Assembly (NCBI GenBank): GCA_949317995.1
Contig: OX439046.1
Coordinates: 38,600,002 to 38,664,001, forward strand
DNA from: Acholoe squamosa
Taxonomy: Eukaryota > Annelida > Polychaeta > Phyllodocida > Polynoidae
DNA: 64,000 nt
Direction: 5' to 3'
The number at the start of each line of letters is the position of its first letter. Within the stretch, counting starts at the first letter, position 1. The translations under genes and the position numbers were made by a program. The notes under the pieces were generated by a model. It was not told where the DNA came from, did no database searches, and saw only the letters and a program-made list of their open reading frames with translations. Shown piece after piece: positions 1 to 64,000 of this stretch.

Positions 1-1367
1 CAGGGGGTTTTCCTAAATCAGTTGAGTACCGCTATGTTGTCGGAATCTGTCTTCAATCCTGGCGGATCAAGCCAGCCCGCCCCTACGGGAATGTTAGGGT
101 TGAGTGGATACCGCGAGGAGAGGAGGGGTTTCGAAGCTGAACGGGCGGCTCATCTGGAATGGAAAAGGAAGTACGATCAAGAAAAGGTCAGGGGTGAGAA
201 AATGCTTGAGTTTCAGAAAAAGGAATATGAACGGAAGAAAGCTCAATTATTGGCATTTGGAAACTTCTGCAAGAGAAGTTGTATCTGAAGTGGAAGGGTT
301 GCGGAGAGAGAAATGTGGATTGGAAGGAGCTTTGGAAGATTTGGAACGCCATAAGGTAACTAAGCTGTCCCGGCTTGATGAGATTGATGAGCAGGTAAGA
401 AAAAAAGAAAAAGAATATGGTTTAGTAGCACAAAAGTTTGAGGACACTAATGAACAGTTGAACCAAATCAGTACTGCACTAGAAGAAAGAACCGGGGAAC
501 GTGATGAAACGTCAGAACACTATCAGATAAGAATCGAAGCTTCTAAAAGTCTCTTGAGCAACTTGAACAAACAAGTCCAGGTCCAACAAGAAGTGTATGA
601 TAGGAATAAGGAAATTATCAGGAAACAAACGGAAGAACATGTTCAGTTACGGGACCATCATATTCGGGAAAATGATAAGTTGATTAAGGATATTAAAGAG
701 AATAACCAGGTTCTGTACGAAGAACGAGAGGATCTGATTTACGAAATTACTCAGATCCAGTGTCAGATGACAAGGGTTGGAAGTGAAGGGAGCGAGGAGA
801 TCGAAAACCTCGATGTAAGTAGTATCCTAGATGGAGGTCAGGTTGAGGCGGCTGTCCGTTCTTCAACGCCTAAGCCTATCCTGAAGAAAGGATATAGTCC
901 CTTTGTGAACGACAAGGCGGACAGGAATGTGGTAGGTGACCGGTATCAACTGGATAGAGATCGGAATGTCCGTTTGAGTATAGGTCAGAAGGATACCACC
1001 TTCACGACGGACGGGGAGTATCAGTATATAGACACCAGGGGGCAGCCTATGTCCTCGACCCGTGTCGATGATACCATGCTAGATGGCATCGTGGAGGATG
1101 TATATAAGGAAGACCAAGAGGATGACCAGGGGGATTCCGTTGTTGGCGACTAAACCTATCAGATCTCTGGAGATTCAGGATTTAGTACAGCTGAAGAGAA
1201 CAATAACGTTCCGAAGCCTCGGTCGAAGGCGGATCCACCCACTCAGAATCAGCCATACCCGGGAACCAACCCGAGTCCGCAAATCATACCCGACTAGGGA
1301 ACCAAACCCAATATGTATGGCAATAGCAGATGGGGCAATACGAGTAATTCGAATTCGGGATGCTTCC

Positions 1368-1543
1368 CTAGCCCACTTAAAAGGGTCTATTTCCCCTCTT
1401 TCCTATCCCCTCAGAATGTGTGTGGTGCACATATGCAGGGCACTGACACATTCCTCTGTGAAATTGTGTAATGTCGTTCTCGCCATGATAATGACCTCAG
1501 CTGTCGAAATGGCGTTAAACATCTATTACTCACTCACTCACTT
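1368..1543 (+). mobile_element. SINE, probably 5'-truncated, with CACT-type tail
   Basis: A 176-base segment inside E1 gag is bounded by an 11-base direct repeat, GGGATGCTTCC, at 1357-1367 and 1544-1554. It ends in ATGGCGTTAAAC, a short AT-rich link, then ACTCACTCACTCACTT. A target duplication of this length with a short simple-repeat tail is what a LINE-mobilised SINE leaves. I see no clear pol III A or B box, so the tRNA-like head is either lost or too diverged to see. From memory, molluscan SINEs end in a very similar way; I could not check this by search. Confidence 0.75.
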
Positions 1544-2586
1544 GGGATGCTTCCGGACCTCCAGGTCTGGTGGGGGTGATGGTAGGAAGAGTAAGGAGCA
1601 AAAAAAGTTGGATTGGAGTTTGGAGCAATGTACTAGGTTGAGAAGTAAGGAAATCTCTGCAAAGAGAAATCAAATTGAAACCAAGCCCTTTGACGGATCA
1701 GAACCCTGGAGGGACTGGTTTTCAGATTTTATGGATGATAGGGAGGTTGATGGTTACTCTGATGAGGAATCAGCTCCTCTCCTAGTACGATGCCTTAAGA
1801 AGGGACCAGGAAGAATTGCCGTTGACCAATGGAGGGTCCAGTACTAAGGGAATGGAACGTATGCCCAGTTGGTAGAGTTATGTAGCGGATATTTGGGAGG
1901 TATAGTGTCGGAAGACCCCATGACTCAGTATAAGAAACAAATTCAGAAAGCAGGGGAATCGGTAAGAGTATACGGATTGGAACTTCAGATCCTGTTAAGG
2001 AAGGCTAGGCCTAATGTAACCCTGGATGATGACGATACGAATAGCGAAATGATCTCTCATTTCATTAAGGGGTTGAGAGAGAAGGATCATCAGGATTGTG
2101 TGTATTGGGCCTGGAAACGTGGAGGCAGTATGAATACTCTGTTCGATGCGATTGAGGACTTGAATCTGAAAAGGACATTCCTTGCTGGATACATGCCTCA
2201 GGAAAACAGCAGTTCCGTAATGCCCACTGCGAAACCGGTAGGGAAGGTTACGTCTGCACCCATGTCTGAAGTAGAAAATGAATTTGAGATTATTGAGTTT
2301 AAGGAGGAAGATGGCAGCTTTTCTGCTGTTAGATTCCCTAAGGGGAATGGTAAGAAGTTTGTTCCTCGGCGTAGTTTTACTACCCAACCTAAGAAGGGGG
2401 AGTCTGAAGATAATCGGGGGAAGCCTTCAGTATCTAAGCCGGATGATCAGAAGAAAGAGACCCGGGACCCTTCTCAGGATATGAAACAAATGATGGAAAG
2501 TATGATGAAGTCTTTTAGGGAGGAGTTGGAGAGTCACAGGTGGGAAAGACCCCAGTTCGACAAATCCAGGGTAAGATGTTATAGGT

Positions 2587-3620
2587 TGGTACATCACATG
2601 AAAATTAAGATAAGGAGTTAGAGCTAAACCCCTATGTCTTAGTTGTGCAGGAGAGTGCAAGGATTTCAAATCTTTTGGAATCATATTGATATCTCAATTC
2701 ATTCTCACAGAATCGCAGAATTAGTATCTAGAAATCTGACATTTTTGTCCTAAGTATTCAGGCAATTTGTTGTGACCTTCTAAATCCCAATAATGGGCCA
2801 ATTAGCCATAATAAATGAAGAAATGAAAGGGAGGTAAGTTAGTAAAATGTCAATTCAATTGGAATGAACCACAATATCAGAATGAAATAAAAAGCTATCT
2901 GACCCGGATGTTTACCTGTACAAAATTTTACCTTGACCTATTTTTTCCGTGACCTATATATCTGACCTATATTAGCTCATGACCTAGATTTTGATGACAC
3001 AATCAAATAATTTTTTCCTGTGTGGTAGCAAGTTCACATGGTCGGGAAATCGTAAAAAATCAGTTAATTGCTCCCAAAGTTGGGGAGCCTGTGAAATAAG
3101 TTTATTTTAGCAGGTATTGTAAGTGTCACACCTGTATGATGTACATGGGTCATGCAGTGACGGTTTTAAAACTGCCAAATCACCATTTCGCACCTTCACA
3201 CAGGAAAATGTGATTTTTCAAATTTCTTTTGCAGTCACCAGCTGTACTATTCAGTCCACATGCAAAAACTAGACCTTATATGAAACGCCATGAAACATAC
3301 TATTACTTTCTTTTAGTTTCATTCTACTTTTTCATTTTGGACAACTTGATTTAGATGACCTTTTCAGTCATCCACTTCAGAAATCTACAAAAATGTCCAG
3401 AAATACACCAATTTCCCCAAAAAATTTTCATATAGGTAAAATAAGCCATGAAATACCAAGATAATTTCTTATATGTGTTCATTTATTCTTTGTTCTGTAA
3501 TAATATGCCAATTTCAGTGCAGTTAAATTTCCAGTGCAGCAATTTGTTGTGTCACAAAAAATGCGTCACAAATGATGGACACTCCCAGAGGAGTGGTGCA
3601 GGCATTGTGTGATGTACCTA
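2587..3620. mobile_element. Non-autonomous DNA transposon (MITE), hAT-like
   Basis: A 1,034-base AT-rich segment with no credible reading frame interrupts the zinc-knuckle part of E1 gag. Its ends are inverted repeats: GGTACATCACA at 2588-2598 and TGTGATGTACC at 3608-3618. Immediately outside is an 8-base direct repeat TTATAGGT (2579-2586 and 3621-3628). An 8-base duplication with short terminal inverted repeats that can be read as TAGGTACATCACA fits the hAT superfamily, though one end has one base fewer than the other. No transposase is encoded, so it must have moved in trans. Confidence 0.75.
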
Positions 3621-3739
3621 TTATAGGTGTCAAAAGATGGGGCATATCGCCTACGATTGCCGAGCATCCGAACCTGTGTCTCAAAGCGTTTCAGGAGTTG
3701 AGGGGGTGGTTGAGAATTCGGAAAATTAGAGAGGGTTGA

Positions 3740-6736
3740 GATAGTGGCTATAGACTCAACCCGTAGAAGCAATGTGAGCCAAAGTACTGTCAACAGCGAA
3801 TCGTCGGGAGAATCCGGGATGAGTACGTCTGGCAGGGCAAGTGCGGAGGCTGATCACCTCTCCCTTCCTGGGGCCAGGGAACCTAGTGAGTCAGTTAATC
3901 GGAGGATTGAGAGTGTACCAATTACCACTAGGGAAGAGGAAGGGCTGTGGGTTTCCGAACTCACTCGTGTTTGTGTGGCACACCTTCCCCCAGATCATCC
4001 CTGTTTGTAACATATAAGACAACGAGGATTGGATCTTGGCATTTCGGAAGATTTCGATCGGTTCACTAGGAACTCCTCTCCATTGGGAGGTAGGAGATGG
4101 TATGTGCCTGTTACGATTCAGGGTAGGACTGGGGAATTCTTGGTCGTTACGGGGCTAGTCACTTGTTGGTTTCCAAACGGTTCCTCAGCCAGTTGCTGAA
4201 TAAGACTGAGAACCTCATAACGGGGGTAAAGGCTTGTACGGCCGACGGATCAGATATGCAGGTCGTTGGTAAGGCATTTATGAAGGCGGAAATTGGAGAG
4301 CGGGAATTCGTTATATGTCCAATTATAGCGGAAGTTAAGGACGATGGTATACTCGGGTTGGATTTTGCTAGTCTCTTTGAGGCTGAGTTGAACCCAAGCC
4401 AGGGTATTTTGAGTGTCAGGAAACCATATGACATCCAGGTTGTATGCCTGCTCCGACAGATCAGTTCAGTGGCTAGTGTAGTGGACACAGTTAAGATTCC
4501 TCCGGGGGTCTCCTGTGATGTGTTGTGTACTACTGAAAGGGCTCTGAAGGGGCAGGAGAGTTTGTTTGAGCCGGATACCGCCCACCTGGCGAGTATTGGA
4601 TTGGAATCTGTAGATACTTTGGTAGGGAACCCGTTCTGGAATGTGCTACCAGTGATGAATCGGGGAGGTGAAACTATATACCTCAAGAAAGGTTCTGAAA
4701 TAGGAGCATTAACTCTGGTAAACGTGGTAAAGGATTCGGTTAGGAAGCCTGACGAGGTGGTGATTCCACCAGGGAAAGTGAAACTGAATGAGCAGCTGGA
4801 TAAGATTATTGAGGATTCTTCTTTGGAAAATGGTTACCAGAAAATGGAAGTACGGAATCTGTTACGAAAGTATGAGGAAGCATTCGGTTACTCAGGTGGA
4901 CCCTTAGGTCGGAACGATAAGGTCCTGCACCTTATCAACACTGGAGACGCCGCACCCTTTAAGATTCCGTATAGAAGTTTGCCTCTGAAGAAAAAGATTA
5001 TTTGCTAAAATGAGATTATGATCAGTTGGAAAAAGGGGTGATAGTACCCAGTACTAGCCCCTGGTCCAGTCCTGTAGTGATGACTACGAAAAAGGATGGT
5101 AGCATCCGATTCTGTGTGGATTATCAGAAGCTGAATGGCGTGACTAAGAAGAATTCATATCCCCTCCCCAGGGTTGATGAAACATTGGATGCCTTGGGTG
5201 GGAACAACTGGTTCTGTACTCTGGATTTGCAATCCGGATATTGGCAGATTGGGATGAACCCTAGTGACATTGAGAAAACAGTGTTTTCTAGTCATTTAGG
5301 ATTGTTTGAATATAAGGTTATGCTGTTCGGTCTCTGTAATGCGCCTGCAACGTTTGAAGCCATGATGGGCACCCTTTTGGGTGATCTGTTATGGAAGAAA
5401 TGATTGGTGTATTTGGATGACGTGATTGTGTTTGGTAAAACGTTCCGCCAATGCCTGGATAACTTGGAAGTGGTGATAAGGAGACTTGTCTCCAACAGAT
5501 TACGTTTGAAAGCTAAGAATTGCGAATTATTTAGGAAGTCCATTACGTACTTGGGAAGGATAATATCCCCAGAAGGTATTAAAGCTGATCCTGAAAAGGT
5601 AGAGAGTGTGCAGAATTGGGAGAGACCAGTAACCGCTAGGCAGATCCGGTCGTTCCTAGGATTTTGTAGCTACTATAGGGATTTTATTCCGGGTTACTCA
5701 CGGGTGAGTTTTCCGCTACAAAGCATTGCACACTGGACACCCGGACGGGCTAAGGAGCCCTTCCCATGGGGCAAGGATCAGGAGGAAGCATTTGTTAAGT
5801 TGAAGGCTCTGTTTACGGATACCCCGGTGCTAAAGTACCCCGATGCAACGGGACACTTTATCTTAGATACGGATGCTAGCAACGATAGTATTGGAGCAGC
5901 ACTTTCCCAGGTCCAGGATGGCATGGAAGTTCCAATCGCGTTTGCTAGCAACACTCTGAATAAAGCTCAGAAGAACTACTGCACCACTAAGAGGGAACTC
6001 TTAGCTGTTGTGGTTTATACCAAGAAATTTAGACATTTTTTGTGGGGTACGAATTTTATGTTGGGGACCGATCATTCATCGCTCCGTTGGCTACTTAATT
6101 TTAAGGATGCTGAAGGGATGATTGGAAGGTGGTTGGCCCACCTTTCAGAATTCGGATTGGAAAATAGTCAGGTACAACATAGGTCAGGAAATAAGCATAC
6201 TAACGCGGACGCTCTCTCTAGGAGACCAATTAAGAAGTGCCATCGGGAAGATTGTGATGATTGCGGACAACATAACGCAGTCATTGCGAATGTACGAATG
6301 CCATATAGGGATCATCCTGAAACCCTAATCGAATGGTCACCCAAGACTATTCGTCAGTTTCAGAATAAGGATTCCATTACTAGGAAACTCCTGGAGACGG
6401 TCCCACTCGGAATAAAACCTACGAGGCCTACTATTAGTATGGAAAATTCCGGATGAGAGGACACTGTCTGGAAATATAAAGAAAAAAACACGGAAGTTGC
6501 CTATGATAGGTAATCGGAGAAGAAGAAGGAAGAAGAAGAATGTGGTGAAGGTAATTGAGGAGGGTGTTAAGAATAAAAAAGTCTCGGCAGGAGTTGGAAA
6601 GACAAAGCAATCCGGGAACAGAGGGACTAGGTCAGCTCCCGGGAATGAAGCCGCGTGTCCCAATGCTAAAAATAGGACTGAGAAGGAGGGCGTGCGCCGT
6701 AGTGCTAGGATCGCACAGAGGAGCGGTGTTACCTAA
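3740..6736 (+). pseudogene. E1 pol region: protease, reverse transcriptase, RNase H, tail of integrase (fossil)
   Basis: From left to right the pieces match E4 pol: a linker rich in E, G and S (3744-4010), a retropepsin-like segment (about 4080-4500), reverse transcriptase with FCVDYQKLN, FGLCNAPATFEAMM and YLDDV (about 5030-5420), RNase H with DTDASNDSIGAALSQ (about 5865) and the tether region, then a basic C-terminal tail ending RRSARIAQRSGVT. Little integrase can be seen between the RNase H part and the tail. In an active element this polyprotein cuts itself, copies the RNA and inserts the DNA. Several breaks; not functional. Confidence 0.85.
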
Positions 6737-7341
6737 TGAAGCCTTATCTGAAGTTCTAGGAAGTATTGAATCCTGTACACAATGATGTGTTGTCCTGTAT
6801 GATGTCCACTTGTTTATATGTATGTATTGTTACGTGTTATGACAGTAGCGGTGTCAACCAGGTTGACAGCGTAATCAGATTGCGAACACGAGTAGGCGGA
6901 ATCGCTCTAACCTGCTCTATTGTCTGCAGCTTGATGGTTCCCGTGGAAGATGGATGGAAATATCCGGCGTATCAGTATAACACTATACATAGTCTCCATA
7001 GATACTCCTGATGAGATTAAGTTGAGAAGTGATAATACGACTTTGAGAGAGTGTTTTGTTTACGAGCGTGCGAGCACGTGTTGGGTGACCTCGTTTTCAA
7101 AGCGAGGCCAAGATGGGTATGTGACCTTTGACCCTGATTAGGGTTCTTGCGGGAAAGTCCGCCATCTTGTCAAATCACGCTTGGTGACCGGTAACGGCTG
7201 CACGCTTGGGCGACGTGGGAAGCGAATTTACGCGGAAAAAGGCAGTCAAGAAGTACGGAAGTTTGTCTATTAGTTCGATAAGACCGTTAAGAAGTCAACC
7301 TGTCGTACCTTTGGGTATTGTGGGTTCTGGTTTTGGTCAGA
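6737..7341 (+). other. E1 spacer between pol and the third frame
   Basis: This stretch has no credible coding frame. All four gypsy copies have a spacer of about 490-600 bases here (E2 15015-15554, E3 29194-29747, E4 46349-46864). The only part I can align across the copies is the short inverted-repeat element just after the pol stop, annotated separately. Confidence 0.6.
6777..6795 (+). promoter_or_regulatory. Conserved post-pol inverted-repeat element, E1 copy
   Basis: The sequence ACACAATGATGTGTTGTCC lies about 40 bases after the end of pol. In sense orientation the E2, E3 and E4 counterparts are CACAACGAGTATATTGTCC, ACACAACGAGTGTGTTGTCC and a longer ACACAACGAG...GTGTTGTCC, each 7-12 bases after the pol end. 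Each can fold with ACAA(C) against (G)TTGT. Its role is unknown; the position suggests control of ORF3 expression or of pol 3' processing. Confidence 0.5.
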
Positions 7342-9945
7342 ATGACTCAGAATATGCTGTGCGAAGATGTTAAGATGGAAGTTGAGAAACAGGTCAGTCC
7401 GGTTAACTCTGAAGATGAACACTTGTTGGAAGATACGACTGTGGCCGGTGAATTGGTTAGGAATATGAGTTCGGATGAAGTTAAGATGGAAATGGATATG
7501 GAAATTACGGTGAAACCCTCTTCTGCAGAAAGTGTGGTTCCCGTGGAGTCCGGTCAAGAAAAAGATACTCGGGAACCCATTCCGGATGTCACACTCGGAA
7601 GCGGAGACGGTGCGGAAGCATCGCGCTCGGAAGAAGATGGCCTCCCCTGCACTCTGGACGCACGAGAAAGTCGGGGAGTAGTCAACTATGAGACGGGAGT
7701 CATACGTTGGCCCAATGGTGACACTGTCTATATCGAAGCAGACAGGGTGTGGGATAAGAAGTTGGAAAAACCCCATAAGTTGAACAGAAGATGGAGTCGG
7801 ATGATTGAGGAGATGACCCCGGAAGGTGTCATATATCCGGATTTGTGGCGTCAGAATTACATGGACATGGCCACCGGTATGTCTATGTATGCTAGCTTCT
7901 AACAGTTGGTAGTAGCTGTTAAGAATAAATGGGATAAGGAGCACCCGGATCGGGATCACGGTCAGACTTTGTTCCAATTTGGTAGGAATCCGTGGGTTAA
8001 GAAGACTCCGAAAACTCTGGATGAACTAGTTGAACAGGATATGGTCTGTTCCGGACGCATGACAACTAGGTCTGCATCCCAGGTTCCTAACCCCTCATTC
8101 GGTAATTTGGATGAACAAGAACTGGTTAAGGAGGAGACTCGGATTCAGAACGAGGCTGTCAGAGATGAGGAACTAATCAGGAAAAAGGAAGAGCAGGATC
8201 AGATTATCCTGAAACAAAAATCCGAATTAGCAGCTATTCAGATGGATGAGGCGAATAAGGTGGACATGGCCAGTATCAAAGTTGCTCATACTTTGACTAT
8301 GCATGGAGCAAGTAAGAAACCAACGGAAGAAGAGTTTCAGGTTAAGGTTACAAAAAGAGCCCGGGAGCTGCTTAAAAAGAGAATGAAAGCAGAAAAGAAG
8401 GAGAAGGAGAAGGTAGACGATAACTCAGAAATAAGTAAACAAGTAGGTCATAAACCTGAAGACACGGAATCAATTAAAGATGACACTGACAGCAACCAGA
8501 GTGAATGGGACTGGTCAGTTGATATCGACCATCCGGAAGTATATAATGATGATGATAAGATGACCCCGGATGAGAAGAAAATCCAAGCTAATGTCAGAAG
8601 CGGATTTAGGATGTTCATACCTAAAAGTATGATGGAGTGCAAACGGAATAAGAAATACTTCAGTTGCCCTCCCTTGATCGATATGAATGGTGAGACAGAC
8701 TTGGAAGAATGGATGCGGGCTACTAGGAAGGAGAAACCGTACTATATGTTCTACGTTAAGTGGGTGGAGGAGACATTGGATAATCGGAACGAGGAATACT
8801 ATGATTTTGATGCGTACAGTAAGATTAAGTGGGCAATTGACTCGTGAGAGAGAAGGAAAATGAAATGTGTCCGTTCACCCTCTGTAAGGACACACCGATC
8901 AGATACTCTAGCCATATCTGAATGATCAGGCATGTCGTGGAAGAACACATGCATCACCATCTGGAATACATATGTTATATGGACGTCCGTAAGACTGGAC
9001 GCAACTGTGAAGGTCTGAAGACATGTCGGATGGGGGAGTTGGTCAGACATCTGAAAGATGATCATCAGATGGGGGTATTTGTAGCTGTAGATAAGGTCTT
9101 AGACTTACATCAGATGTTGCTGGCCGAGTGGGATCGGTATAAAGTTAAGAATTTCGGTAGTCTGACCGCCAAGGTACCAAAGTTTTGCCAGGTATCTAAG
9201 AATGCTAAGTCGAAGTTTGAAGCACCTAGATTCGAAGAGAGAAATAAGGACTTTCCAACTCTGGGATTACCTGGAAAAGAAAGTCAATGTCTGGATAGGT
9301 ATGGTAGAGCTAAGCGGGAAACAGTCCCAGTTACTAGTCCCTCCGATGAGTTCAAAGTTCCACAGGACGTCAGATATAAGGATATGGCGCAATCCAGATT
9401 GTTGGGTTCCACTGCTGTTTCGGGTTCAAGGAGACGGAAACATGTTTCTGAATCCTCGCCATCTGAATCTGAAGGGGAACCTGTACCAGTCAGGAGACCA
9501 CCTACTAGGGATCCTGCCTCGTACTCCTTTGATCGGATAAGCGATGAATCATTCAAGATTCAGGAACATGCAGTTAGGGAGTGGCAGAAAACACACGAGG
9601 AGATGGCAATCTCATATCTGAATAATGTAGATTCAGAACGTTCAGAATTTGGAAATATCCAGAATTGAGAAGGATAAGAAGGAGGAATACGACCGTAAGT
9701 TGAAGGAAATGTTAAATAAGGAGAAAAAGGTAAATAAGAACAATGATTTTTGGAAGATGGAGGTGGCTAGAGCCAGGTCAGAGACAGATACATTGAGTTT
9801 CATGGACACCTTTGGCAAGCCCATGGCAAGTTGGAATGGGACCAGACGCCATGCTAAGTATCTGTTGGACAAACAGATTGCGGAGTACGGTCTGGAACCC
9901 GAACCTGAAACACCTTATTCAGATGAGGAAGGTATGGCAGATTAA
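7342..9945 (+). pseudogene. E1 third frame (ORF3), twin zinc-finger protein of the gypsy family (fossil)
   Basis: The frame opens at an ATG giving MTQNMLCEDVKMEVE; the other copies open with MAQ or MAE. The pieces show, in order, the N-terminal domain ending in a W-R-Q-N-Y-M-D-M-A block, an acidic then basic K/E-rich stretch, the central domain (N-V-R-S-G-F...C-P-P-L-I...L-E-E-W-M), the paired fingers (RHVVEEHMHHH, then C...C and H-x4-H), and a C-terminal coiled coil ending in a W-N-G-T block. No membrane segment is present. Its molecular role is unknown. It sits where retroviruses keep env. A few breaks. Confidence 0.75.
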
Positions 9946-10203
9946 GTTATGAGAAATGTTAAGATGTATGAATTCAGTATCTACCTGGAGGAGAAGAGAC
10001 GTGTTCCCGAGCGTGCTGATGCCGAGTGGCCCTATCCGGAATGAAGTTACTCCTACATCATGGTCGTTGATGATGGACTCTGTGACTGTGGGATCTGTGG
10101 TAGCTGATTTGATTATGTATGGTGCTATGATAAACTGATAAATGCCATCTACAACACGTCTGGACTTTATGCTAAAGCACAGGATACGAGTGCTAAAAGC
10201 ATA
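9946..10203 (+). other. E1 3' UTR, left part, up to the E2 insertion
   Basis: Non-coding sequence from the end of ORF3 to the CATA target site (10200-10203) of E2. The rest of the same UTR resumes at 61663. Confidence 0.7.
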
Positions 10204-10547
10204 TGTAATGGTTCGAATCAATGTCTTGACTAGTTTGAAGTAAAGACCAGACAAGGGATCTCGGGTTAGTGCAACTGGCACGTATTTATTACGGTATATG
10301 TTTCACATCTACCTCGAAGTGTACCGCTTAACTGTAGTGTAAGCTCAGGTGAAAATGGCAGCTAGAGCCAGACTAACACCTTCCCCGGCCCCAGGTAGGA
10401 GCTGGGACGAGGCGAACAGTGCTGCCACCACCCCGCAGAGACCAGGGGTCGAGGAGACCTCTAGTGACTACCTGTGATGGGCGCACCGCTTGAAACGCCC
10501 TCTCGAGAGAGACGCTCACACTATATCACGATCTACAACCCCCTACA
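10204..10547 (-). repeat. E2 3' LTR
   Basis: 344 bases, TGTAATGG...CCCCTACA on the plus strand, so in element sense it begins TGTAGGGG and ends CCATTACA. It pairs with 61301-61658, which is 14 bases longer because of one indel near the middle. Confidence 0.9.
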
Positions 10548-10564
10548 CTACCTACCCCCACCAG
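10548..10564 (-). other. E2 polypurine tract
   Basis: In element sense the bases just before the 3' LTR read CTGGTGGGGGTAGGTAG. This is the expected plus-strand primer site of an LTR element and shows that this LTR belongs to the minus-strand E2, not to E1. E1, E3 and E4 have similar G-rich tracts at the same place. Confidence 0.75.
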
Positions 10565-10980
10565 AATAAGGAAAGGGGTGTGTAAAAAAAATGTATTTAA
10601 CATTGTGACAACTTCGTTATTCTAAAAAAATAAGGGCTCGAAGTAATAAACGAGAGTTCGAAGTAGAACGTGATATGTTATTTGTGTGACGTCTTAATAG
10701 TAGGAGTCGACCATATATAATTATATTAGTTGAAGTAAACATATACATACACTATGAAACAGGGTTAAAGAAGAATATGGGTCGAGACAAGTTCGGAAGA
10801 ACATGTTCGAACCCGTACATAGAGTATTTAAATGTATGCTACTAATGACATACTATGTTTGTAATTATATATGGTACTGTGTTACATAACCCGAAAAGAA
10901 AATTTTTACAGTTCACATATGAACCCTATATCATATTTTTTTTGGCACAGTTTACAATAACTGTGAGTTTTTTTATAATT

Positions 10981-10984
<4 letters not shown>

Positions 10985-11037
<53 letters not shown>
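10985..11037. repeat. (AT)n microsatellite
   Basis: An uninterrupted AT dinucleotide run of about 26 units inside the E2 3' UTR. It is the cause of a spurious tyrosine-isoleucine reading frame. Confidence 0.95.
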
Positions 11038-11039
<2 letters not shown>

Positions 11040-11348
11040 ACTACTAACCTCAAAGTATGAACACAATTGGTATGTACCTGAGGAATATTAATAATATTAA
11101 GGTAACAGATCTCGTAGGTTTACAGCACCAATTATTCTGTTTACTGGTGATAAATAGACATATTTTATGAGATCGAACCTAGTGGATGACGTTAGGATCG
11201 AAATTTTAAGACAAAGGTAATTTTATGCGTAAGGTGAGAGGAATAGTGGTTAATTATATAGTATACAACATGACTCTATAGCAGCCCACCAGTGTAGTAG
11301 GTCTGCTGCACAATAAGAAATGACTTCGGGGTGTGTTCGGGGTCATCA

Positions 11349-11443
11349 ACTGCTTGTCTGCAGATCCAAACGGTGAACGATGGACTTGGCGGTGGCAAGC
11401 CGCGTTGCTGTGTGGTGTGCCCTGATCAAGATGGGAAGATGTA
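11349..11443 (-). repeat. Shared 3' UTR block, E2 copy
   Basis: A diverged copy of the block found at 38306-38425 (LARD) and 42569-42690 (E4 3' UTR). The plus strand shows GGTGGCAAGCC, GTTGCTGT, GTGCCCTGAT and AAGATGGGAAGATG in the same order and spacing. See the LARD and E4 entries. Confidence 0.65.
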
Positions 11444-11570
11444 GATACGTCCATTTGGTTTTGTGGGTCTGTATCCGTCCGGACATCCTTCGAGGTTGGG
11501 GCACAGTTCGGGTGTTCGAGGATCCCATGTAGAGGATAGGGTCGGCACCTGTAGTTATCTACATCGAGGC

Positions 11571-14500
11571 TCACAAGTCTGTCTCCATCACCGTCTCTCC
11601 GGAGTTGCTTTCCGGATCGGAGTCCAGACTTATCAGGTTATGGACCACTGGGGGTTGGGCAGGGGTTGTGGCTGCAGTGGTCGCCTCGGGGATAGGAGTT
11701 AGAGTCTCAGTTTGTCTAGCCGGGGTGTCAGTTGGGGCAGTGGTGGTGGCTTCGGGTTCCCTCCCGGGTCCGGTTGGTGGCGCACCTGCGCTGGCCTCCT
11801 GCAGCTTGGCCTGGAGCTTTTCGAACGCACTCTCTGCAGTGCCGTCCCAATCCTTCATGAAGCAGCCGAACGCTGCCATGAATCGAACATCCTGGTGGTC
11901 GTATTGGCTCCTCAGCTCCTGAAGCTGCGACTCGTATTTCAGCTTCATGGCCTTGGCCTCGTTTTCGCGCTGGAGCGAGGCCCGAAGCTGGTCTCTAGCC
12001 TGTCCTTGCATGTCCTGCGAGCTCCGGGCTATTTCCCGCCGCTGGATCTCATGCAGACATTCAAACACACCTTCGGTAACCCCTCGAAGGTATACGGTGG
12101 CCTGGCTGATATGCCTCTCCTGCCACGCCTGGAAGACGTCGGCCTGGATATCACAGGATTCCTGTGTCCGGTTTTTGATGTAATCATCGGGGTCCTCCAG
12201 TTTGAAGTTAGATTTCACCAAATGTAGCACATTGGTGGTCCTCATGTTCCTTTCTGGAGGCGTCGGTACAGGGGTCGTGTGTGTGTCGGAACCACTCTCG
12301 TAAGCAGAGCTCGAGGTGGCAGTGGCACTCGGGGATGGGGTAGCGGTGCTGGTCCATTGAGACAACCCAACTACCGCCCCACTCTCATCAATTGTTAGGC
12401 CTCGTCCCCTTCCAACCTCGGGGTCTTTTAGCACCAATTCTCTTCCTGGTCGCTTCGGGTCCACAGGTTGGACCCATCCGCGAGAAGAGGCGGTGGCAGG
12501 AGCAGCTGGGGGACCCATAGACTTTGGTTTCCCTGAAGGCAATAAGGTCTGGGATTCGGGGCCTGGTTTCTGGGTGTCAGACAGAGCAGGGAACTCATCT
12601 GGTTCGTCTGACTGTGCCTTAAGTCTGGTGAGTAAGGCGTCTTCCTCTGGGGTGCCCTGGTATCGTGGGGTAGACTCCGAGACACCACTCATCCAGTCTG
12701 AATGGGAGAGGGTAGTCCGCCCCTCGAACCAGGTCTGGTGGTTACCAGTCGAGGTCCCTGCTACGGGTCGGTAGCCACTCGAGCTCAGGGGCGAGAGGTG
12801 CTCCATGCTCGTGAGGTCTCGAGATGTAGCACCCGCGATCATGCTAGGATCGGGGGATCTCTTCTTATGTTCGGGGGCTGGGGCTGGAGACTGTGACTCC
12901 GACCTCGGTCGCTTGGCGTCCCGAGTTCGAGGGTCACCACCAGGGTGTGGTCGGGGTTTACCATGTCGGTCGACTGCGTCAGGGTCCCTTCTCTGGACTA
13001 TGACACGCCAGTGCATCTCCGACATGTCAAATCGATGCGAACACACGTTCTTGAGGAAGTAGGCGTCCTGCTTCCCCTCGACCGTGTGACAAAGGTGGTC
13101 AGTCCTCATAGTGATTGTCAGTCTCTCCTCTGAGGTAATTTGGTCCCACTTCGACATAAGTCGCTTGTGGAGCTTCAGAGCCTTAAGTCGGGCGTCACTG
13201 GCTTTGAGGCCATGAACTTGAGCCAAGTGCTCAGCCATACGCCCCCGACTCGTGGTTCTCAGTCCTTGACATTTCTTGTTTTCATTCTTTTCGTTGGAGC
13301 ACCAATACACCGGAGCGTGGTGCATGTGGTGCTCCACGAGGTGTCTAAAGAATGAGTCTTTGGATGGCCAAACTCTTTCTGTCTCTGCGTTGTTGACACA
13401 GATCTCGAAGGGACAAGTCGGGTTAGTTGGTGCCCAGTTCGAAGCAGCATACTGCAACTCCGTCCGAGCGACGCTATCCACACGCGATAAAATTTCGCGG
13501 GGCCGGAGTCCTTTTTCAGGATTTTCATCCATTCCTCATCGTCACTCTCGCCGTCGCGATTAATGGCTGGAGGAATCCAGTAACTGTCAATATAACGCTG
13601 GCAGTCCATGAAGCATTTCGGGGTGTAATCTGGAAATCCAGAGCGGGCGTTAACCCACTTGTTCAGGCTAGATTCGTCGAGGGCGTCTTTCAACGGTTCC
13701 TCCAAAGGGTCAATATTTTCCAGCAGCTGCCGGCTCATTTCGGCAACCTGCCGGTCACGGTCCCCATTGCCTTTCTCCTGAACCTCTTCCTCCTCGACCG
13801 CAGTACTACTAACGGGCTCGGGGGCAAGAGGGGTCGATTTTCGAGAAGTTCTCATCCGGGTGGATCTCACTGGGGAGGGGGCATCATCCTCCTTCGTGGT
13901 GTTGCTACTCCGTGTTCGACTCCGCGAGCTTCGAGACGAAGTCGAGGCTGCGGAGTCAATGCTCTCTGCTGCTTTCTCTTCTACCACCTTCTTTTTGCGG
14001 CGGCTCGTCTTAGACTTGGCTTCGGGTTTGTCTGTGGACTCCTTCTTAGCTTTCTCCACCTCCCTTTTAAGCTTCGTCTTGCGCTTCATGAGGTCCTTGC
14101 GCTCTTTATCGATAGCTTCTTGGCGGGCATCAAGCTCCTCGAGGCTCATCTCCTTCGCGGTGTTTACTTTGGTGGAGTAGCAAGCTCCACCTTCCAAACT
14201 CGAGGCAGCCTCGGGGATTTTGCTAGCAACATCCCCGTCGCGAGCTGTCTCGTTCGCCATTCGTCGCTCTTCCTTTTCGAGCTCGGGGTCTGCTAGCAAA
14301 GCATCTTCTTCTTCACTGACAGGGGAGTTCTTCTGTGAATCCGACATGAACACATAGGTACGTTCTCGGGGGGGGGGGGCCTTGTGGAAGGAGTACTTCG
14401 GGGGAGTGGATGCTGGGTAGGCGCTCCTCGAACCCAACCAGGCCAGCGGGTACGCTGTCTGTGACCTAATTCGGTTGTCCTCGCAGATGGCGTCAACAAC

Positions 14501-15014
14501 GGCGACTAAGCCATCGCTGATGCACATCGCTTCAGCAAGTCCGAAGTAGTTCTCGAACCAAATGTCGGAGATGTCAGTGACTCCTGTGTCAGTACATCCG
14601 CGGCAGATCCTAGATTGTAAATCGTAGGGTATCAGCCGCGGAGGTTCACCTTTAAGGCCCAGGTATTTCGGTGGGCAATATCGGTTTTTACCTGTGGCCG
14701 TCCGGATAAATCCTTTGGTCACATTCACGTACCCGATGGCCCGTGGTCGGTCGGTGAAAGTCACGGGGACTTCGACGATGACTGAAGGAGTGGTTCCCTC
14801 AGTCGTACTCGGGCGTGGTGTTCTCGGGGCGATCAGTTCAGCACCTTTAGGGATGCTCAGGGTGTCTGGAGTTGAATCGGGAAGAGATGGCTCCATTTCG
14901 GTGGTGTCCATTAGTTCAACTGCTGGACTTCAGGATGCCTCGTCTTGGGCTCGAAGTGGGGTCGGGTGCCCATCAGGGTTGGCCGTTACAGTCGCCACCA
15001 CCTCCGACTGAGCC
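11571..15014 (-). pseudogene. E2 third frame (ORF3), twin zinc-finger protein (fossil)
   Basis: Two long overlapping open stretches on the minus strand carry the full ORF3 order. The N-terminal part opens MAQSEVV and holds I-W-F-E-N-Y-F-G-L-A-E-A-M. Next comes a K/E and S/R-rich basic stretch, then the central block N-A-R-S-G-F...P-P-A-I...D-D-E-E-W-M. The fingers follow as CPFEIC...RHLVEHHMHH and C...KKCQG...H-x4-H. After a P/S/T-rich linker comes a coiled coil ending A-A-F-G...W-D-G-T and an acidic end. No signal peptide or membrane segment is seen. Probably nuclear or nucleic-acid binding by inference from the fingers and basic regions. A few breaks. Confidence 0.75.
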
Positions 15015-15554
15015 ATATTTCGGGCTCAGACGGCTCAGGGGATTGTCCTCCTTTGTTCAAGAACAGAAGGAGTCAATAATAGTCAGCGGAGAGGAATTAT
15101 GTCACTATAAGTGGCAGAGAAAACAGCGGCACGTCTTACCTCGGTAACACGGTTCATGTGCTGTGAGCGATATTGGAGGCACAACAAGTGATGCGGAACC
15201 AATGCGCATGCGCCACCGCACTGCGCCACTCTGGTATTCCGCTCTCTAGCACCCCCCTTCCCGCTCATGGCAGGCGTCCGTACTACCCCGGATAACCAGG
15301 GGTCGGGGTTAGTTTTCTCCATAGGCCGTTGGTGGGATTACCCCCTTCACTATTCATATCAACAGGAGTTCGGCAGAATAACGTGTAGCATCATGCGTAC
15401 ACGTCAGCCAAGCTGTCTGCCACCCGCAGGAACCATGAATAGGTTGGTAATACCCGTCGTGGTCGTATTTCGAATCATGCCCGAGGTATCTCAACCTCCA
15501 AACATATAACAAGACATGTAAACAGGACAATATACTCGTTGTGATTTCGGAACA
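15015..15554 (-). other. E2 spacer between pol and ORF3, with the conserved post-pol element
   Basis: No credible coding frame. At 15525-15543 the minus strand reads CACAACGAGTATATTGTCC, the E2 copy of the inverted-repeat element that follows pol in all four gypsy copies. Confidence 0.55.
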
Positions 15555-17513
15555 TTAAGTAACGGCAGTCCGCCAGGGAATTCTGGGACTGCGTCTCACC
15601 TCTCTTTCTTTGTTTTTCAACCGAGAATCTTGAGAAGGTCCGGTGGAAGGTGCCAACATTTTCCCCCTACCTCGAGTTCTCCATTCCGCTGAGACAATTT
15701 TATCGCGATTAGGTTTTAAATTCGTGTCAGCGTCGACCTTCCTGGGTCGTCCTTTCTTCGTTTTTTTCTCCATCGCTATTTTACAAGGTCGGCCTCTTTT
15801 CCTCTTCGGGGCCATCCCCTTCAATTTCCTTGATAGCTCATTAGTTTTCATTAGGATCTCGTCCTTCTGTTTATTCATCTGTTTGGAAATCTCCTCACAC
15901 TCGGAGATGGCGGCATCCCGTCCCCTCCATTTCCTTAATCTACACACATTAGACTTATTCATTCAGCCTGTAGCCAGACTCATAAGCATAACTGTGCTTT
16001 CAGATATAATTCGGGTGACCACGTGAGGTCCATCCCAGCTCGAGATTAACTTCTTGCACCTTAAAGGTTCATGCATCCTAAACACTCGGTCACCCATGCT
16101 AAACTGGCGCGGCTTTAAGTGGGTATCATACCCAACCTTTTGCCAATTCGCGTTCTTTAATAGCTCGTTTCGAACTACTTCATAAGCTCTCTTAAATTGG
16201 TCTCGTAGAGATTCTACAAACATCACCGTACATGGTGCTTCGGGGCTTACCCCTATAACACCATATACAAGATCCGCAGGCATTATAATATCTTCCCCAA
16301 ATACTAATAAATTGGGGGAGCAGTTTGTTGCGGCGTGTAAAGTACTATTATAAGCATGTACTACAAAGTCACATTGCCCGTCCAAGTCGTCTTGGCAAGA
16401 ATTTACCAAGGGTTTGAGGACTTGTATCAATGTTCGATTGAATCTTTCTACTTGACCATCAGACTGGGGTCTGTATGGGTTCGTTCGAGTTTTACAAATA
16501 GCCAGATAGTGGCACATTTCTTGCCATAGGTTGGACTCGAATTCTCATCCTTGATCACTGTGCATCATTAACGGTGCACCTAAGTGTAAAACCCATCCTT
16601 TCACGAAGGCGCTAGCGCAGGTGGCTGCCTTGTGGTCAGGTAAAGGATATACTCGAGTGTATTTAGTATAGTAGTTAGTTACTAAAATCATACAAGTGTT
16701 GCCCCGAGGTGTGGGTTCGATTCCGCTGATGATGTCAATTGCTACTCGGGCAAAACAAACACCGAATAGCTCTTGCACCAGAGGCATCTTTCCCATTCCA
16801 GGACCGGGCTTATTCTTACCGCATTCGGGGCAAGTCATTACCCATCTTATGATGTCATTGTGCATCCCTGGCCAGTAGTATCTTCTGGCTAAGCGTTCTA
16901 AAGTCCTCTTCTTCCCGAAGTGTCCGCTTGTTTTATGCCCGTGGCAATAAGACATAATATCTCGTCTTAGTGACATAGGTATCACTATCTGTAGGACCTT
17001 GTCCTTAGTAGGACAGGTTTTCCATCGACACAGTAAACAGTCTTGAATCTCTAGCTCGGTCCATTGGGCTTGAAATTTGCGAGTCTCTCTGTCTTCGAGG
17101 GACAACGCAGGCCATTCGGGCTTGGCATTCTTGTTCAGGAAAGAAATCACTCTCTTGGCCAGATAGTGGCACATTTCTTGCCATAGGTTGGACTCGAATT
17201 CTCGTCCTTTATCACTGTGCATCATTAACAGTGCACCTAAGTGTAAAACCCATCCTTTCACGAAGGCGCTAGCGCAAGTGGCTGCCTTGTGGTCAGGTAA
17301 AGGATATACTCGAGTGTATTTAGTATAGTAGTTAGTTACTACCATCATACAAGTGTTGCCCCGAGGTGTGGGTTCGATTCCGCTGATGATGTCAATTGCT
17401 ACTCGGGCAAAACAAACACTGAATAGCTCTTGCACCAGAGGCATCTTTCCCATTCCAGGACCGGGCTTATTCTTACCGCATTCGGGGCAAGTCATTACCC
17501 ATCTTATGATGTC
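15555..17513 (-). pseudogene. E2 integrase region (fossil)
   Basis: Minus-strand pieces show the HHCC zinc domain (HGHKTSGHFGKK, then CPECGKNKPG), the DDE catalytic core (A-I-D-I-I-S-G, H-S-D-x-G-R-E-F-E, NPYRPQSDGQVERFNRTL), the GPH/GPF-like C-terminal module and a basic tail ending RRSPRIPWRTAVT. In the family this enzyme joins element cDNA to the target. Part of the region is present twice, so the order is rearranged; LINE-a abuts its upstream side. Broken. Confidence 0.8.
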
Positions 17514-19935
17514 ATGTATTGTATCTGCCTAATTCTTGCTTTAAATTTAAGTTTACTTTCACTGTGTTGGACATCAGCTCGGAGATTGTTCCATAACTCA
17601 ACTCCTCTATATAGCGGCGAGTTGTTGAATCCCATGTTACATGCTCTGGGAATGACTATCTTGATCTTTGATTTGGACCTCATACCTGGCCTTCTGATTT
17701 CCTCATCGGCCCAATCTGAATTTCTTGATAATTTGTACATGAAGCTAAGCAATAATTCTTGTAGTCTCCTCATCAGGAGTGGAATATTAGCCCGTTCATG
17801 GAGCTCTTCTTCATTAAGATCCAAACCACTGAAACAAATTTTCAGGCCTCTCTTCTGCATTCTGTCCAACTTTTTTAGCAGGCTTTCATTAGCCCCCTCG
17901 TAGGCAAAACAAGCGTAATCAAAAACAGACATTATGGTGGTTTTATAGACTGTTACAGCAACTTTTTCAGATAACATGTTTCTGAATTTACTGAATCTAA
18001 AAAGACGGTGATTAATTTTACTATTTAAGTCGTTTAGCGCAGGTTCAAAACTCAATAGACTGTCTAACTTTAGTCCTAAGTAGCAGTAGTTATTCAGGGT
18101 TTCAAGTTCTTTGTTTTACAAATATAGTTTTTGGGCCCTGGACTTTGGTAATTTTTTGCATGAACCATACCACACAACTTTGGATTTATCCGTGTTAGCA
18201 GTAAGCCTCTTGGTTACAAACCAGGATTGTAATTGATTTAATGCCGTTTGTAACCTGTTGGTTATAGTTTCAATTTTGTTGTTTGAGCTGTATATTACCA
18301 AGTTGTCTGCATAAAGATAATGTTTGCAATCAGCAAGAACATCACTGACATCATTTATATATAGTATGAACAAGAGCGGTCCCAATACAGACCCTTGCGG
18401 GACACCAAATCGTACTTGGGCTTCATTAGAAACAAAGGAACCGATTTTAGTATACTGGCTTCTCCCAGTTAAGTAACTCATTAGCCAATTGAGTGTTGTG
18501 TCATGTAAACCAAGTTGTCCTAAAATTTCAACAAGATAGGCGTGATGAACACAATCGAATGCCTTACGTAGGTCAAGATAACAAACTCCAGTCAAATGGC
18601 CTCTATCTCTATTTTCATAGATATCACTCAGGAGTCTGAAGACTGCATCTGCAGTCCCCAGTCCTGATAGATAACCAAATTGTTTTGCAGAAATAACATT
18701 TTTCTTATTTAGAATTTCATTTAAATGGCAATACATAGTTTAGCACCAATATTTGAGAAATAATCATTCAAATAATTTACAGATTCGTGCTCTGACTTGA
18801 TAAAACCATCATCACCTAACAATTCTGGAGGGGCAATTTGCACCTCTGGTTTCAAAACTCCATTTAAAACGAAGACTTGACCTGGTTGGCCTTTGAGTAC
18901 CTGATAGCCTTATTAATTCTACAACGTAGCTGCCTGGCTTTATTGAGATAATAATCATCTTTAGTTTTCGAAAACATTTCCACATTGTCCTCACGCTCAT
19001 TTATCATTGACAAGATGTCTTGTGTCATCCATTTATTTTTTCTGTCCACAATCTCAATTTCAGACCAAGGACAGTACTCATCTAGGTATTCAAATATCAA
19101 GTTTTCAATGAATGACCAAGCACCATCGGGGTCGTGCAGTTCATAAAAAACATCCCAGTCTGCCATTATTAGCCACTCTTTGAAAGTTTCTTCATCATAA
19201 CCTTTGTACTTTCTCACCCAAACTTTCTTTTTGATATAGTCAACCTTCTCTCTTGTTTTTACAGCAAACACAGGCAGATGATCACTTACTAAAAAATTCA
19301 AGACACCAGATGTAATAGACTCATTGTAATTAGTCAATATATTATCTAAACATGATACAATAATCTTATAGGGTCTAGTGCACTGATTAATGAGTTTATG
19401 ATAGCCGTTAAATCGGCAAGCATCGATTAGCTTTACAGTACTAGGTAGTTTTTCACGCAAGGTATTTATATTTATGTCCCCCATAATCCATTGTTCAAGC
19501 CCTTCTTTATCTGCAATTTCCATAACACGAGACAAATGTCATTGCGTATCTTAACATCAAGATTAATGTCATCTCGAATGTAAACTGCTAAACCTCTGCC
19601 TTTCTTTCTTTTTCGGTCCAGCCTGAACAAATTCATGCCTTCCCAGTTTATTGAGTCATCATCATAGTCTTCATGTAACCAAGTTTCACTCATTCCGACT
19701 ATATCAGCACCATCTAAATGGTCAAATAGTTCCTGCCTTTTGTTAAACATGCTTCACGTATTTAGATGTAGCATTTTCAAGCCCTTCATATTTAGAAAAT
19801 CATTTAATCGTGTAGTTGTTGCCATTACATAAACAAATACAAGTAGACAATAATTTATATACAAAAAATAAAGAATTATAAATTAAAATAAAGGAGCCCC
19901 TGGCTAAATTCTAGCCAGAGGCTCAGATATCCACC
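17514..19935 (-). mobile_element. LINE-a, non-LTR retrotransposon copy in E2 pol
   Basis: Read on the minus strand, the frame opens at an ATG at 19825 (MATTTRLNDF...LHLNT) and shows an AP-endonuclease (SETWLHED near 19690, GDININ near 19470, SDHLPV near 19280), then reverse transcriptase (motif A YLDLRKAFDCVHH, motif B FGVPQGSVLGPLLF, motif C LYADNLVIYS) and the C-terminal region to 17514. Compared with LINE-b it has lost about 380 bases at the endonuclease-RT junction (near 18735), has a stop soon after its start, a frameshift near 19500 with loss of part of the endonuclease, and ends before the 3' UTR. Motif C is YADN, not YADD. Family: Jockey/CR1 supergroup, possibly Daphne-like; lineage not certain. 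Dead copy. Confidence 0.85.
19894..19924. other. Near-perfect hairpin at the 5' end of LINE-a
   Basis: GAGCCCCTGGCTA and TAGCCAGAGGCTC form a 13-base stem with one mismatch around a 5-base loop (AATTC). It lies about 70 bases upstream of the LINE-a start codon, in AT-rich sequence at or near the LINE/E2 junction. Confidence 0.7.
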
Positions 19936-19969
19936 AACAGAAATAACCAACTTAATGTTCTCTTTTCTA

Positions 19970-21625
19970 TGTTGGATCTGGCTATGCTCCAACCCAAATT
20001 CTGACAGGTGTGCCCGCCAACAGCCAATCATTCCTTCGGCGTCCTTAAAATTAAGTAGCCACCTCAGGTACGAGTGGTCAGTTCGAAGAGTGAAGTCGGT
20101 ACCCCATAGGAAATGTCAAAACTTTTTGGTATACACCACCACAGCCAGCAACTCACGTTTGGTGGTGCAATAGTTTTGTTGTGCCCTATTCAAAGTGTTA
20201 CTAGCAAAGGCGATTGGTACTTCGACCCCGTCCTGGACCTGCGACAAGGCTGCACCAATGCTATCATTGCTAGCGTCAGTGTCCAGTATAAAATGGTCAT
20301 CTGCAGTTGGATATTTCAATACTGGCATGTTAGCAAACAAATGTTTTATTTGCTCGAAGGCTGCATCTTGTTCATCTCCCCAGGGAAAACATTCCTTTGC
20401 TCGACCTGGGGTCCAATGTGCTAGCATTTGTAAGGGGTAGCTTACTTTAGAATAGGAAGTCTCGATAGTATGAACAGAACCCAAGGAAGGATCTTACTTC
20501 CTTCGCGCTTATGGGTTTCTGCCATTCGGACACTGTCCGGAGTTTTTCAGGGTCGGCTTTTATGCCGTCAGGAGTTATTATGCGTCCAAGATATGTAATG
20601 GATGATTTAAATAAATTACATTTCTTAGCTTTTAACTTCAGACCATTTGCTAGTATTCTCTTCAAGACTAAATCGAGGTTGCTCATGCAATCCTTGAAAG
20701 TCTTTCCAAACGCTATAACATCGTCGAGGTACACCAAACAACATTTCCAAAGAAGGTCGCTTAGCATTTCCTCCATCATAGCTTCGAAAGTGGCTGGTGC
20801 ATTACACAGCCCAAAAGGTAAAACATTGTATTGGAATAAACCCATATGTCTCGAAAAATCTGTCTTCTCCATGTCTTTAGGGTCCATCCCGATCTGCCAA
20901 TACCCGGACTGAAGGTCCAGGGTACAGAAGTATTTATTTCCTCCTAAGGAGTCTAAAGTCTCATCTATCCTTGGTAAGGGATAGGAGTTTTTCTTTGTTA
21001 AGCCAATTTTAGCTTCCTGTAGTCGATGCAAAATCGAATAGACCCATCCTTCTTCGTGGTCATGCACACGGGGCTGGACCAGGGGCTCGTGCTCGGCACG
21101 ATAACCCCTTTTTCCAGCTGTTCGAGGATTTGTTTCTCTGCCTCCACTTTCTTTTTAAGTGGTAATCTCCTATAAGGTATTTTAAATGGCTTCGAATCAC
21201 CGGTGTCAATCATGTGCAATACCTTGCTAGTGCGGCCTACCGAGCCCCCAGGCTTCCCGAAGGCATCGTGGAAGGTAGCAAGCAGGGCTCGAAGACTTTC
21301 TTAAGTCATCCGGTAGTCCTTGAACTGCGTCCTCAGGTAAATCAGTTCAAAATTGAGCTTCCGGGATATGTTCGGTCAGGAACATATCACCAATCTTCTC
21401 ATTTTTCCTCAAATACACAGGTTTTAGCCCTCTGTTCATGATAGGGACTATCGTCCACGATCCACTTCCCACCAGAGTGTCAACAGAATCTAGCTGTAAA
21501 CTAGATAATACTTCAGAATTAGGTTCGAAGACAGTGTTCGAGCCTCGAAAAGCATTATTCGAGGAACACAAAACATCACAAGTCATTCCAAATGGAATTT
21601 TCACAGTCTGTACCATGGTGGCTAC
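19970..21625 (-). pseudogene. E2 reverse transcriptase and RNase H region (fossil)
   Basis: Minus-strand frames carry, in order, the protease-RT linker (TVKIPFGMTCDVLC, then DSVDTLVG), RT (RFCIDYRKL, FGLCNAPATFEAMM, YLDDV) and RNase H (DTDASNDSIGAALSQVQ, CTTKRELLAVVVYTKKF). The order and sequence are those of E4 pol residues about 230-760. The piece is bounded by LINE-b on one side and LINE-a on the other. Broken. Confidence 0.85.
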
Positions 21626-21660
21626 CTGATGGTGCTTGGTCATTCATTGAAAACTTGATA

Positions 21661-21688
21661 ATTGTATTGGAATAAACCCATATGTCTC
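21661..21688. repeat. 28-base filler identical to E2 RT sequence at 20825-20852
   Basis: Between the LINE-b target sequence and the Penelope-like body lie 28 bases identical, on the same strand, to 20825-20852 in the RT-coding part of E2 (antisense to that gene). The first three bases, ATT, also form the end of the 17-base target duplication. This looks like a template switch at the 5' junction during insertion. Confidence 0.7.
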
Positions 21689-21713
21689 AGTTGACCGCAA
21701 CACCTGGGACACC

Positions 21714-22433
21714 TTGTTGGAAACCGTCGAAAAATTACTCGAACAGGAGGGGTCCCCTGATGGCTCCCGAGCTCGAGTTAAATTGATGGAATTCGTTGAT
21801 AAAGAAAGGAGTAAACTGGAAGCCCAATTAGCCCGCAATAAGGAATTCATGCGGGACCGCCAACCGACCCTATGTCAGCTGGCTAATGGGTCATTCCAAA
21901 GGGGACCAGACATAGACCCACCTGTGGCTAACAGTACCCCCAACTCCAACTTACAACCACCACCCCCACCACCCCCACCCCCCGCCCAGCCATCCACTTC
22001 TGGGACTGCCTCGACCGGCACTACCGACCGAGGCCCCCTGTCTCCCAGATTCAACACCTCCAATGTGGCCTGGCCCAGAGCCAGGTCACGACCCCAACCG
22101 GACACATCTGCTTGGGATGAGGTTGCTCTAGATGATTGGTTAGATGATTTCCCAAATCTCAATCAAAACAACCCCCCAGCCAATAACCCCCAGGCCCAAA
22201 ACCCCAAAACACAGAATAAGGGCAAGGGCAAAGGTAAGGGGAAAGGGAAATCTGGAAAACAAGGAAAAAGCCGATCTCCTTCTGCCCCACTGGCAAAGGA
22301 AAGAAGGGCTAGGTCCTCATCCCCTAGGGCACCCCTAACCAACCAACAGTCAAATTTTCAACAGCCCCGTTCTGCCCAAGGGCCCACATCCGAGGGCCAG
22401 ACGAGGGGTTGGCAAACTGCCCAGAACCGATGA
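21714..22433 (+). CDS. Penelope-like element N-terminal frame, P/Q/K/G-rich protein
   Basis: A 239-codon frame that can be opened further upstream; it has no ATG at its first listed codon (TTG), and an ATG start lies further in. It has a short helical N-terminus (V-E-K-L-L-E-Q-E-G...L-E-A-Q-L-A-R-N-K-E-F), a run of about ten prolines, S/T-rich linkers, then a KGKGKGKGKSGK stretch typical of RNA-binding tails. It ends just past the start of the next frame (22409). I do not recognise the product; it could be an ORF1-like RNA-binding protein or the detached N-terminus of the polyprotein. Confidence 0.5.
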   Translation: MLETVEKLLEQEGSPDGSRARVKLMEFVDKERSKLEAQLARNKEFMRDRQPTLCQLANGSFQRGPDIDPPVANSTPNSNLQPPPPPPPPPAQPSTSGTASTGTTDRGPLSPRFNTSNVAWPRARSRPQPDTSAWDEVALDDWLDDFPNLNQNNPPANNPQAQNPKTQNKGKGKGKGKGKSGKQGKSRSPSAPLAKERRARSSSPRAPLTNQQSNFQQPRSAQGPTSEGQTRGWQTAQNR

Positions 22434-23787
22434 CGCCCGAACCGACAGAGGGACCCCAATCCCCCACAAGACAGGGCGATCACCATGGCGGATCTCCGCC
22501 GTGCTATAAGGGAAGCCCTCCAACGATAAATAACCGTCCTGACCCTACCCCGGAGTCCCACCAAAATATTCTGCCCATTTTGCAGCCACAGGTGGACTTG
22601 GTACCCAAGGACAATTTGTTGGACTTAAACATGGACAATAATTATAATTATACAAATAATTATACCATTGACTCCAATGTGCACTTGAACCAATCAAACC
22701 ATAACAATGCCATTATTGTTGATCCAGTTCTACAGTTCAAGCATAAAATTTACGAATCCATTGAAACTTACCCGGTGTCAGTTGTCAATCTTTCCTCCCA
22801 TTCTCTAACACCAAGTGAACTGTCATTGTTGGAGAAAGGCCTCAACTTCTGCCCCACACCAGGAGAACCCGACATGGGTTCCCTACGCAGGGATTTAGAT
22901 GCATTCCATTGCAGGTTAAAAATCAAAGCCTTTTTTGACCCACAGAATATTGACTTACAAAGATCACAGTTTCCTGGTAACTCATACTCTGTTCCTGCCC
23001 CAAGTATTGTTAACTCAGTAACCAACAATGACAGCCCCATCTTGGCGAAAATTGAACGGTCACAAGTTATCAAAAATGATGCACAATGGGCCCCTACGGC
23101 TGTACCTGTACCATTACGAGCTTATATTTTAGCCAACGAAACCGATTTAAACAAACTAACTGTTAGATCACCTTGAAGACAAAATATAACCAAAGAGGAA
23201 AAATATTCGCTGAAAACCTTTATGAAAAACACAAGTCTAGTAATAAAACCAGCAGATAGGCTTACCAAAATTGGTGAATTCACACCGAGTTTCGCCAATA
23301 AACTCAAAACCAAGAGTCCAAAAACGGCCCAGCTGTACCTGTTACCCAAAATACACAAGGGTAAGACACCCCCACCAGGGCGTCCTATAGTATCCGCAAA
23401 TGGCTGTCCAACTGAAAAAATCTCTTGTTTAGTAGACTACTATCTCAGACCTTTTTTTATCAAAAACTAGGTCATATCTGAGGGACACCACTGATTTCCT
23501 CAATAAATTACAAGATTTAGGCACATTACCTAAAAACTGTATCCTTGGGACCCTTGATGTAACATCTCTGTACACAAACATTCCCAATATGGAAGGAGCA
23601 ATGGCTATATACAAACACTTGTATTATAACCGAGCACCTGCCCGTGGGGAATTATCAAATGAAGCCATCTATACCCTATTGTGGATTGTCCTGACAAAAA
23701 ACAATTTTGACTTCAATGACAGACATTACCTCCAGGTGGGGGGAACTGCCATGGGAACCAGGGTTGCACCCACATATGCAAACCTAT
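22409..23787 (+). pseudogene. Penelope-like reverse transcriptase, 5' half
   Basis: The frame carries the N-terminal RT region (G-L-N-F-C-P-T-P, D-L-D-A-F-H-C-R), then [39 protein letters not shown], motif A DVTSLYTNIP and motif B GGTAMGTRVAPTYANL. These are diagnostic of Penelope-like RT, which is related to telomerase. There is one stop near 23174 and a frame change near the T-run at 23450-23460. E3 begins directly after motif B at 23788. The RT would copy the element RNA at a nuclease-cut target. Confidence 0.85.
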
Positions 23788-24205
23788 TGTAGTGGTTCGT
23801 CTCGTTAAGTTAGATTAAATCATAACGAAGAGAGAGAAAAGTTTCCGGGTAGGCAACCGAGCTTTTATTTCAGAGCTTGCGTTACATACGATCACAGCCT
23901 CAGAGGACTACATGCTGCTAGTGCATTCGGTTACCCTTTCGGGTAACAACCTGGTTGAGCAGTGGGTAAACCACTACTGAGGAACCTAGGGCTAGGACCA
24001 GCCTTATATAGGGGAAAAGCCCGCGAAACTCAGACCGGCCACGTGACGTGTGGCGGACGAGTGGTAGGCCCCCTGGTGTAGTGGATACGAACCCAGAGGC
24101 AGGTGCTGCCACCTGCCATCCGGATTCCCCCACCACACCCGAAGGACCTAGGTCTGAGTCTCACGGGTGCATGAACGTTAAAGTGTAAAATACCATACCC
24201 CTACA
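23788..24205 (-). repeat. E3 3' LTR
   Basis: 418 bases; in element sense TGTAGGGG...ACCACTACA. In element sense it holds CTATATAAGG near 24001-24012, a likely TATA box. A polypurine tract (AAGGGGGGCAG in sense) abuts it at 24206-24216. Confidence 0.92.
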
Positions 24206-25515
24206 CTGCCCCCCTTAGACAATAACTTGGGGGTAATTAAACCGCAGTGTATTAATAACCTAGTAAGTGATTGTTTACAATACTAAAAAGGGGTATTAAT
24301 TACACTTGCTCGATGTGAAATAGGCTATAGTATAAGACTATCCTATTTCTGAAAAATTATACAATAATAGCATCGAGTGTCGTTCATGTTATTTCCATCA
24401 CTAGCTTATAACAACCATAAATGATAAATATACAATTATCACAGATTTATAGTAACGTTTTGACAACAGTAGGGTCCTGAAAAGGACCGGTGGTTGTTAA
24501 CAATGATCGTATTATGGTTATTGAACCCGGAAAAAAAATTTTCGACTTTTTAAATTAACAGCTCTGTCTACTTTACAGAGTGAATTAAATATTAATGATC
24601 AGATATGGACAATTAATCTGATACTATATGAACACAATTAGGTATTAACCTGAGTAATACAATACTAAGTTTAGAGAAATCCGTTGGACCTTCTCTTATT
24701 TTATAGAAAAATATTTATACTTTTGAGACGCAGCTCAGTTTATACCTTAGTGTTTTATATTTACAAGTTACAGAAGAATTATAGTCTCTTAATATATTGA
24801 GACCAGGAATGACCTATATAGACAGTTATAGGTCTAGGATTACCTTAAATAACTTTTAGGATTCGCAGATCCAGTATATTTATAGGTACCCTTATATAAT
24901 AATATATCTTTATAAAAGATATTATATAGTTATAAATACAATTTTACATACAATATAATAATATCAACAAAGTTACTTGTTTTCATGATTGGAGGATGTA
25001 ACAGGAGTCGGATGCTGCTGATGGCTTGGTATGGGCGAGCTGAACCCTGATGCCTGAAGTGCTATAGTAAAACTTGTTGGTGGGTGTAGCTAAACCCTGA
25101 TGCCTGTAGTGCTAGCTAACTGGAGGTTATAGTAGATCCAGTTGTAGACTGTTGATGGACTCTATGGGCGTAGCTAAACCCTGATGCCTGTAGTGCTAGC
25201 TCACAAATAGTAGTGGTGTAGTAGTAAATCCGGTTTGTAGTTCAAAAGTCCATATTAGTGTAAATTGTCCATGATTTTATAATAGGCACAGTCATTACAT
25301 TGTGGCACAGTACAATTATGGTGTTTACAGCATTCGTACTCCTCCTCCAGAGTGACTTGTTTGTTTTCTCCTTCTGTTTTCAGTTTCCGGATTAGGGTAC
25401 AGTTTGGTACCCGAATCAATACGGGTTGGATAAAAAAATGGTTTCTTATCCAACAATGCATGGGTAATAGAACCCCGGGACACACAATTATGTCCGTTCT
25501 TCATGCAACAGTTTT
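24206..25515 (-). other. E3 3' UTR
   Basis: About 1.3 kb of AT-rich non-coding sequence between the polypurine tract and ORF3. The only structure I see is the three-copy repeat at 25033-25201. The block shared by E2, E4 and the LARD is not recognisable here. Confidence 0.65.
25033..25201. repeat. Three dispersed copies of a ~35-base repeat in the E3 3' UTR
   Basis: Copies at 25033-25067, 25082-25118 and 25165-25201 share GTAGCTAAACCCTGATGCCT and GTAGTGCTAGCT (the first copy is slightly diverged). The units are about 45 and 82 bases apart. Confidence 0.8.
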
Positions 25516-28500
25516 TTACTGTTCCATGTTCTCCTCGGGTGGCTGGTTTGGACCCGGTTGTTGAGCCAGTGGCTGAACAGGGGGGTTCATACCAGTTCCA
25601 TCCGTAGGTGCCAATGCGGGGACAGCAGGTGTAAGTTTCACCTTTTGGCGTGCTTCGAACAGCTTCAAAGCATGCTCAGGTGTACCGTCCCAGTTATCCA
25701 TGATAACTCCGAAGACCTTGAAGAACTTTTGCTGGTTCTTCATGTTCGTTGCTCGTTCTAGGTCGAGCATCTGAGAAGCTGTTTCCTTCTCGGATAGGGC
25801 CTCCTGCCGCAGATTAGCAGCTTCCTGCTTATCTTTGGCAACATCCGCTTTGATCTGAGTCGAGATTCGGTTGATCTCTGACTTCTGGATCGCGTCAATA
25901 CACTGGAGAGTGCTCGACACGGTCCGACGATACATGTCCAGGTGGAGGTTTTCCAGATGGTGCTGTAGCGTCTCAAATTGTTTGCTCTGGATATTGCAAG
26001 ACAATTTGTCCTCCTTCTTGAAGAAGGTCTCCACTGTCTGGATCAGCTTAGGCCGATGAACCACAGCACCAGGTGGGGGTACCTGACCCTGAGGCTTCGG
26101 CTGTGCTCCAGACCCACTCGCAGTGACAGCTACCTGCGTGTGCGAAGAAGCAACCGCAGTAGTAACCGCACTAGCAGTGGTCGAAGAAGGGCCTTGAGTT
26201 GGTAATCCCTGAACCAGGGGCAACCGTGACAATTCCCTTCTAAGGTCTTTGGCCGTCAACAATGGTGCGGGTGGACGTTGTCTCACCACAGCACTCATTG
26301 TAGGTCGGGGAGCTTGACCTCCTACTGTCGGCAGTTCCTGCTTGACCCTCCCGTACTGATCAAAGATTTGCATCTCTGGTCCGGGTGGGCCTATAGCAGG
26401 GTACTGCTTCGGGTCTTTGACATTCAAAGGCGCGTGTTTCCGGGCGGACTGGCCACTCGGTCCACTGACACCAAAGAATGTCGGGTTCTGTGCACCTCGT
26501 GGAGTTGGTGCTCGCCCATAATGGGAAGGAGTTCCAGTAGGAGATGGAAGATGTGGCTTCTTCCTTCCCCCATTTGTCTGTCTCTCCAGCGCCTCCAGTG
26601 GTGACCTGGCTCGGCTTGGAGATTCAGACGCCTGTCTCTTCCTATCTGCTACAGAGGGTCCCTGGCGGTAATCCCTGCGGCTTCGGACCTGTTCTCCGGA
26701 TGGAGTTACATAAGCCCCACCACGACGGCGGGCCTTGTTGCTTCTCCATTCGTTTAACAGATCGTACTCCTCCTGAGCGTACTCTAGTTTGCCGGACCCG
26801 GGAGTCTGGGCAAACCGAGCCTTTAGTTTCTGGTTAGTACCAGGAACCGTAGGCGCAAACTGCTTCGTACTCGGTGTGAGGGAAGCCAACTTCTCTGCAT
26901 TGAGGCCCCTAAGGTTGCCATAGAGTTCGGAGTGAATTTTCATCACCCGATCTATGGCTGCCTCCAGGCCCTCTCCATGCGAAGTCACATAGTGCCGGAC
27001 CATGTCTCCGCGTCGGGGGGTGACACATCCTGTGCATTTAGCACATTTCTTGCCAACCTCTCGGTCGCAGACATATTCCGGCCTCTGGTGCATATGAACC
27101 TCCACGAGATGACGAAGGAACGCGTCTTTCTCGATGAAGAATTCAACCTCACCCTCACTTTGAGTACAACGTTGGAAGGGACAATCCTTACGATCCTCCC
27201 CGTAGTACTCATCTAGAGCAAACTTGAGCTTGCCCTTCTGGTCATAATTGTACAGACCATTGGGCGAATTCTTAACGAATTCCCAATAGATCCAGTACAT
27301 ATTGGCCGGCTTTCTATCAGAGAGCTTCTTGCGAAGCCACTCCTCCATATCTTCCTGCCTCTCACAGGTGATCCGAGGGGGCAGTCTCCATACGGATTTA
27401 CTCCCCTTCAGGTGTCCCCTGTGTAGAGGAATGAAGTCGGCAAAGTTGCTATTGGCGTTAGCCCAGATAGCAGCCTCTTGCTCGTCAGTCGGAGTGACAT
27501 CCACAACTGGGTCAACCGGCTCCTCTCCCTCCGGGTCGGATGGTACATCCACAGGTTGCACAACGGGTTGTTGACCCGCGAGGACCTGGGCTGCAGCATC
27601 TTGAGCGTCTCCACTCAAATCGGCCATTACGTCGTGTAGCTTGACGATTGGCACACCGAGCTCAACTTTTACGGTTGGGACAGCCGGTTCAGCTTCTGTA
27701 TTATCAGCTTTAACGTCTACCTCGATAGGTTCAGGTTTGCGTTGGTCAACCTTCTTCTTATTCCTCCTGCGGGATCTGCCGTTAGTAGAAGTGCCAGGCT
27801 CGGATGCGTCCGTCTCGTTGCCGGAGACATCCGAAGCCTTAGCGCCCTTCTTATTGGCCGAGCGTGGAGACACCCGACGGGTTCGGGTACTGTCGTCCAC
27901 ACTCGTGCTGGTAGAGGGTTCGGTTCCTGACCGCTTCCCTTTACCCTTACCTTTGGTGGGGGTTGTTTTACCCTTTCCACCAGCTGCTTTCTCCTTTACT
28001 TGCTCAGTCTTCGTAGGGGTAGACTGAGCAGTTTTAAGGGAAACATCTGCATCAGGTAGGGCCTTCTCAGGTACTACTGCTGCGCCTCCCAAGGTGGGAG
28101 CTTCAGCAGGAGACATGAGACGGTCCATCCGATCGGCCATCTTGGCTGTTACTTGCACGGGTGCGGGTCCGGGTACTAACTCCGGATGCGCCAGTGCATA
28201 CTGTCTCTCCAATAGACGTACTACGAGGTCTTGTATTACCCCGAGTCTGTCTAGTGGAGACACACCAATACGGGCCTCTTCTGCCTCAATGGTTTGAGAC
28301 GTAATAGGGACCCCTGGACAGTAATCCACAACAGCGTTACCTGCTGCTTCATACTCATCCGCTGTGCTTAACAGTAGGATCTGGTCTCTGTCTATGTATC
28401 TAGAGACCTCATCTGCCTTGACACCGGTGTAACCCGTTTTGTCAGACACATAGGAAGGCCTATAAAAGGTATTCCTTCGGAAAGCCATTTCTGCGTCCCA

Positions 28501-29193
28501 GACGGCTTTACGAAACCATAAGTGGACTACCAATCCTTTGGCCATCTGATGGTAATCCATCAACCAGGACTCCGGAAAGGTATTAGCCCACTGCGGATGA
28601 GCACATTCCCAGATTGCGTTGACAACACGCTCGTCAACCTCTCTGGGCGTCCCATAACAGGTGGGTATCAGCATTTCCTCGGAAATTGCTAACATCCGTC
28701 CGTCATATGGACCGGCTACATCATGCCATTCGGGACTGTCTGGGAAGGGCAGCTCTAGGTGCATTGGCCTGTCAACCGGAGAAGCAGGTCCCAAAGCACC
28801 GAATGAGGTACTCCCACCAAGACGGGGCGGCAGTTGAGGGGGAGGTGGCATCAGAGCCCTGTCAAGAGACTGGGCTCCTGCCGGTTCTCCACTCAAACCT
28901 TCGGATGGAGGGGCTACATAAGGCTCACCTACATCAATTTGTTGTTGAACGCCTCGGCGTTCAGGACTAACTTGTCTGGAGTTGTCGGATGCGTCGTAGA
29001 ACGATTCTACGTCGCTATCGTCTACTCCAGAGAAGTACTGATCAACATTCATTTGTTGATCCATTTGATCACAATCAGCATCGTATTGCTGATCGTCGTA
29101 TGTATAAGTGGGACTCTTGGGAGAACCACTTCCATACTCTGGCGGGGTGCTGGCACCGGCACCGCCGCCAAGACGGACGGCCTCTTCTGCCAT
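25516..29193 (-). CDS. E3 third frame (ORF3), twin zinc-finger and coiled-coil protein
   Basis: An open frame of about 1,225 codons from the ATG at 29193 (MAEEAVRLGGGAGAS). The open frame extends 12 codons further upstream but without an ATG. Domains, by residue: acidic S/Y/D-rich start (1-140); conserved N-terminal domain (about 145-230, with ESWLMDYHQMAKG); K/T/G-rich basic low complexity (about 380-500); central domain with WANANSNF and PPRI...EEWL (about 575-660); paired fingers CPFQRC...RHLVEVHMHQ and C...KC..H-x4-H (about 669-735); R/S/P-rich linker; coiled coil (about 1090-1160) ending FKVFGVIMDNWDGT. No signal peptide or membrane segment. It follows pol by 554 bases. Function unknown. 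Same protein family as the frames at 42839-46348, 11571-15014 and 7342-9945. Confidence 0.8.
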   Translation of the reverse strand: MAEEAVRLGGGAGASTPPEYGSGSPKSPTYTYDDQQYDADCDQMDQQMNVDQYFSGVDDSDVESFYDASDNSRQVSPERRGVQQQIDVGEPYVAPPSEGLSGEPAGAQSLDRALMPPPPQLPPRLGGSTSFGALGPASPVDRPMHLELPFPDSPEWHDVAGPYDGRMLAISEEMLIPTCYGTPREVDERVVNAIWECAHPQWANTFPESWLMDYHQMAKGLVVHLWFRKAVWDAEMAFRRNTFYRPSYVSDKTGYTGVKADEVSRYIDRDQILLLSTADEYEAAGNAVVDYCPGVPITSQTIEAEEARIGVSPLDRLGVIQDLVVRLLERQYALAHPELVPGPAPVQVTAKMADRMDRLMSPAEAPTLGGAAVVPEKALPDADVSLKTAQSTPTKTEQVKEKAAGGKGKTTPTKGKGKGKRSGTEPSTSTSVDDSTRTRRVSPRSANKKGAKASDVSGNETDASEPGTSTNGRSRRRNKKKVDQRKPEPIEVDVKADNTEAEPAVPTVKVELGVPIVKLHDVMADLSGDAQDAAAQVLAGQQPVVQPVDVPSDPEGEEPVDPVVDVTPTDEQEAAIWANANSNFADFIPLHRGHLKGSKSVWRLPPRITCERQEDMEEWLRKKLSDRKPANMYWIYWEFVKNSPNGLYNYDQKGKLKFALDEYYGEDRKDCPFQRCTQSEGEVEFFIEKDAFLRHLVEVHMHQRPEYVCDREVGKKCAKCTGCVTPRRGDMVRHYVTSHGEGLEAAIDRVMKIHSELYGNLRGLNAEKLASLTPSTKQFAPTVPGTNQKLKARFAQTPGSGKLEYAQEEYDLLNEWRSNKARRRGGAYVTPSGEQVRSRRDYRQGPSVADRKRQASESPSRARSPLEALERQTNGGRKKPHLPSPTGTPSHYGRAPTPRGAQNPTFFGVSGPSGQSARKHAPLNVKDPKQYPAIGPPGPEMQIFDQYGRVKQELPTVGGQAPRPTMSAVVRQRPPAPLLTAKDLRRELSRLPLVQGLPTQGPSSTTASAVTTAVASSHTQVAVTASGSGAQPKPQGQVPPPGAVVHRPKLIQTVETFFKKEDKLSCNIQSKQFETLQHHLENLHLDMYRRTVSSTLQCIDAIQKSEINRISTQIKADVAKDKQEAANLRQEALSEKETASQMLDLERATNMKNQQKFFKVFGVIMDNWDGTPEHALKLFEARQKVKLTPAVPALAPTDGTGMNPPVQPLAQQPGPNQPPEENMEQ

Positions 29194-29747
29194 CGACAGA
29201 AGTGGCTGTTCGGGGATAAAATATCCCAATCCACCGGATAAGCAGTGAGTACTGCTTACCCAGTGAAAGGCGGGTGCCTTTTAACGAGGGCACACCTCGG
29301 AATATGGCTGTCACGGGCTATCAGACTCCAACAAGAGCAAGACCACCCTCGGCCACGTCTTCTTCCTTCGCAGGAATAAGACAATATGGCGGGATACTCG
29401 AACTTGAATCGCTGCGCATGATCAAACCGGCGCCTCACGTGACCATTCGAAAATGGGTCAACAACTTTCCCGCGTGCCCTTAATTAGGTCACGCGCCCTT
29501 ACATAAAAACAATACAATACCCGATCGGTCGTCCGTCCGTACTCAGGGTTCGACTATGACAATTCGCTAGGTATTCTGGAGTTTATGGATAGCATAAGCA
29601 TATCCACCGGATTATCCGTCCAAAACCATGGGTTCATTGTCATAGGACCTTTTCCAGAGACTCTTGACCGGCTCAAATATACATTGAACTAGGTTACAAC
29701 ATATAACAGTACACAGTACAGGACAACACACTCGTTGTGTTAACAGG
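29194..29747 (-). other. E3 spacer between pol and ORF3, with the conserved post-pol element
   Basis: Non-coding. At 29721-29740 the minus strand reads ACACAACGAGTGTGTTGTCC, 8 bases after the pol end, the E3 copy of the inverted-repeat element shared by all four gypsy copies. Confidence 0.6.
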
Positions 29748-32621
29748 CTAGGTTACGGCAGTCTGTAGCAACCTTGGACTGCGTCTAAGAGGTTTTGAGG
29801 CCTCTTTTATTGACCTGGTATCCATAAGAGCCTTTTCCAAGGTCTTCTTAGCCTTAGAGGGACCTTTCCTCTTATTTTTACCTGCGCCTGCCGAGACTTT
29901 TTGTATCTTCCCCTGCTTTCCGGATGTTACGACAGGGGGCACCACCCTCTTCGGGTCTGCAACCTTCCGTGGCCGCCCGGGTCCTCGCTTTCGGGTCGGT
30001 ACCACTTCGAGTTGCTTAACACGACTCTGTTCCATTACTTCCAATAGACCATCGCCGTACATTTCGGTGGAGGTATCCCTCCCCCTCCATGGGCGTAGTC
30101 TCGCTACATTTGACTTGTAACATTTACCAAGCTGTGATTTAATAATCACTGTGCAATCACTAATAACCTGAGTTATAGTGAAAGGTCCATCCCAATTACT
30201 GGCTAATTTCAGGTTAGCTAGAGGTTGGTGTAGACGCAGTACTCTATCCCCTAGATTAAAAAATCTAGCTTTTAGACCTGTGTCATAGCCAACTTTCTGC
30301 CAACGCGCAGTTTTCTGCAACTCGTCTCTAACCCTCTCATAGGCTTGTTTGAAATTATCCCGTAGGGATTCTACAAACATCACCTGGCAAGGGGCTTCCG
30401 GATTCATTCTTATTACGCCGAACACCAAATCGGCTGGCATAATCAAATCCTCTCCAAAAACGAGGAGATTAGGAGAACAGTTTGTGCTCGAATGCACAGT
30501 GCCATTATAGGCATGTACCACGAATTCACATTGTTCATCCCAATCATCCATCTGCTCATTTACCAGAGACTTCAATACTTGGATCAAAGTCCTATTGAAT
30601 CTCTCTACTTGTCCATCGCTCTGTGGTCTATAGGGATTAGTTCTTGTCTTGCAGATCGCCAGACAATTACACATCTCCTGCCACAGACTAGACTCAAATT
30701 CTCTGCCTTGGTCACTATGTAACATGAGTGGGACACCTAGGTGCAGCACCCACCCTTTTACAAAGGCCATAGCACAAGTAACAGCCTTATGATCCGGTAA
30801 AGGGAACACTCGGGTGTACTTGGTATAATAATCAGACACGACCATCATACACGTGTTGCCACTAGGAGTGGGGGGAATCCCACTAATAATGTCAACAGCT
30901 ATTCTAGCAAACCTTACACCAAACAGTTCCTGGGATAATGGCAGCTTGCCTAACCCGGGTCCTGGTTTGTTCTTACAGCACTCGGGACAGGTCTCCACCC
31001 ATCGGGTGAGATCTGTACTCATGCCGCGCCAATAGTATCGTCTGGTCAGACGTTCTAGAGACCTTTTCTTTCCAAAGTGCCCACTAGTTCTATGTCCATG
31101 ACAGAAATACATAATATCTCGTCGCATAGCACTAGGTATGACAACTTGCAAGGTTTTGTTCCTATTAGAATGGTTCTTCCATCGAAACAGAATACCATCC
31201 CGGACTTTTAGCTCGGCCCATTGAGCTAAGAATCGTCTCATCTCTCTGTTCTCCAATGACACTACGGGTCTTGGGGGACAGATACCCTGATTAAGGAATT
31301 TAATCAAACGTGATGTGACTGCATCAGACTTCTGGAACTGCCTGATGGTCTCCAAGGACCAATTCAAGACATGTTCCGGATGGGTTTCGAATGGAACTCG
31401 AACCCCTGCCAACACAGCATTGTGTGCTCCACAATCAGTGCACTCAGCATTTGCACATTTCCTCACTGGGATTCTAGACAAAGCATCTGCATTCAAATGC
31501 TTTGCCCCGGCTCGGTGTTCAATCTGGCTGTGATTTAGACCGAATTCGGATAGGTGCGCTAACCAGCGACCTATCATCCCCTCTGCATCTTTGAAGTTCA
31601 ATAACCATCTGAGGGAAGAGTGATCAGTCCGTAGAGTGAAATCACTCCCCCACAAAAAGTGCTTGAACTTCTTCGTATAGACCACCACAGCCAACAACTC
31701 ACGTTTAGTGGTACAATAGTTTCTTTGAGATTTACTCAACGTGTTACTAGCGAAGGCTATAGGAACTTCGACCCCATCCTGGACCTGAGAAAGGGCGGCT
31801 CCTATGCTTTCATTACTAGCATCAGTATCTAGAATGAAATGATCATTCTCCGTGGGGTATCTCAACACAGGTGTGATAGCAAACAAATCCTTTATTTTCA
31901 TAAAGGCCTCGTCTTGCTCGGGTCCCCAAGGGAATCGTTCCTTTCTGATCCCGGGTGTCCAGTGGGACAAACTCTGGATAGGAAAGGCAACCCTTGAATA
32001 TCCTGGGATAAAGTCCCGGTAGTAGGAACAGAATCCGAGGAAGGACCTAACTTCTTTCGCATTCGTGGGTGCTTGCCAATTTGACACGGCATCCAGTTTC
32101 TCCGGATCGGCTTTAATCCCTTCATTCGAGATTATTCGCCCCAAGTAATTAATAGATCTTTTGAAAAGATCGCACTTCTTGGGTTTCAGCTTCAAACCAT
32201 TAGTTATGATCCTTTCCAGGACCATACCTAAATTTTCCAAGCATTCTTCGTATGTCTTTCCAAAGACAATCACATCGTCTAGATAGACGAGACATTTCTT
32301 CCATAAAAGGTCACTTAATAAAGTTTCCATCATGGCTTCAAATGTCGCCGGTGCATTGCACAATCCAAACGGCATCACATTATACTGGAATAATCCAATA
32401 TGACTGGAAAAGGCCGTCTTCTCCATATCTTTCGGATGCATACCCACTTGCCAGTACCCGGATTGTAAGTCTAGAGAGCAATACCATTGCTTACCTCCAA
32501 GGGAGTCTATAGTCTCATCGATCCGTGGTAAGGGATATGAATTCTTCTTGGTCATACCATTCAATTTCCGGTAATCTATGCAGAAACGGATGCTACCATC
32601 TTTCTTGGTCACCATGCACAC
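29748..32621 (-). pseudogene. E3 pol: reverse transcriptase, RNase H and integrase
   Basis: A long open frame of about 957 codons. RT shows FCIDYRKLN, FGLCNAPATFEAMM and CLVYLDDVIVFGK. RNase H shows DTDASNESIGAALSQ and DHSSLRWLLNFKDAEG. Integrase shows the zinc domain HGHRTSGHFGKK...CPECCKNK and the DDE core (A-V-D-I-I-S-G, HSDQGREFE, PYRPQSDGQVERFNRTL). Then come a GPF-type module (W-D-G-P-F-T-I) and a basic tail ending RRSPRLLQTAVT. The gag and protease parts expected upstream are not present in this copy. Nearly as well preserved as E4 over the part it has. Confidence 0.88.
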
Positions 32622-32660
32622 AGGGCTAGACCAAGGACTGGTTGATGGAATTATTACATC

Positions 32661-32675
32661 CTGGTCACGGCACCA
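32661..32675 (-). other. E3 primer binding site, tRNA-His type
   Basis: In element sense TGGTGCCGTGACCAG starts one base after the 5' LTR. Twelve bases, TGGTGCCGTGAC, are complementary to the 3' end of animal tRNA-His as I remember it (…GTCACGGCACCA). The same 15 bases occur at the E2 and E4 primer sites. Confidence 0.8.
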
Positions 32676-32676
32676 G

Positions 32677-33094
32677 TGTAGTGGTTCGTCTCGTTAAGTT
32701 AGATTAAATCATAACGAAGAGAGAGAAAAGTTTCCGGGTAGGCAACCGAGCTTTTATTTCAGAGCTTGCGTTACATACGATCACAGCCTCAGAGGACTAC
32801 ATGCTGCTAGTGCATTCGGTTACCCTTTCGGGTAACAACCTGGTTGAGCAGTGGGTAAACCACTACTGAGGAACCTAGGGCTAGGACCAGCCTTATATAG
32901 GGGAAAAGCCCGCGAAACTCAGACCGGCCACGTGACGTGTGGCGGACGAGTGGTAGGCCCCCTGGTGTAGTGGATACGAACCCAGAGGCAGGTGCTGCCA
33001 CCTGCCATCCGGATTCCCCCACCACACCCGAAGGACCTAGGTCTGAGTCTCACGGGTGCATGAACGTTAAAGTGTAAAATACCATACCCCTACA
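32677..33094 (-). repeat. E3 5' LTR
   Basis: 418 bases, apparently identical to 23788-24205. The TATA-like CTATATAAGG in element sense lies near 32890-32901, suitable for starting genomic RNA. Confidence 0.92.
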
Positions 33095-33098
33095 CTAT

Positions 33099-33799
33099 TC
33101 ATGGCACAATTTGAAGAGTCCAAGGTATACACCTATAAACTTCAACCACTTATGTGGGTGAGATTTATAGATGACATCTTTTTCATCTGGCCCCACAGCC
33201 AGTCTGAATTAGATGAATTCACGCTCTATTTAAACAAAGTACATCCCACCATAAAATTCACAGTGGCAACCTCCACCACAAAAGTGGATTTTTTAGATGT
33301 CACAGTTTCCATAGACACTGAGGGTAAATTAGAAACTGACCTGTACACCAAACCCACAGACAGTTTCTCGTACCTACATTTCCAGTCAGCACACACGCGA
33401 CATAGTATTCGAGGTATCCCCTATGGACAATTTCTCAGAATAAGACGTGTATGTTCAGATGACCAGAAATTCCTAAAACACTGTATCCAGCGGGGCAAAC
33501 ATTTTGTCCTACGTGGATACCCAGCGGCTTTTATAGCAGAGAGCTTCCATCGAGCCTGTCAACGTGACAGAAAATCTCTACTAGTGCCGAAACCAGGGAA
33601 AACCCTGGACCCAGATGTGGGTAACTACTTAGTCACCACATTTAACCCAGGGTTTAATGAAATCCATAAATTAGCCACAAGGAACTGGGATTTACTTGGT
33701 AAATCATGCAGCACCAGGCAAATTCATGGTCAGGGACTGAAGATGTCCTATAGAAGATCAAAAAGTCTCCGTGACCTTTTGATCCATGGCACAATTTGA
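33099..33799 (+). pseudogene. Penelope-like reverse transcriptase, 3' half
   Basis: The RT resumes right of E3 with motif C RFIDDIFFIW, so the catalytic aspartate pair is intact, and then T-S-T-T-K-V-D-F-L-D-V and the thumb region (LYTKPTDSFSYLHFQSAH, IPYGQFLRIRRVC). The frame ends at a stop near 33797, where the sequence shifts to the frame of the nuclease domain. Confidence 0.85.
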
Positions 33800-34293
33800 G
33801 GCCTGAAGGACCCCTCATCCCCAAGCCCAATTCAAACAGGTGTCTATCTTGGCCGAAATGCAGATATTGTCCACAGATAGATAGGAGTGGCAGGATCATG
33901 TGTTCTGTCACAGGCCGGACCTATACCAGTAAACACAATGTGTGCTGCTCCAGCACCAACCTTATTTACTGCATCACCTGTAAATTGTGTGGCATCCAAT
34001 ATGTCGGCCAGACAGAAAATGCCATCAAAACAAGATTTTCCGACCATTATGGCAAAATTAGCAGAAAGGAATTTTCCAAAAGTGAGGTAGCGCGCCACAT
34101 GAATTGCTGCTCTAATAGAGGTAAAGATGACAAACACAAGGACCTGACCATCCATGTCGTAGACTTTATCCATGCCCACCCTAAGTCCCTGAAGGCCAAA
34201 AAACTCAGGGATCTTATAGAATACAATTGGATCCAACGTTTACACACAAATGCCCCGGGAGGCATTAATGTAAGCGACCCTGGCATCCATTAG
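33796..34293 (+). CDS. Penelope-like GIY-YIG endonuclease domain
   Basis: A 165-codon frame with a Cys-rich linker (CLSWPKCRYCPQID) and the GIY-YIG domain: L-I-Y-C-I-T-C-K-L-C, G-I-Q-Y-V-G-Q-T, then the catalytic-type arginine in K-T-R-F-S-D-H-Y. This is the nuclease of endonuclease-bearing Penelope elements, which nicks the target for priming. It is one frame off the RT upstream, so in this copy it is detached. It ends with G-I-N-V-S-D-P-G-I-H, a typical C-terminal position for such proteins. Confidence 0.85.
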   Translation: MRPEGPLIPKPNSNRCLSWPKCRYCPQIDRSGRIMCSVTGRTYTSKHNVCCSSTNLIYCITCKLCGIQYVGQTENAIKTRFSDHYGKISRKEFSKSEVARHMNCCSNRGKDDKHKDLTIHVVDFIHAHPKSLKAKKLRDLIEYNWIQRLHTNAPGGINVSDPGIH

Positions 34294-34987
34294 ATGACAC
34301 CATCTATTTGTAGAGTGAGTGATTGCCACTTAGAATTAACCAATCTCCCAGGAGGAGTTGCTCTCACACAACAAACAGTCTTTTATTTCTTATAGTTGGA
34401 GAAATTTACCGCTAATTACCCCACCTGTCATACAACAGTAACACACCTTCCAGTGTCACCAACAAGACCACCTACTTAAAACTATTTTGACTGGCCCACA
34501 GCAAAAATAGCACAAAATATATCCAGATATATTTTTATTCTAATAATGATTTAATTTTAGACTCATCCCACCATGAGCCAGAAATTAAATTAATTATTGA
34601 TTTTTATTATCCCCAAGATCACATCATCTTGACTTTAATATCAATCATTCCCTTTGTCCAGTACTGAGGGTACCGCCAAAATTATTTCAAACATTTTAGA
34701 CCTGTCTAGAATGCATGAATAATTTTTATTTCAAAGCAGTCTGAGGATCCCCTAAGGTGAAACCGCCCAGTTCCTCTAATTAATCCCCAGGGATACAGGA
34801 ACCAATCAGAGGAGCCGGTACTTGCTACCATAGCAACCAGTCCTCCATTTACACGTCATAGCAACACAACCGTGCTGTGATTGGTCAACAGTGGTCACAT
34901 GACAGGCACTATAAAAGGGCACCTTTCCAAAAAAAGGTGCCATTCCAGCGGTAACTGCGAATCTATTCACACCTACCCCGTATCAGC
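34294..34987 (+). other. Penelope-like element 3' region with a TATA box and hairpin near its end
   Basis: Non-coding, about 700 bases. TATAAAAG at 34910-34917 is followed at once by a perfect 9-base hairpin (GGCACCTTT...AAAGGTGCC, 34918-34941) about 45 bases before the element ends. CCAAT-type ATTGG and ACCAATC boxes lie upstream (about 34790 and 34880). A promoter at the 3' end fits the pseudo-LTR or tandem arrangement known for Penelope-like elements. Confidence 0.6.
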
Positions 34988-35004
34988 TTGAAAACTTGAT
35001 AATT

Positions 35005-35398
35005 TAATACTTAGATGAGTACTGTCCTTGGTCTGAAATTGAGATTGTGGACAGAAGAAATAAATGAATGACACATGACATCTTGTCAATGATAAATGAA
35101 CACGAGGACAATGTGGAAATGTTTTCGAAAATTAAGGATGATTATTATCTCAATAAAGCCAGGCAGCTACGTTGTAGAATTAATAAGGCTATCAGGTACT
35201 CAAAGGCCAACCAGGTCAAGTCTGCACTGGAGGAGGCTAAGTCTGACCCAAAGCGATTCTGGAGAGTTTTAAATGGAGTTTTGAAACCAGAGGTGAAAAT
35301 TGCCCCTCCAGAATTGATAGGTGATGATGGTTTTATCAAGTCAGAGCACGAATCTGTAAATTATTTAAATGATTATTTCTCAAATATTGGTGCTAAAC
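35005..35398 (+). pseudogene. LINE-b endonuclease-RT junction fragment
   Basis: Encodes LDEYCPWSEIEIVDR, then a stop where LINE-a has tryptophan, then MTHDILSMINEHED... through SKANQVKSALEEAKSDPKRFW and FSNIGAKL. It joins in frame with 55902 across the LARD. This is the region that LINE-a has partly lost. Confidence 0.85.
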
Positions 35399-35988
35399 TG
35401 TCAATAGATCGTTAAATGACTATTAGTGAGGGAAGACAGAAGCTCAGAGGTCTTCAGTTGATCCAGGTTTATTCCAGTTTGGTACAGAGTGATCATAAGA
35501 TGGTACAGCATGATCACTCACCAAGCTTATCCAGCCAAGCCTATGTATGCCTTAGTATAGGGTGATGCAGCCTCTAGGTCTGTGAGCAAAATAAGATGCT
35601 GAGGCTTGATCCTGGCTAGGTTATATAGTCAGGAGCAAGCCCAGATGACGTCGTGTCTATTTCTGTACTTTCTATTTTTAGTATAGGGAGCGACTCAAAT
35701 ATGCTGAGTCGGTGGTTCTGCTCAGTCCCAATCTGTGGTAGGAGGGGTGAGCTGCTCCTATTGGCTAGGTGAATCTAAATATAGTTGAGTTCCCCAGTGG
35801 GGGATCCACAGGAGGGAGCCTGGGGATTTCCCACTGGAGGAGGGCAGGTGTGAACTCTTCACCCTGCCAAGCTAAAAATAGGTTGACCTTGGTTTGAACT
35901 AGGCTTGTAGGCAGAGCTCTGGATAAGCCTAGTGGTGAAAGGTAAATATATATCGAATAATTGTTATACCCAGAATCGTCCATTGACA
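35399..35988 (-). repeat. LARD 3' LTR
   Basis: 590 bases; differs from 55308-55897 at one site I could find (near 35921). The adjoining tract (35989-36010; GAGTGGGAGTGTGGGGATA in sense) is the likely polypurine tract. Confidence 0.9.
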
Positions 35989-37008
35989 TATCCCCACACT
36001 CCCACTCATCTCCGCTATGAGTGCAGGGAAAATATAGGTTTACAAGAGTAAGGATTCTGGATTTACCAACCTCATATTTACAGAAGGAAATATCTGTGTA
36101 ATCTTGATCGGTATGAAGGCAATTGCCACAGGGTTTTTAATTGTTCGAAGTCCTTAAAGGTTTGTTTGTAGTGTAGGATAAGGTTATCAGTAAATTGAGG
36201 GTAAAGTCAAAAGGAGCCTTTAAGGAATATGATTTTGATTAAGGGTTTGAATTATACCTTTCACTGATTCGTATCTAAAGTATTTGCAAGGTAGCTTGGA
36301 TTGGGTCTGATCAAGGAGACACACTGAATGCTGAATGATGCTTAAACATGCAAATTATATATTGACTAAATTGACTAAAACCCATAAATACAAGACATTG
36401 TGGGCTTGAAAAGGTATGAAATTTAAGAATCAGCCTAGGAGCTGGGCTTTAAGGCTGTCTTTATGATTGATTTTTCCGGAGTCCTTTCATAAAGGGGGCT
36501 CACGAAAAATGTACAAGTACAAGATAGTGACTTATACACTCCCAACCCTAGCTCAGGGTGTACTCAAAACATTTCTATTAAGTGTTTTGACCTGAGCAAG
36601 GCCTGAGAAGTTTCTCTTATAATGATGGAAGTGAGTGAGGATATCCCCACACAAGCACTCAGCTCCGTATGAGTGACAGGTGCATGCAAATCCTGTTGGG
36701 AGAGGGAGTGTTTGATGCTAGACTTCCAATATTCCATATATCCCCGTCCAACAACTGTGCGCTTTTAAACCAATATAAATTTGGTTTCTCATTAATGTAA
36801 GTATTATCAGAAGTTTGGTTCATTTTTGAGATATCACTATGGATGGAGGCATGGGGCCAAAGGGGGAAATCGTTGGGGAGGGGGTTCTTGGTACAGATGA
36901 GGTGTGCATCAGTAAATGCTGGGCTCTGGTGACATGTGAGCATACTTGCTTTTTTAATTTATATCACTCAGACTGATTGTTGCTTGTTTGGTTGTTCAAT
37001 ACTGCCAT

Positions 37009-37250
37009 TTTAGAAAAAGGTGAACTAGCTGCAATGTGCATCAAGGTCCCCTTCATCCAGGAAATATGTGCAGTGTGTCTGATGTTTATATTGGCACAGT
37101 ATTGGCCTTGTTGCCATTTGGTATACTACCATTTAGAAAAAGGTGAACTGACTGCAATTTGCATCCAGGTCCCCTTCCTTCAGGGAGTATGTGCAGTGTG
37201 CCTGATGTGTGATTTTGTGTCGACAGAGTATTGGCTTGTTGCCATTACAT
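37009..37250. repeat. Tandem duplication of ~120 bases in the LARD
   Basis: 37009-37126 and 37130-37250 share TTTAGAAAAAGGTGAACT, AGGTCCCCTTC, ATGTGCAGTGTG, CTGATG and TATTGGC...TTGTTGCCATT in the same order, with scattered differences. Confidence 0.8.
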
Positions 37251-38305
37251 GCTTTAGTCACTGAGCAAAATTTATCAAGCACAGCCCTCTGTCTGTTGGG
37301 GGGGGGGTGAAGGGGGCTCATGAACGACTTAATTGATATGGCTTTTCATTGATAGTGATTTTGCACATTATGCTATTGTTTCAAGGGTTGTGAAGGTATG
37401 TTTGATTGTATGAATCTTTGAATTAGGAAAGTTCGAGTTAGAGCGCTTTGTGGTTGAACATGGCTATGGGAATGAAAAACATGTACTTTGGGTGTGATGA
37501 CTGAGATATTTGCCCTGCTTCAACGGAGTTAAATACATTCTCATCCAAAAACTTTGCATCCTCATGTACCAATGACTGGTGATATGGCTCAACTTCGAAA
37601 GGGTTTTCATATACAATGTGGTATACCAAAAAGGGTTCTAACAGTACATTGAGATTGATAAGATAAGATAAATAAAGCAAAGTATAATGGAGTGAATGCA
37701 AGAGAGCACTAATGCACATGATTTTCTTTTTGGCATAATGATAAACATATAGATAAGTTTGGTACCCACAAGGCCATTCAAGTATGTAGATCTATACACA
37801 TGCCAAACTACACATGCATGTGCAATGCATATGCGCTTCTGCATGTGCACACAACACACATTGATGTTATTGCTATATGGAACTGACTATTCAACTCCTA
37901 CACTGCACAGATATAGCACTAAAATACTAAATGTATGAAGTGCAGGGGTTAAAAGGGTCAAGGTCAAAAGGTATTGTGCAAGTTTGATGTTGATATCAAG
38001 CACTCTGATGTACAGAAATGATTTGATCAACTGCTGAGGGGGAAAAACTCCTCACATCAATTGATCAAAGTTCAAGTATCTAATTTCTAAACCAAACTAA
38101 ATATATTTTTGGAGTGTCTTCCTTAAGGCAGGCAAACCAAAAATAGCACAGCAAACAGAGTAAAACTGAAAATATGCATGCATTTTCTATCTAAGTTGAA
38201 TAATCCCTTGTTACAGATATATGACAAACATGTTGCTTATAAAGGGCTTAGGGTTTAGAGACATCCTGTTTAATGTATCAGGTGTGCCTGTACAACAAAA
38301 ATTAG

Positions 38306-38425
38306 ACTTCTGGCGGGTTGCGGTCAACTGGTTTCTGCAGCTCCATTCGGCGACAGGGTTTGTGGTGGCAAGCCACGTTGCTGTTGTGATGTGCCCTGAT
38401 GAAGATGGGAAGATGGAGCCCTTAG
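38306..38425 (-). repeat. Shared 3' UTR block, LARD copy
   Basis: About 120 bases align closely, without large gaps, with 42569-42690 in the E4 3' UTR: CTGGTTTCTGCAGCTCCA, GTGGTGGCAA.CCACGTTGCT, GATGTGCCCTGATGAAGATG. A weaker copy is at 11349-11443 in E2. All three have the same orientation relative to their element. In element sense a small hairpin GTGG-CTTG-CCAC lies in the middle. Confidence 0.8.
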
Positions 38426-38780
38426 ACGTAGTTGAATGGGAGTCAGGTGTCGCGATCTCCTTCATGTCTGCTTCTTAGAGTAAGGACTGTCTCTACAATC
38501 GCTTAATTTTGATGATGGTGGATACATTGGGAAAAAGGCACATTAGAGAGTCTGTGGATTAGCAAGCATTATCAGAGGCAGTACAGGAAGTCACAAAATG
38601 TAGACACAATCAAAACCTTGGGTCACATGTTTGGTTACATAGAATTTATCACTCAGGATGATCTCAGCACATCAACTCAATTTTGGCAGAGATCTCTCTA
38701 GTACTCCGTAAAAAGGGGTGTTGAATTTTTATGTTGAGGTAGCGGTTGGGTAAATCGGTGGTTAGGATGGGGTGGTTGAT

Positions 38781-38855
38781 CTATCCCCACACAAAGATGG
38801 GAAGATACCATCCCCACACAAGGATGGGAGGATGCCATCCCCACACGAAGGTGGA
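38781..38855. repeat. Short tandem repeat, ~27-base unit, CCATCCCCACACAAGGATGG type
   Basis: Three imperfect units built on ATCCCCACACAAGGATGGGA. The same CCCCACAC core abuts the LARD 3' LTR as part of its purine tract (on the other strand) and recurs at 36646, 38983 and 39101. Confidence 0.75.
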
Positions 38856-39467
38856 GGTATTTCAAAATTAATTTGTCCACTGAATGTTGCCTAAAAAAAA
38901 AAAAAAGGGGAATGTATTAATGATGTCAAATTTTCTTAGTTGGGGGGGGGGAGGGCTGTAGGGAGAAGATACAATTATGTTCATCCCCAAACAAGCTTGG
39001 AAATATTTGTAGGTGAAGAAAGGGATGTTGATGGGGGGGAAGGGGGGGAAGGAATAAAAAAAAGGGGTGAGAAAAAAAAGGATATGATCATAGAACTGTC
39101 CATCCCCACACAAGCCTTGAGCTATTTCAGGATACACAAAAGATAATATATGGAAGAGGAGGGGGATTGGAGATTTGTATGGTGTGTCTGAATTTTAATA
39201 GTTACTTAAGATGACATGCTGGCGCTCAGAGTGGAAAAAGAGGTTGGGGTTTTAGAGAGAAAAAAAAAAAAAAAAAATAAATAAATGAATAAATAAATAA
39301 TAATAAAGAGAATAAATAAAAAGGTTTTAGCTTATGTTAGCTATAATAGATCAGCACTAGGGCTTTTAGGGGGGAGATAGAGACTAATATATGTATGGTT
39401 CACGGGTGGATTCCAAAATACCTCGTGATGAAATTAGGATGACAATGCTCTGGATTGCCAGTTTTCG

Positions 39468-39630
39468 GCCTGTCTTAGGCGGGTCATTCTCTGCCGGACT
39501 TAGGAGTCGGTTTTGGAGCGCTCATTTGTACAGTTCTCAGCCTGACTTAGGAGGTTCAATACTCAGCAGGTCTTAGGAGCTTCATTCTCTGCCGGTCTTA
39601 GGAGTCAGTTTAGGAGCACTAATTAGTGCT
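39468..39630. repeat. Imperfect short repeats in the LARD
   Basis: Repeated CTTAGGAG(T/C), TCATTCTCTGCCGG and GTTTTGGAGC/GTTTAGGAGC phrases form about three diverged units. Confidence 0.7.
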
Positions 39631-41715
39631 TTACAATTTGTAAATCATCAGTTGCTAATTGGTAATCAAATATTGGTGTTCCATGATATTGAGTCTATCT
39701 CTTGATAAACCAATCCGAAGGGGTACAGGGGCAGACAGGTTGGACTAGCTGTGGGTTGTGAAGTGAACAGTCGAACTTTTTACGGGTATTCTAGTACTCA
39801 CATTGCCATTGGTTAATGGAGGTACCTGGGTATCATGACATCAGGTTATGCCATTGACGATATAAGAACGACTGATAGTCTAGTACTAAAGATGGGCACA
39901 TAGGACAGGCCTACCTGGGCTTATTGCATGCTGTAGACGCCATGTGGCTCCTAATCCAGGCACTTGCTCACTGGTTGCGGTGATGTGGTTGGAATTTGAG
40001 AATATTTGTGAAAAAGGCTAAGATGGGGGTGGGCTAAGGCTTATAAACCTGTCCGTGAGGGTGGCTATTTCTCACTTCTTGATCTCCCTATGTTGGTATG
40101 TCTTGCCCTAAAAAGGCTGAGCCTAATTCTATTGGATGGATGCAGTTTGGGCACATATTCCCTTATGCAAATTCTGGAACCTATGCCCCGGTAATAAAGT
40201 TTATAATTCGGATCCTAGGGTCAGGTTTGAGATAAGGTGGAAGTGGGGAGGGTCAGTGTATGTGTCTAAACATTGCTGACCATGAATTCATGTGTGTTTG
40301 AGAAACATCATGCATGGGGGTACTGAGCTGCTCTTAATTGACAGCTCATAAATATGGTGTTCTACCTGCATCACCGTCCTCGTGCTAAACAGAGGTACAA
40401 ACATGGATTGGGCATGGGGGAATACAGACTCCTACAATAGGCGTGTCGACTGGCAATATGCCATACTGGTAAATAGGAGCCCTGAAAAGCTATCTAGCCT
40501 GTGTATGCATGCTTGAAAAGCATGTACCAGAGGATACACTGCCGCAATTTATGTGGCTACCCAACCATAACTGGAACAAGACAGTCCGCATATACGCTTT
40601 CAGTAATGGTTATCATTTTGTTAAGTTTTGTGTTTTGGAGGACAAAAGAGGAAAAAGGGAGATACAGATGGTGTGAGGGTTTTGATCTAAGAGTAATTTA
40701 CAGGATTTAGACCTTAGGGGGTCTAACATAAATTATTCCTGAAGGGGTGGGGAGAGGCCAGCTAGTGTCAGGGGAATTAAATTTTTGTATTGATGCTTGC
40801 AAAAGGATCTAAAGTTCTGGTGACTTTCAATTGATTTGTTTAGAAGATTTGAAGCCAGGAGGCAAACTATAAGAAAAATGGGTAAATGACCGAAAATGGG
40901 GTTGGGTAAAATGGTGGTTAGCTTTGATGTAATTGTATAGTCTGTTGGTAAGGTGATTTGGTTAAATGATTTTGAAAGGTATGCATTGTTGGTATAGGAT
41001 GCAGTATGCAAAACAATCATGCTTTGATAAATATAACCAATGTAAATAGTACATTTGGTAAAATATTACTATAAACGATTTTATCAGTATGGATAAAAAT
41101 ACCTTGCCAAGGTAGTATTTAGTGTGTGACATGGGGGGGAGGGGTAAACTAACATTATTTTTGACTACATAGGTGTAAAAGCCTGAAGTTTTGAAGGTAT
41201 ATCTGCTATGGATTGGGAAGGGGATATTATTATAAATATGTGAAGTGTTCTTGGCTGTGTGTGAGAGTTTTATGATGGACAAATCAATGAGGTGGGGCTT
41301 GTGTGGTATGTTACTAGGCTGCAGTAATGGTGTAGCACTAAGTACAGTAAGGGATGGATGAAGTTTAGTGGGGTGAGAGTTGGGGGGAGGGGGGTGAGTA
41401 AGGATATGTGTGAGGCCTGGTGGTCAGCTGTATTGGAAACAGCTGGTAGGGTGGGTCTATGGGGGGGGGGGAGGGTAGAGGGAGGGGTAAGTGTTAGCTT
41501 TCAGTGATGACCTGACAGGGTGACTGTAGACTATACACTATTTGATGGTGTGATCAGCTGATCAGCTGGGTGTAGTGTTGGTCTAAACTTGTGAAGGTTC
41601 ATGTTTGGATGTTTGAATACAAATGGGTTCAAAGATTTCTTTGATAGCATATGAGTTGCTGTGAAAGAAAGGGTTCAACCTAAAGTATACTACAAAAAGA
41701 ATGAGTCTAAAAGTG

Positions 41716-42079
41716 TGTAATGGTTCGTATTGACTTATATGTTGGGTGGCTCTTTGGCTCGCTTACCACTAGATGTACCAACACAACACGAGTAGTTCGG
41801 GTTGGGCAAAGCCCCAGAAACCCCTACCTCTCGGGTAGGACTTTATTAGATCTCTTTGATAACAAAGTACTAGCGTCTGGACTGGACCATGTCCAGTCCC
41901 CTTCTGCCGCTCGTCCGGCTCCTTAGTAGGAGCTGGACGCGAGGCATGGTGCTGCCCCCTCTTGTACCAACGAGGTATCGCAAAGCGACACCTAGCTAGC
42001 ATAGAAGGAACAAGCACCACACGAACACGTCTCTCGGATGAACGGCACTAATATATATACAATGATGCCGGCCCCTACA
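41716..42079 (-). repeat. E4 3' LTR
   Basis: 364 bases; in element sense TGTAGGGG...CGAACCATTACA. It is preceded in sense by the polypurine tract AGTGGGGGTGG (42080-42090). Confidence 0.93.
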
Positions 42080-42838
42080 CCACCCCCACTAGACTTTACC
42101 TAGGGTTGGGTGTAATTAATAAGTAACTATTGTTGACTTTATACAGTGGTGTTATAAATAAATAGGTAAGTCTATATATACACAGTTCGTATTAAATATA
42201 GAACATTTAAGGGGCATTATAAGTTATATGTACATAATAAGGCATCATCGTATATAACCCGAAGTGTTTATAAATAATAACAAAAATAGGAAGTGGCCCC
42301 TTATGGACCATCGACCTATGGTGGTAATGTTACAAGTGTGTTATTATTAAACATGAGACGCGACGAAGAATATTGGATGTGTAGTAAGGTGATATTAATA
42401 AATTTTTACAATGTTTTTACCGACCCGAGGTGGGGTAAATAACCCGAGAAAAAATTTTGAGTACTTTTACTTACAAGAATATAATATACGATATAAAAAT
42501 AGATTTATACAAAATATGAAATATAGGTGTCCTACCAGGGTAGCAGGATCACCCTTACAATATACCGGACTTCCGGCGAACCTGGAACGACTGGTTTCTG
42601 CAGCTCCACCCGGCGACATGTGTGTGGTGGCAAACCACGTTGCTGTTATGATGTGCCCTGATGAAGATGGGAAGATGGAGACCCGGTTAGATGTTGTAGT
42701 CCTTTGGGTGTTCGGGTTAGCGTCCATCCTCGCTGCAGGTTACGTTCCAGGTATCAGGAGTCCAGCGTAAGGAACAGTGCCTCTGGCATACTAAATGCAT
42801 TTACCCTCGGGTACAAGGAGACACCAACAGATGGACAC
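42080..42838 (-). other. E4 3' UTR
   Basis: Non-coding, AT-rich near the LTR. The part close to ORF3 (42569-42690) is the block shared with the LARD and E2. Small frames on either strand are not convincing. Confidence 0.7.
42569..42690 (-). repeat. Shared 3' UTR block, E4 copy
   Basis: Aligns with 38306-38425 in the LARD over its full length and more weakly with 11349-11443 in E2. In element sense it contains GTGGTTTGCCACCAC, a short hairpin. It begins about 150 bases after the ORF3 stop. Confidence 0.8.
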
Positions 42839-45800
42839 TCAAAGATCTTCAGGATCTGTGTCCATCTTCTCAGCCGGCTCCACTGAGGCAGATGGAGCCG
42901 AGCTGCTACAGCTGCTCGTAGAGAGCACCGCTGAAGCCTCGCTGGGAGTCTCGCTCCCCAAGCTCAAGGCCCTCATCACTGCGGACGGACTGTCCATTGC
43001 CTCGGATGCTGGTGCAGCAACCGTGGCAGTTGGGACAGCCCGGGTGTTCCAAGTGGGGGGCGGGAGCAGGAGAGCTGCCGGAACTGGCGGAGCAGCCGGG
43101 ACCGGTGGAGTGGCCAGAACCGGTGGAGTAGCCGGGGCTGGCGGGGCATTCGGGGGTATATCTGGTACGAAGATAAGAGACGACGGTAAGCCGTCCCACT
43201 CCTCCAGATGTTTCCCGAATGCCAGGAAAAACTTGAGGTCAGCCTCCTTAAATCGATGGATATATCTGGAGTTTTCAGCTTCGTGAAACTCTTTAAGCTT
43301 TTCGGCTTCCTTCTGCTTCCGCCGGCAGGACTCGAGGGCTTCCTCGACCTTCTTCCTTTCCAGCTCCCTTATTTTCTCTTCCTCCCGCCTCTGGATCTCG
43401 TAGACCAGATTGACGGTGGCTTCAGTCATCACACGCCAGTAGTCAACAGACTGCTGGCGGTGCAATGCCTGCCATTCTGCCATCAGGTCATTCTGGATCT
43501 GAACCGTTCGGACATCGCGGTGGTCGACGAACGTATTCGGATCCTGAAGACCTGACAGGGTACCGGAGATCAGTTCCATTAGGGGTACCCGAGGGCCCGT
43601 CGGTGGAACTATCACTGGTGGTGGCGCTGGGGCCTCCACTGAGACAGGCGGGGTGCCTGTTGGAGGAGCAGACGGGCCCTCCACCGTGATGCCTCCTCGG
43701 CCTCGGCCACCACCCGGGGAGCCTCGGGTGGACTCCAGCCCACCGCGGCCTCTACCACGGGTTTTGGCCCGGCCCAAGGAGGTAAGGACCTGCGACTCGG
43801 GTCCAGCCGGTCCCATTGAAGGGAACTTCGCCGCGTACTCGCTGTACGTGGGGCGCTTGCCGGAGGATCCCTCTCCAGCCCACCAAGTGGAATACCCGGA
43901 TGGGGGAGCGAAGAGTTCGCCCCCATCATCCAGGCCGCCAGAGGCTTCGCCCGGGCGTTGTTCCGTGGGTGCAGGTGTGGAGGTGGCTGGAGTCGCCGGT
44001 GCGGTCGCCTGGCTACCCGACCTGCGGGCCTGGTTGCCAGGCATATCTAGAGCCGAGACTTGTTGTCCCGACTCGCGACGATCAGCTGGGTTGGCTGGTC
44101 TGGGCTGGTCCTTGCCACCCGAAGGGCTCACGGACCGGTCTGCTCGAGTCCTCTTGGAAGCAGTAGTCGTGACTGTGCCTCCGTTTGGACCTTTAGAGCG
44201 GGCTTTGGCCTTCTCTCGCTTGTCGTCTCCTCGCCACTTTTTCACCTTCAGGTGCACCTCACTGGGCATCCCGAATTTCGTGGACGAGGAGTTCGTCTGG
44301 AAATACGTCAGCAAGTTGCCGCTCTTCCACGAGCAGAATCCGGTCTCGAATGCCTGCTCTTTCACTTCTTTAATGCTCAGCGCGGACCAATTAGCAAGGA
44401 GCTCGCTGAAGCACTTGATGGCTCGTTTCCTGGTCTTCTCCAGGCCGATGCCATGGGCCTTCTGCAAGTGCAGAGCCATGTCTCGGCGCCGGTGAGTGCT
44501 GAACGAGCCATCACAATGTTTACTCGGGCGGTCCCCGAGCACACACATCATGACAGGCTTGTGATGCATATGGTACTCGACGATGTGCCGAGCGAAGCGG
44601 GGCTTCGTCTCGAACACCTTCTCACCCGTGAGAGCCAGCTGGCAAGACTCGAACGGGCACCTTCGGCGGTTGCCGGTTGGTCCCCATTGGGTCATTGCCC
44701 ACTGGACTTTCGTCCGGGCCTCGTAGCTATAGACTGAGCCTAATTTGGACTTGAGCTGGTCAATCCAAATCAGGTAGAACTTGCCTACTGGCGTATCCGA
44801 GGGGCCGGACTTCATCCACTCCTCGTCATCGCTGTCACCGTCCTTATTGACGGCGCTCGGACACATGTAGTGGACTGTGTCATAAGCACAGTCCGCGAAG
44901 CAGCGGGGAGTCCGTTCCTTGAACCCCTCGGCTGCATTCTTCCACATCCACTTCTGATTGTCGTCCTTGGGAACATCCGTGGTCATTTCTTCCCACGTTG
45001 TCACGGACTCCAAATCAGATTTGGCAGACTCGGGCAGCTCTGGATCGCTTTCGCTTTCCTCACTGTCCGTGTATATGTTAGCTCCCCTACGGCTGGCTCG
45101 GCTGGAGGTGGTAGTACCAGTCGAAGCCTTGGTAGGGGACTTCGCCTTTGCACCCGACGTGCTGGCTGCAGAAGATGCAGTAACCGAGGTGGCTACCGTG
45201 GTGGTTGTAGTAGTGGGAGCGGGCGTCTTCGGTTTGCCCTTACCCCTCGGCTTGGTGGGGGGCGTGGGCTCTGCCGGAGACGCTTTCGCTCCATTCTTTT
45301 TCTTCCGGCGCACAACCTTAGTTGGTTGGGCCGGAACTTCAGGACTGGAATCCGACTCGCGTCGGCTCCTGTCCACTGTCCGAGGGCTCCTCCTTCCGCT
45401 GACCGGGGAGTCAGAGTCGGAAGAGATCTCAGATTTTTGTTGGGCCTGCTGCTTGCGATGGGCCCGGCGAGCCGCGGTGAGCTCCTTCTGCTGCTTGGCA
45501 AGCTCGGCTCGCTTTGCCTCTACAGCAGCCTGCTGGCGCGAGATGTCCTCTTCCGAGATCTCGCCAGGTGCCTCCGGGATGTCGGCAGCTGGGTCGGTCT
45601 CGGTTGTGGACCTCTCGACGGCGATGCGGACATCCTCAGCCTCCAGATCGCTCTCAGTGAGAGGACCCTTGGGCGCAGGTTTACGGGTCAATCGCTTGAC
45701 CCGGTCGGTTTCCACCGACGACAAGGTAACTGTGGAGTCTGTATCCATGTCGGATTCGGACTCCCTTAACTCCGCGGCCTTCTGGATGATGCCCGCAGAG

Positions 45801-46348
45801 ATCAAGACGGCTCGAGCTAAATTCTCGTTAGTCGCCATATTCTCCGCCAACTTCAGATAGTTGCGGAGCCAAGAAACTGGCATGTTGTCAGCCAGCTCGT
45901 CACTGCACGAGTCCATTACCATAGTCTTGAGATCATCTGGTATGGGCTCGGGCACGCCCTCTTCCACCGCCATGGGCCCGCATCCGAACATGGAGGCGTG
46001 CATAGGGATGTACGTACCCCAGGAGGTGTACACGATACCTTCCTGGCGATCAACGTGTGCTAGACGTCTGATCTGAGTCCTGAATCCCGGAGGATACATT
46101 GGAATGTCCAGGACATCCACTTTGCTACCCGAAGCGGCTGTTGTAGACGGGCGCTCCGGGCGTGGCGGTGGTGGAGGTGGCATTCTCTCCCGGTCGGTTG
46201 CCTCGGCCATAGCCGAGAGCGTCCGGGCGGCCTCCTCTGTCGAAGAATCCATAGATTCCTCGACCCGAGACGAGACCTTCGGGTCCTCGTCTTGTTCCAA
46301 CGGAATGTTGGCAGTTTGACGCGCAGCGTCAATCGTTCCCTGTGCCAT
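42839..46348 (-). CDS. E4 third frame (ORF3): twin zinc-finger, coiled-coil protein in the env position
   Basis: An open frame of about 1,169 codons starting at an ATG in good Kozak context (GCCATGG; MAQGTIDAARQ). The frame stays open 7 codons upstream without an ATG. By residue: acidic S/T/E-rich start (1-75); N-terminal domain (about 80-170, with MPVSWLRNYLKLAENM); K/A/S/T/P-rich basic low complexity (about 260-430); central domain (about 465-555, NAAEGF...CPSAVNKDGDSDDEEWM); finger one C-x4-C...H-x4-H (CPFESC...RHIVEYHMHH, from about 562); finger two C-x8-C...H-x4-H (to about 625); R/G/P-rich linker with GRGRGG motifs (about 860-900); coiled coil (about 980-1040); FLAFGKHLEEWDG (about 1045); P/A-rich and acidic end. 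No signal peptide, membrane segment or furin site. I infer a soluble nucleic-acid-binding protein; its function is unknown. It is likely expressed from a spliced or internally started RNA. Confidence 0.85.
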   Translation of the reverse strand: MAQGTIDAARQTANIPLEQDEDPKVSSRVEESMDSSTEEAARTLSAMAEATDRERMPPPPPPRPERPSTTAASGSKVDVLDIPMYPPGFRTQIRRLAHVDRQEGIVYTSWGTYIPMHASMFGCGPMAVEEGVPEPIPDDLKTMVMDSCSDELADNMPVSWLRNYLKLAENMATNENLARAVLISAGIIQKAAELRESESDMDTDSTVTLSSVETDRVKRLTRKPAPKGPLTESDLEAEDVRIAVERSTTETDPAADIPEAPGEISEEDISRQQAAVEAKRAELAKQQKELTAARRAHRKQQAQQKSEISSDSDSPVSGRRSPRTVDRSRRESDSSPEVPAQPTKVVRRKKKNGAKASPAEPTPPTKPRGKGKPKTPAPTTTTTTVATSVTASSAASTSGAKAKSPTKASTGTTTSSRASRRGANIYTDSEESESDPELPESAKSDLESVTTWEEMTTDVPKDDNQKWMWKNAAEGFKERTPRCFADCAYDTVHYMCPSAVNKDGDSDDEEWMKSGPSDTPVGKFYLIWIDQLKSKLGSVYSYEARTKVQWAMTQWGPTGNRRRCPFESCQLALTGEKVFETKPRFARHIVEYHMHHKPVMMCVLGDRPSKHCDGSFSTHRRRDMALHLQKAHGIGLEKTRKRAIKCFSELLANWSALSIKEVKEQAFETGFCSWKSGNLLTYFQTNSSSTKFGMPSEVHLKVKKWRGDDKREKAKARSKGPNGGTVTTTASKRTRADRSVSPSGGKDQPRPANPADRRESGQQVSALDMPGNQARRSGSQATAPATPATSTPAPTEQRPGEASGGLDDGGELFAPPSGYSTWWAGEGSSGKRPTYSEYAAKFPSMGPAGPESQVLTSLGRAKTRGRGRGGLESTRGSPGGGRGRGGITVEGPSAPPTGTPPVSVEAPAPPPVIVPPTGPRVPLMELISGTLSGLQDPNTFVDHRDVRTVQIQNDLMAEWQALHRQQSVDYWRVMTEATVNLVYEIQRREEEKIRELERKKVEEALESCRRKQKEAEKLKEFHEAENSRYIHRFKEADLKFFLAFGKHLEEWDGLPSSLIFVPDIPPNAPPAPATPPVLATPPVPAAPPVPAALLLPPPTWNTRAVPTATVAAPASEAMDSPSAVMRALSLGSETPSEASAVLSTSSCSSSAPSASVEPAEKMDTDPEDL

Positions 46349-46864
46349 GGCACCGGGTCCGACTTCCAAAATAAATTGGCAAGTTTTGTTGGACTCCTCC
46401 CGAAGGATTCGTCCAACAGAGAGGGTTTGGGTTAGCTAGGCTAACACGACAGCTACAGGCTGTACAACCGCCGACAAATAACTAGAGCAAAAACGGGTGG
46501 CGTCTAACCACCACGAGTCCGCTCTAGTTATGACCAGTATGACGTCAGACCTCTCGTCTCGCGAGATCCCGCCATGGCTATCCGGTGACCTAGTTCCGCG
46601 CTTTCCCGCCACACCAGCAGCGCCACCTAGGGAACTAGATCCGAACCAACATTCGACTCGACATGTGAGACGCGGCCTACTACCCGAGTGCTATCGTCTG
46701 GAGCTTGGCGGTGTATACAACGCTTCAAAGCGAATGTACCGGTTAATCCGACCGCCACTCACGGGATACAGCCACCCGGGGAGGGCGCGTTCGACATCTC
46801 TAGCCGTGGAACGTATGTTGCCTGCCTATGGCGGACAACACGCAGCAGCTCGTTGTGTACTGAG
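46349..46864 (-). other. E4 spacer between pol and ORF3, with the conserved post-pol element
   Basis: Non-coding. At 46833-46858 the minus strand reads ACACAACGAG, eight intervening bases, then GTGTTGTC, starting 7 bases after the pol end; this is the E4 copy of the family-wide inverted-repeat element. The end of the spacer is pyrimidine-rich just before the ORF3 ATG (TTTATTTTGGAAG in sense), which could serve as a splice acceptor; that is only a guess. Confidence 0.6.
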
Positions 46865-49800
46865 TTAGGTTACAGCAGACCTCAACCGGGGGCTGCGTCT
46901 AACGCCTTCGGTTAGCATTTTATTTTTCCCGGCTTTACGTACGGCCTTTTCTGGATCTCGCTTAGTCAAAGCGGGACCCTTCCCATATGTAATGCCTTCA
47001 CTCAGCGAGACTTTCTTCCATTTCTTACGATTAGGTCGTTTCCTGGCCTTCGTCTTCTTTTTTACCATAACCTCGTCTCCCGGCGTCTTTCTCGGCTGGC
47101 CTCTAGGGCGCTTCGTCGGTACTACCACGCTCGGTCCACTAGGGACAGATTCAGGTGGTTTGTAGCCGAACTCCCTCTCCGCCTCTTCGCGCCCCTTCCA
47201 GGGCCGAAGTTTTCCGACATTTGTCTTCCATTTTCTACCCGTCAGGCAGTCCTCTATCATCACCGTGGACTCGGAGATGACACGAACGATTTTAAACGGA
47301 CCTTCCCAAGGCGTTACGAGCTTCAGCTTATCCAGCGGCTCGTAGTACCTTAGTACTTTGTCCCCAACATTAAAACGAATTCGTTTAGCATTGGTGTCAT
47401 AGCCCACCTTCTGCCACTTCGCACTCTTCAGCAGTTCTTTCCGAACGGCCTCATATGCCTGTTTGAACCGGTCCCTTAATGACTCTACAAACAGCACCGT
47501 GCAGGGCGCCTCCGGGTCTATTCCAACCACTCCATACACTAAGTCGGCGGGCATTATGATGTCCTCGCCGAACACTAGCATGTTTGGGGTGCAGTTAGTT
47601 GATGAATGGACAGTGTTGTTGTAGGCATGTACTACAAACTCGCACTGTTCATCCCAGTCGTCCTGGTGGGTATTAACCAGGGGCTTTAGTACTTGTATGA
47701 GGGTTCTATTGAAGCGCTCTACCTGCCCATCCGACTGTGGTCGGTACGGGTTTGTTCGGGTCTTACAAATGGCTAGGTAATGGCACATTTCCTGCCAAAG
47801 TTCTGACTCGAACTCCCTTCCTTGGTCACTGTGCATCATAAGGGGAACACCCAAATGCAGCACCCAGCCTTTCACAAACGCCTCCGCGCATGTGGCGGCT
47901 TTGTGGTTAGGAAGGGGGAACACCCGAGTGTACTTAGTATAATAGTCGGTTACGACCATCATACAAGTATTGTCTCGCGGCGTCGTCTTAATCCCACTGA
48001 TGATGTCTATCGCTACTCGAGCGAATCTGACACCAAACAATTCCTGTGATAAGGGTTGCTTACCCAGCCCGGGTCCCAGTTTGTTTTTACAACAATCCGG
48101 GCAAGTGGCGATCCACCGGAGCAGGTCGCCTCTCATACCGGGCCAGTAGTAACGCCTTTGTAGACGCTCTATCGACCTTCTCTTACCGAAATGGCCACTC
48201 GTTTGGTGGCCATGGCAATAATACATGATATCCCTCCTCATCGGGGCGGGTATCACTATTTGCAACAGCCTACCGTTGGTGGGAGTTGTCTTCCACCTAC
48301 ATAGTATGCTGTCTCGGATCTCTAGCTCGGTCCATTGAGCTAGCAACCGCCTCGCTTCCCTATCCTCCAGGGAAACTAGAGGCCTTGCCGGTTTAATGCC
48401 TGACCGTAGGTATTCCATTATGCGCGCAGTGGTGGGGTCTGACTGTTGAAACTTCTTGATGGTCTCCGGGGACCAATCGAGATAGCTGCATACAGCCTCC
48501 TCCCAGGGGATACGGGGGGTGGTATAATTAAATACCAGCCCGGCTACCACAGCATTGTGGGCCCCGCAGTCTTCACATGTGGCATTTTGGCACCTTCGGA
48601 TAGGCCGTCTTGACAAGGCATCCGCATTGATGTGTTTAGCACCGGGTCGGTGCTCTATTTGTTTATGCTCTAATCCGAATTTGGATAGGTGAGCTAACCA
48701 ACGTCCAATCATCCCCTCGGCGTCCTTAAAGTTAAGGAGCCACCTAAGAGACGAATGGTCTGTTCTTAAAGTAAAGTCACTTCCCCAAAGGAAATGCTTG
48801 AACTTCTTCGTATACACCACCACAGCGAGGAGTTCTCGCTTGGTGGTACAATAATTTCGCTGTGTCTTGCTTAACGTGTTGCTAGCAAATGCTATTGGCA
48901 CTTCGACTCCCTCTTGGACCTGAGAGAGAGCTGCCCCAATCGCATCATTGCTCGCATCGGTGTCTAAGATGAAATGTCCCTCGGGAGTGGGATATTTCAA
49001 CACGGGTGTATTCCTAAATAAATCTTTTATTTTATTAAAAGACTCTTCTTGCTCGCTGGTCCATGGGAATGGGTCCCGTGCCCTACCCGGGGTCCAGTGA
49101 GCTAAGCACTGCATGGGGAAGCTGACACGAGAGTAATTCGGTATGAAATCACGATAATAGGAACAAAATCCTAAAAATGATCTCACCTCCTTAGCACTCG
49201 TTGGTCTTTCCCAATTTTCTACAGCTTCTAATTTTTCCGGATCCGCACTCACCCCGTTAGGAGTAATGATCCTTCCCAAGTATGTAATGGTTTTCTTAAA
49301 CAAATTACATTTCTTGGGTTTAAGTTTAAGACCGTTTGATAGTATCCGGTCGAGGACTAATTGCAGATTCGCCAGGCATTCCTTGAATGACTTGCCGAAC
49401 ACAACCACATCATCCAAGTAAACCAGGCATTTCTTCCACAAAAGGTCACTCAGTAAGGATTCCATCATAGCCTCGAATGTAGCGGGGGCGTTACACAATC
49501 CGAAGGGTAAGACATTATACTCGAATAGCCCCATATGACTGGAGAATGCTGTCTTCTCCTTGTCATTGGGGTGCATTGGTATTTGCCAATATCCGGACTG
49601 TAAATCCAAGGTACAGAACCATTGGTTTCCGCCCAAGCTATCTAAAATCTCGTCTATCCTTGGTAAAGGATACGAGTTCTTCTTTGTTATACCGTTCAAT
49701 TTCCGGTAGTCGACACAAAAGCGGATTGTACCGTCTTTCTTAGTAGTCATACAAACAGGGCTGGACCAGGGACTCGAGCTAGGCACGATTACCCCTAGGT

Positions 49801-51100
49801 CCAACTGTTTTTGTATTTGCTCTTCACAGATTAACTTCTTCTTGAGAGGAAGTCTACGATACGGGATTTTAAAAGGTTTCTCGTTGCCCACATCTATGGT
49901 GTGCAACACCTTATCGGATCTACCCACCGGGCCTCCTTCCCTACCAAAAGCACCTTCGTACTTTTGTAGAAGTCTCGCTAGGCAATCCTTATCGTCCGTA
50001 TTCTTTAAATCTGACTGATCAATCAGCTTTTGGAATTCTTCATCCATGGGATGATGACTAACTGGGTTTAGTGGTTTGTTAAATTTAGCCTCGGCGACAT
50101 GTTCTACCGAACTCATCCTTCCAACACTGTCGCCTCGCCTCAAGTAAACCACCGAACCACTTCGGTTAGTTATGGGTAATACAGACCAAGCTGCATTAGC
50201 CACTAATGTATCCACTGAGTCTAACCCGATGCTTGACAAATACACCGTGTCGGGTTCGTAGACTCCAGTTTCATTCCTTTGAGCCATGGACCCGCCACAA
50301 AGGACATCGCAAGTGGTACCCGGTGGGATCTTCACCGTATGTACCACTGATGCGACCGAAGATACCTGTCTCAATACGCATTGGACATGCAAGCCATACG
50401 GGCTCCGTATACCCATCGTACCGTCCCTCGGGTCCAAGACGGCCCCGTATAAGCTTGCAAAATCCAATCCGAGGATTCCGTCATCACTAACCTCTGCTAT
50501 AGTTGGCGAAAGAACAAATTCTTTGCCTCCTATACGGATAGGCATAAACGTCCTACCAAATGTACGCATACTGCTTCCGTCGGCCGTGCAAGCATTTACC
50601 CCCGTTTTGAGGTTCTCATGGCTGCCGGCCACCGAATCGAAGAATCTTTTGGACACACATGAATGACTAGCTCCAGTATCCACTAAGAATTCCCCCACCC
50701 GGCCTTCCACAGATATGGGTACATACCACCGTCTCCCCCCTAAAGGCGAGGGGTTACTGGTAAACTGGTGAAAGTCTCCCGAATCACCAAGATTCAATCC
50801 GAGTCCTCTCAGGAATTCCAGACACGGATGACTTGGGGGAAGGCGTGTCCCACACACTCGAATCAACTCTTTGATCCATCCTTCCTCTCCCCTAGTGCGG
50901 CCACTCGCCTCCATATGATCGCTCCTGCACATATCAACACTAGGGTCCCTGGCCCCGGCCGAGGTGCAGGGGTGCGCACCCTCAGCCACCCGGCCTCCAG
51001 GTGTAATTGACTCGAAATCTTCCACCGGGACACCCCCGGTAGCATTTTGGCATTCGTTCCCACTCGGGGCTATGTCAGATGCCGTTGACACAACCCCCAC
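46865..51100 (-). CDS. E4 pol: protease, RT, RNase H, integrase
   Basis: An open frame of about 1,411 codons. By residue: E/G/S-rich linker (1-75); retropepsin with LVDTGASHSC (about 135-145); RT (about 440-690) with RFCVDYRKLNG, FGLCNAPATFEAMM and YLDDVVVFG; RNase H with DTDASNDAIGAALSQ (about 713) to DHSSLRWLLNF; integrase zinc domain HGHQTSGHFGKR...CPDCCKNK (about 965-1000); DDE core D-I-I-S-G, MHSDQGREFE, QSDGQVERFNR (about 1030-1130); GPF module WEGPFKIV (about 1262); basic tail ending RRSPRLRSAVT. The first codon of the frame is GTG and overlaps the gag stop by one base (TAGTG), so pol is in another frame than gag and is probably made by frameshifting or reinitiation, as in related elements. 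Confidence 0.92.
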   Translation of the reverse strand: MGVVSTASDIAPSGNECQNATGGVPVEDFESITPGGRVAEGAHPCTSAGARDPSVDMCRSDHMEASGRTRGEEGWIKELIRVCGTRLPPSHPCLEFLRGLGLNLGDSGDFHQFTSNPSPLGGRRWYVPISVEGRVGEFLVDTGASHSCVSKRFFDSVAGSHENLKTGVNACTADGSSMRTFGRTFMPIRIGGKEFVLSPTIAEVSDDGILGLDFASLYGAVLDPRDGTMGIRSPYGLHVQCVLRQVSSVASVVHTVKIPPGTTCDVLCGGSMAQRNETGVYEPDTVYLSSIGLDSVDTLVANAAWSVLPITNRSGSVVYLRRGDSVGRMSSVEHVAEAKFNKPLNPVSHHPMDEEFQKLIDQSDLKNTDDKDCLARLLQKYEGAFGREGGPVGRSDKVLHTIDVGNEKPFKIPYRRLPLKKKLICEEQIQKQLDLGVIVPSSSPWSSPVCMTTKKDGTIRFCVDYRKLNGITKKNSYPLPRIDEILDSLGGNQWFCTLDLQSGYWQIPMHPNDKEKTAFSSHMGLFEYNVLPFGLCNAPATFEAMMESLLSDLLWKKCLVYLDDVVVFGKSFKECLANLQLVLDRILSNGLKLKPKKCNLFKKTITYLGRIITPNGVSADPEKLEAVENWERPTSAKEVRSFLGFCSYYRDFIPNYSRVSFPMQCLAHWTPGRARDPFPWTSEQEESFNKIKDLFRNTPVLKYPTPEGHFILDTDASNDAIGAALSQVQEGVEVPIAFASNTLSKTQRNYCTTKRELLAVVVYTKKFKHFLWGSDFTLRTDHSSLRWLLNFKDAEGMIGRWLAHLSKFGLEHKQIEHRPGAKHINADALSRRPIRRCQNATCEDCGAHNAVVAGLVFNYTTPRIPWEEAVCSYLDWSPETIKKFQQSDPTTARIMEYLRSGIKPARPLVSLEDREARRLLAQWTELEIRDSILCRWKTTPTNGRLLQIVIPAPMRRDIMYYCHGHQTSGHFGKRRSIERLQRRYYWPGMRGDLLRWIATCPDCCKNKLGPGLGKQPLSQELFGVRFARVAIDIISGIKTTPRDNTCMMVVTDYYTKYTRVFPLPNHKAATCAEAFVKGWVLHLGVPLMMHSDQGREFESELWQEMCHYLAICKTRTNPYRPQSDGQVERFNRTLIQVLKPLVNTHQDDWDEQCEFVVHAYNNTVHSSTNCTPNMLVFGEDIIMPADLVYGVVGIDPEAPCTVLFVESLRDRFKQAYEAVRKELLKSAKWQKVGYDTNAKRIRFNVGDKVLRYYEPLDKLKLVTPWEGPFKIVRVISESTVMIEDCLTGRKWKTNVGKLRPWKGREEAEREFGYKPPESVPSGPSVVVPTKRPRGQPRKTPGDEVMVKKKTKARKRPNRKKWKKVSLSEGITYGKGPALTKRDPEKAVRKAGKNKMLTEGVRRSPRLRSAVT

Positions 51101-53748
51101 TAGTTTTCCACATCTGTGGAATCCGTAGCATTCTCCCTTCCTATGCCGTCGTCTTCGGCTTCATAGAAGGCAGCCATTACCGGCTTAGTAGCGGTACATT
51201 CAGATGAGTAGTGTCCCATGCGCTGGCACCTGAAACACTTAACCGTTCGGCGATCCACCCGGGGTCTTTGCCGATTGGCTTGGATGGCATCTGTAATTTT
51301 CTTACACATGTCTTCCAGAAGTTTGGTCATGTCCGAGGACTGACTCTTCGCTTTGTCAGCGCTTACTGTGGGCTTGACCGCCTTCTCGACAGCCTTCGGG
51401 TCACTCTTGACCTCGGATGAAGGTCTAGAGTCCCTTTGTTTATTGAAAGATTTCCTGGGAATATACTTCCTACCTGAAGTATTCTTCCTTAATTGCATCG
51501 AACAGAAGGTGCCGTCTTCCTGTTCGATATCAATCAACTCGAAGTCGTCTGAGGGAGTATTGACCTCAGACTGCTGGGTCACCGATGCCAGGGGTACCAA
51601 GCCGCTGGCATTAGGTATGTCCCCAGCTAACATAGCTCGCTTCTTCACGGCCATATCTATACCATTAAATATGCCGTGTAGTGTTATGCCTTCTTTCCAG
51701 GCATCCCTCGCTGCTAATTGTTCATCTCGGTCTCTTAGACCCTTGACGAATTGTGTGATCAAATCGTCCATATACCAGTCCTGGTTTTCAGTACCGGGTC
51801 TGGCCTTACTTAGCAGGGCATGGAGTTCCATACCGTATGCTCTGAAAGCTTCATTCGGCTTCTGTGTGCGTTTCTTAAAACGGACCATCGGGTCCTCCTT
51901 GACCATGTTGCATAACAGTCCACTAGCAGTTTCTACTAACTGCTCAAAACTCCCAACGAGGCCGTACCAAGTTCGCCATTGCTCTACAGCCATGCGACCC
52001 GGCCCGCCTTTCAGACATCTCACCAGATGTGGCTTGGCCTCGTATGGGGTCCATCCATTACAATTCATTACATCGATGAAATCTTCAAACCACTCTTTCC
52101 ATGGCCGAGTACCGTCATATTCTCTAGGAATAACGGCTACCCTTCGGGCAGAATTGTGAGCATACATCAATCTAGTGCATTGCTGTTTGCTCCATTCAAT
52201 CGCCTTGGTTTCATTCAAGGTTCGATTGCCCCCTATACCACCGAAGCTCGAATTGCCCGGTGGAGGCGGTGGTGGAGGTTGTGTATACGTCCACTGTGTA
52301 CCACTGTGGTTCGTATAGCTCGCACCACCCTGGTTGGGGCCGGTACCCAAGGTACCGCTATAGCCTGTGGCACCCGAAGCACCGCCCCCCCCTTGCGCAC
52401 CTTGGTAACCGCCGTCGGATGGCTGGTTTCCCGTTGACTGGCCGCCATCGTTCGATGGATTGGGTTGGGTGTTGTCATTACCAGCACCCAGCCCCGGGTC
52501 GTTACTCGGATCCACATGAATGTGGAATCCACTGGTCTCCGCACTACTATCGGAAGCCTCTCTAGGGGTATAGTCCGGGTCCAGGTTGTGGACTATGGGC
52601 ACTTCACTTATCCGGACTCTACTAGTTCGGCCATGCTTATCCTGGGTTCTGATGTAAACGCCCCCTTGATCTACATTCCGCGAAGCATTATCATTTACAA
52701 AAGGATTATACTGCGGATTCTTCGGTGTAGAACAGGAGACCGGGTCGCCCTGTTTCACGAACGTCGAGTTCGGGTTTGTATCCCTACTCGCCGGAGGGGC
52801 ATGCGTTTGCTCTTGCTCCTGTAAATAACTCTCCATAGCAGACTTATTTATTGTGAGGGTAGCTACGTCTGTAGTCAGGTTTCGCTGTTCCTCCCTTAGC
52901 TGTGCGTTTTCTGCCAAGATTTCGGATCGAATCTTTTCATTTTCCGCCACAGCTCGGTTTCTTTCTTCTATTTTGGATTGGGCTAACATGAATTGTTCAT
53001 GTTGCCTCTTAGCCTGCAACTCCACCTGTTCCTTGGCTTTCAAATAGGCCTGGGTATTTTTATACCCGGGACCCATCCGACGTCCGTAGATAGACTTGCG
53101 ACTGCCTCCAGGGTTAAACATGGAGTCAGACAAGCCTTCGTCTAGAGATCGGCCTAGGTGATGCCTTTCCGAGCTTTTCGGTCCGGTACCACTAGGCTTA
53201 TTTTTTGCTTTCGCGCCTGGGACTATTGCGTCCCTTTTGGTTTTGCCATCGTCGCTGTCATGGTCCGACGATGTCATTAGTGGGGCTACTTCGTTTCCAC
53301 CACCCGGTGCTGAACCCTGGGGGGTTGCAGTACGCTGCATAGGGCTTTGTGCAATTGGTGTACCCAAGCCGCTAGCCGAGCCCGTTGGTACCATAGGACC
53401 TAGCTGGCGTCTGCTAGTTATAACTTGGGACCAATCGCTCAAGTCTAAAGTTGGGGGTCTTAACACACCCCTAAACAATCCGGTATCCGGTACTCCTGTT
53501 TGGGGTGTAGCCGGATACAATTTTACGATGCCATCTCTGGTGGCATTGTCCATCAGGTCGGGTGTAGAAAAAATATTTCGTACACCCTCCTGATTAAACA
53601 TTTGTTGTTGACCGGGTTTCCAGTCTAACAACAGATGCTGGGATGTGTAATCATCCTCTTCGAATCCCTCTAGCCCAGGGCTGGGGGGATCCGCTTCGGG
53701 TTTCCCGAGGCTTTCGGCCAATGTGGCCGCGCACCACCCCCGAACCAA
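51100..53748 (-). CDS. E4 gag
   Basis: An open frame of about 882 codons in which the first ATG is at 53601; upstream the frame is open to the primer site, so the true start is uncertain. By residue: S/P-rich start; SMFNPGGS motif (about 215, also at the start of E1 gag as SVFNPGGS); coiled coil (about 230-305, with long E/Q/R heptads); PFVNDNASRN (about 350); G/N/S-rich linker; capsid-like retrotransposon gag domain (about 510-690, PWKEWFEDF, GGPGRMAVEQW, FRAYGMELHALL); basic linker; one CCHC knuckle CFRCQRMGHYSSEC (about 837-850). It would form the particle and package element RNA. Confidence 0.9.
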   Translation of the reverse strand: MVRGWCAATLAESLGKPEADPPSPGLEGFEEDDYTSQHLLLDWKPGQQQMFNQEGVRNIFSTPDLMDNATRDGIVKLYPATPQTGVPDTGLFRGVLRPPTLDLSDWSQVITSRRQLGPMVPTGSASGLGTPIAQSPMQRTATPQGSAPGGGNEVAPLMTSSDHDSDDGKTKRDAIVPGAKAKNKPSGTGPKSSERHHLGRSLDEGLSDSMFNPGGSRKSIYGRRMGPGYKNTQAYLKAKEQVELQAKRQHEQFMLAQSKIEERNRAVAENEKIRSEILAENAQLREEQRNLTTDVATLTINKSAMESYLQEQEQTHAPPASRDTNPNSTFVKQGDPVSCSTPKNPQYNPFVNDNASRNVDQGGVYIRTQDKHGRTSRVRISEVPIVHNLDPDYTPREASDSSAETSGFHIHVDPSNDPGLGAGNDNTQPNPSNDGGQSTGNQPSDGGYQGAQGGGGASGATGYSGTLGTGPNQGGASYTNHSGTQWTYTQPPPPPPPGNSSFGGIGGNRTLNETKAIEWSKQQCTRLMYAHNSARRVAVIPREYDGTRPWKEWFEDFIDVMNCNGWTPYEAKPHLVRCLKGGPGRMAVEQWRTWYGLVGSFEQLVETASGLLCNMVKEDPMVRFKKRTQKPNEAFRAYGMELHALLSKARPGTENQDWYMDDLITQFVKGLRDRDEQLAARDAWKEGITLHGIFNGIDMAVKKRAMLAGDIPNASGLVPLASVTQQSEVNTPSDDFELIDIEQEDGTFCSMQLRKNTSGRKYIPRKSFNKQRDSRPSSEVKSDPKAVEKAVKPTVSADKAKSQSSDMTKLLEDMCKKITDAIQANRQRPRVDRRTVKCFRCQRMGHYSSECTATKPVMAAFYEAEDDGIGRENATDSTDVEN

Positions 53749-53763
53749 CTGGTCACGGCACCA
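53749..53763 (-). other. E4 primer binding site, tRNA-His type
   Basis: In element sense TGGTGCCGTGACCAG, one base after the 5' LTR. Twelve bases match the complement of the tRNA-His 3' end. Confidence 0.8.
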
Positions 53764-53764
53764 G

Positions 53765-54128
53765 TGTAATGGTTCGTATTGACTTATATGTTGGGTGGCT
53801 CTTTGGCTCGCTTACCACTAGATGTACCAACACAACACGAGTAGTTCGGGTTGGGCAAAGCCCCAGAAACCCCTACCTCTCGGGTAGGACTTTATTAGAT
53901 CTCTTTGATAACAAAGTACTAGCGTCTGGACTGGACCATGTCCAGTCCCCTTCTGCCGCTCGTCCGGCTCCTTAGTAGGAGCTGGACGCGAGGCATGGTG
54001 CTGCCCCCTCTTGTACCAACGAGGTATCGCAAAGCGACACCTAGCTAGCATAGAAGGAACAAGCACCACACGAACACGTCTCTCGGATGAACGGCACTAA
54101 TATATATACAATGATGCCGGCCCCTACA
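53765..54128 (-). repeat. E4 5' LTR
   Basis: 364 bases, apparently identical to 41716-42079. In element sense an AT-rich TGTATATATATT near the start may be the TATA region. Confidence 0.93.
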
Positions 54129-54132
54129 AGTG

Positions 54133-55307
54133 TAATAGTGGTTTGAATTTTGTTTGAATTTCGTGAAGAAAGACTAGATTTTGGTCCAATATGAATGTGA
54201 AAGACCAATGATATAATTTTGACATGAAGCTTTGGATAATATGAAAACATACTATTCTGTAGAAATAGGTTCTATGTGACGACAGGAGTCATCTGACCAT
54301 CTGAGAGGGAAAGGGGAGAAAAGGGGGAGGGGTGGGGTCATACTCAGGTCATGGAGATGACCAGGGGGTGGTATATGGGAGAGTGGAGTGGAGGGGGAGG
54401 TAAGTTTCCTCTGATAGGAGGCACGTGACTATTCATGTAGAAGGTAGTGGATGAGGGGGGGGGGGGTCGGAACTGACTGGAGGTATATGGGAGAGGGAGG
54501 GGGGGGGGGGTCTGGACTGACCACAGATGGTATAGGTTATAGGGAAATACAAAGTAGCGGTTTCTTATTGAATTCTGATACTGGGACACATATCAGGTTA
54601 TTGGGGTGGGTTGGTTCAAAAGTGATATCAAATTGGGCCTAAAATTGTTGGGTTTCTTATGGATTAATACAGGATGGTTATTGTTGTCAGAATGAGCCTA
54701 AAATGTTAGGGTTTCTCATGGACTGATATAGGATGGCTATTTGGGAAATAGGAAGGTATTTTTACCTGGGACAGGAGCAGTTCACTGTGAGTGAGTTGCT
54801 AATAAGAGGGTTTTACATGTACATGGAGAGATCATAGAGTATTATACAAGAGATCCTGCATGACAAAATAGTAACCTGTGACCAGAACCTGTTTTGCAAT
54901 TATGTCAGTATTAATGTGGACTTCCTACCTTTGTGCCCATAAGTTGCTGGTGCCAATCATCAGGTGGATATAATTGTTGCTGTATGGATTGAATCCTCCT
55001 TGTGCCATTTGAGAGCATGATGTATATATGGCATATAGTCTCTGGTACTCTGGTCTACTCTGGTGTATGTGTGGAGTAGGTGGTGATACTACCTGTGGTG
55101 GTGGTAGTGCTGGTGGTTGGAGTAACACACAGGAGGAGCTACAGGAGGAGGACGCCCGCTACAGTGAGTAGTAGTAGTAGTGGTATGTATAGGCTGTAGG
55201 CTGCTGGAGGCTAGGAGCTGTTGGCTGGCATTCTGGTGTTGGTAGAATCCTGCTATTGTTCTTGTAAGAGGTATTAATAGTGGGATTTTAATTAAGTTCT
55301 CCACCAG
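54133..55307 (-). other. LARD interior, smaller part next to its 5' LTR, no gene
   Basis: About 1.2 kb with no credible frame. On the plus strand there are G-runs of about 9-12 bases near 54455 and 54500, and a GGT/GTA-rich tract near 55080-55190. The last bases read, in element sense, CTGGTGGAGAACTTAATT, the likely primer binding site (55290-55306); I could not assign its tRNA. Confidence 0.65.
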
Positions 55308-55897
55308 TGTCAATAGATCGTTAAATGACTATTAGTGAGGGAAGACAGAAGCTCAGAGGTCTTCAGTTGATCCAGGTTTATTCCAGTTTGGTACAGAGTG
55401 ATCATAAGATGGTACAGCATGATCACTCACCAAGCTTATCCAGCCAAGCCTATGTATGCCTTAGTATAGGGTGATGCAGCCTCTAGGTCTGTGAGCAAAA
55501 TAAGATGCTGAGGCTTGATCCTGGCTAGGTTATATAGTCAGGAGCAAGCCCAGATGACGTCGTGTCTATTTCTGTACTTTCTATTTTTAGTATAGGGAGC
55601 GACTCAAATATGCTGAGTCGGTGGTTCTGCTCAGTCCCAATCTGTGGTAGGAGGGGTGAGCTGCTCCTATTGGCTAGGTGAATCTAAATATAGTTGAGTT
55701 CCCCAGTGGGGGATCCACAGGAGGGAGCCTGGGGATTTCCCACTGGAGGAGGGCAGGTGTGAACTCTTCACCCTGCCAAGCTAAAAATAGGTTGACCTTG
55801 GTTTGAACTAGGCTTGTAGGCAGAGCTGTGGATAAGCCTAGTGGTGAAAGGTAAATATATATCGAATAATTGTTATACCCAGAATCGTCCATTGACA
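55308..55897 (-). repeat. LARD 5' LTR
   Basis: 590 bases, pairing with 35399-35988 with one visible difference. It is followed directly by AAAC and the rest of LINE-b. Confidence 0.9.
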
Positions 55898-55901
55898 AAA
55901 C

Positions 55902-57536
55902 TATCTTCAGTTTTCACAGATAATGGTTATCCTGAGCGTGTATTAATGACTGAACCTGTTGATCCAGCTGAAATTCCTGTGCGAGTTGAAAAAGGCTTTG
56001 TTGAGATGCTCATAAAAGAAATAAATGTGAACAAAACTTCCGGAATTGATGGTATTAGATGTGATATTTTGAAAACAGCACTGTTATTTTTGTTAGATCC
56101 TGTTACTAGGTTGTACGAACTGAGCTTCACCAGTGGCATATTTCCTGAAAAATGGAAAAGGGCAAGGGTGAATCCAATACCCAAGCCCGGTAATATAAAG
56201 TTAATCACCAATTGGCGGCCGATATCACTATTACCTGTACCTTCCAAAATTGCGGAAAAAATAATGGATTGCCATCTAAATGAAATTCTAAATAAGAAAA
56301 ATGTTATTTCTGCAAAACAATTTGGTTATCAATCAGGACTGGGGACTGCAGAGGCAGTCTTCAGACTCCTGAGTGATATCTATGAAAATAGAGATAGAGG
56401 CCATTTGACTGGAGTTTGTTATCTTGCCCTACGTAAGGCGTTCGATTGTGTTCATCACGCCTATCTTGTTGAAATTTTAGGACAACTTGGTTTACATGAC
56501 ACAACACTCAATTGGCTAATGAGTTACTTAACTGGGAGAAGCCAGTATACTAAAATTGGTTCCTTTGTTTCTAATGAAGCCCCAGTACAATTTGGTGTCC
56601 CACAAGGGTCTGTATTGGGACCGCTCTTGTTCATACTATATATAAATGATGTCAGTGATGTTCTTGCTGATTGTAAACATCATCTTTATGCAAACGACTT
56701 GGTAATATACAGCTCAAACAACAAAATTGAAACTATAACCAATAGGTTACAAACGGCATTAAATCGATTACAATCCTGGTTTGTAACCAAGAGGCTTACT
56801 GCTAACACGGATAAATCCAAAGTTGTGTGGTATGGTTCATACAAAAAGTTACCAAAGTCCAGGGGTCAAAAACTATATTTGTATAACAAAGAACTTGAAA
56901 CTCTGAATAACTACTGCTACTTAGGACTAAAGTTAGACAGTCTATTGAGTTTTGAACCTGCGCTAAAGGATTTAAATAGTAAAATTAACCACTGTCTTTT
57001 TAGATTCAGTAAATTCAGAAACATGTTATCTGGAAAAGTTGCTGTAACAGTCTATAAAACCACCATAATGTCTGTTTTTGATTACGCTTGTTTTGGCTAC
57101 GAGGGGGCTAATGAAGGCCTGTTAAAAAAGTTAGACAGAATGCAGAAGAGAGGCCTGAAAATTTGTTACAGAGGTTTCGGATCTTAATGAAGAAGAGCTC
57201 CATGAACGGGCTAATATCCCACTCCTGATGAGGAGACGACAAGAATTATTGCTTAGCTTCATGTACAAATTATCAAGAAATCCAGATTGGGTCGATGAGG
57301 AAATCAGAAGGCCAGGTATGAGGTCCGAATCAAAGATCAAGATAGTCATTCCCAGAGCACGTAACATGAGATTCAACAACTCGCCGCTATATAGAGGAGT
57401 TGAGTTATGGAACAATCTCCGAGCTGATGTCCAACACAGTGAAAGTAAACTTAAATTTAAAGCAACATTTAGGCAGATACAAGACTTGTCCAAGATGATG
57501 TTAATGGGTGATGAGCTGAATGAGCTGGATGAGTAA
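55902..57536 (+). pseudogene. LINE-b reverse transcriptase and C-terminal region
   Basis: Continues the LINE-b frame with LSSVFTDNG, then the RT: FPEKWKRARVNPIPKPG, NWRPISLLPV, QSGLGTAEAVFRLL, motif A YLALRKAFDCVHH (LINE-a has YLDLRKAFD), motif B FGVPQGSVLGPLLF, motif C LYANDLVIYS. Both catalytic positions are changed from the expected aspartates. A one-base insertion near 57170 relative to LINE-a puts the C-terminus (EELHERANIPLL...LKFKATFRQIQ) in another frame, ending at 57536. The RT would have copied LINE RNA at the nicked target; this copy cannot. Confidence 0.87.
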
Positions 57537-57550
57537 TATGAAAAAAGATA

Positions 57551-57710
57551 CAGGTTAGGGAGCTGTTGAAAGACTACACCTTATCCTGATTGAGTAGAGG
57601 GAGCTGTTGTTTGCTGACTACACCCTCTACTAGAATTTATTCATGTGGAGCTGTTGAATGACTACACTGCATGAATTTCATCCATGAGCTCACAGTGACT
57701 ATACTGTCAT
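57551..57710 (+). other. Array of stem-loops with a shared loop motif in the LINE-b 3' UTR
   Basis: Three successive hairpins carry the same loop, AGCTGTTG..(G)ACTACAC: 57551-57588 (10-base stem, two mismatches), 57593-57631 (9-base perfect stem AGTAGAGGG/CCCTCTACT) and 57639-57676 (7-base stem ATTCATG/CATGAAT). A fourth, weaker one (ACAGT/ACTGT, 57692-57707) keeps GACTATAC. The stems differ in sequence while the loops are conserved, the sign of a selected RNA structure, perhaps the site the LINE RT recognises. Confidence 0.65.
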
Positions 57711-58110
57711 ACTGTATATCTGCTGATCATCTGTTTAAGATATGTTTTGTACCTACTGATCTGTCCATATATATCCTGTTGGTATAGTGTAATACATGCT
57801 AGTATAAAACTTGTTGATAGTAACAAACTGGTGTACCATGCCTGCTGCCCTTCTTTTTGAAATTTTATTGTAAGATTATAGAGGTTGCTATTTGTGTACA
57901 TAGTATATACTGTTTGTTATATAGATTTTATTTTTTCTGTTTATATTATTGTTCTCATTCTTCATTGTATAAATTCCCATCTTTATTCATTGATCTATGT
58001 GCAAACAACCACTTAATGTAATAACTGAACGAGGATTCACATTATTGTCTAATTTTACCACTTTCTGTATGAATAGTGACTTGACAATAAAACATTTTCA
58101 AACCTCAAAA
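57711..58110 (+). other. LINE-b 3' UTR, distal part and tail
   Basis: AT-rich non-coding sequence ending AATAAAACATTTTCAAACC and a short A-rich tail, then E2 sequence. AATAAA lies at 58086-58091, about 20 bases before the end. Confidence 0.75.
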
Positions 58111-58640
58111 ACCAACAGGTAGTGTTTCATGGTTGCCAGACACCAGATTGAAGAATTTTCTCGAGACACACGAATGGCTGGCACCTGTGTCAATCAAAAA
58201 TTCTCCAGTCTGCCCCTTCACCGATACAGCGATGTACCATCGTTTCCCCCCCAAAGGTGAGGAGTTCTGCGCGAATCAGAGTTGTTCCTGGGAGTCACCG
58301 ATCTCCCATCCGAAACGCTTCAGGAAGGTTACACACGGGTGGTTCGGGGGGAGGTGTGCCGCACTCACACGCGTCAACTCTTCAACCCAACCTCCTTCTT
58401 CTACGAGGTAGGATTGCTCCCTCGGGTTCCGACATACCTCTGTCCCTACCCCGTCGAAGCCCCCGGCTCGGACTGGGTTGAGAGGATCCTTCTCACATAC
58501 CAGTCCCCCGGAGGGTATTAACTCCTGTACTAGCTCGGATTCACCAGTGGTGGCTTTTTGGCAGATTTTCGAATCACAGATCACATCCTTTGCCACAGAT
58601 GCGACCCTCTTTAATTTTCCTCCTCCTTCTTCTCTTCTAC
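58111..58640 (-). pseudogene. E2 protease region, N-terminal part (fossil)
   Basis: Minus-strand pieces match the start of E4 pol: an acidic linker with EEGGWVEELTRV and HLPPNHPCVTF, then the flap of a retropepsin-like domain. It is separated from the rest of E2 pol by LINE-b. Broken. Confidence 0.75.
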
Positions 58641-61280
58641 ATAATTAACTCGGGATAGCACAGGCTTCGGGGCTGTACACTCATGAGCGTAATGCCCCAT
58701 TTCTTGACAACGGTAGCAACGTAGTCTGCTCCGGTCTACTCTCTGTCGTTAGGGTCTAGTATACATAGTCTCAGCGAAAGTTTTCATAAAATCCTCCATC
58801 ATTTTCTTCATATCCAGAGGTTCGGGTGGAGCAGGGGTTCTCGATGGAAGTAGTCCTGGGGGCCGGGTAACAGCCATTTCAGTGGTTCGACTGTCTGAGT
58901 TAGGCCTAGTTTCCCCTCGAGATTCATTAGCCCTTCGGTTATATATCCGGCGAGGGATATACTTGCGCTTGACGTCTTTCTTTACCTGTACTGCAGAGAT
59001 GCTGCCGTCCTCCTCCTCGATCTCTATGATCTCAAAGTCATTGTCGGTTGTTTCAGCATATGTCGGTTGGTGTATTCCCAACACAGAAGCCGTACTAGTA
59101 TTAGTACTCGCACAAACCTTGGTATTCAAGGTTTTCATCTCTACTTTTCCCGCCATGAGGGTCTTCTTTACTGTCCAGCACTCAATCCCTTCGAAAAGGT
59201 CCATCAAGGTAGGATTTCTCCCTTTCCAAGCATTTAAAGCTGCTTGCTGTTGATCTTCATCTCGAAGTCCACTTACGAATTGTGGTAACAAGTTGTTCAG
59301 GAAAAATTTGTCGGAAGGATTGGTTCCTGGCCGCGCCCTCTGTAGCAGGGATTGCAACTCGTACCCGTAGGCTCGAAATGATTCTTGTGGTTTCTGCATT
59401 TGCTTCTTGAAGAGCATGAAAGGGTCTTCACTCACCAAATTGTACAGCAGAATGCTGGTAATCTTGACTAGCTGTTGGAAGGTACCCCGTTCGAAGTATA
59501 CTCCGTTCCACTTTTCAACGGCTATCCGGCCGGGGCCATGTTTCAGAAATCTGATCAGGTGAGGTAAAGCCTCTTCGGGAGTCCATGCATTGCACCTTAT
59601 GTCATCAGTGAAGTTCGAGAACCATTCTTTCCAAGTTTTTACATCCTCATAAATCTTAGGCAGAATGGCCTGCCGCCTAGCTGCATTATTTGTCCGTACC
59701 AATTTTTGACATTGGTTGACGCTCCATTCTCGAATGGTCTCCTCACTGTGTGCAGTGTTCGAAGTGTTTGCTGATTGATTCAGCATGTCTTCTAACACAC
59801 TGTTACGGGATCTGCACCTCGAAGTTCCTCCAGTGGCGCCCCCAGCCCCTGGAGGGGGTGCAGTCGGCCCTTGGGTAGAACTTGATGCACTACCCCCTAC
59901 CGCACCTTGGTTCCCGGTGCCCAAAGGTTCGGAATCATCTACAGAATTGTCATCATATGATAACTCGAAGTGGCCCTCCTGCCCACCTGCAGTGCTATGT
60001 TCGGTCTCTTTATGCGGTAAGGCAGTGGTGACACTGAATCTTATCCTCCGTTTTTCAGGTTCAGTTGGCCTGGGTTTATGTGTGGGGTCATAGACACCAT
60101 CATTTCGAACATGAATGCCGGCATTATCATTTACGAATGGATCGTATCGATCTGGCTTCTTTAAAGCCTCGGCTGGCGTTGATGTCGCCAAAGGTGTAGT
60201 TCCTTTTACGAAAGTAGTGTCGGAAGGTATGTCATTATTGGACAATCCTTGGTGGTAAAGTATATCTAGTTGTGTTACAGATACACTCGTGTCTGTTTCG
60301 AAAGATTTGTCTTCTTCCTCGGGGTCTGTTCTGGCAGTTTGATCGCTGTTCTCTATTCCCGACACGTATGTATCAAGAGCTATCTTTCATTTCATCAGGT
60401 TAGCTATTTCGAGGCATAGCTCTTGTTGCTTCAAGAATAGATCTTGATTGCTGTCTTTCATGGACTCCATTACGTCCTCGTTTTTCAAGATGCATTGATC
60501 TCGAATCTCTAGCAGCTTATTTGCCTCGTATTTATACTGTTCCATTTCGGCTCTTATTTGCTCGGCCTCTTTCTTTAGTTCGAGATTCTTGATGGTGGAA
60601 GTAGCTTCTTGTTCCTCTAGATCAACTTCCTGTCTAAGTTTTTCGTTTTCCCACTCAGCTTTAGGAAGTTCGAGTTTCCTTTGGATGACATGTGTCTGTC
60701 CTTCGAGGTCGCGATTGATTTTCATGTCGTTCATCATACGTTGTTTATCGGTTTCATACTGGTGACATTGTTTCTCCAGATTCCTAAGTCTCAGAACTTT
60801 TTGTTCGGAGTCTTCTTACTTTGGTAACCCCTGGTATAGGCGAACTCTATTCATGGCATCGATGCTCAACTTGGCCTGCTCGCGCAAGTATTCTGCTGCT
60901 GACTCAGTAACTTTCTTCGAACCTCCTATGTCGAATACCGAGATGTCTATGAGTGTGTTCGCTATTTTCGTTTCTGCTCGAGCTGAGGCTGCTCATTGAG
61001 CATCTAGAGTCATCATCATAATTGGTGTCGGTGTTTCTGTGGAATCGGTACTTAATCTGTATGTATGGTTCGCGACTGGAGTGGGCATTTCCTCAGATTC
61101 GAGGTCTCGAACTACCCTCTCCACCTTGGGTCCAGTTATAGAGATATACCCCTTCATTTGAATTCGGTTTAAATCGTTAGCATGAGCAGTGTCATTCGGT
61201 GTGGATCCCGAGATGCTCGACTTTTCATCTCGAGATCCATCGTGCTCGTGTTCAGCCTCCAGGGCCGCGCACTAACACCA
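58641..61280 (-). pseudogene. E2 gag region (fossil)
   Basis: In minus-strand order: an N-terminal part (61280-60840), a coiled coil (60740-60390), PFVNDNAG (about 60120), a capsid-like domain with TWKEWFSNF and GPGRIAVEKW (about 59640-59520), basic S/R-rich linkers and a CCHC knuckle (about 58690-58740). The whole order matches E4 gag. A few breaks. Confidence 0.8.
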
Positions 61281-61284
61281 AGGA

Positions 61285-61299
61285 CTGGTCACGGCACCA
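61285..61299 (-). other. E2 primer binding site, tRNA-His type
   Basis: In element sense TGGTGCCGTGACCAG, one base after the 5' LTR, identical to the E3 and E4 sites. Confidence 0.8.
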
Positions 61300-61300
61300 G

Positions 61301-61658
61301 TGTAATGGTTCGAATCAATGTCTTGATTAGTTCAAAGTAAAGACCAGACAAGGGGTCTTGGGTTAGTCCAACTGGCACGTATTTATTACGGTATATGTTT
61401 CACATCTACCTCGAAGTGTACCGCTTAACTGTAGTGTAAGCTCAGGTGAAAATGGTCCGACTCCGTTGGCAGCTAGAGCCAGACTAACGCCTTCCCCGGC
61501 CCCAGGTAGGAGCTGGGATGAGGCGAACAGTGCTGCCACCACCCCGCAGAGACCAGGGGTCGAGGAGACCTCTAGCGACTACCGGTGATGGGCGCACCGC
61601 TCGAAACGCCCTCTCGAGGGAGACGCTCACACTATATCACGATCTACGAGCCCCTACA
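61301..61658 (-). repeat. E2 5' LTR
   Basis: 358 bases, the partner of 10204-10547 at about 96 percent identity outside one 14-base indel. Followed by CATA and the remainder of the E1 3' UTR. Confidence 0.9.
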
Positions 61659-61662
61659 CATA

Positions 61663-62631
61663 CATGAGGACTATTGGATACTCTAATAACAATCAGGACA
61701 CCATCTGTTTATAACCAGCAGTGATTACGAATGCTGGAATATGAACAATAACCACCTAATAAACTGCTTGTACACATGCAAGTCGAATCTTGCTAATAGG
61801 ACATTACAACTCCAGTTCCTGATAGAAACAGTATCAGATTATACGATTACACAGCTACCCTGCCACCATCGTCAGAAGGAAGACTCGGAACACCATATCT
61901 GATTATAGACTCTGCGAACAATTTGCACATTGTTCTAATATATACGAAGCCTATAGTATTTTGATTGATATTTGTACGGTATTCTACTACACTGGTAGTT
62001 TACCAATAGACATGTACATCTGGAAATTGTTAAGAGCAGATTCAAGTTATTATACCGTGTGTGTTCGTATTTTTCTTCTGTCCGGTCCAGTAAGAAAATA
62101 TTTCAAGACCTTACATATGTTTATGTATATAAAACACATGATGTATGTACTATAGACTGTGCCATAAATTATTTTTTTTATTTTTACAAGGTCTAGAGGT
62201 AACATAATTATCAGATTCACAAATCACTACTACTACGAGTAATAGGTATCTGAAAGTGTAGGATACAAACATAAAAGCATTAACATTGATTCGGAATACT
62301 CTTATGTATAGAGATCTTTCAAGGTTGTTATGTAAAATGACTTTAATTTCTGCATTTCCTAATGTTGTTATTGGGTATACTGTGTTCTAGGAAAACAAAA
62401 CGTTTCTCATTTATGAGTCGTATGAATGACTATTCAGTAGCTGGTTAGATGTAACATAAATACTATGATCATTCAGTATTGTGTTTGAATACATCGCATA
62501 CAATTATCGCCAGACTAGTAACCAGGCAACTCGTACACTATTATGTGCCCTATTCGATATAATTGTGTTAATACTATAACTTAGTTACTACCCAGTAGTG
62601 TAGCACCTTGTCATAGTCTTGGTGGGGGTAG
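61663..62631 (+). other. E1 3' UTR, right part, and polypurine tract
   Basis: AT-rich non-coding sequence continuing the E1 3' UTR from 10203. It ends in GGTGGGGGTAG (62621-62631), the polypurine tract directly before the 3' LTR. Small open frames here are not convincing. Confidence 0.7.
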
Positions 62632-63076
62632 TGTAGGGGCACGGTTTGTAATAAGCGTCACGTAGGTACGAGTTGGACACTTCCTGAGTGGGGTTTACGC
62701 TCGGGTCTGAGAACGGTATGCTGGGGCGAGTGGTGGCAGCACTGCTCTCTGAGCTTCCTGCCTTAGACTTGAGAGGTCACCACCCAACCTTAGGCTATAT
62801 AAGGCCAGGTCGGTAGCTGCTGGAGGGAGAACCCTCACGGGCTCCGTATGGTCAGTAAGCACTTCCCTCCTCTGGTTATGAGAACTTACCTAGTAACTCA
62901 TTGTTTGATTGTCTGAATACCCTGATACAAATACACTTGAACTCGGAAGCCCTTAGTTGGATTGTAAGCAGGATTCTGAATAAACCTTGTTGCCTCTTCT
63001 GTACCAGAGATTGTCTTTTGGTAGTTCTTTCCGAATTAGACATACGAACCCCAAGTCAGAATACTTGACCATTACA
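62632..63076 (+). repeat. E1 3' LTR
   Basis: 445 bases, TGTAGGGG...GACCATTACA, with the same ends as the E2-E4 LTRs in element sense. It holds TATATAAGG at 62796-62804 and AATAAA at 62979-62984, in the spacing expected for promoter and polyadenylation signal of an LTR. The partner LTR is off the left edge. Confidence 0.85.
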
Positions 63077-63129
63077 ATGATAATATATATATGTGTCAAC
63101 TCACTGGAAGTTAAGATCAACAGAGTTGC

Positions 63130-63480
63130 TGATCAGACGCATGATCCAAAACCATGATGCTGTTCCGGGAGAGTTGTGTGCCTCTCCAAGCATCGGATCA
63201 CCAAGATGTGTCATTTAAACTGCGATGCCATTCCTCTCCAAGCATCAATTCACCAGAGTGTGTGTGCATAGCCTGAACTAGGATGCTCTCCAAGAGAAGT
63301 TGTGCCTTGCCAAGCATCAGTTCACCAGAGTGTGTGTGCATAGCCTGAACTATGATGCTCCCCGGGGGAGTTGCGCCTTCCCAAGCATCAGATCACTAAG
63401 GATATATAGTTTAGGCTGTGGTGCCATCCGAGGGAAGTTGTGCCTTCCCAAGCATCGAGCCACCAGAGCGGCTGAATATG
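63130..63480. repeat. Degenerate minisatellite, about five units of 52-72 bases
   Basis: CCAAGCATC recurs at 63186, 63238, 63310, 63381 and 63448, each followed by a TCACCAGAG-like phrase and, in most units, preceded by GATGC...GTTGTGCCT. Within a unit GATGCT and AGCATC can pair, so each unit may fold as a hairpin. Confidence 0.8.
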
Positions 63481-64000
63481 AACCATTTGGGTTTATTAAG
63501 AGTCAAGCTGAGGTGCTCTGAGCCTTGTTACTGGATTACGTGTGACAGGCAAGGGCCACAGTAACTGCTAGACTCTGTGAGCTGAATTACAAAGGAACCT
63601 GTACGGTGGAATCGGTGAATGCTGATCATCAACCAACGAGGAGTCGTGTATTGACTCTATAATTGGTACTGACTGGTACGACAAGGCTGTGATCTACGAG
63701 GTACTGATCATGTACTTACGAGGCTGTGGTCTGCAGGGTGCTGGCCACATACACGTCCGCTTCATCCTGTCTCCGCCTCACATCCTCAATGGGGGGTGAC
63801 AAATACGGGTGACATCGGGCATCCTGAAGTCTACAGTGAAGGCTCAACGATCCACAGACATTTTCAGTCTTTATTTCTACAAGGTGGCGCGCTCTACGGG
63901 GTATGCTAAACCCTAACTGAGCGAGCAGTAAGTGATGCGAGCTACCATAGGTGATCATGCGCTATAAAGTGCTTCAGAAGGACCTGTACGTGATGAACAT
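63481..64000. other. Unassigned sequence to the window edge
   Basis: I see no gene or repeat boundary I can support. The 80-codon minus-strand frame at 63716-63958 has no recognisable motif. Confidence 0.4.

Follow-up and report, generated by a model that had tools for sequence, protein, structure and literature searches.

The window analysed here, a stretch of 64,000 nucleotides of the polychaete Acholoe squamosa (contig OX439046.1), contained an intact-looking 12.4-kb Ty3/gypsy element, hereafter E4, at positions 41716–54128 on the minus strand, in which gag and pol are followed by a separate third open reading frame, ORF3. The 364-bp LTRs (TG...CA), located in element sense at 53765–54128 (5') and 41716–42079 (3'), were identical in a direct comparison and were flanked by a 4-bp target duplication, AGTG (41712–41715 and 54129–54132). 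A polypurine tract, AGTGGGGGTGG in element sense (42080–42090), adjoins the 3' LTR, and a primer binding site, TGGTGCCGTGACC (53751–53763), which we take to resemble a tRNA-His site, lies one base from the 5' LTR. The gag frame (51100–53601, 833 aa) encodes one CCHC knuckle, and the pol frame (46865–50932, 1355 aa) showed the Pfam domains gag-asp_proteas (72–158), RVT_1 (398–554), RT_RNaseH (650–752), Integrase_H2C2 (894–951), and rve (975–1065). With this PR-RT-RNaseH-IN order, the TG..CA LTR pair, the target duplication, the primer binding site, and the polypurine tract, E4 is a Ty3/gypsy LTR retrotransposon (Metaviridae). Its pol also carries an AT-hook-like motif, RGQPRK, at 47087–47104, and RRSPRL at the C-terminus. 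An Rfam search of positions 41000–55000 returned two matches only, both far under the gathering score.

Beyond a 516-nt spacer (46349–46864), ORF3 runs from an ATG at 46348 down to 42839 and encodes 1169 aa; the coordinates given in the initial annotation were right, the frame being read on the minus strand. The protein is organised as an N-terminal domain, a basic low-complexity stretch, a central EEW domain, and two C2H2-like fingers (aa 564–633), next to which comes a P-rich linker with FPSMGPAGPESQ. Further on, aa 938–1054, ending FFLAFGKHLEEWDG, likely form a coiled coil, judging only from a long stretch that is free of Pro and poor in Gly.

Three other copies were found in the window. 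Element E3 (23788–33094, minus strand) has identical LTRs (23788–24205 and 32677–33094), a CTAT target duplication, and a conserved primer binding site, and is missing gag, the protease, and the first part of pol, ending shortly ahead of the RT domain at about codon 378 of the E4 pol. Its ORF3 (25516–29193, minus strand) is an open homologue of the E4 frame that starts with the ATG at 29193 and encodes 1225 aa. In E2, the homologous frame (11571–15016, minus strand) is broken by an early stop into frames at 13259–14929 and 11571–13535, and that of E1 (7342–9668, plus strand) is broken into at least three pieces. Thus, the very long frame initially attributed to all four copies stands for E4 and E3, whereas in E2 and E1 it is broken. 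ORF3 is nevertheless homologous in all four: the best match of the E4 protein, to E3, reached E=1e-36 with compositional adjustment and 1e-51 without it, and, also without adjustment, two E2 pieces matched at 1.8e-51 and 9e-34 and the E1 pieces at 3e-15 and 3e-8. As had been claimed, the frames are highly diverged, with only 19–26% identity in the best matches against E4, compared with 70% for the pol of E4 and E3. Over the segments compared against E4, gag showed 24–38% and pol 51–81% identity.

The shared module order that had been proposed for the four frames held in most of its parts. Alignments and pattern searches detected the N-terminal W-x2-3-[ND]Y motif in all four copies, as well as NxxxGF/NF, EEW[ML] (by alignment), and finger 2. 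In contrast, three modules were found in three of the four: PPxI, replaced by PSAV in E4; a complete finger 1, of which the E1 pieces keep only RHVVEEHMH; and FxxFG..WDG, absent from the E1 pieces read. When a fifth ORF3, from the outside contig L001 described below, was added to the alignment, the residues R-H-x-V-E-x-H, C, C, T, H, and H were invariant over the five sequences, and the ordered Cys-Cys-His-His ligand pattern was present in 5/5 copies for finger 2 and complete in 4/5 for finger 1, with atypical spacings. ORF3 carries, then, two atypical C2H2-like finger patterns. As no Pfam finger family was reached by ORF3 at E<=1, nor by the five aligned members at E<=10, zinc binding is inferred from the residue pattern only.

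A hydropathy scan of the E4, E3, and L001 proteins and of the E1 and E2 pieces revealed no clear membrane segment, nor did any of the three open frames (E4, E3, and L001) have a signal peptide-like start. The highest 19-residue mean was 1.39 in E4 and 0.96 in E3, and the top value among all pieces was 1.66, in the N-terminal piece of E2. This agrees with the initial view that the frame is not an envelope, and an envelope identity was rejected on hydropathy. A hydrophobic stretch in the E1 frame lies upstream of the E1 ATG. The open copies are about 1050–1230 aa long, and their net charge is slightly negative in E4 (-3) and E3 (-9) and +45 in L001.

Searches for known families bore out the suggestion that the third frame encodes an accessory protein matching none of them, and no known gypsy accessory or envelope protein was matched. 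Nothing in Pfam exceeded the cut-off: the few lines listed were at chance level (best E=0.049), with no capsid-like or envelope match and, at E<=1, no GDSL, DEDDy, or other enzyme domain of the kinds carried by bdelloid retroelements. In the PDB, there was one match on a low-complexity stretch (E=0.0039) and one further match at E=1.5. Protein database searches found no ORF3 relative among 7999 word-sharing candidates scored in one case and 652 in the other, which is weak evidence, because ORF3 copies at 20–30% identity share few exact 5-residue words. In the same database, pol relatives reached up to 78% identity (best 120 of 6278 matches, 8000 scored), listed without genomic context. Scans of viral contigs with ORF3 and pol queries, and a search of plasmids and phages with the E4 ORF3, retrieved no relative. 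Finally, among the matches listed in a literature search covering titles and the beginnings of abstracts, with few subscription journals, none described a third gypsy frame arranged in this way.

Profiles built from the window frames were also searched in other sequences, as the initial annotation had proposed, and one outside element with an ORF3 beside its pol was found. This element, reached through a pol-profile scan, lies in L001, a contig of 13.4 kb deposited as part of a bacterial MAG, and its pol is about 50% identical to that of the window. The central/finger profile of the window copies matched its ORF3 at E=6.6e-9, whereas shuffling the L001 protein 200 times gave nothing better than E=4.2 and the best other ORF reached E=0.47. 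The C-terminal profile matched weakly (domain E=0.0035; whole protein E=0.1, under the HMMER inclusion threshold). The order of the finger, GPExQ-like, and FG..WDG modules is that of the window copies, and the W-x2-[ND]Y module was not recognisable in L001 by pattern search. Single-sequence searches reached the L001 frame only from an E2 piece (E=0.0033); E4 and E3 gave no match to it at E<=0.1, and it was also missed by tblastn at a cut-off of 1e-3. In the other 14 of the 15 pol-scan loci, no finger-profile match better than E=0.47 was detected. Unmasked, uncorrected single-sequence searches also gave weak hits to loci L003, L007, L008, L009, and L012 (best 2.6e-4) and between the E4 ORF3 and the gag end of L001 (3e-5), all of which were taken for low complexity. 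Inspected by eye, the large extra frames at loci L013 and L005 looked like gag, the beginning of PR/RT together with a dUTPase-like stretch, and proteins of a RING/B-box-like type.

In the pol tree, the L001 pol (P0048) pairs with P0043, and this pair joins 16 rows that include E3 and E4, in a group of 18 rows with support 99/97, so that ORF3 would date to the ancestor of this group if it was inherited vertically. Since it follows pol in L001 too, ORF3 has probably long belonged to a single Ty3/gypsy lineage. The alternative raised at the outset, of a host gene captured at this locus alone, does not fit its presence beside pol in so diverged an element.

Within the spacer between pol and ORF3, of 0.5–0.7 kb, a 9-nt motif is conserved, as is a cluster of promoter-like motifs. 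CACAACGAG was found in four of the five spacers, with a variant in E1, and no such shared 9-mer arose in 200 shuffle sets of the spacers. In the E2 spacer (15017–15554, minus strand) it starts at 15543, and ACACAACGAG is read at 46858–46849 in E4 and at 29740–29731 in E3 (spacer 29194–29747, minus strand). The promoter-like motifs of the E4 spacer are E2F-, BANP-, and CRE-like. Such motifs had been noticed by eye before they were counted. The count was 11, where shuffles averaged 4.3 and none of 300 reached 11; without the E2F motif the signal was weaker, as the remaining 8 were equalled in 18 of 2000 random draws. The conserved motif and the cluster together suggest that ORF3 has a promoter of its own, a proposal that is new here. 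A hairpin upstream of the ATG was strong in E3 (z -3.7) and L001 (-3.6) and not significant in E4 (-1.5), for which reason we make no main claim of it. In E4, E3, and L001, LTR and spacer had no more words in common than expected by chance, which speaks against a common binding site.

Taken together, we consider with moderate confidence that ORF3 is an element-encoded nuclear regulator that binds nucleic acid, is expressed from its own mRNA, and resembles in role the CERV protein of the Caenorhabditis elegans Ty3/gypsy element Cer1. In the most probable scenario, ORF3 would be translated separately, from a short mRNA begun at a putative spacer promoter, its basic stretches would direct it into the nucleus, the coiled coil would mediate multimerisation, and the fingers would bind the element's own nucleic acid and so control its expression. 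Within this nuclear-regulator reading, the leading version, held tentatively, is the handling of full-length RNA by nuclear export or protection, as in CERV; LTR transactivation or relief from silencing is a less likely one, and the remaining confidence goes to a nuclear regulator of another kind.

CERV is described as a nuclear protein encoded at the same place in Cer1 and needed for export of the genomic RNA (PMC10309623), and among the literature consulted it is the clearest non-envelope case with a worked-out role in the post-pol position. Like ORF3, it is a large sense frame between pol and the 3' LTR that is not an envelope, it combines a helical part containing a leucine zipper with a Cys-rich part, and it diverges fast together with gag (PMC10309623). 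However, CERV has 517 aa compared with about 1050–1230, contains a G-protein-like domain, and is made from a spliced mRNA that has exons in common with gag (PMC10309623). ORF3, in contrast, starts at an ATG of its own and is preceded by a promoter-like spacer. Our best reading is a likeness in role, which need not imply kinship.

The rival that survives best, although unlikely, makes ORF3 a structural or particle-associated cytoplasmic protein, such as an additional packaging protein that binds nucleic acid and is produced apart from gag. ORF3 diverges fast like gag and unlike pol, and it combines finger patterns with a probable coiled coil, the gag of E4 showing one knuckle only; but there was no capsid-like Pfam match, the promoter-like spacer would give an RNA not bound to scale with gag, and the basic stretches suit a nuclear protein. 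An improbable role would be that of a DNA-binding factor aiding integration or target choice together with the integrase. DNA contact does seem to matter in this lineage, as an AT-hook-like motif (loose pattern) is present at the C-terminus of 20 of its 28 aligned pols, and the finger patterns are of DNA-binding style; yet that motif may already provide the contact, and ORF3 is a separate frame beyond a long spacer, not an integrase fusion. The two target duplications seen, AGTG in E4 and CTAT in E3, are too few to speak for or against a shared target. We regard as quite improbable a captured host nuclear gene with no needed role for the element: LTR elements do acquire extra ORFs, such as those of bdelloid rotifers (PMC5408684), but here the main modules are kept across elements whose pols are only about 50% identical, and no cellular relative was found in searches that are weak at this divergence. 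Finally, a degenerate or very diverged envelope is hardly tenable, given the hydropathy of E4, E3, and L001, the paired finger patterns, the basic and Pro-rich linkers, and the lack of a Pfam envelope hit.

ORF3 and its preferred reading, a nuclear regulator with its own promoter, have partial parallels elsewhere. In complex retroviruses, genomic RNA is controlled by tat/rev/tas genes, and in foamy viruses the regulator Tas is encoded near the 3' end and has an internal promoter. Both Tas and that promoter are named in PMC7828637. Foamy viruses are, however, retroviruses with env, unlike the ORF3 elements, of which E4, E3, and L001 have no LTR/spacer words in common above chance. In the maize Ty3/gypsy element Grande, gene23, an accessory gene between pol and the 3' LTR, is reported to encode a nuclear protein from its own promoter, but it is a plant gene antisense to gag-pol, whereas ORF3 is in sense (PMC7264820). 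The third ORFs of the bdelloid elements TelKA, Vesta, and Juno are likewise lineage-specific and follow pol; those described are paramyxovirus-like env, GDSL esterase, DEDDy exonuclease, and small TM/CC proteins, to which ORF3 had no Pfam match (PMC5408684). The sORF2 of the MDG1 group is, like ORF3, an accessory frame of env-less gypsy elements, but it encodes a membrane protein of about 70 aa upstream of gag, while ORF3 is large and without a clear membrane segment (PMC11952523).

More speculatively, an animal Ty3/gypsy lineage might, independently of retroviruses, have arrived at a scheme in two stages, in which an internal promoter first yields a large, multimeric zinc-finger ORF3 that then exerts nuclear control over the LTR-made genomic RNA, and ORF3 could found a widespread new protein family of env-less retroelements. 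If so, this would be a second, unrelated-looking old family of regulators, apparently driven by its own promoter, and would suggest that simple retrotransposons repeatedly gain regulatory genes of the kind found in complex retroviruses. The number of close relatives of the pol (at least 120 listed) suggests that the lineage is common in sequence data. The ORF3 set, with its invariant finger residues and conserved spacer motif, would allow roles in export, transactivation, and integration to be told apart experimentally.

A third frame, ORF3, follows pol in the envelope position of all four Ty3/gypsy copies (E1 to E4), and BLASTP placed the homology of these frames beyond doubt, as the initial annotation had proposed. 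The E4 and E3 proteins matched at E = 1e-36 with compositional adjustment, and the best matches of E4 ORF3 to the other copies ranged from 1e-51 to 3e-8 without it. ORF3 was far more diverged than pol, with 19–26% identity versus 70% for the E4 and E3 pol proteins. Two fingers could be delineated, the first as C-x4-C (C-x2-C in L001, an outside contig with a relative of the element) followed by [FLM]-x-R-H-[ILV]-V-E-x-H, and the second as C-x8+-C followed by [ML]-x2-H-x4-H (x3 in L001); R-H-x-V-E-x-H, C, C, T, H and H were invariant in all five sequences of the alignment that includes L001. Near the C-terminus, a proline-free, glycine-poor stretch of 117 residues in E4 and 123 in E3 contained FxxFG....WDG. 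The modules were found in the common order claimed for them, but some are missing in some copies. Hydropathy analysis bore out the lack of a membrane segment, none being clear in the open ORF3 copies; the highest window across all ORF3 pieces (1.66) belonged to the N-terminal piece of E2.

Copy E4 (41716–54128, minus strand) is an intact-looking Ty3/gypsy retrotransposon, with LTRs identical over 364 bp that start with TG and end with CA, a 4-bp target duplication (AGTG) on both flanks, and a primer binding site and a polypurine tract at the expected places. It encodes an 833 aa gag with one CCHC knuckle, a 1355 aa pol in the order PR-RT-RNaseH-IN and, downstream of pol and past a spacer, an ORF3 of 1169 aa. 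Copy E3 (23788–33094, minus strand) showed identical LTRs, a 4-bp duplication (CTAT) and a conserved primer binding site, together with an open ORF3 of 1225 aa counted from ATG, and lacked gag, protease and nearly all of the pol sequence that precedes the RT domain. It is an internally deleted element, in which the LTR and primer site are followed by the RT domain, and it may have been mobilised in trans, carrying an intact ORF3. E1 and E2 are both broken copies. The range of elements present and the type of promoter-like motif suggest that the host is an animal.

A profile search of genome contigs with a 28-row pol alignment revealed 15 loci, all in bacterial or archaeal records and 14 of them labelled MAG, which look like eukaryotic contamination in prokaryote records. 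One of them, L001 (13,374 bp, ends overlapping by 91 bp), filed under a Calditrichota MAG, represents most or all of one gypsy element, encoding gag, pol and, beyond a spacer, a third frame of 1051 aa. The enzyme part of its pol was 55% identical to that of E4 (46% for the best segment in the contig scan), and the primer-site pattern upstream of its gag almost matches that of E4. A finger-region profile built solely from the ORF3 pieces of the window detected the L001 third frame at E = 6.6e-9, versus 4.2 for the best of 200 shuffles of that frame and 0.47 for the best other ORF. The C-terminal profile gave a weaker match (domain E 0.0035, whole-protein E 0.1; best shuffle 2.2), single-sequence searches found the frame with the E2 piece only (E = 0.0033), and tblastn with ORF3 missed it. 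GPExQ-like and FG..WDG modules appeared in the same order as in the window copies, and the W-x2-[ND]Y module was unrecognisable in the L001 frame. In another of the 15 loci (L005:5458–9454), two large frames after pol, of RING and B-box type by eye, may be accessory genes that belong to another gypsy element.

In a 31-row pol tree (E3, E4 and 29 of the 120 pol relatives listed), L001 paired with the listed relative P0043 (support 100/100), and this pair joined the 16-row group holding E3 and E4 (87/98 alone) to form an 18-row group with support 99/97. Since the L001 pol groups with those of E3 and E4, ORF3 was probably already present in the ancestor of the 18 rows.

Database searches with ORF3 gave no Pfam family above cut-off, one PDB match of E = 0.0039 confined to the charged stretch 270–412, and a single PDB match to the finger profile (E = 1.5). 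Viral contigs, plasmids and phages gave no match, and two protein-database searches, the first limited to scoring the 7999 candidates with the most shared words, found no relative; as such protein searches require shared exact words, these null results are weak evidence. Searches of an open-access library gave no published description, Repbase being outside their scope. The initial finding stands as real, and so does its interpretation. Within the reach of these searches, ORF3 is a new protein family that occupies a known position and has what looks like its own promoter.

Spacer lengths from pol to ORF3 are 516 nt (E4), 554 nt (E3), about 540 nt (E2) and 666 nt (L001). In these four, CACAACGAG starts 7, 8, 11 and 84 nt past the pol stop, respectively, and E1 carries a variant of it. 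The element (A)CACAACGAG, of 9–10 nt, lies at 46849–46858 in E4, 29731–29740 in E3 and 15535–15543 in E2, all on the minus strand, and at L001:6332–6341; it may be a candidate termination, insulation or RNA signal. One 9-mer was common to at least four of the five spacers, versus none in 200 shuffle sets. A longer form, ACACAACGAG, is present in E4, E3 and L001, these two window matches (0.06 expected) being the only ones there, and was absent from the other 14 pol-profile loci. Promoter-like motifs clustered at spacer positions 255–415: E4 showed E2F, BANP and CRE, both E3 and E1 showed E2F, E-box and YY1, E2 showed NRF1, and L001 showed NF-Y. Eleven were counted over all spacers, versus 4.3 in shuffles (0 of 300 reaching 11) and 0.3–1.3 per 580 nt in coding parts; excluding E2F, eight were left, and 18 of 2000 random draws gave at least that many. 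The count was made after the motifs had been spotted by eye, so these figures are support, not proof. A hairpin ahead of the ORF3 start was strong in E3 and L001, not in E4.

The simplest account would be that ORF3 is translated from an mRNA of its own, giving a protein with putative zinc binding, nuclear location and multimerisation that would act in the nucleus on the RNA or DNA of its element. In foamy viruses, a transactivator occurs together with an internal promoter. For ORF3, we rank such transactivation below RNA handling, because the test for words shared between LTR and spacer was negative. Both foamy virus components are named in PMC7828637. According to PMC10309623, CERV of Cer1 sits in the same position as ORF3, is nuclear, models as a multimer, diverges fast and is required for genomic RNA export, and its authors raise the question of analogous roles for other 3' ORFs. 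Grande gene23 occupies this position too (PMC7264820); its product is nuclear and it has a promoter of its own, although the gene is antisense.

Several other sequences were detected in the window. The E4 lineage has a fifth gag at 58111–60584 (minus strand; 34% identity to E4 gag), after which a pol region begins, and a Penelope-like remnant (33071–34293, plus strand), with an RT part and a GIY-YIG-like part by eye, adjoins the E3 insertion. LINE fragments, CR1/Jockey-like by eye, occur at 17504–19538 (minus), 34988–35399 (plus) and 55820–57536 (plus), 95–98% alike across matched stretches, one of them sitting between the E2 pol parts. Finally, loose patterns at the pol C-terminus picked out an AT-hook-like motif in 20 of the 28 aligned pols (E4 47087–47104, minus strand) and an RRSxRL-like tail in 19.
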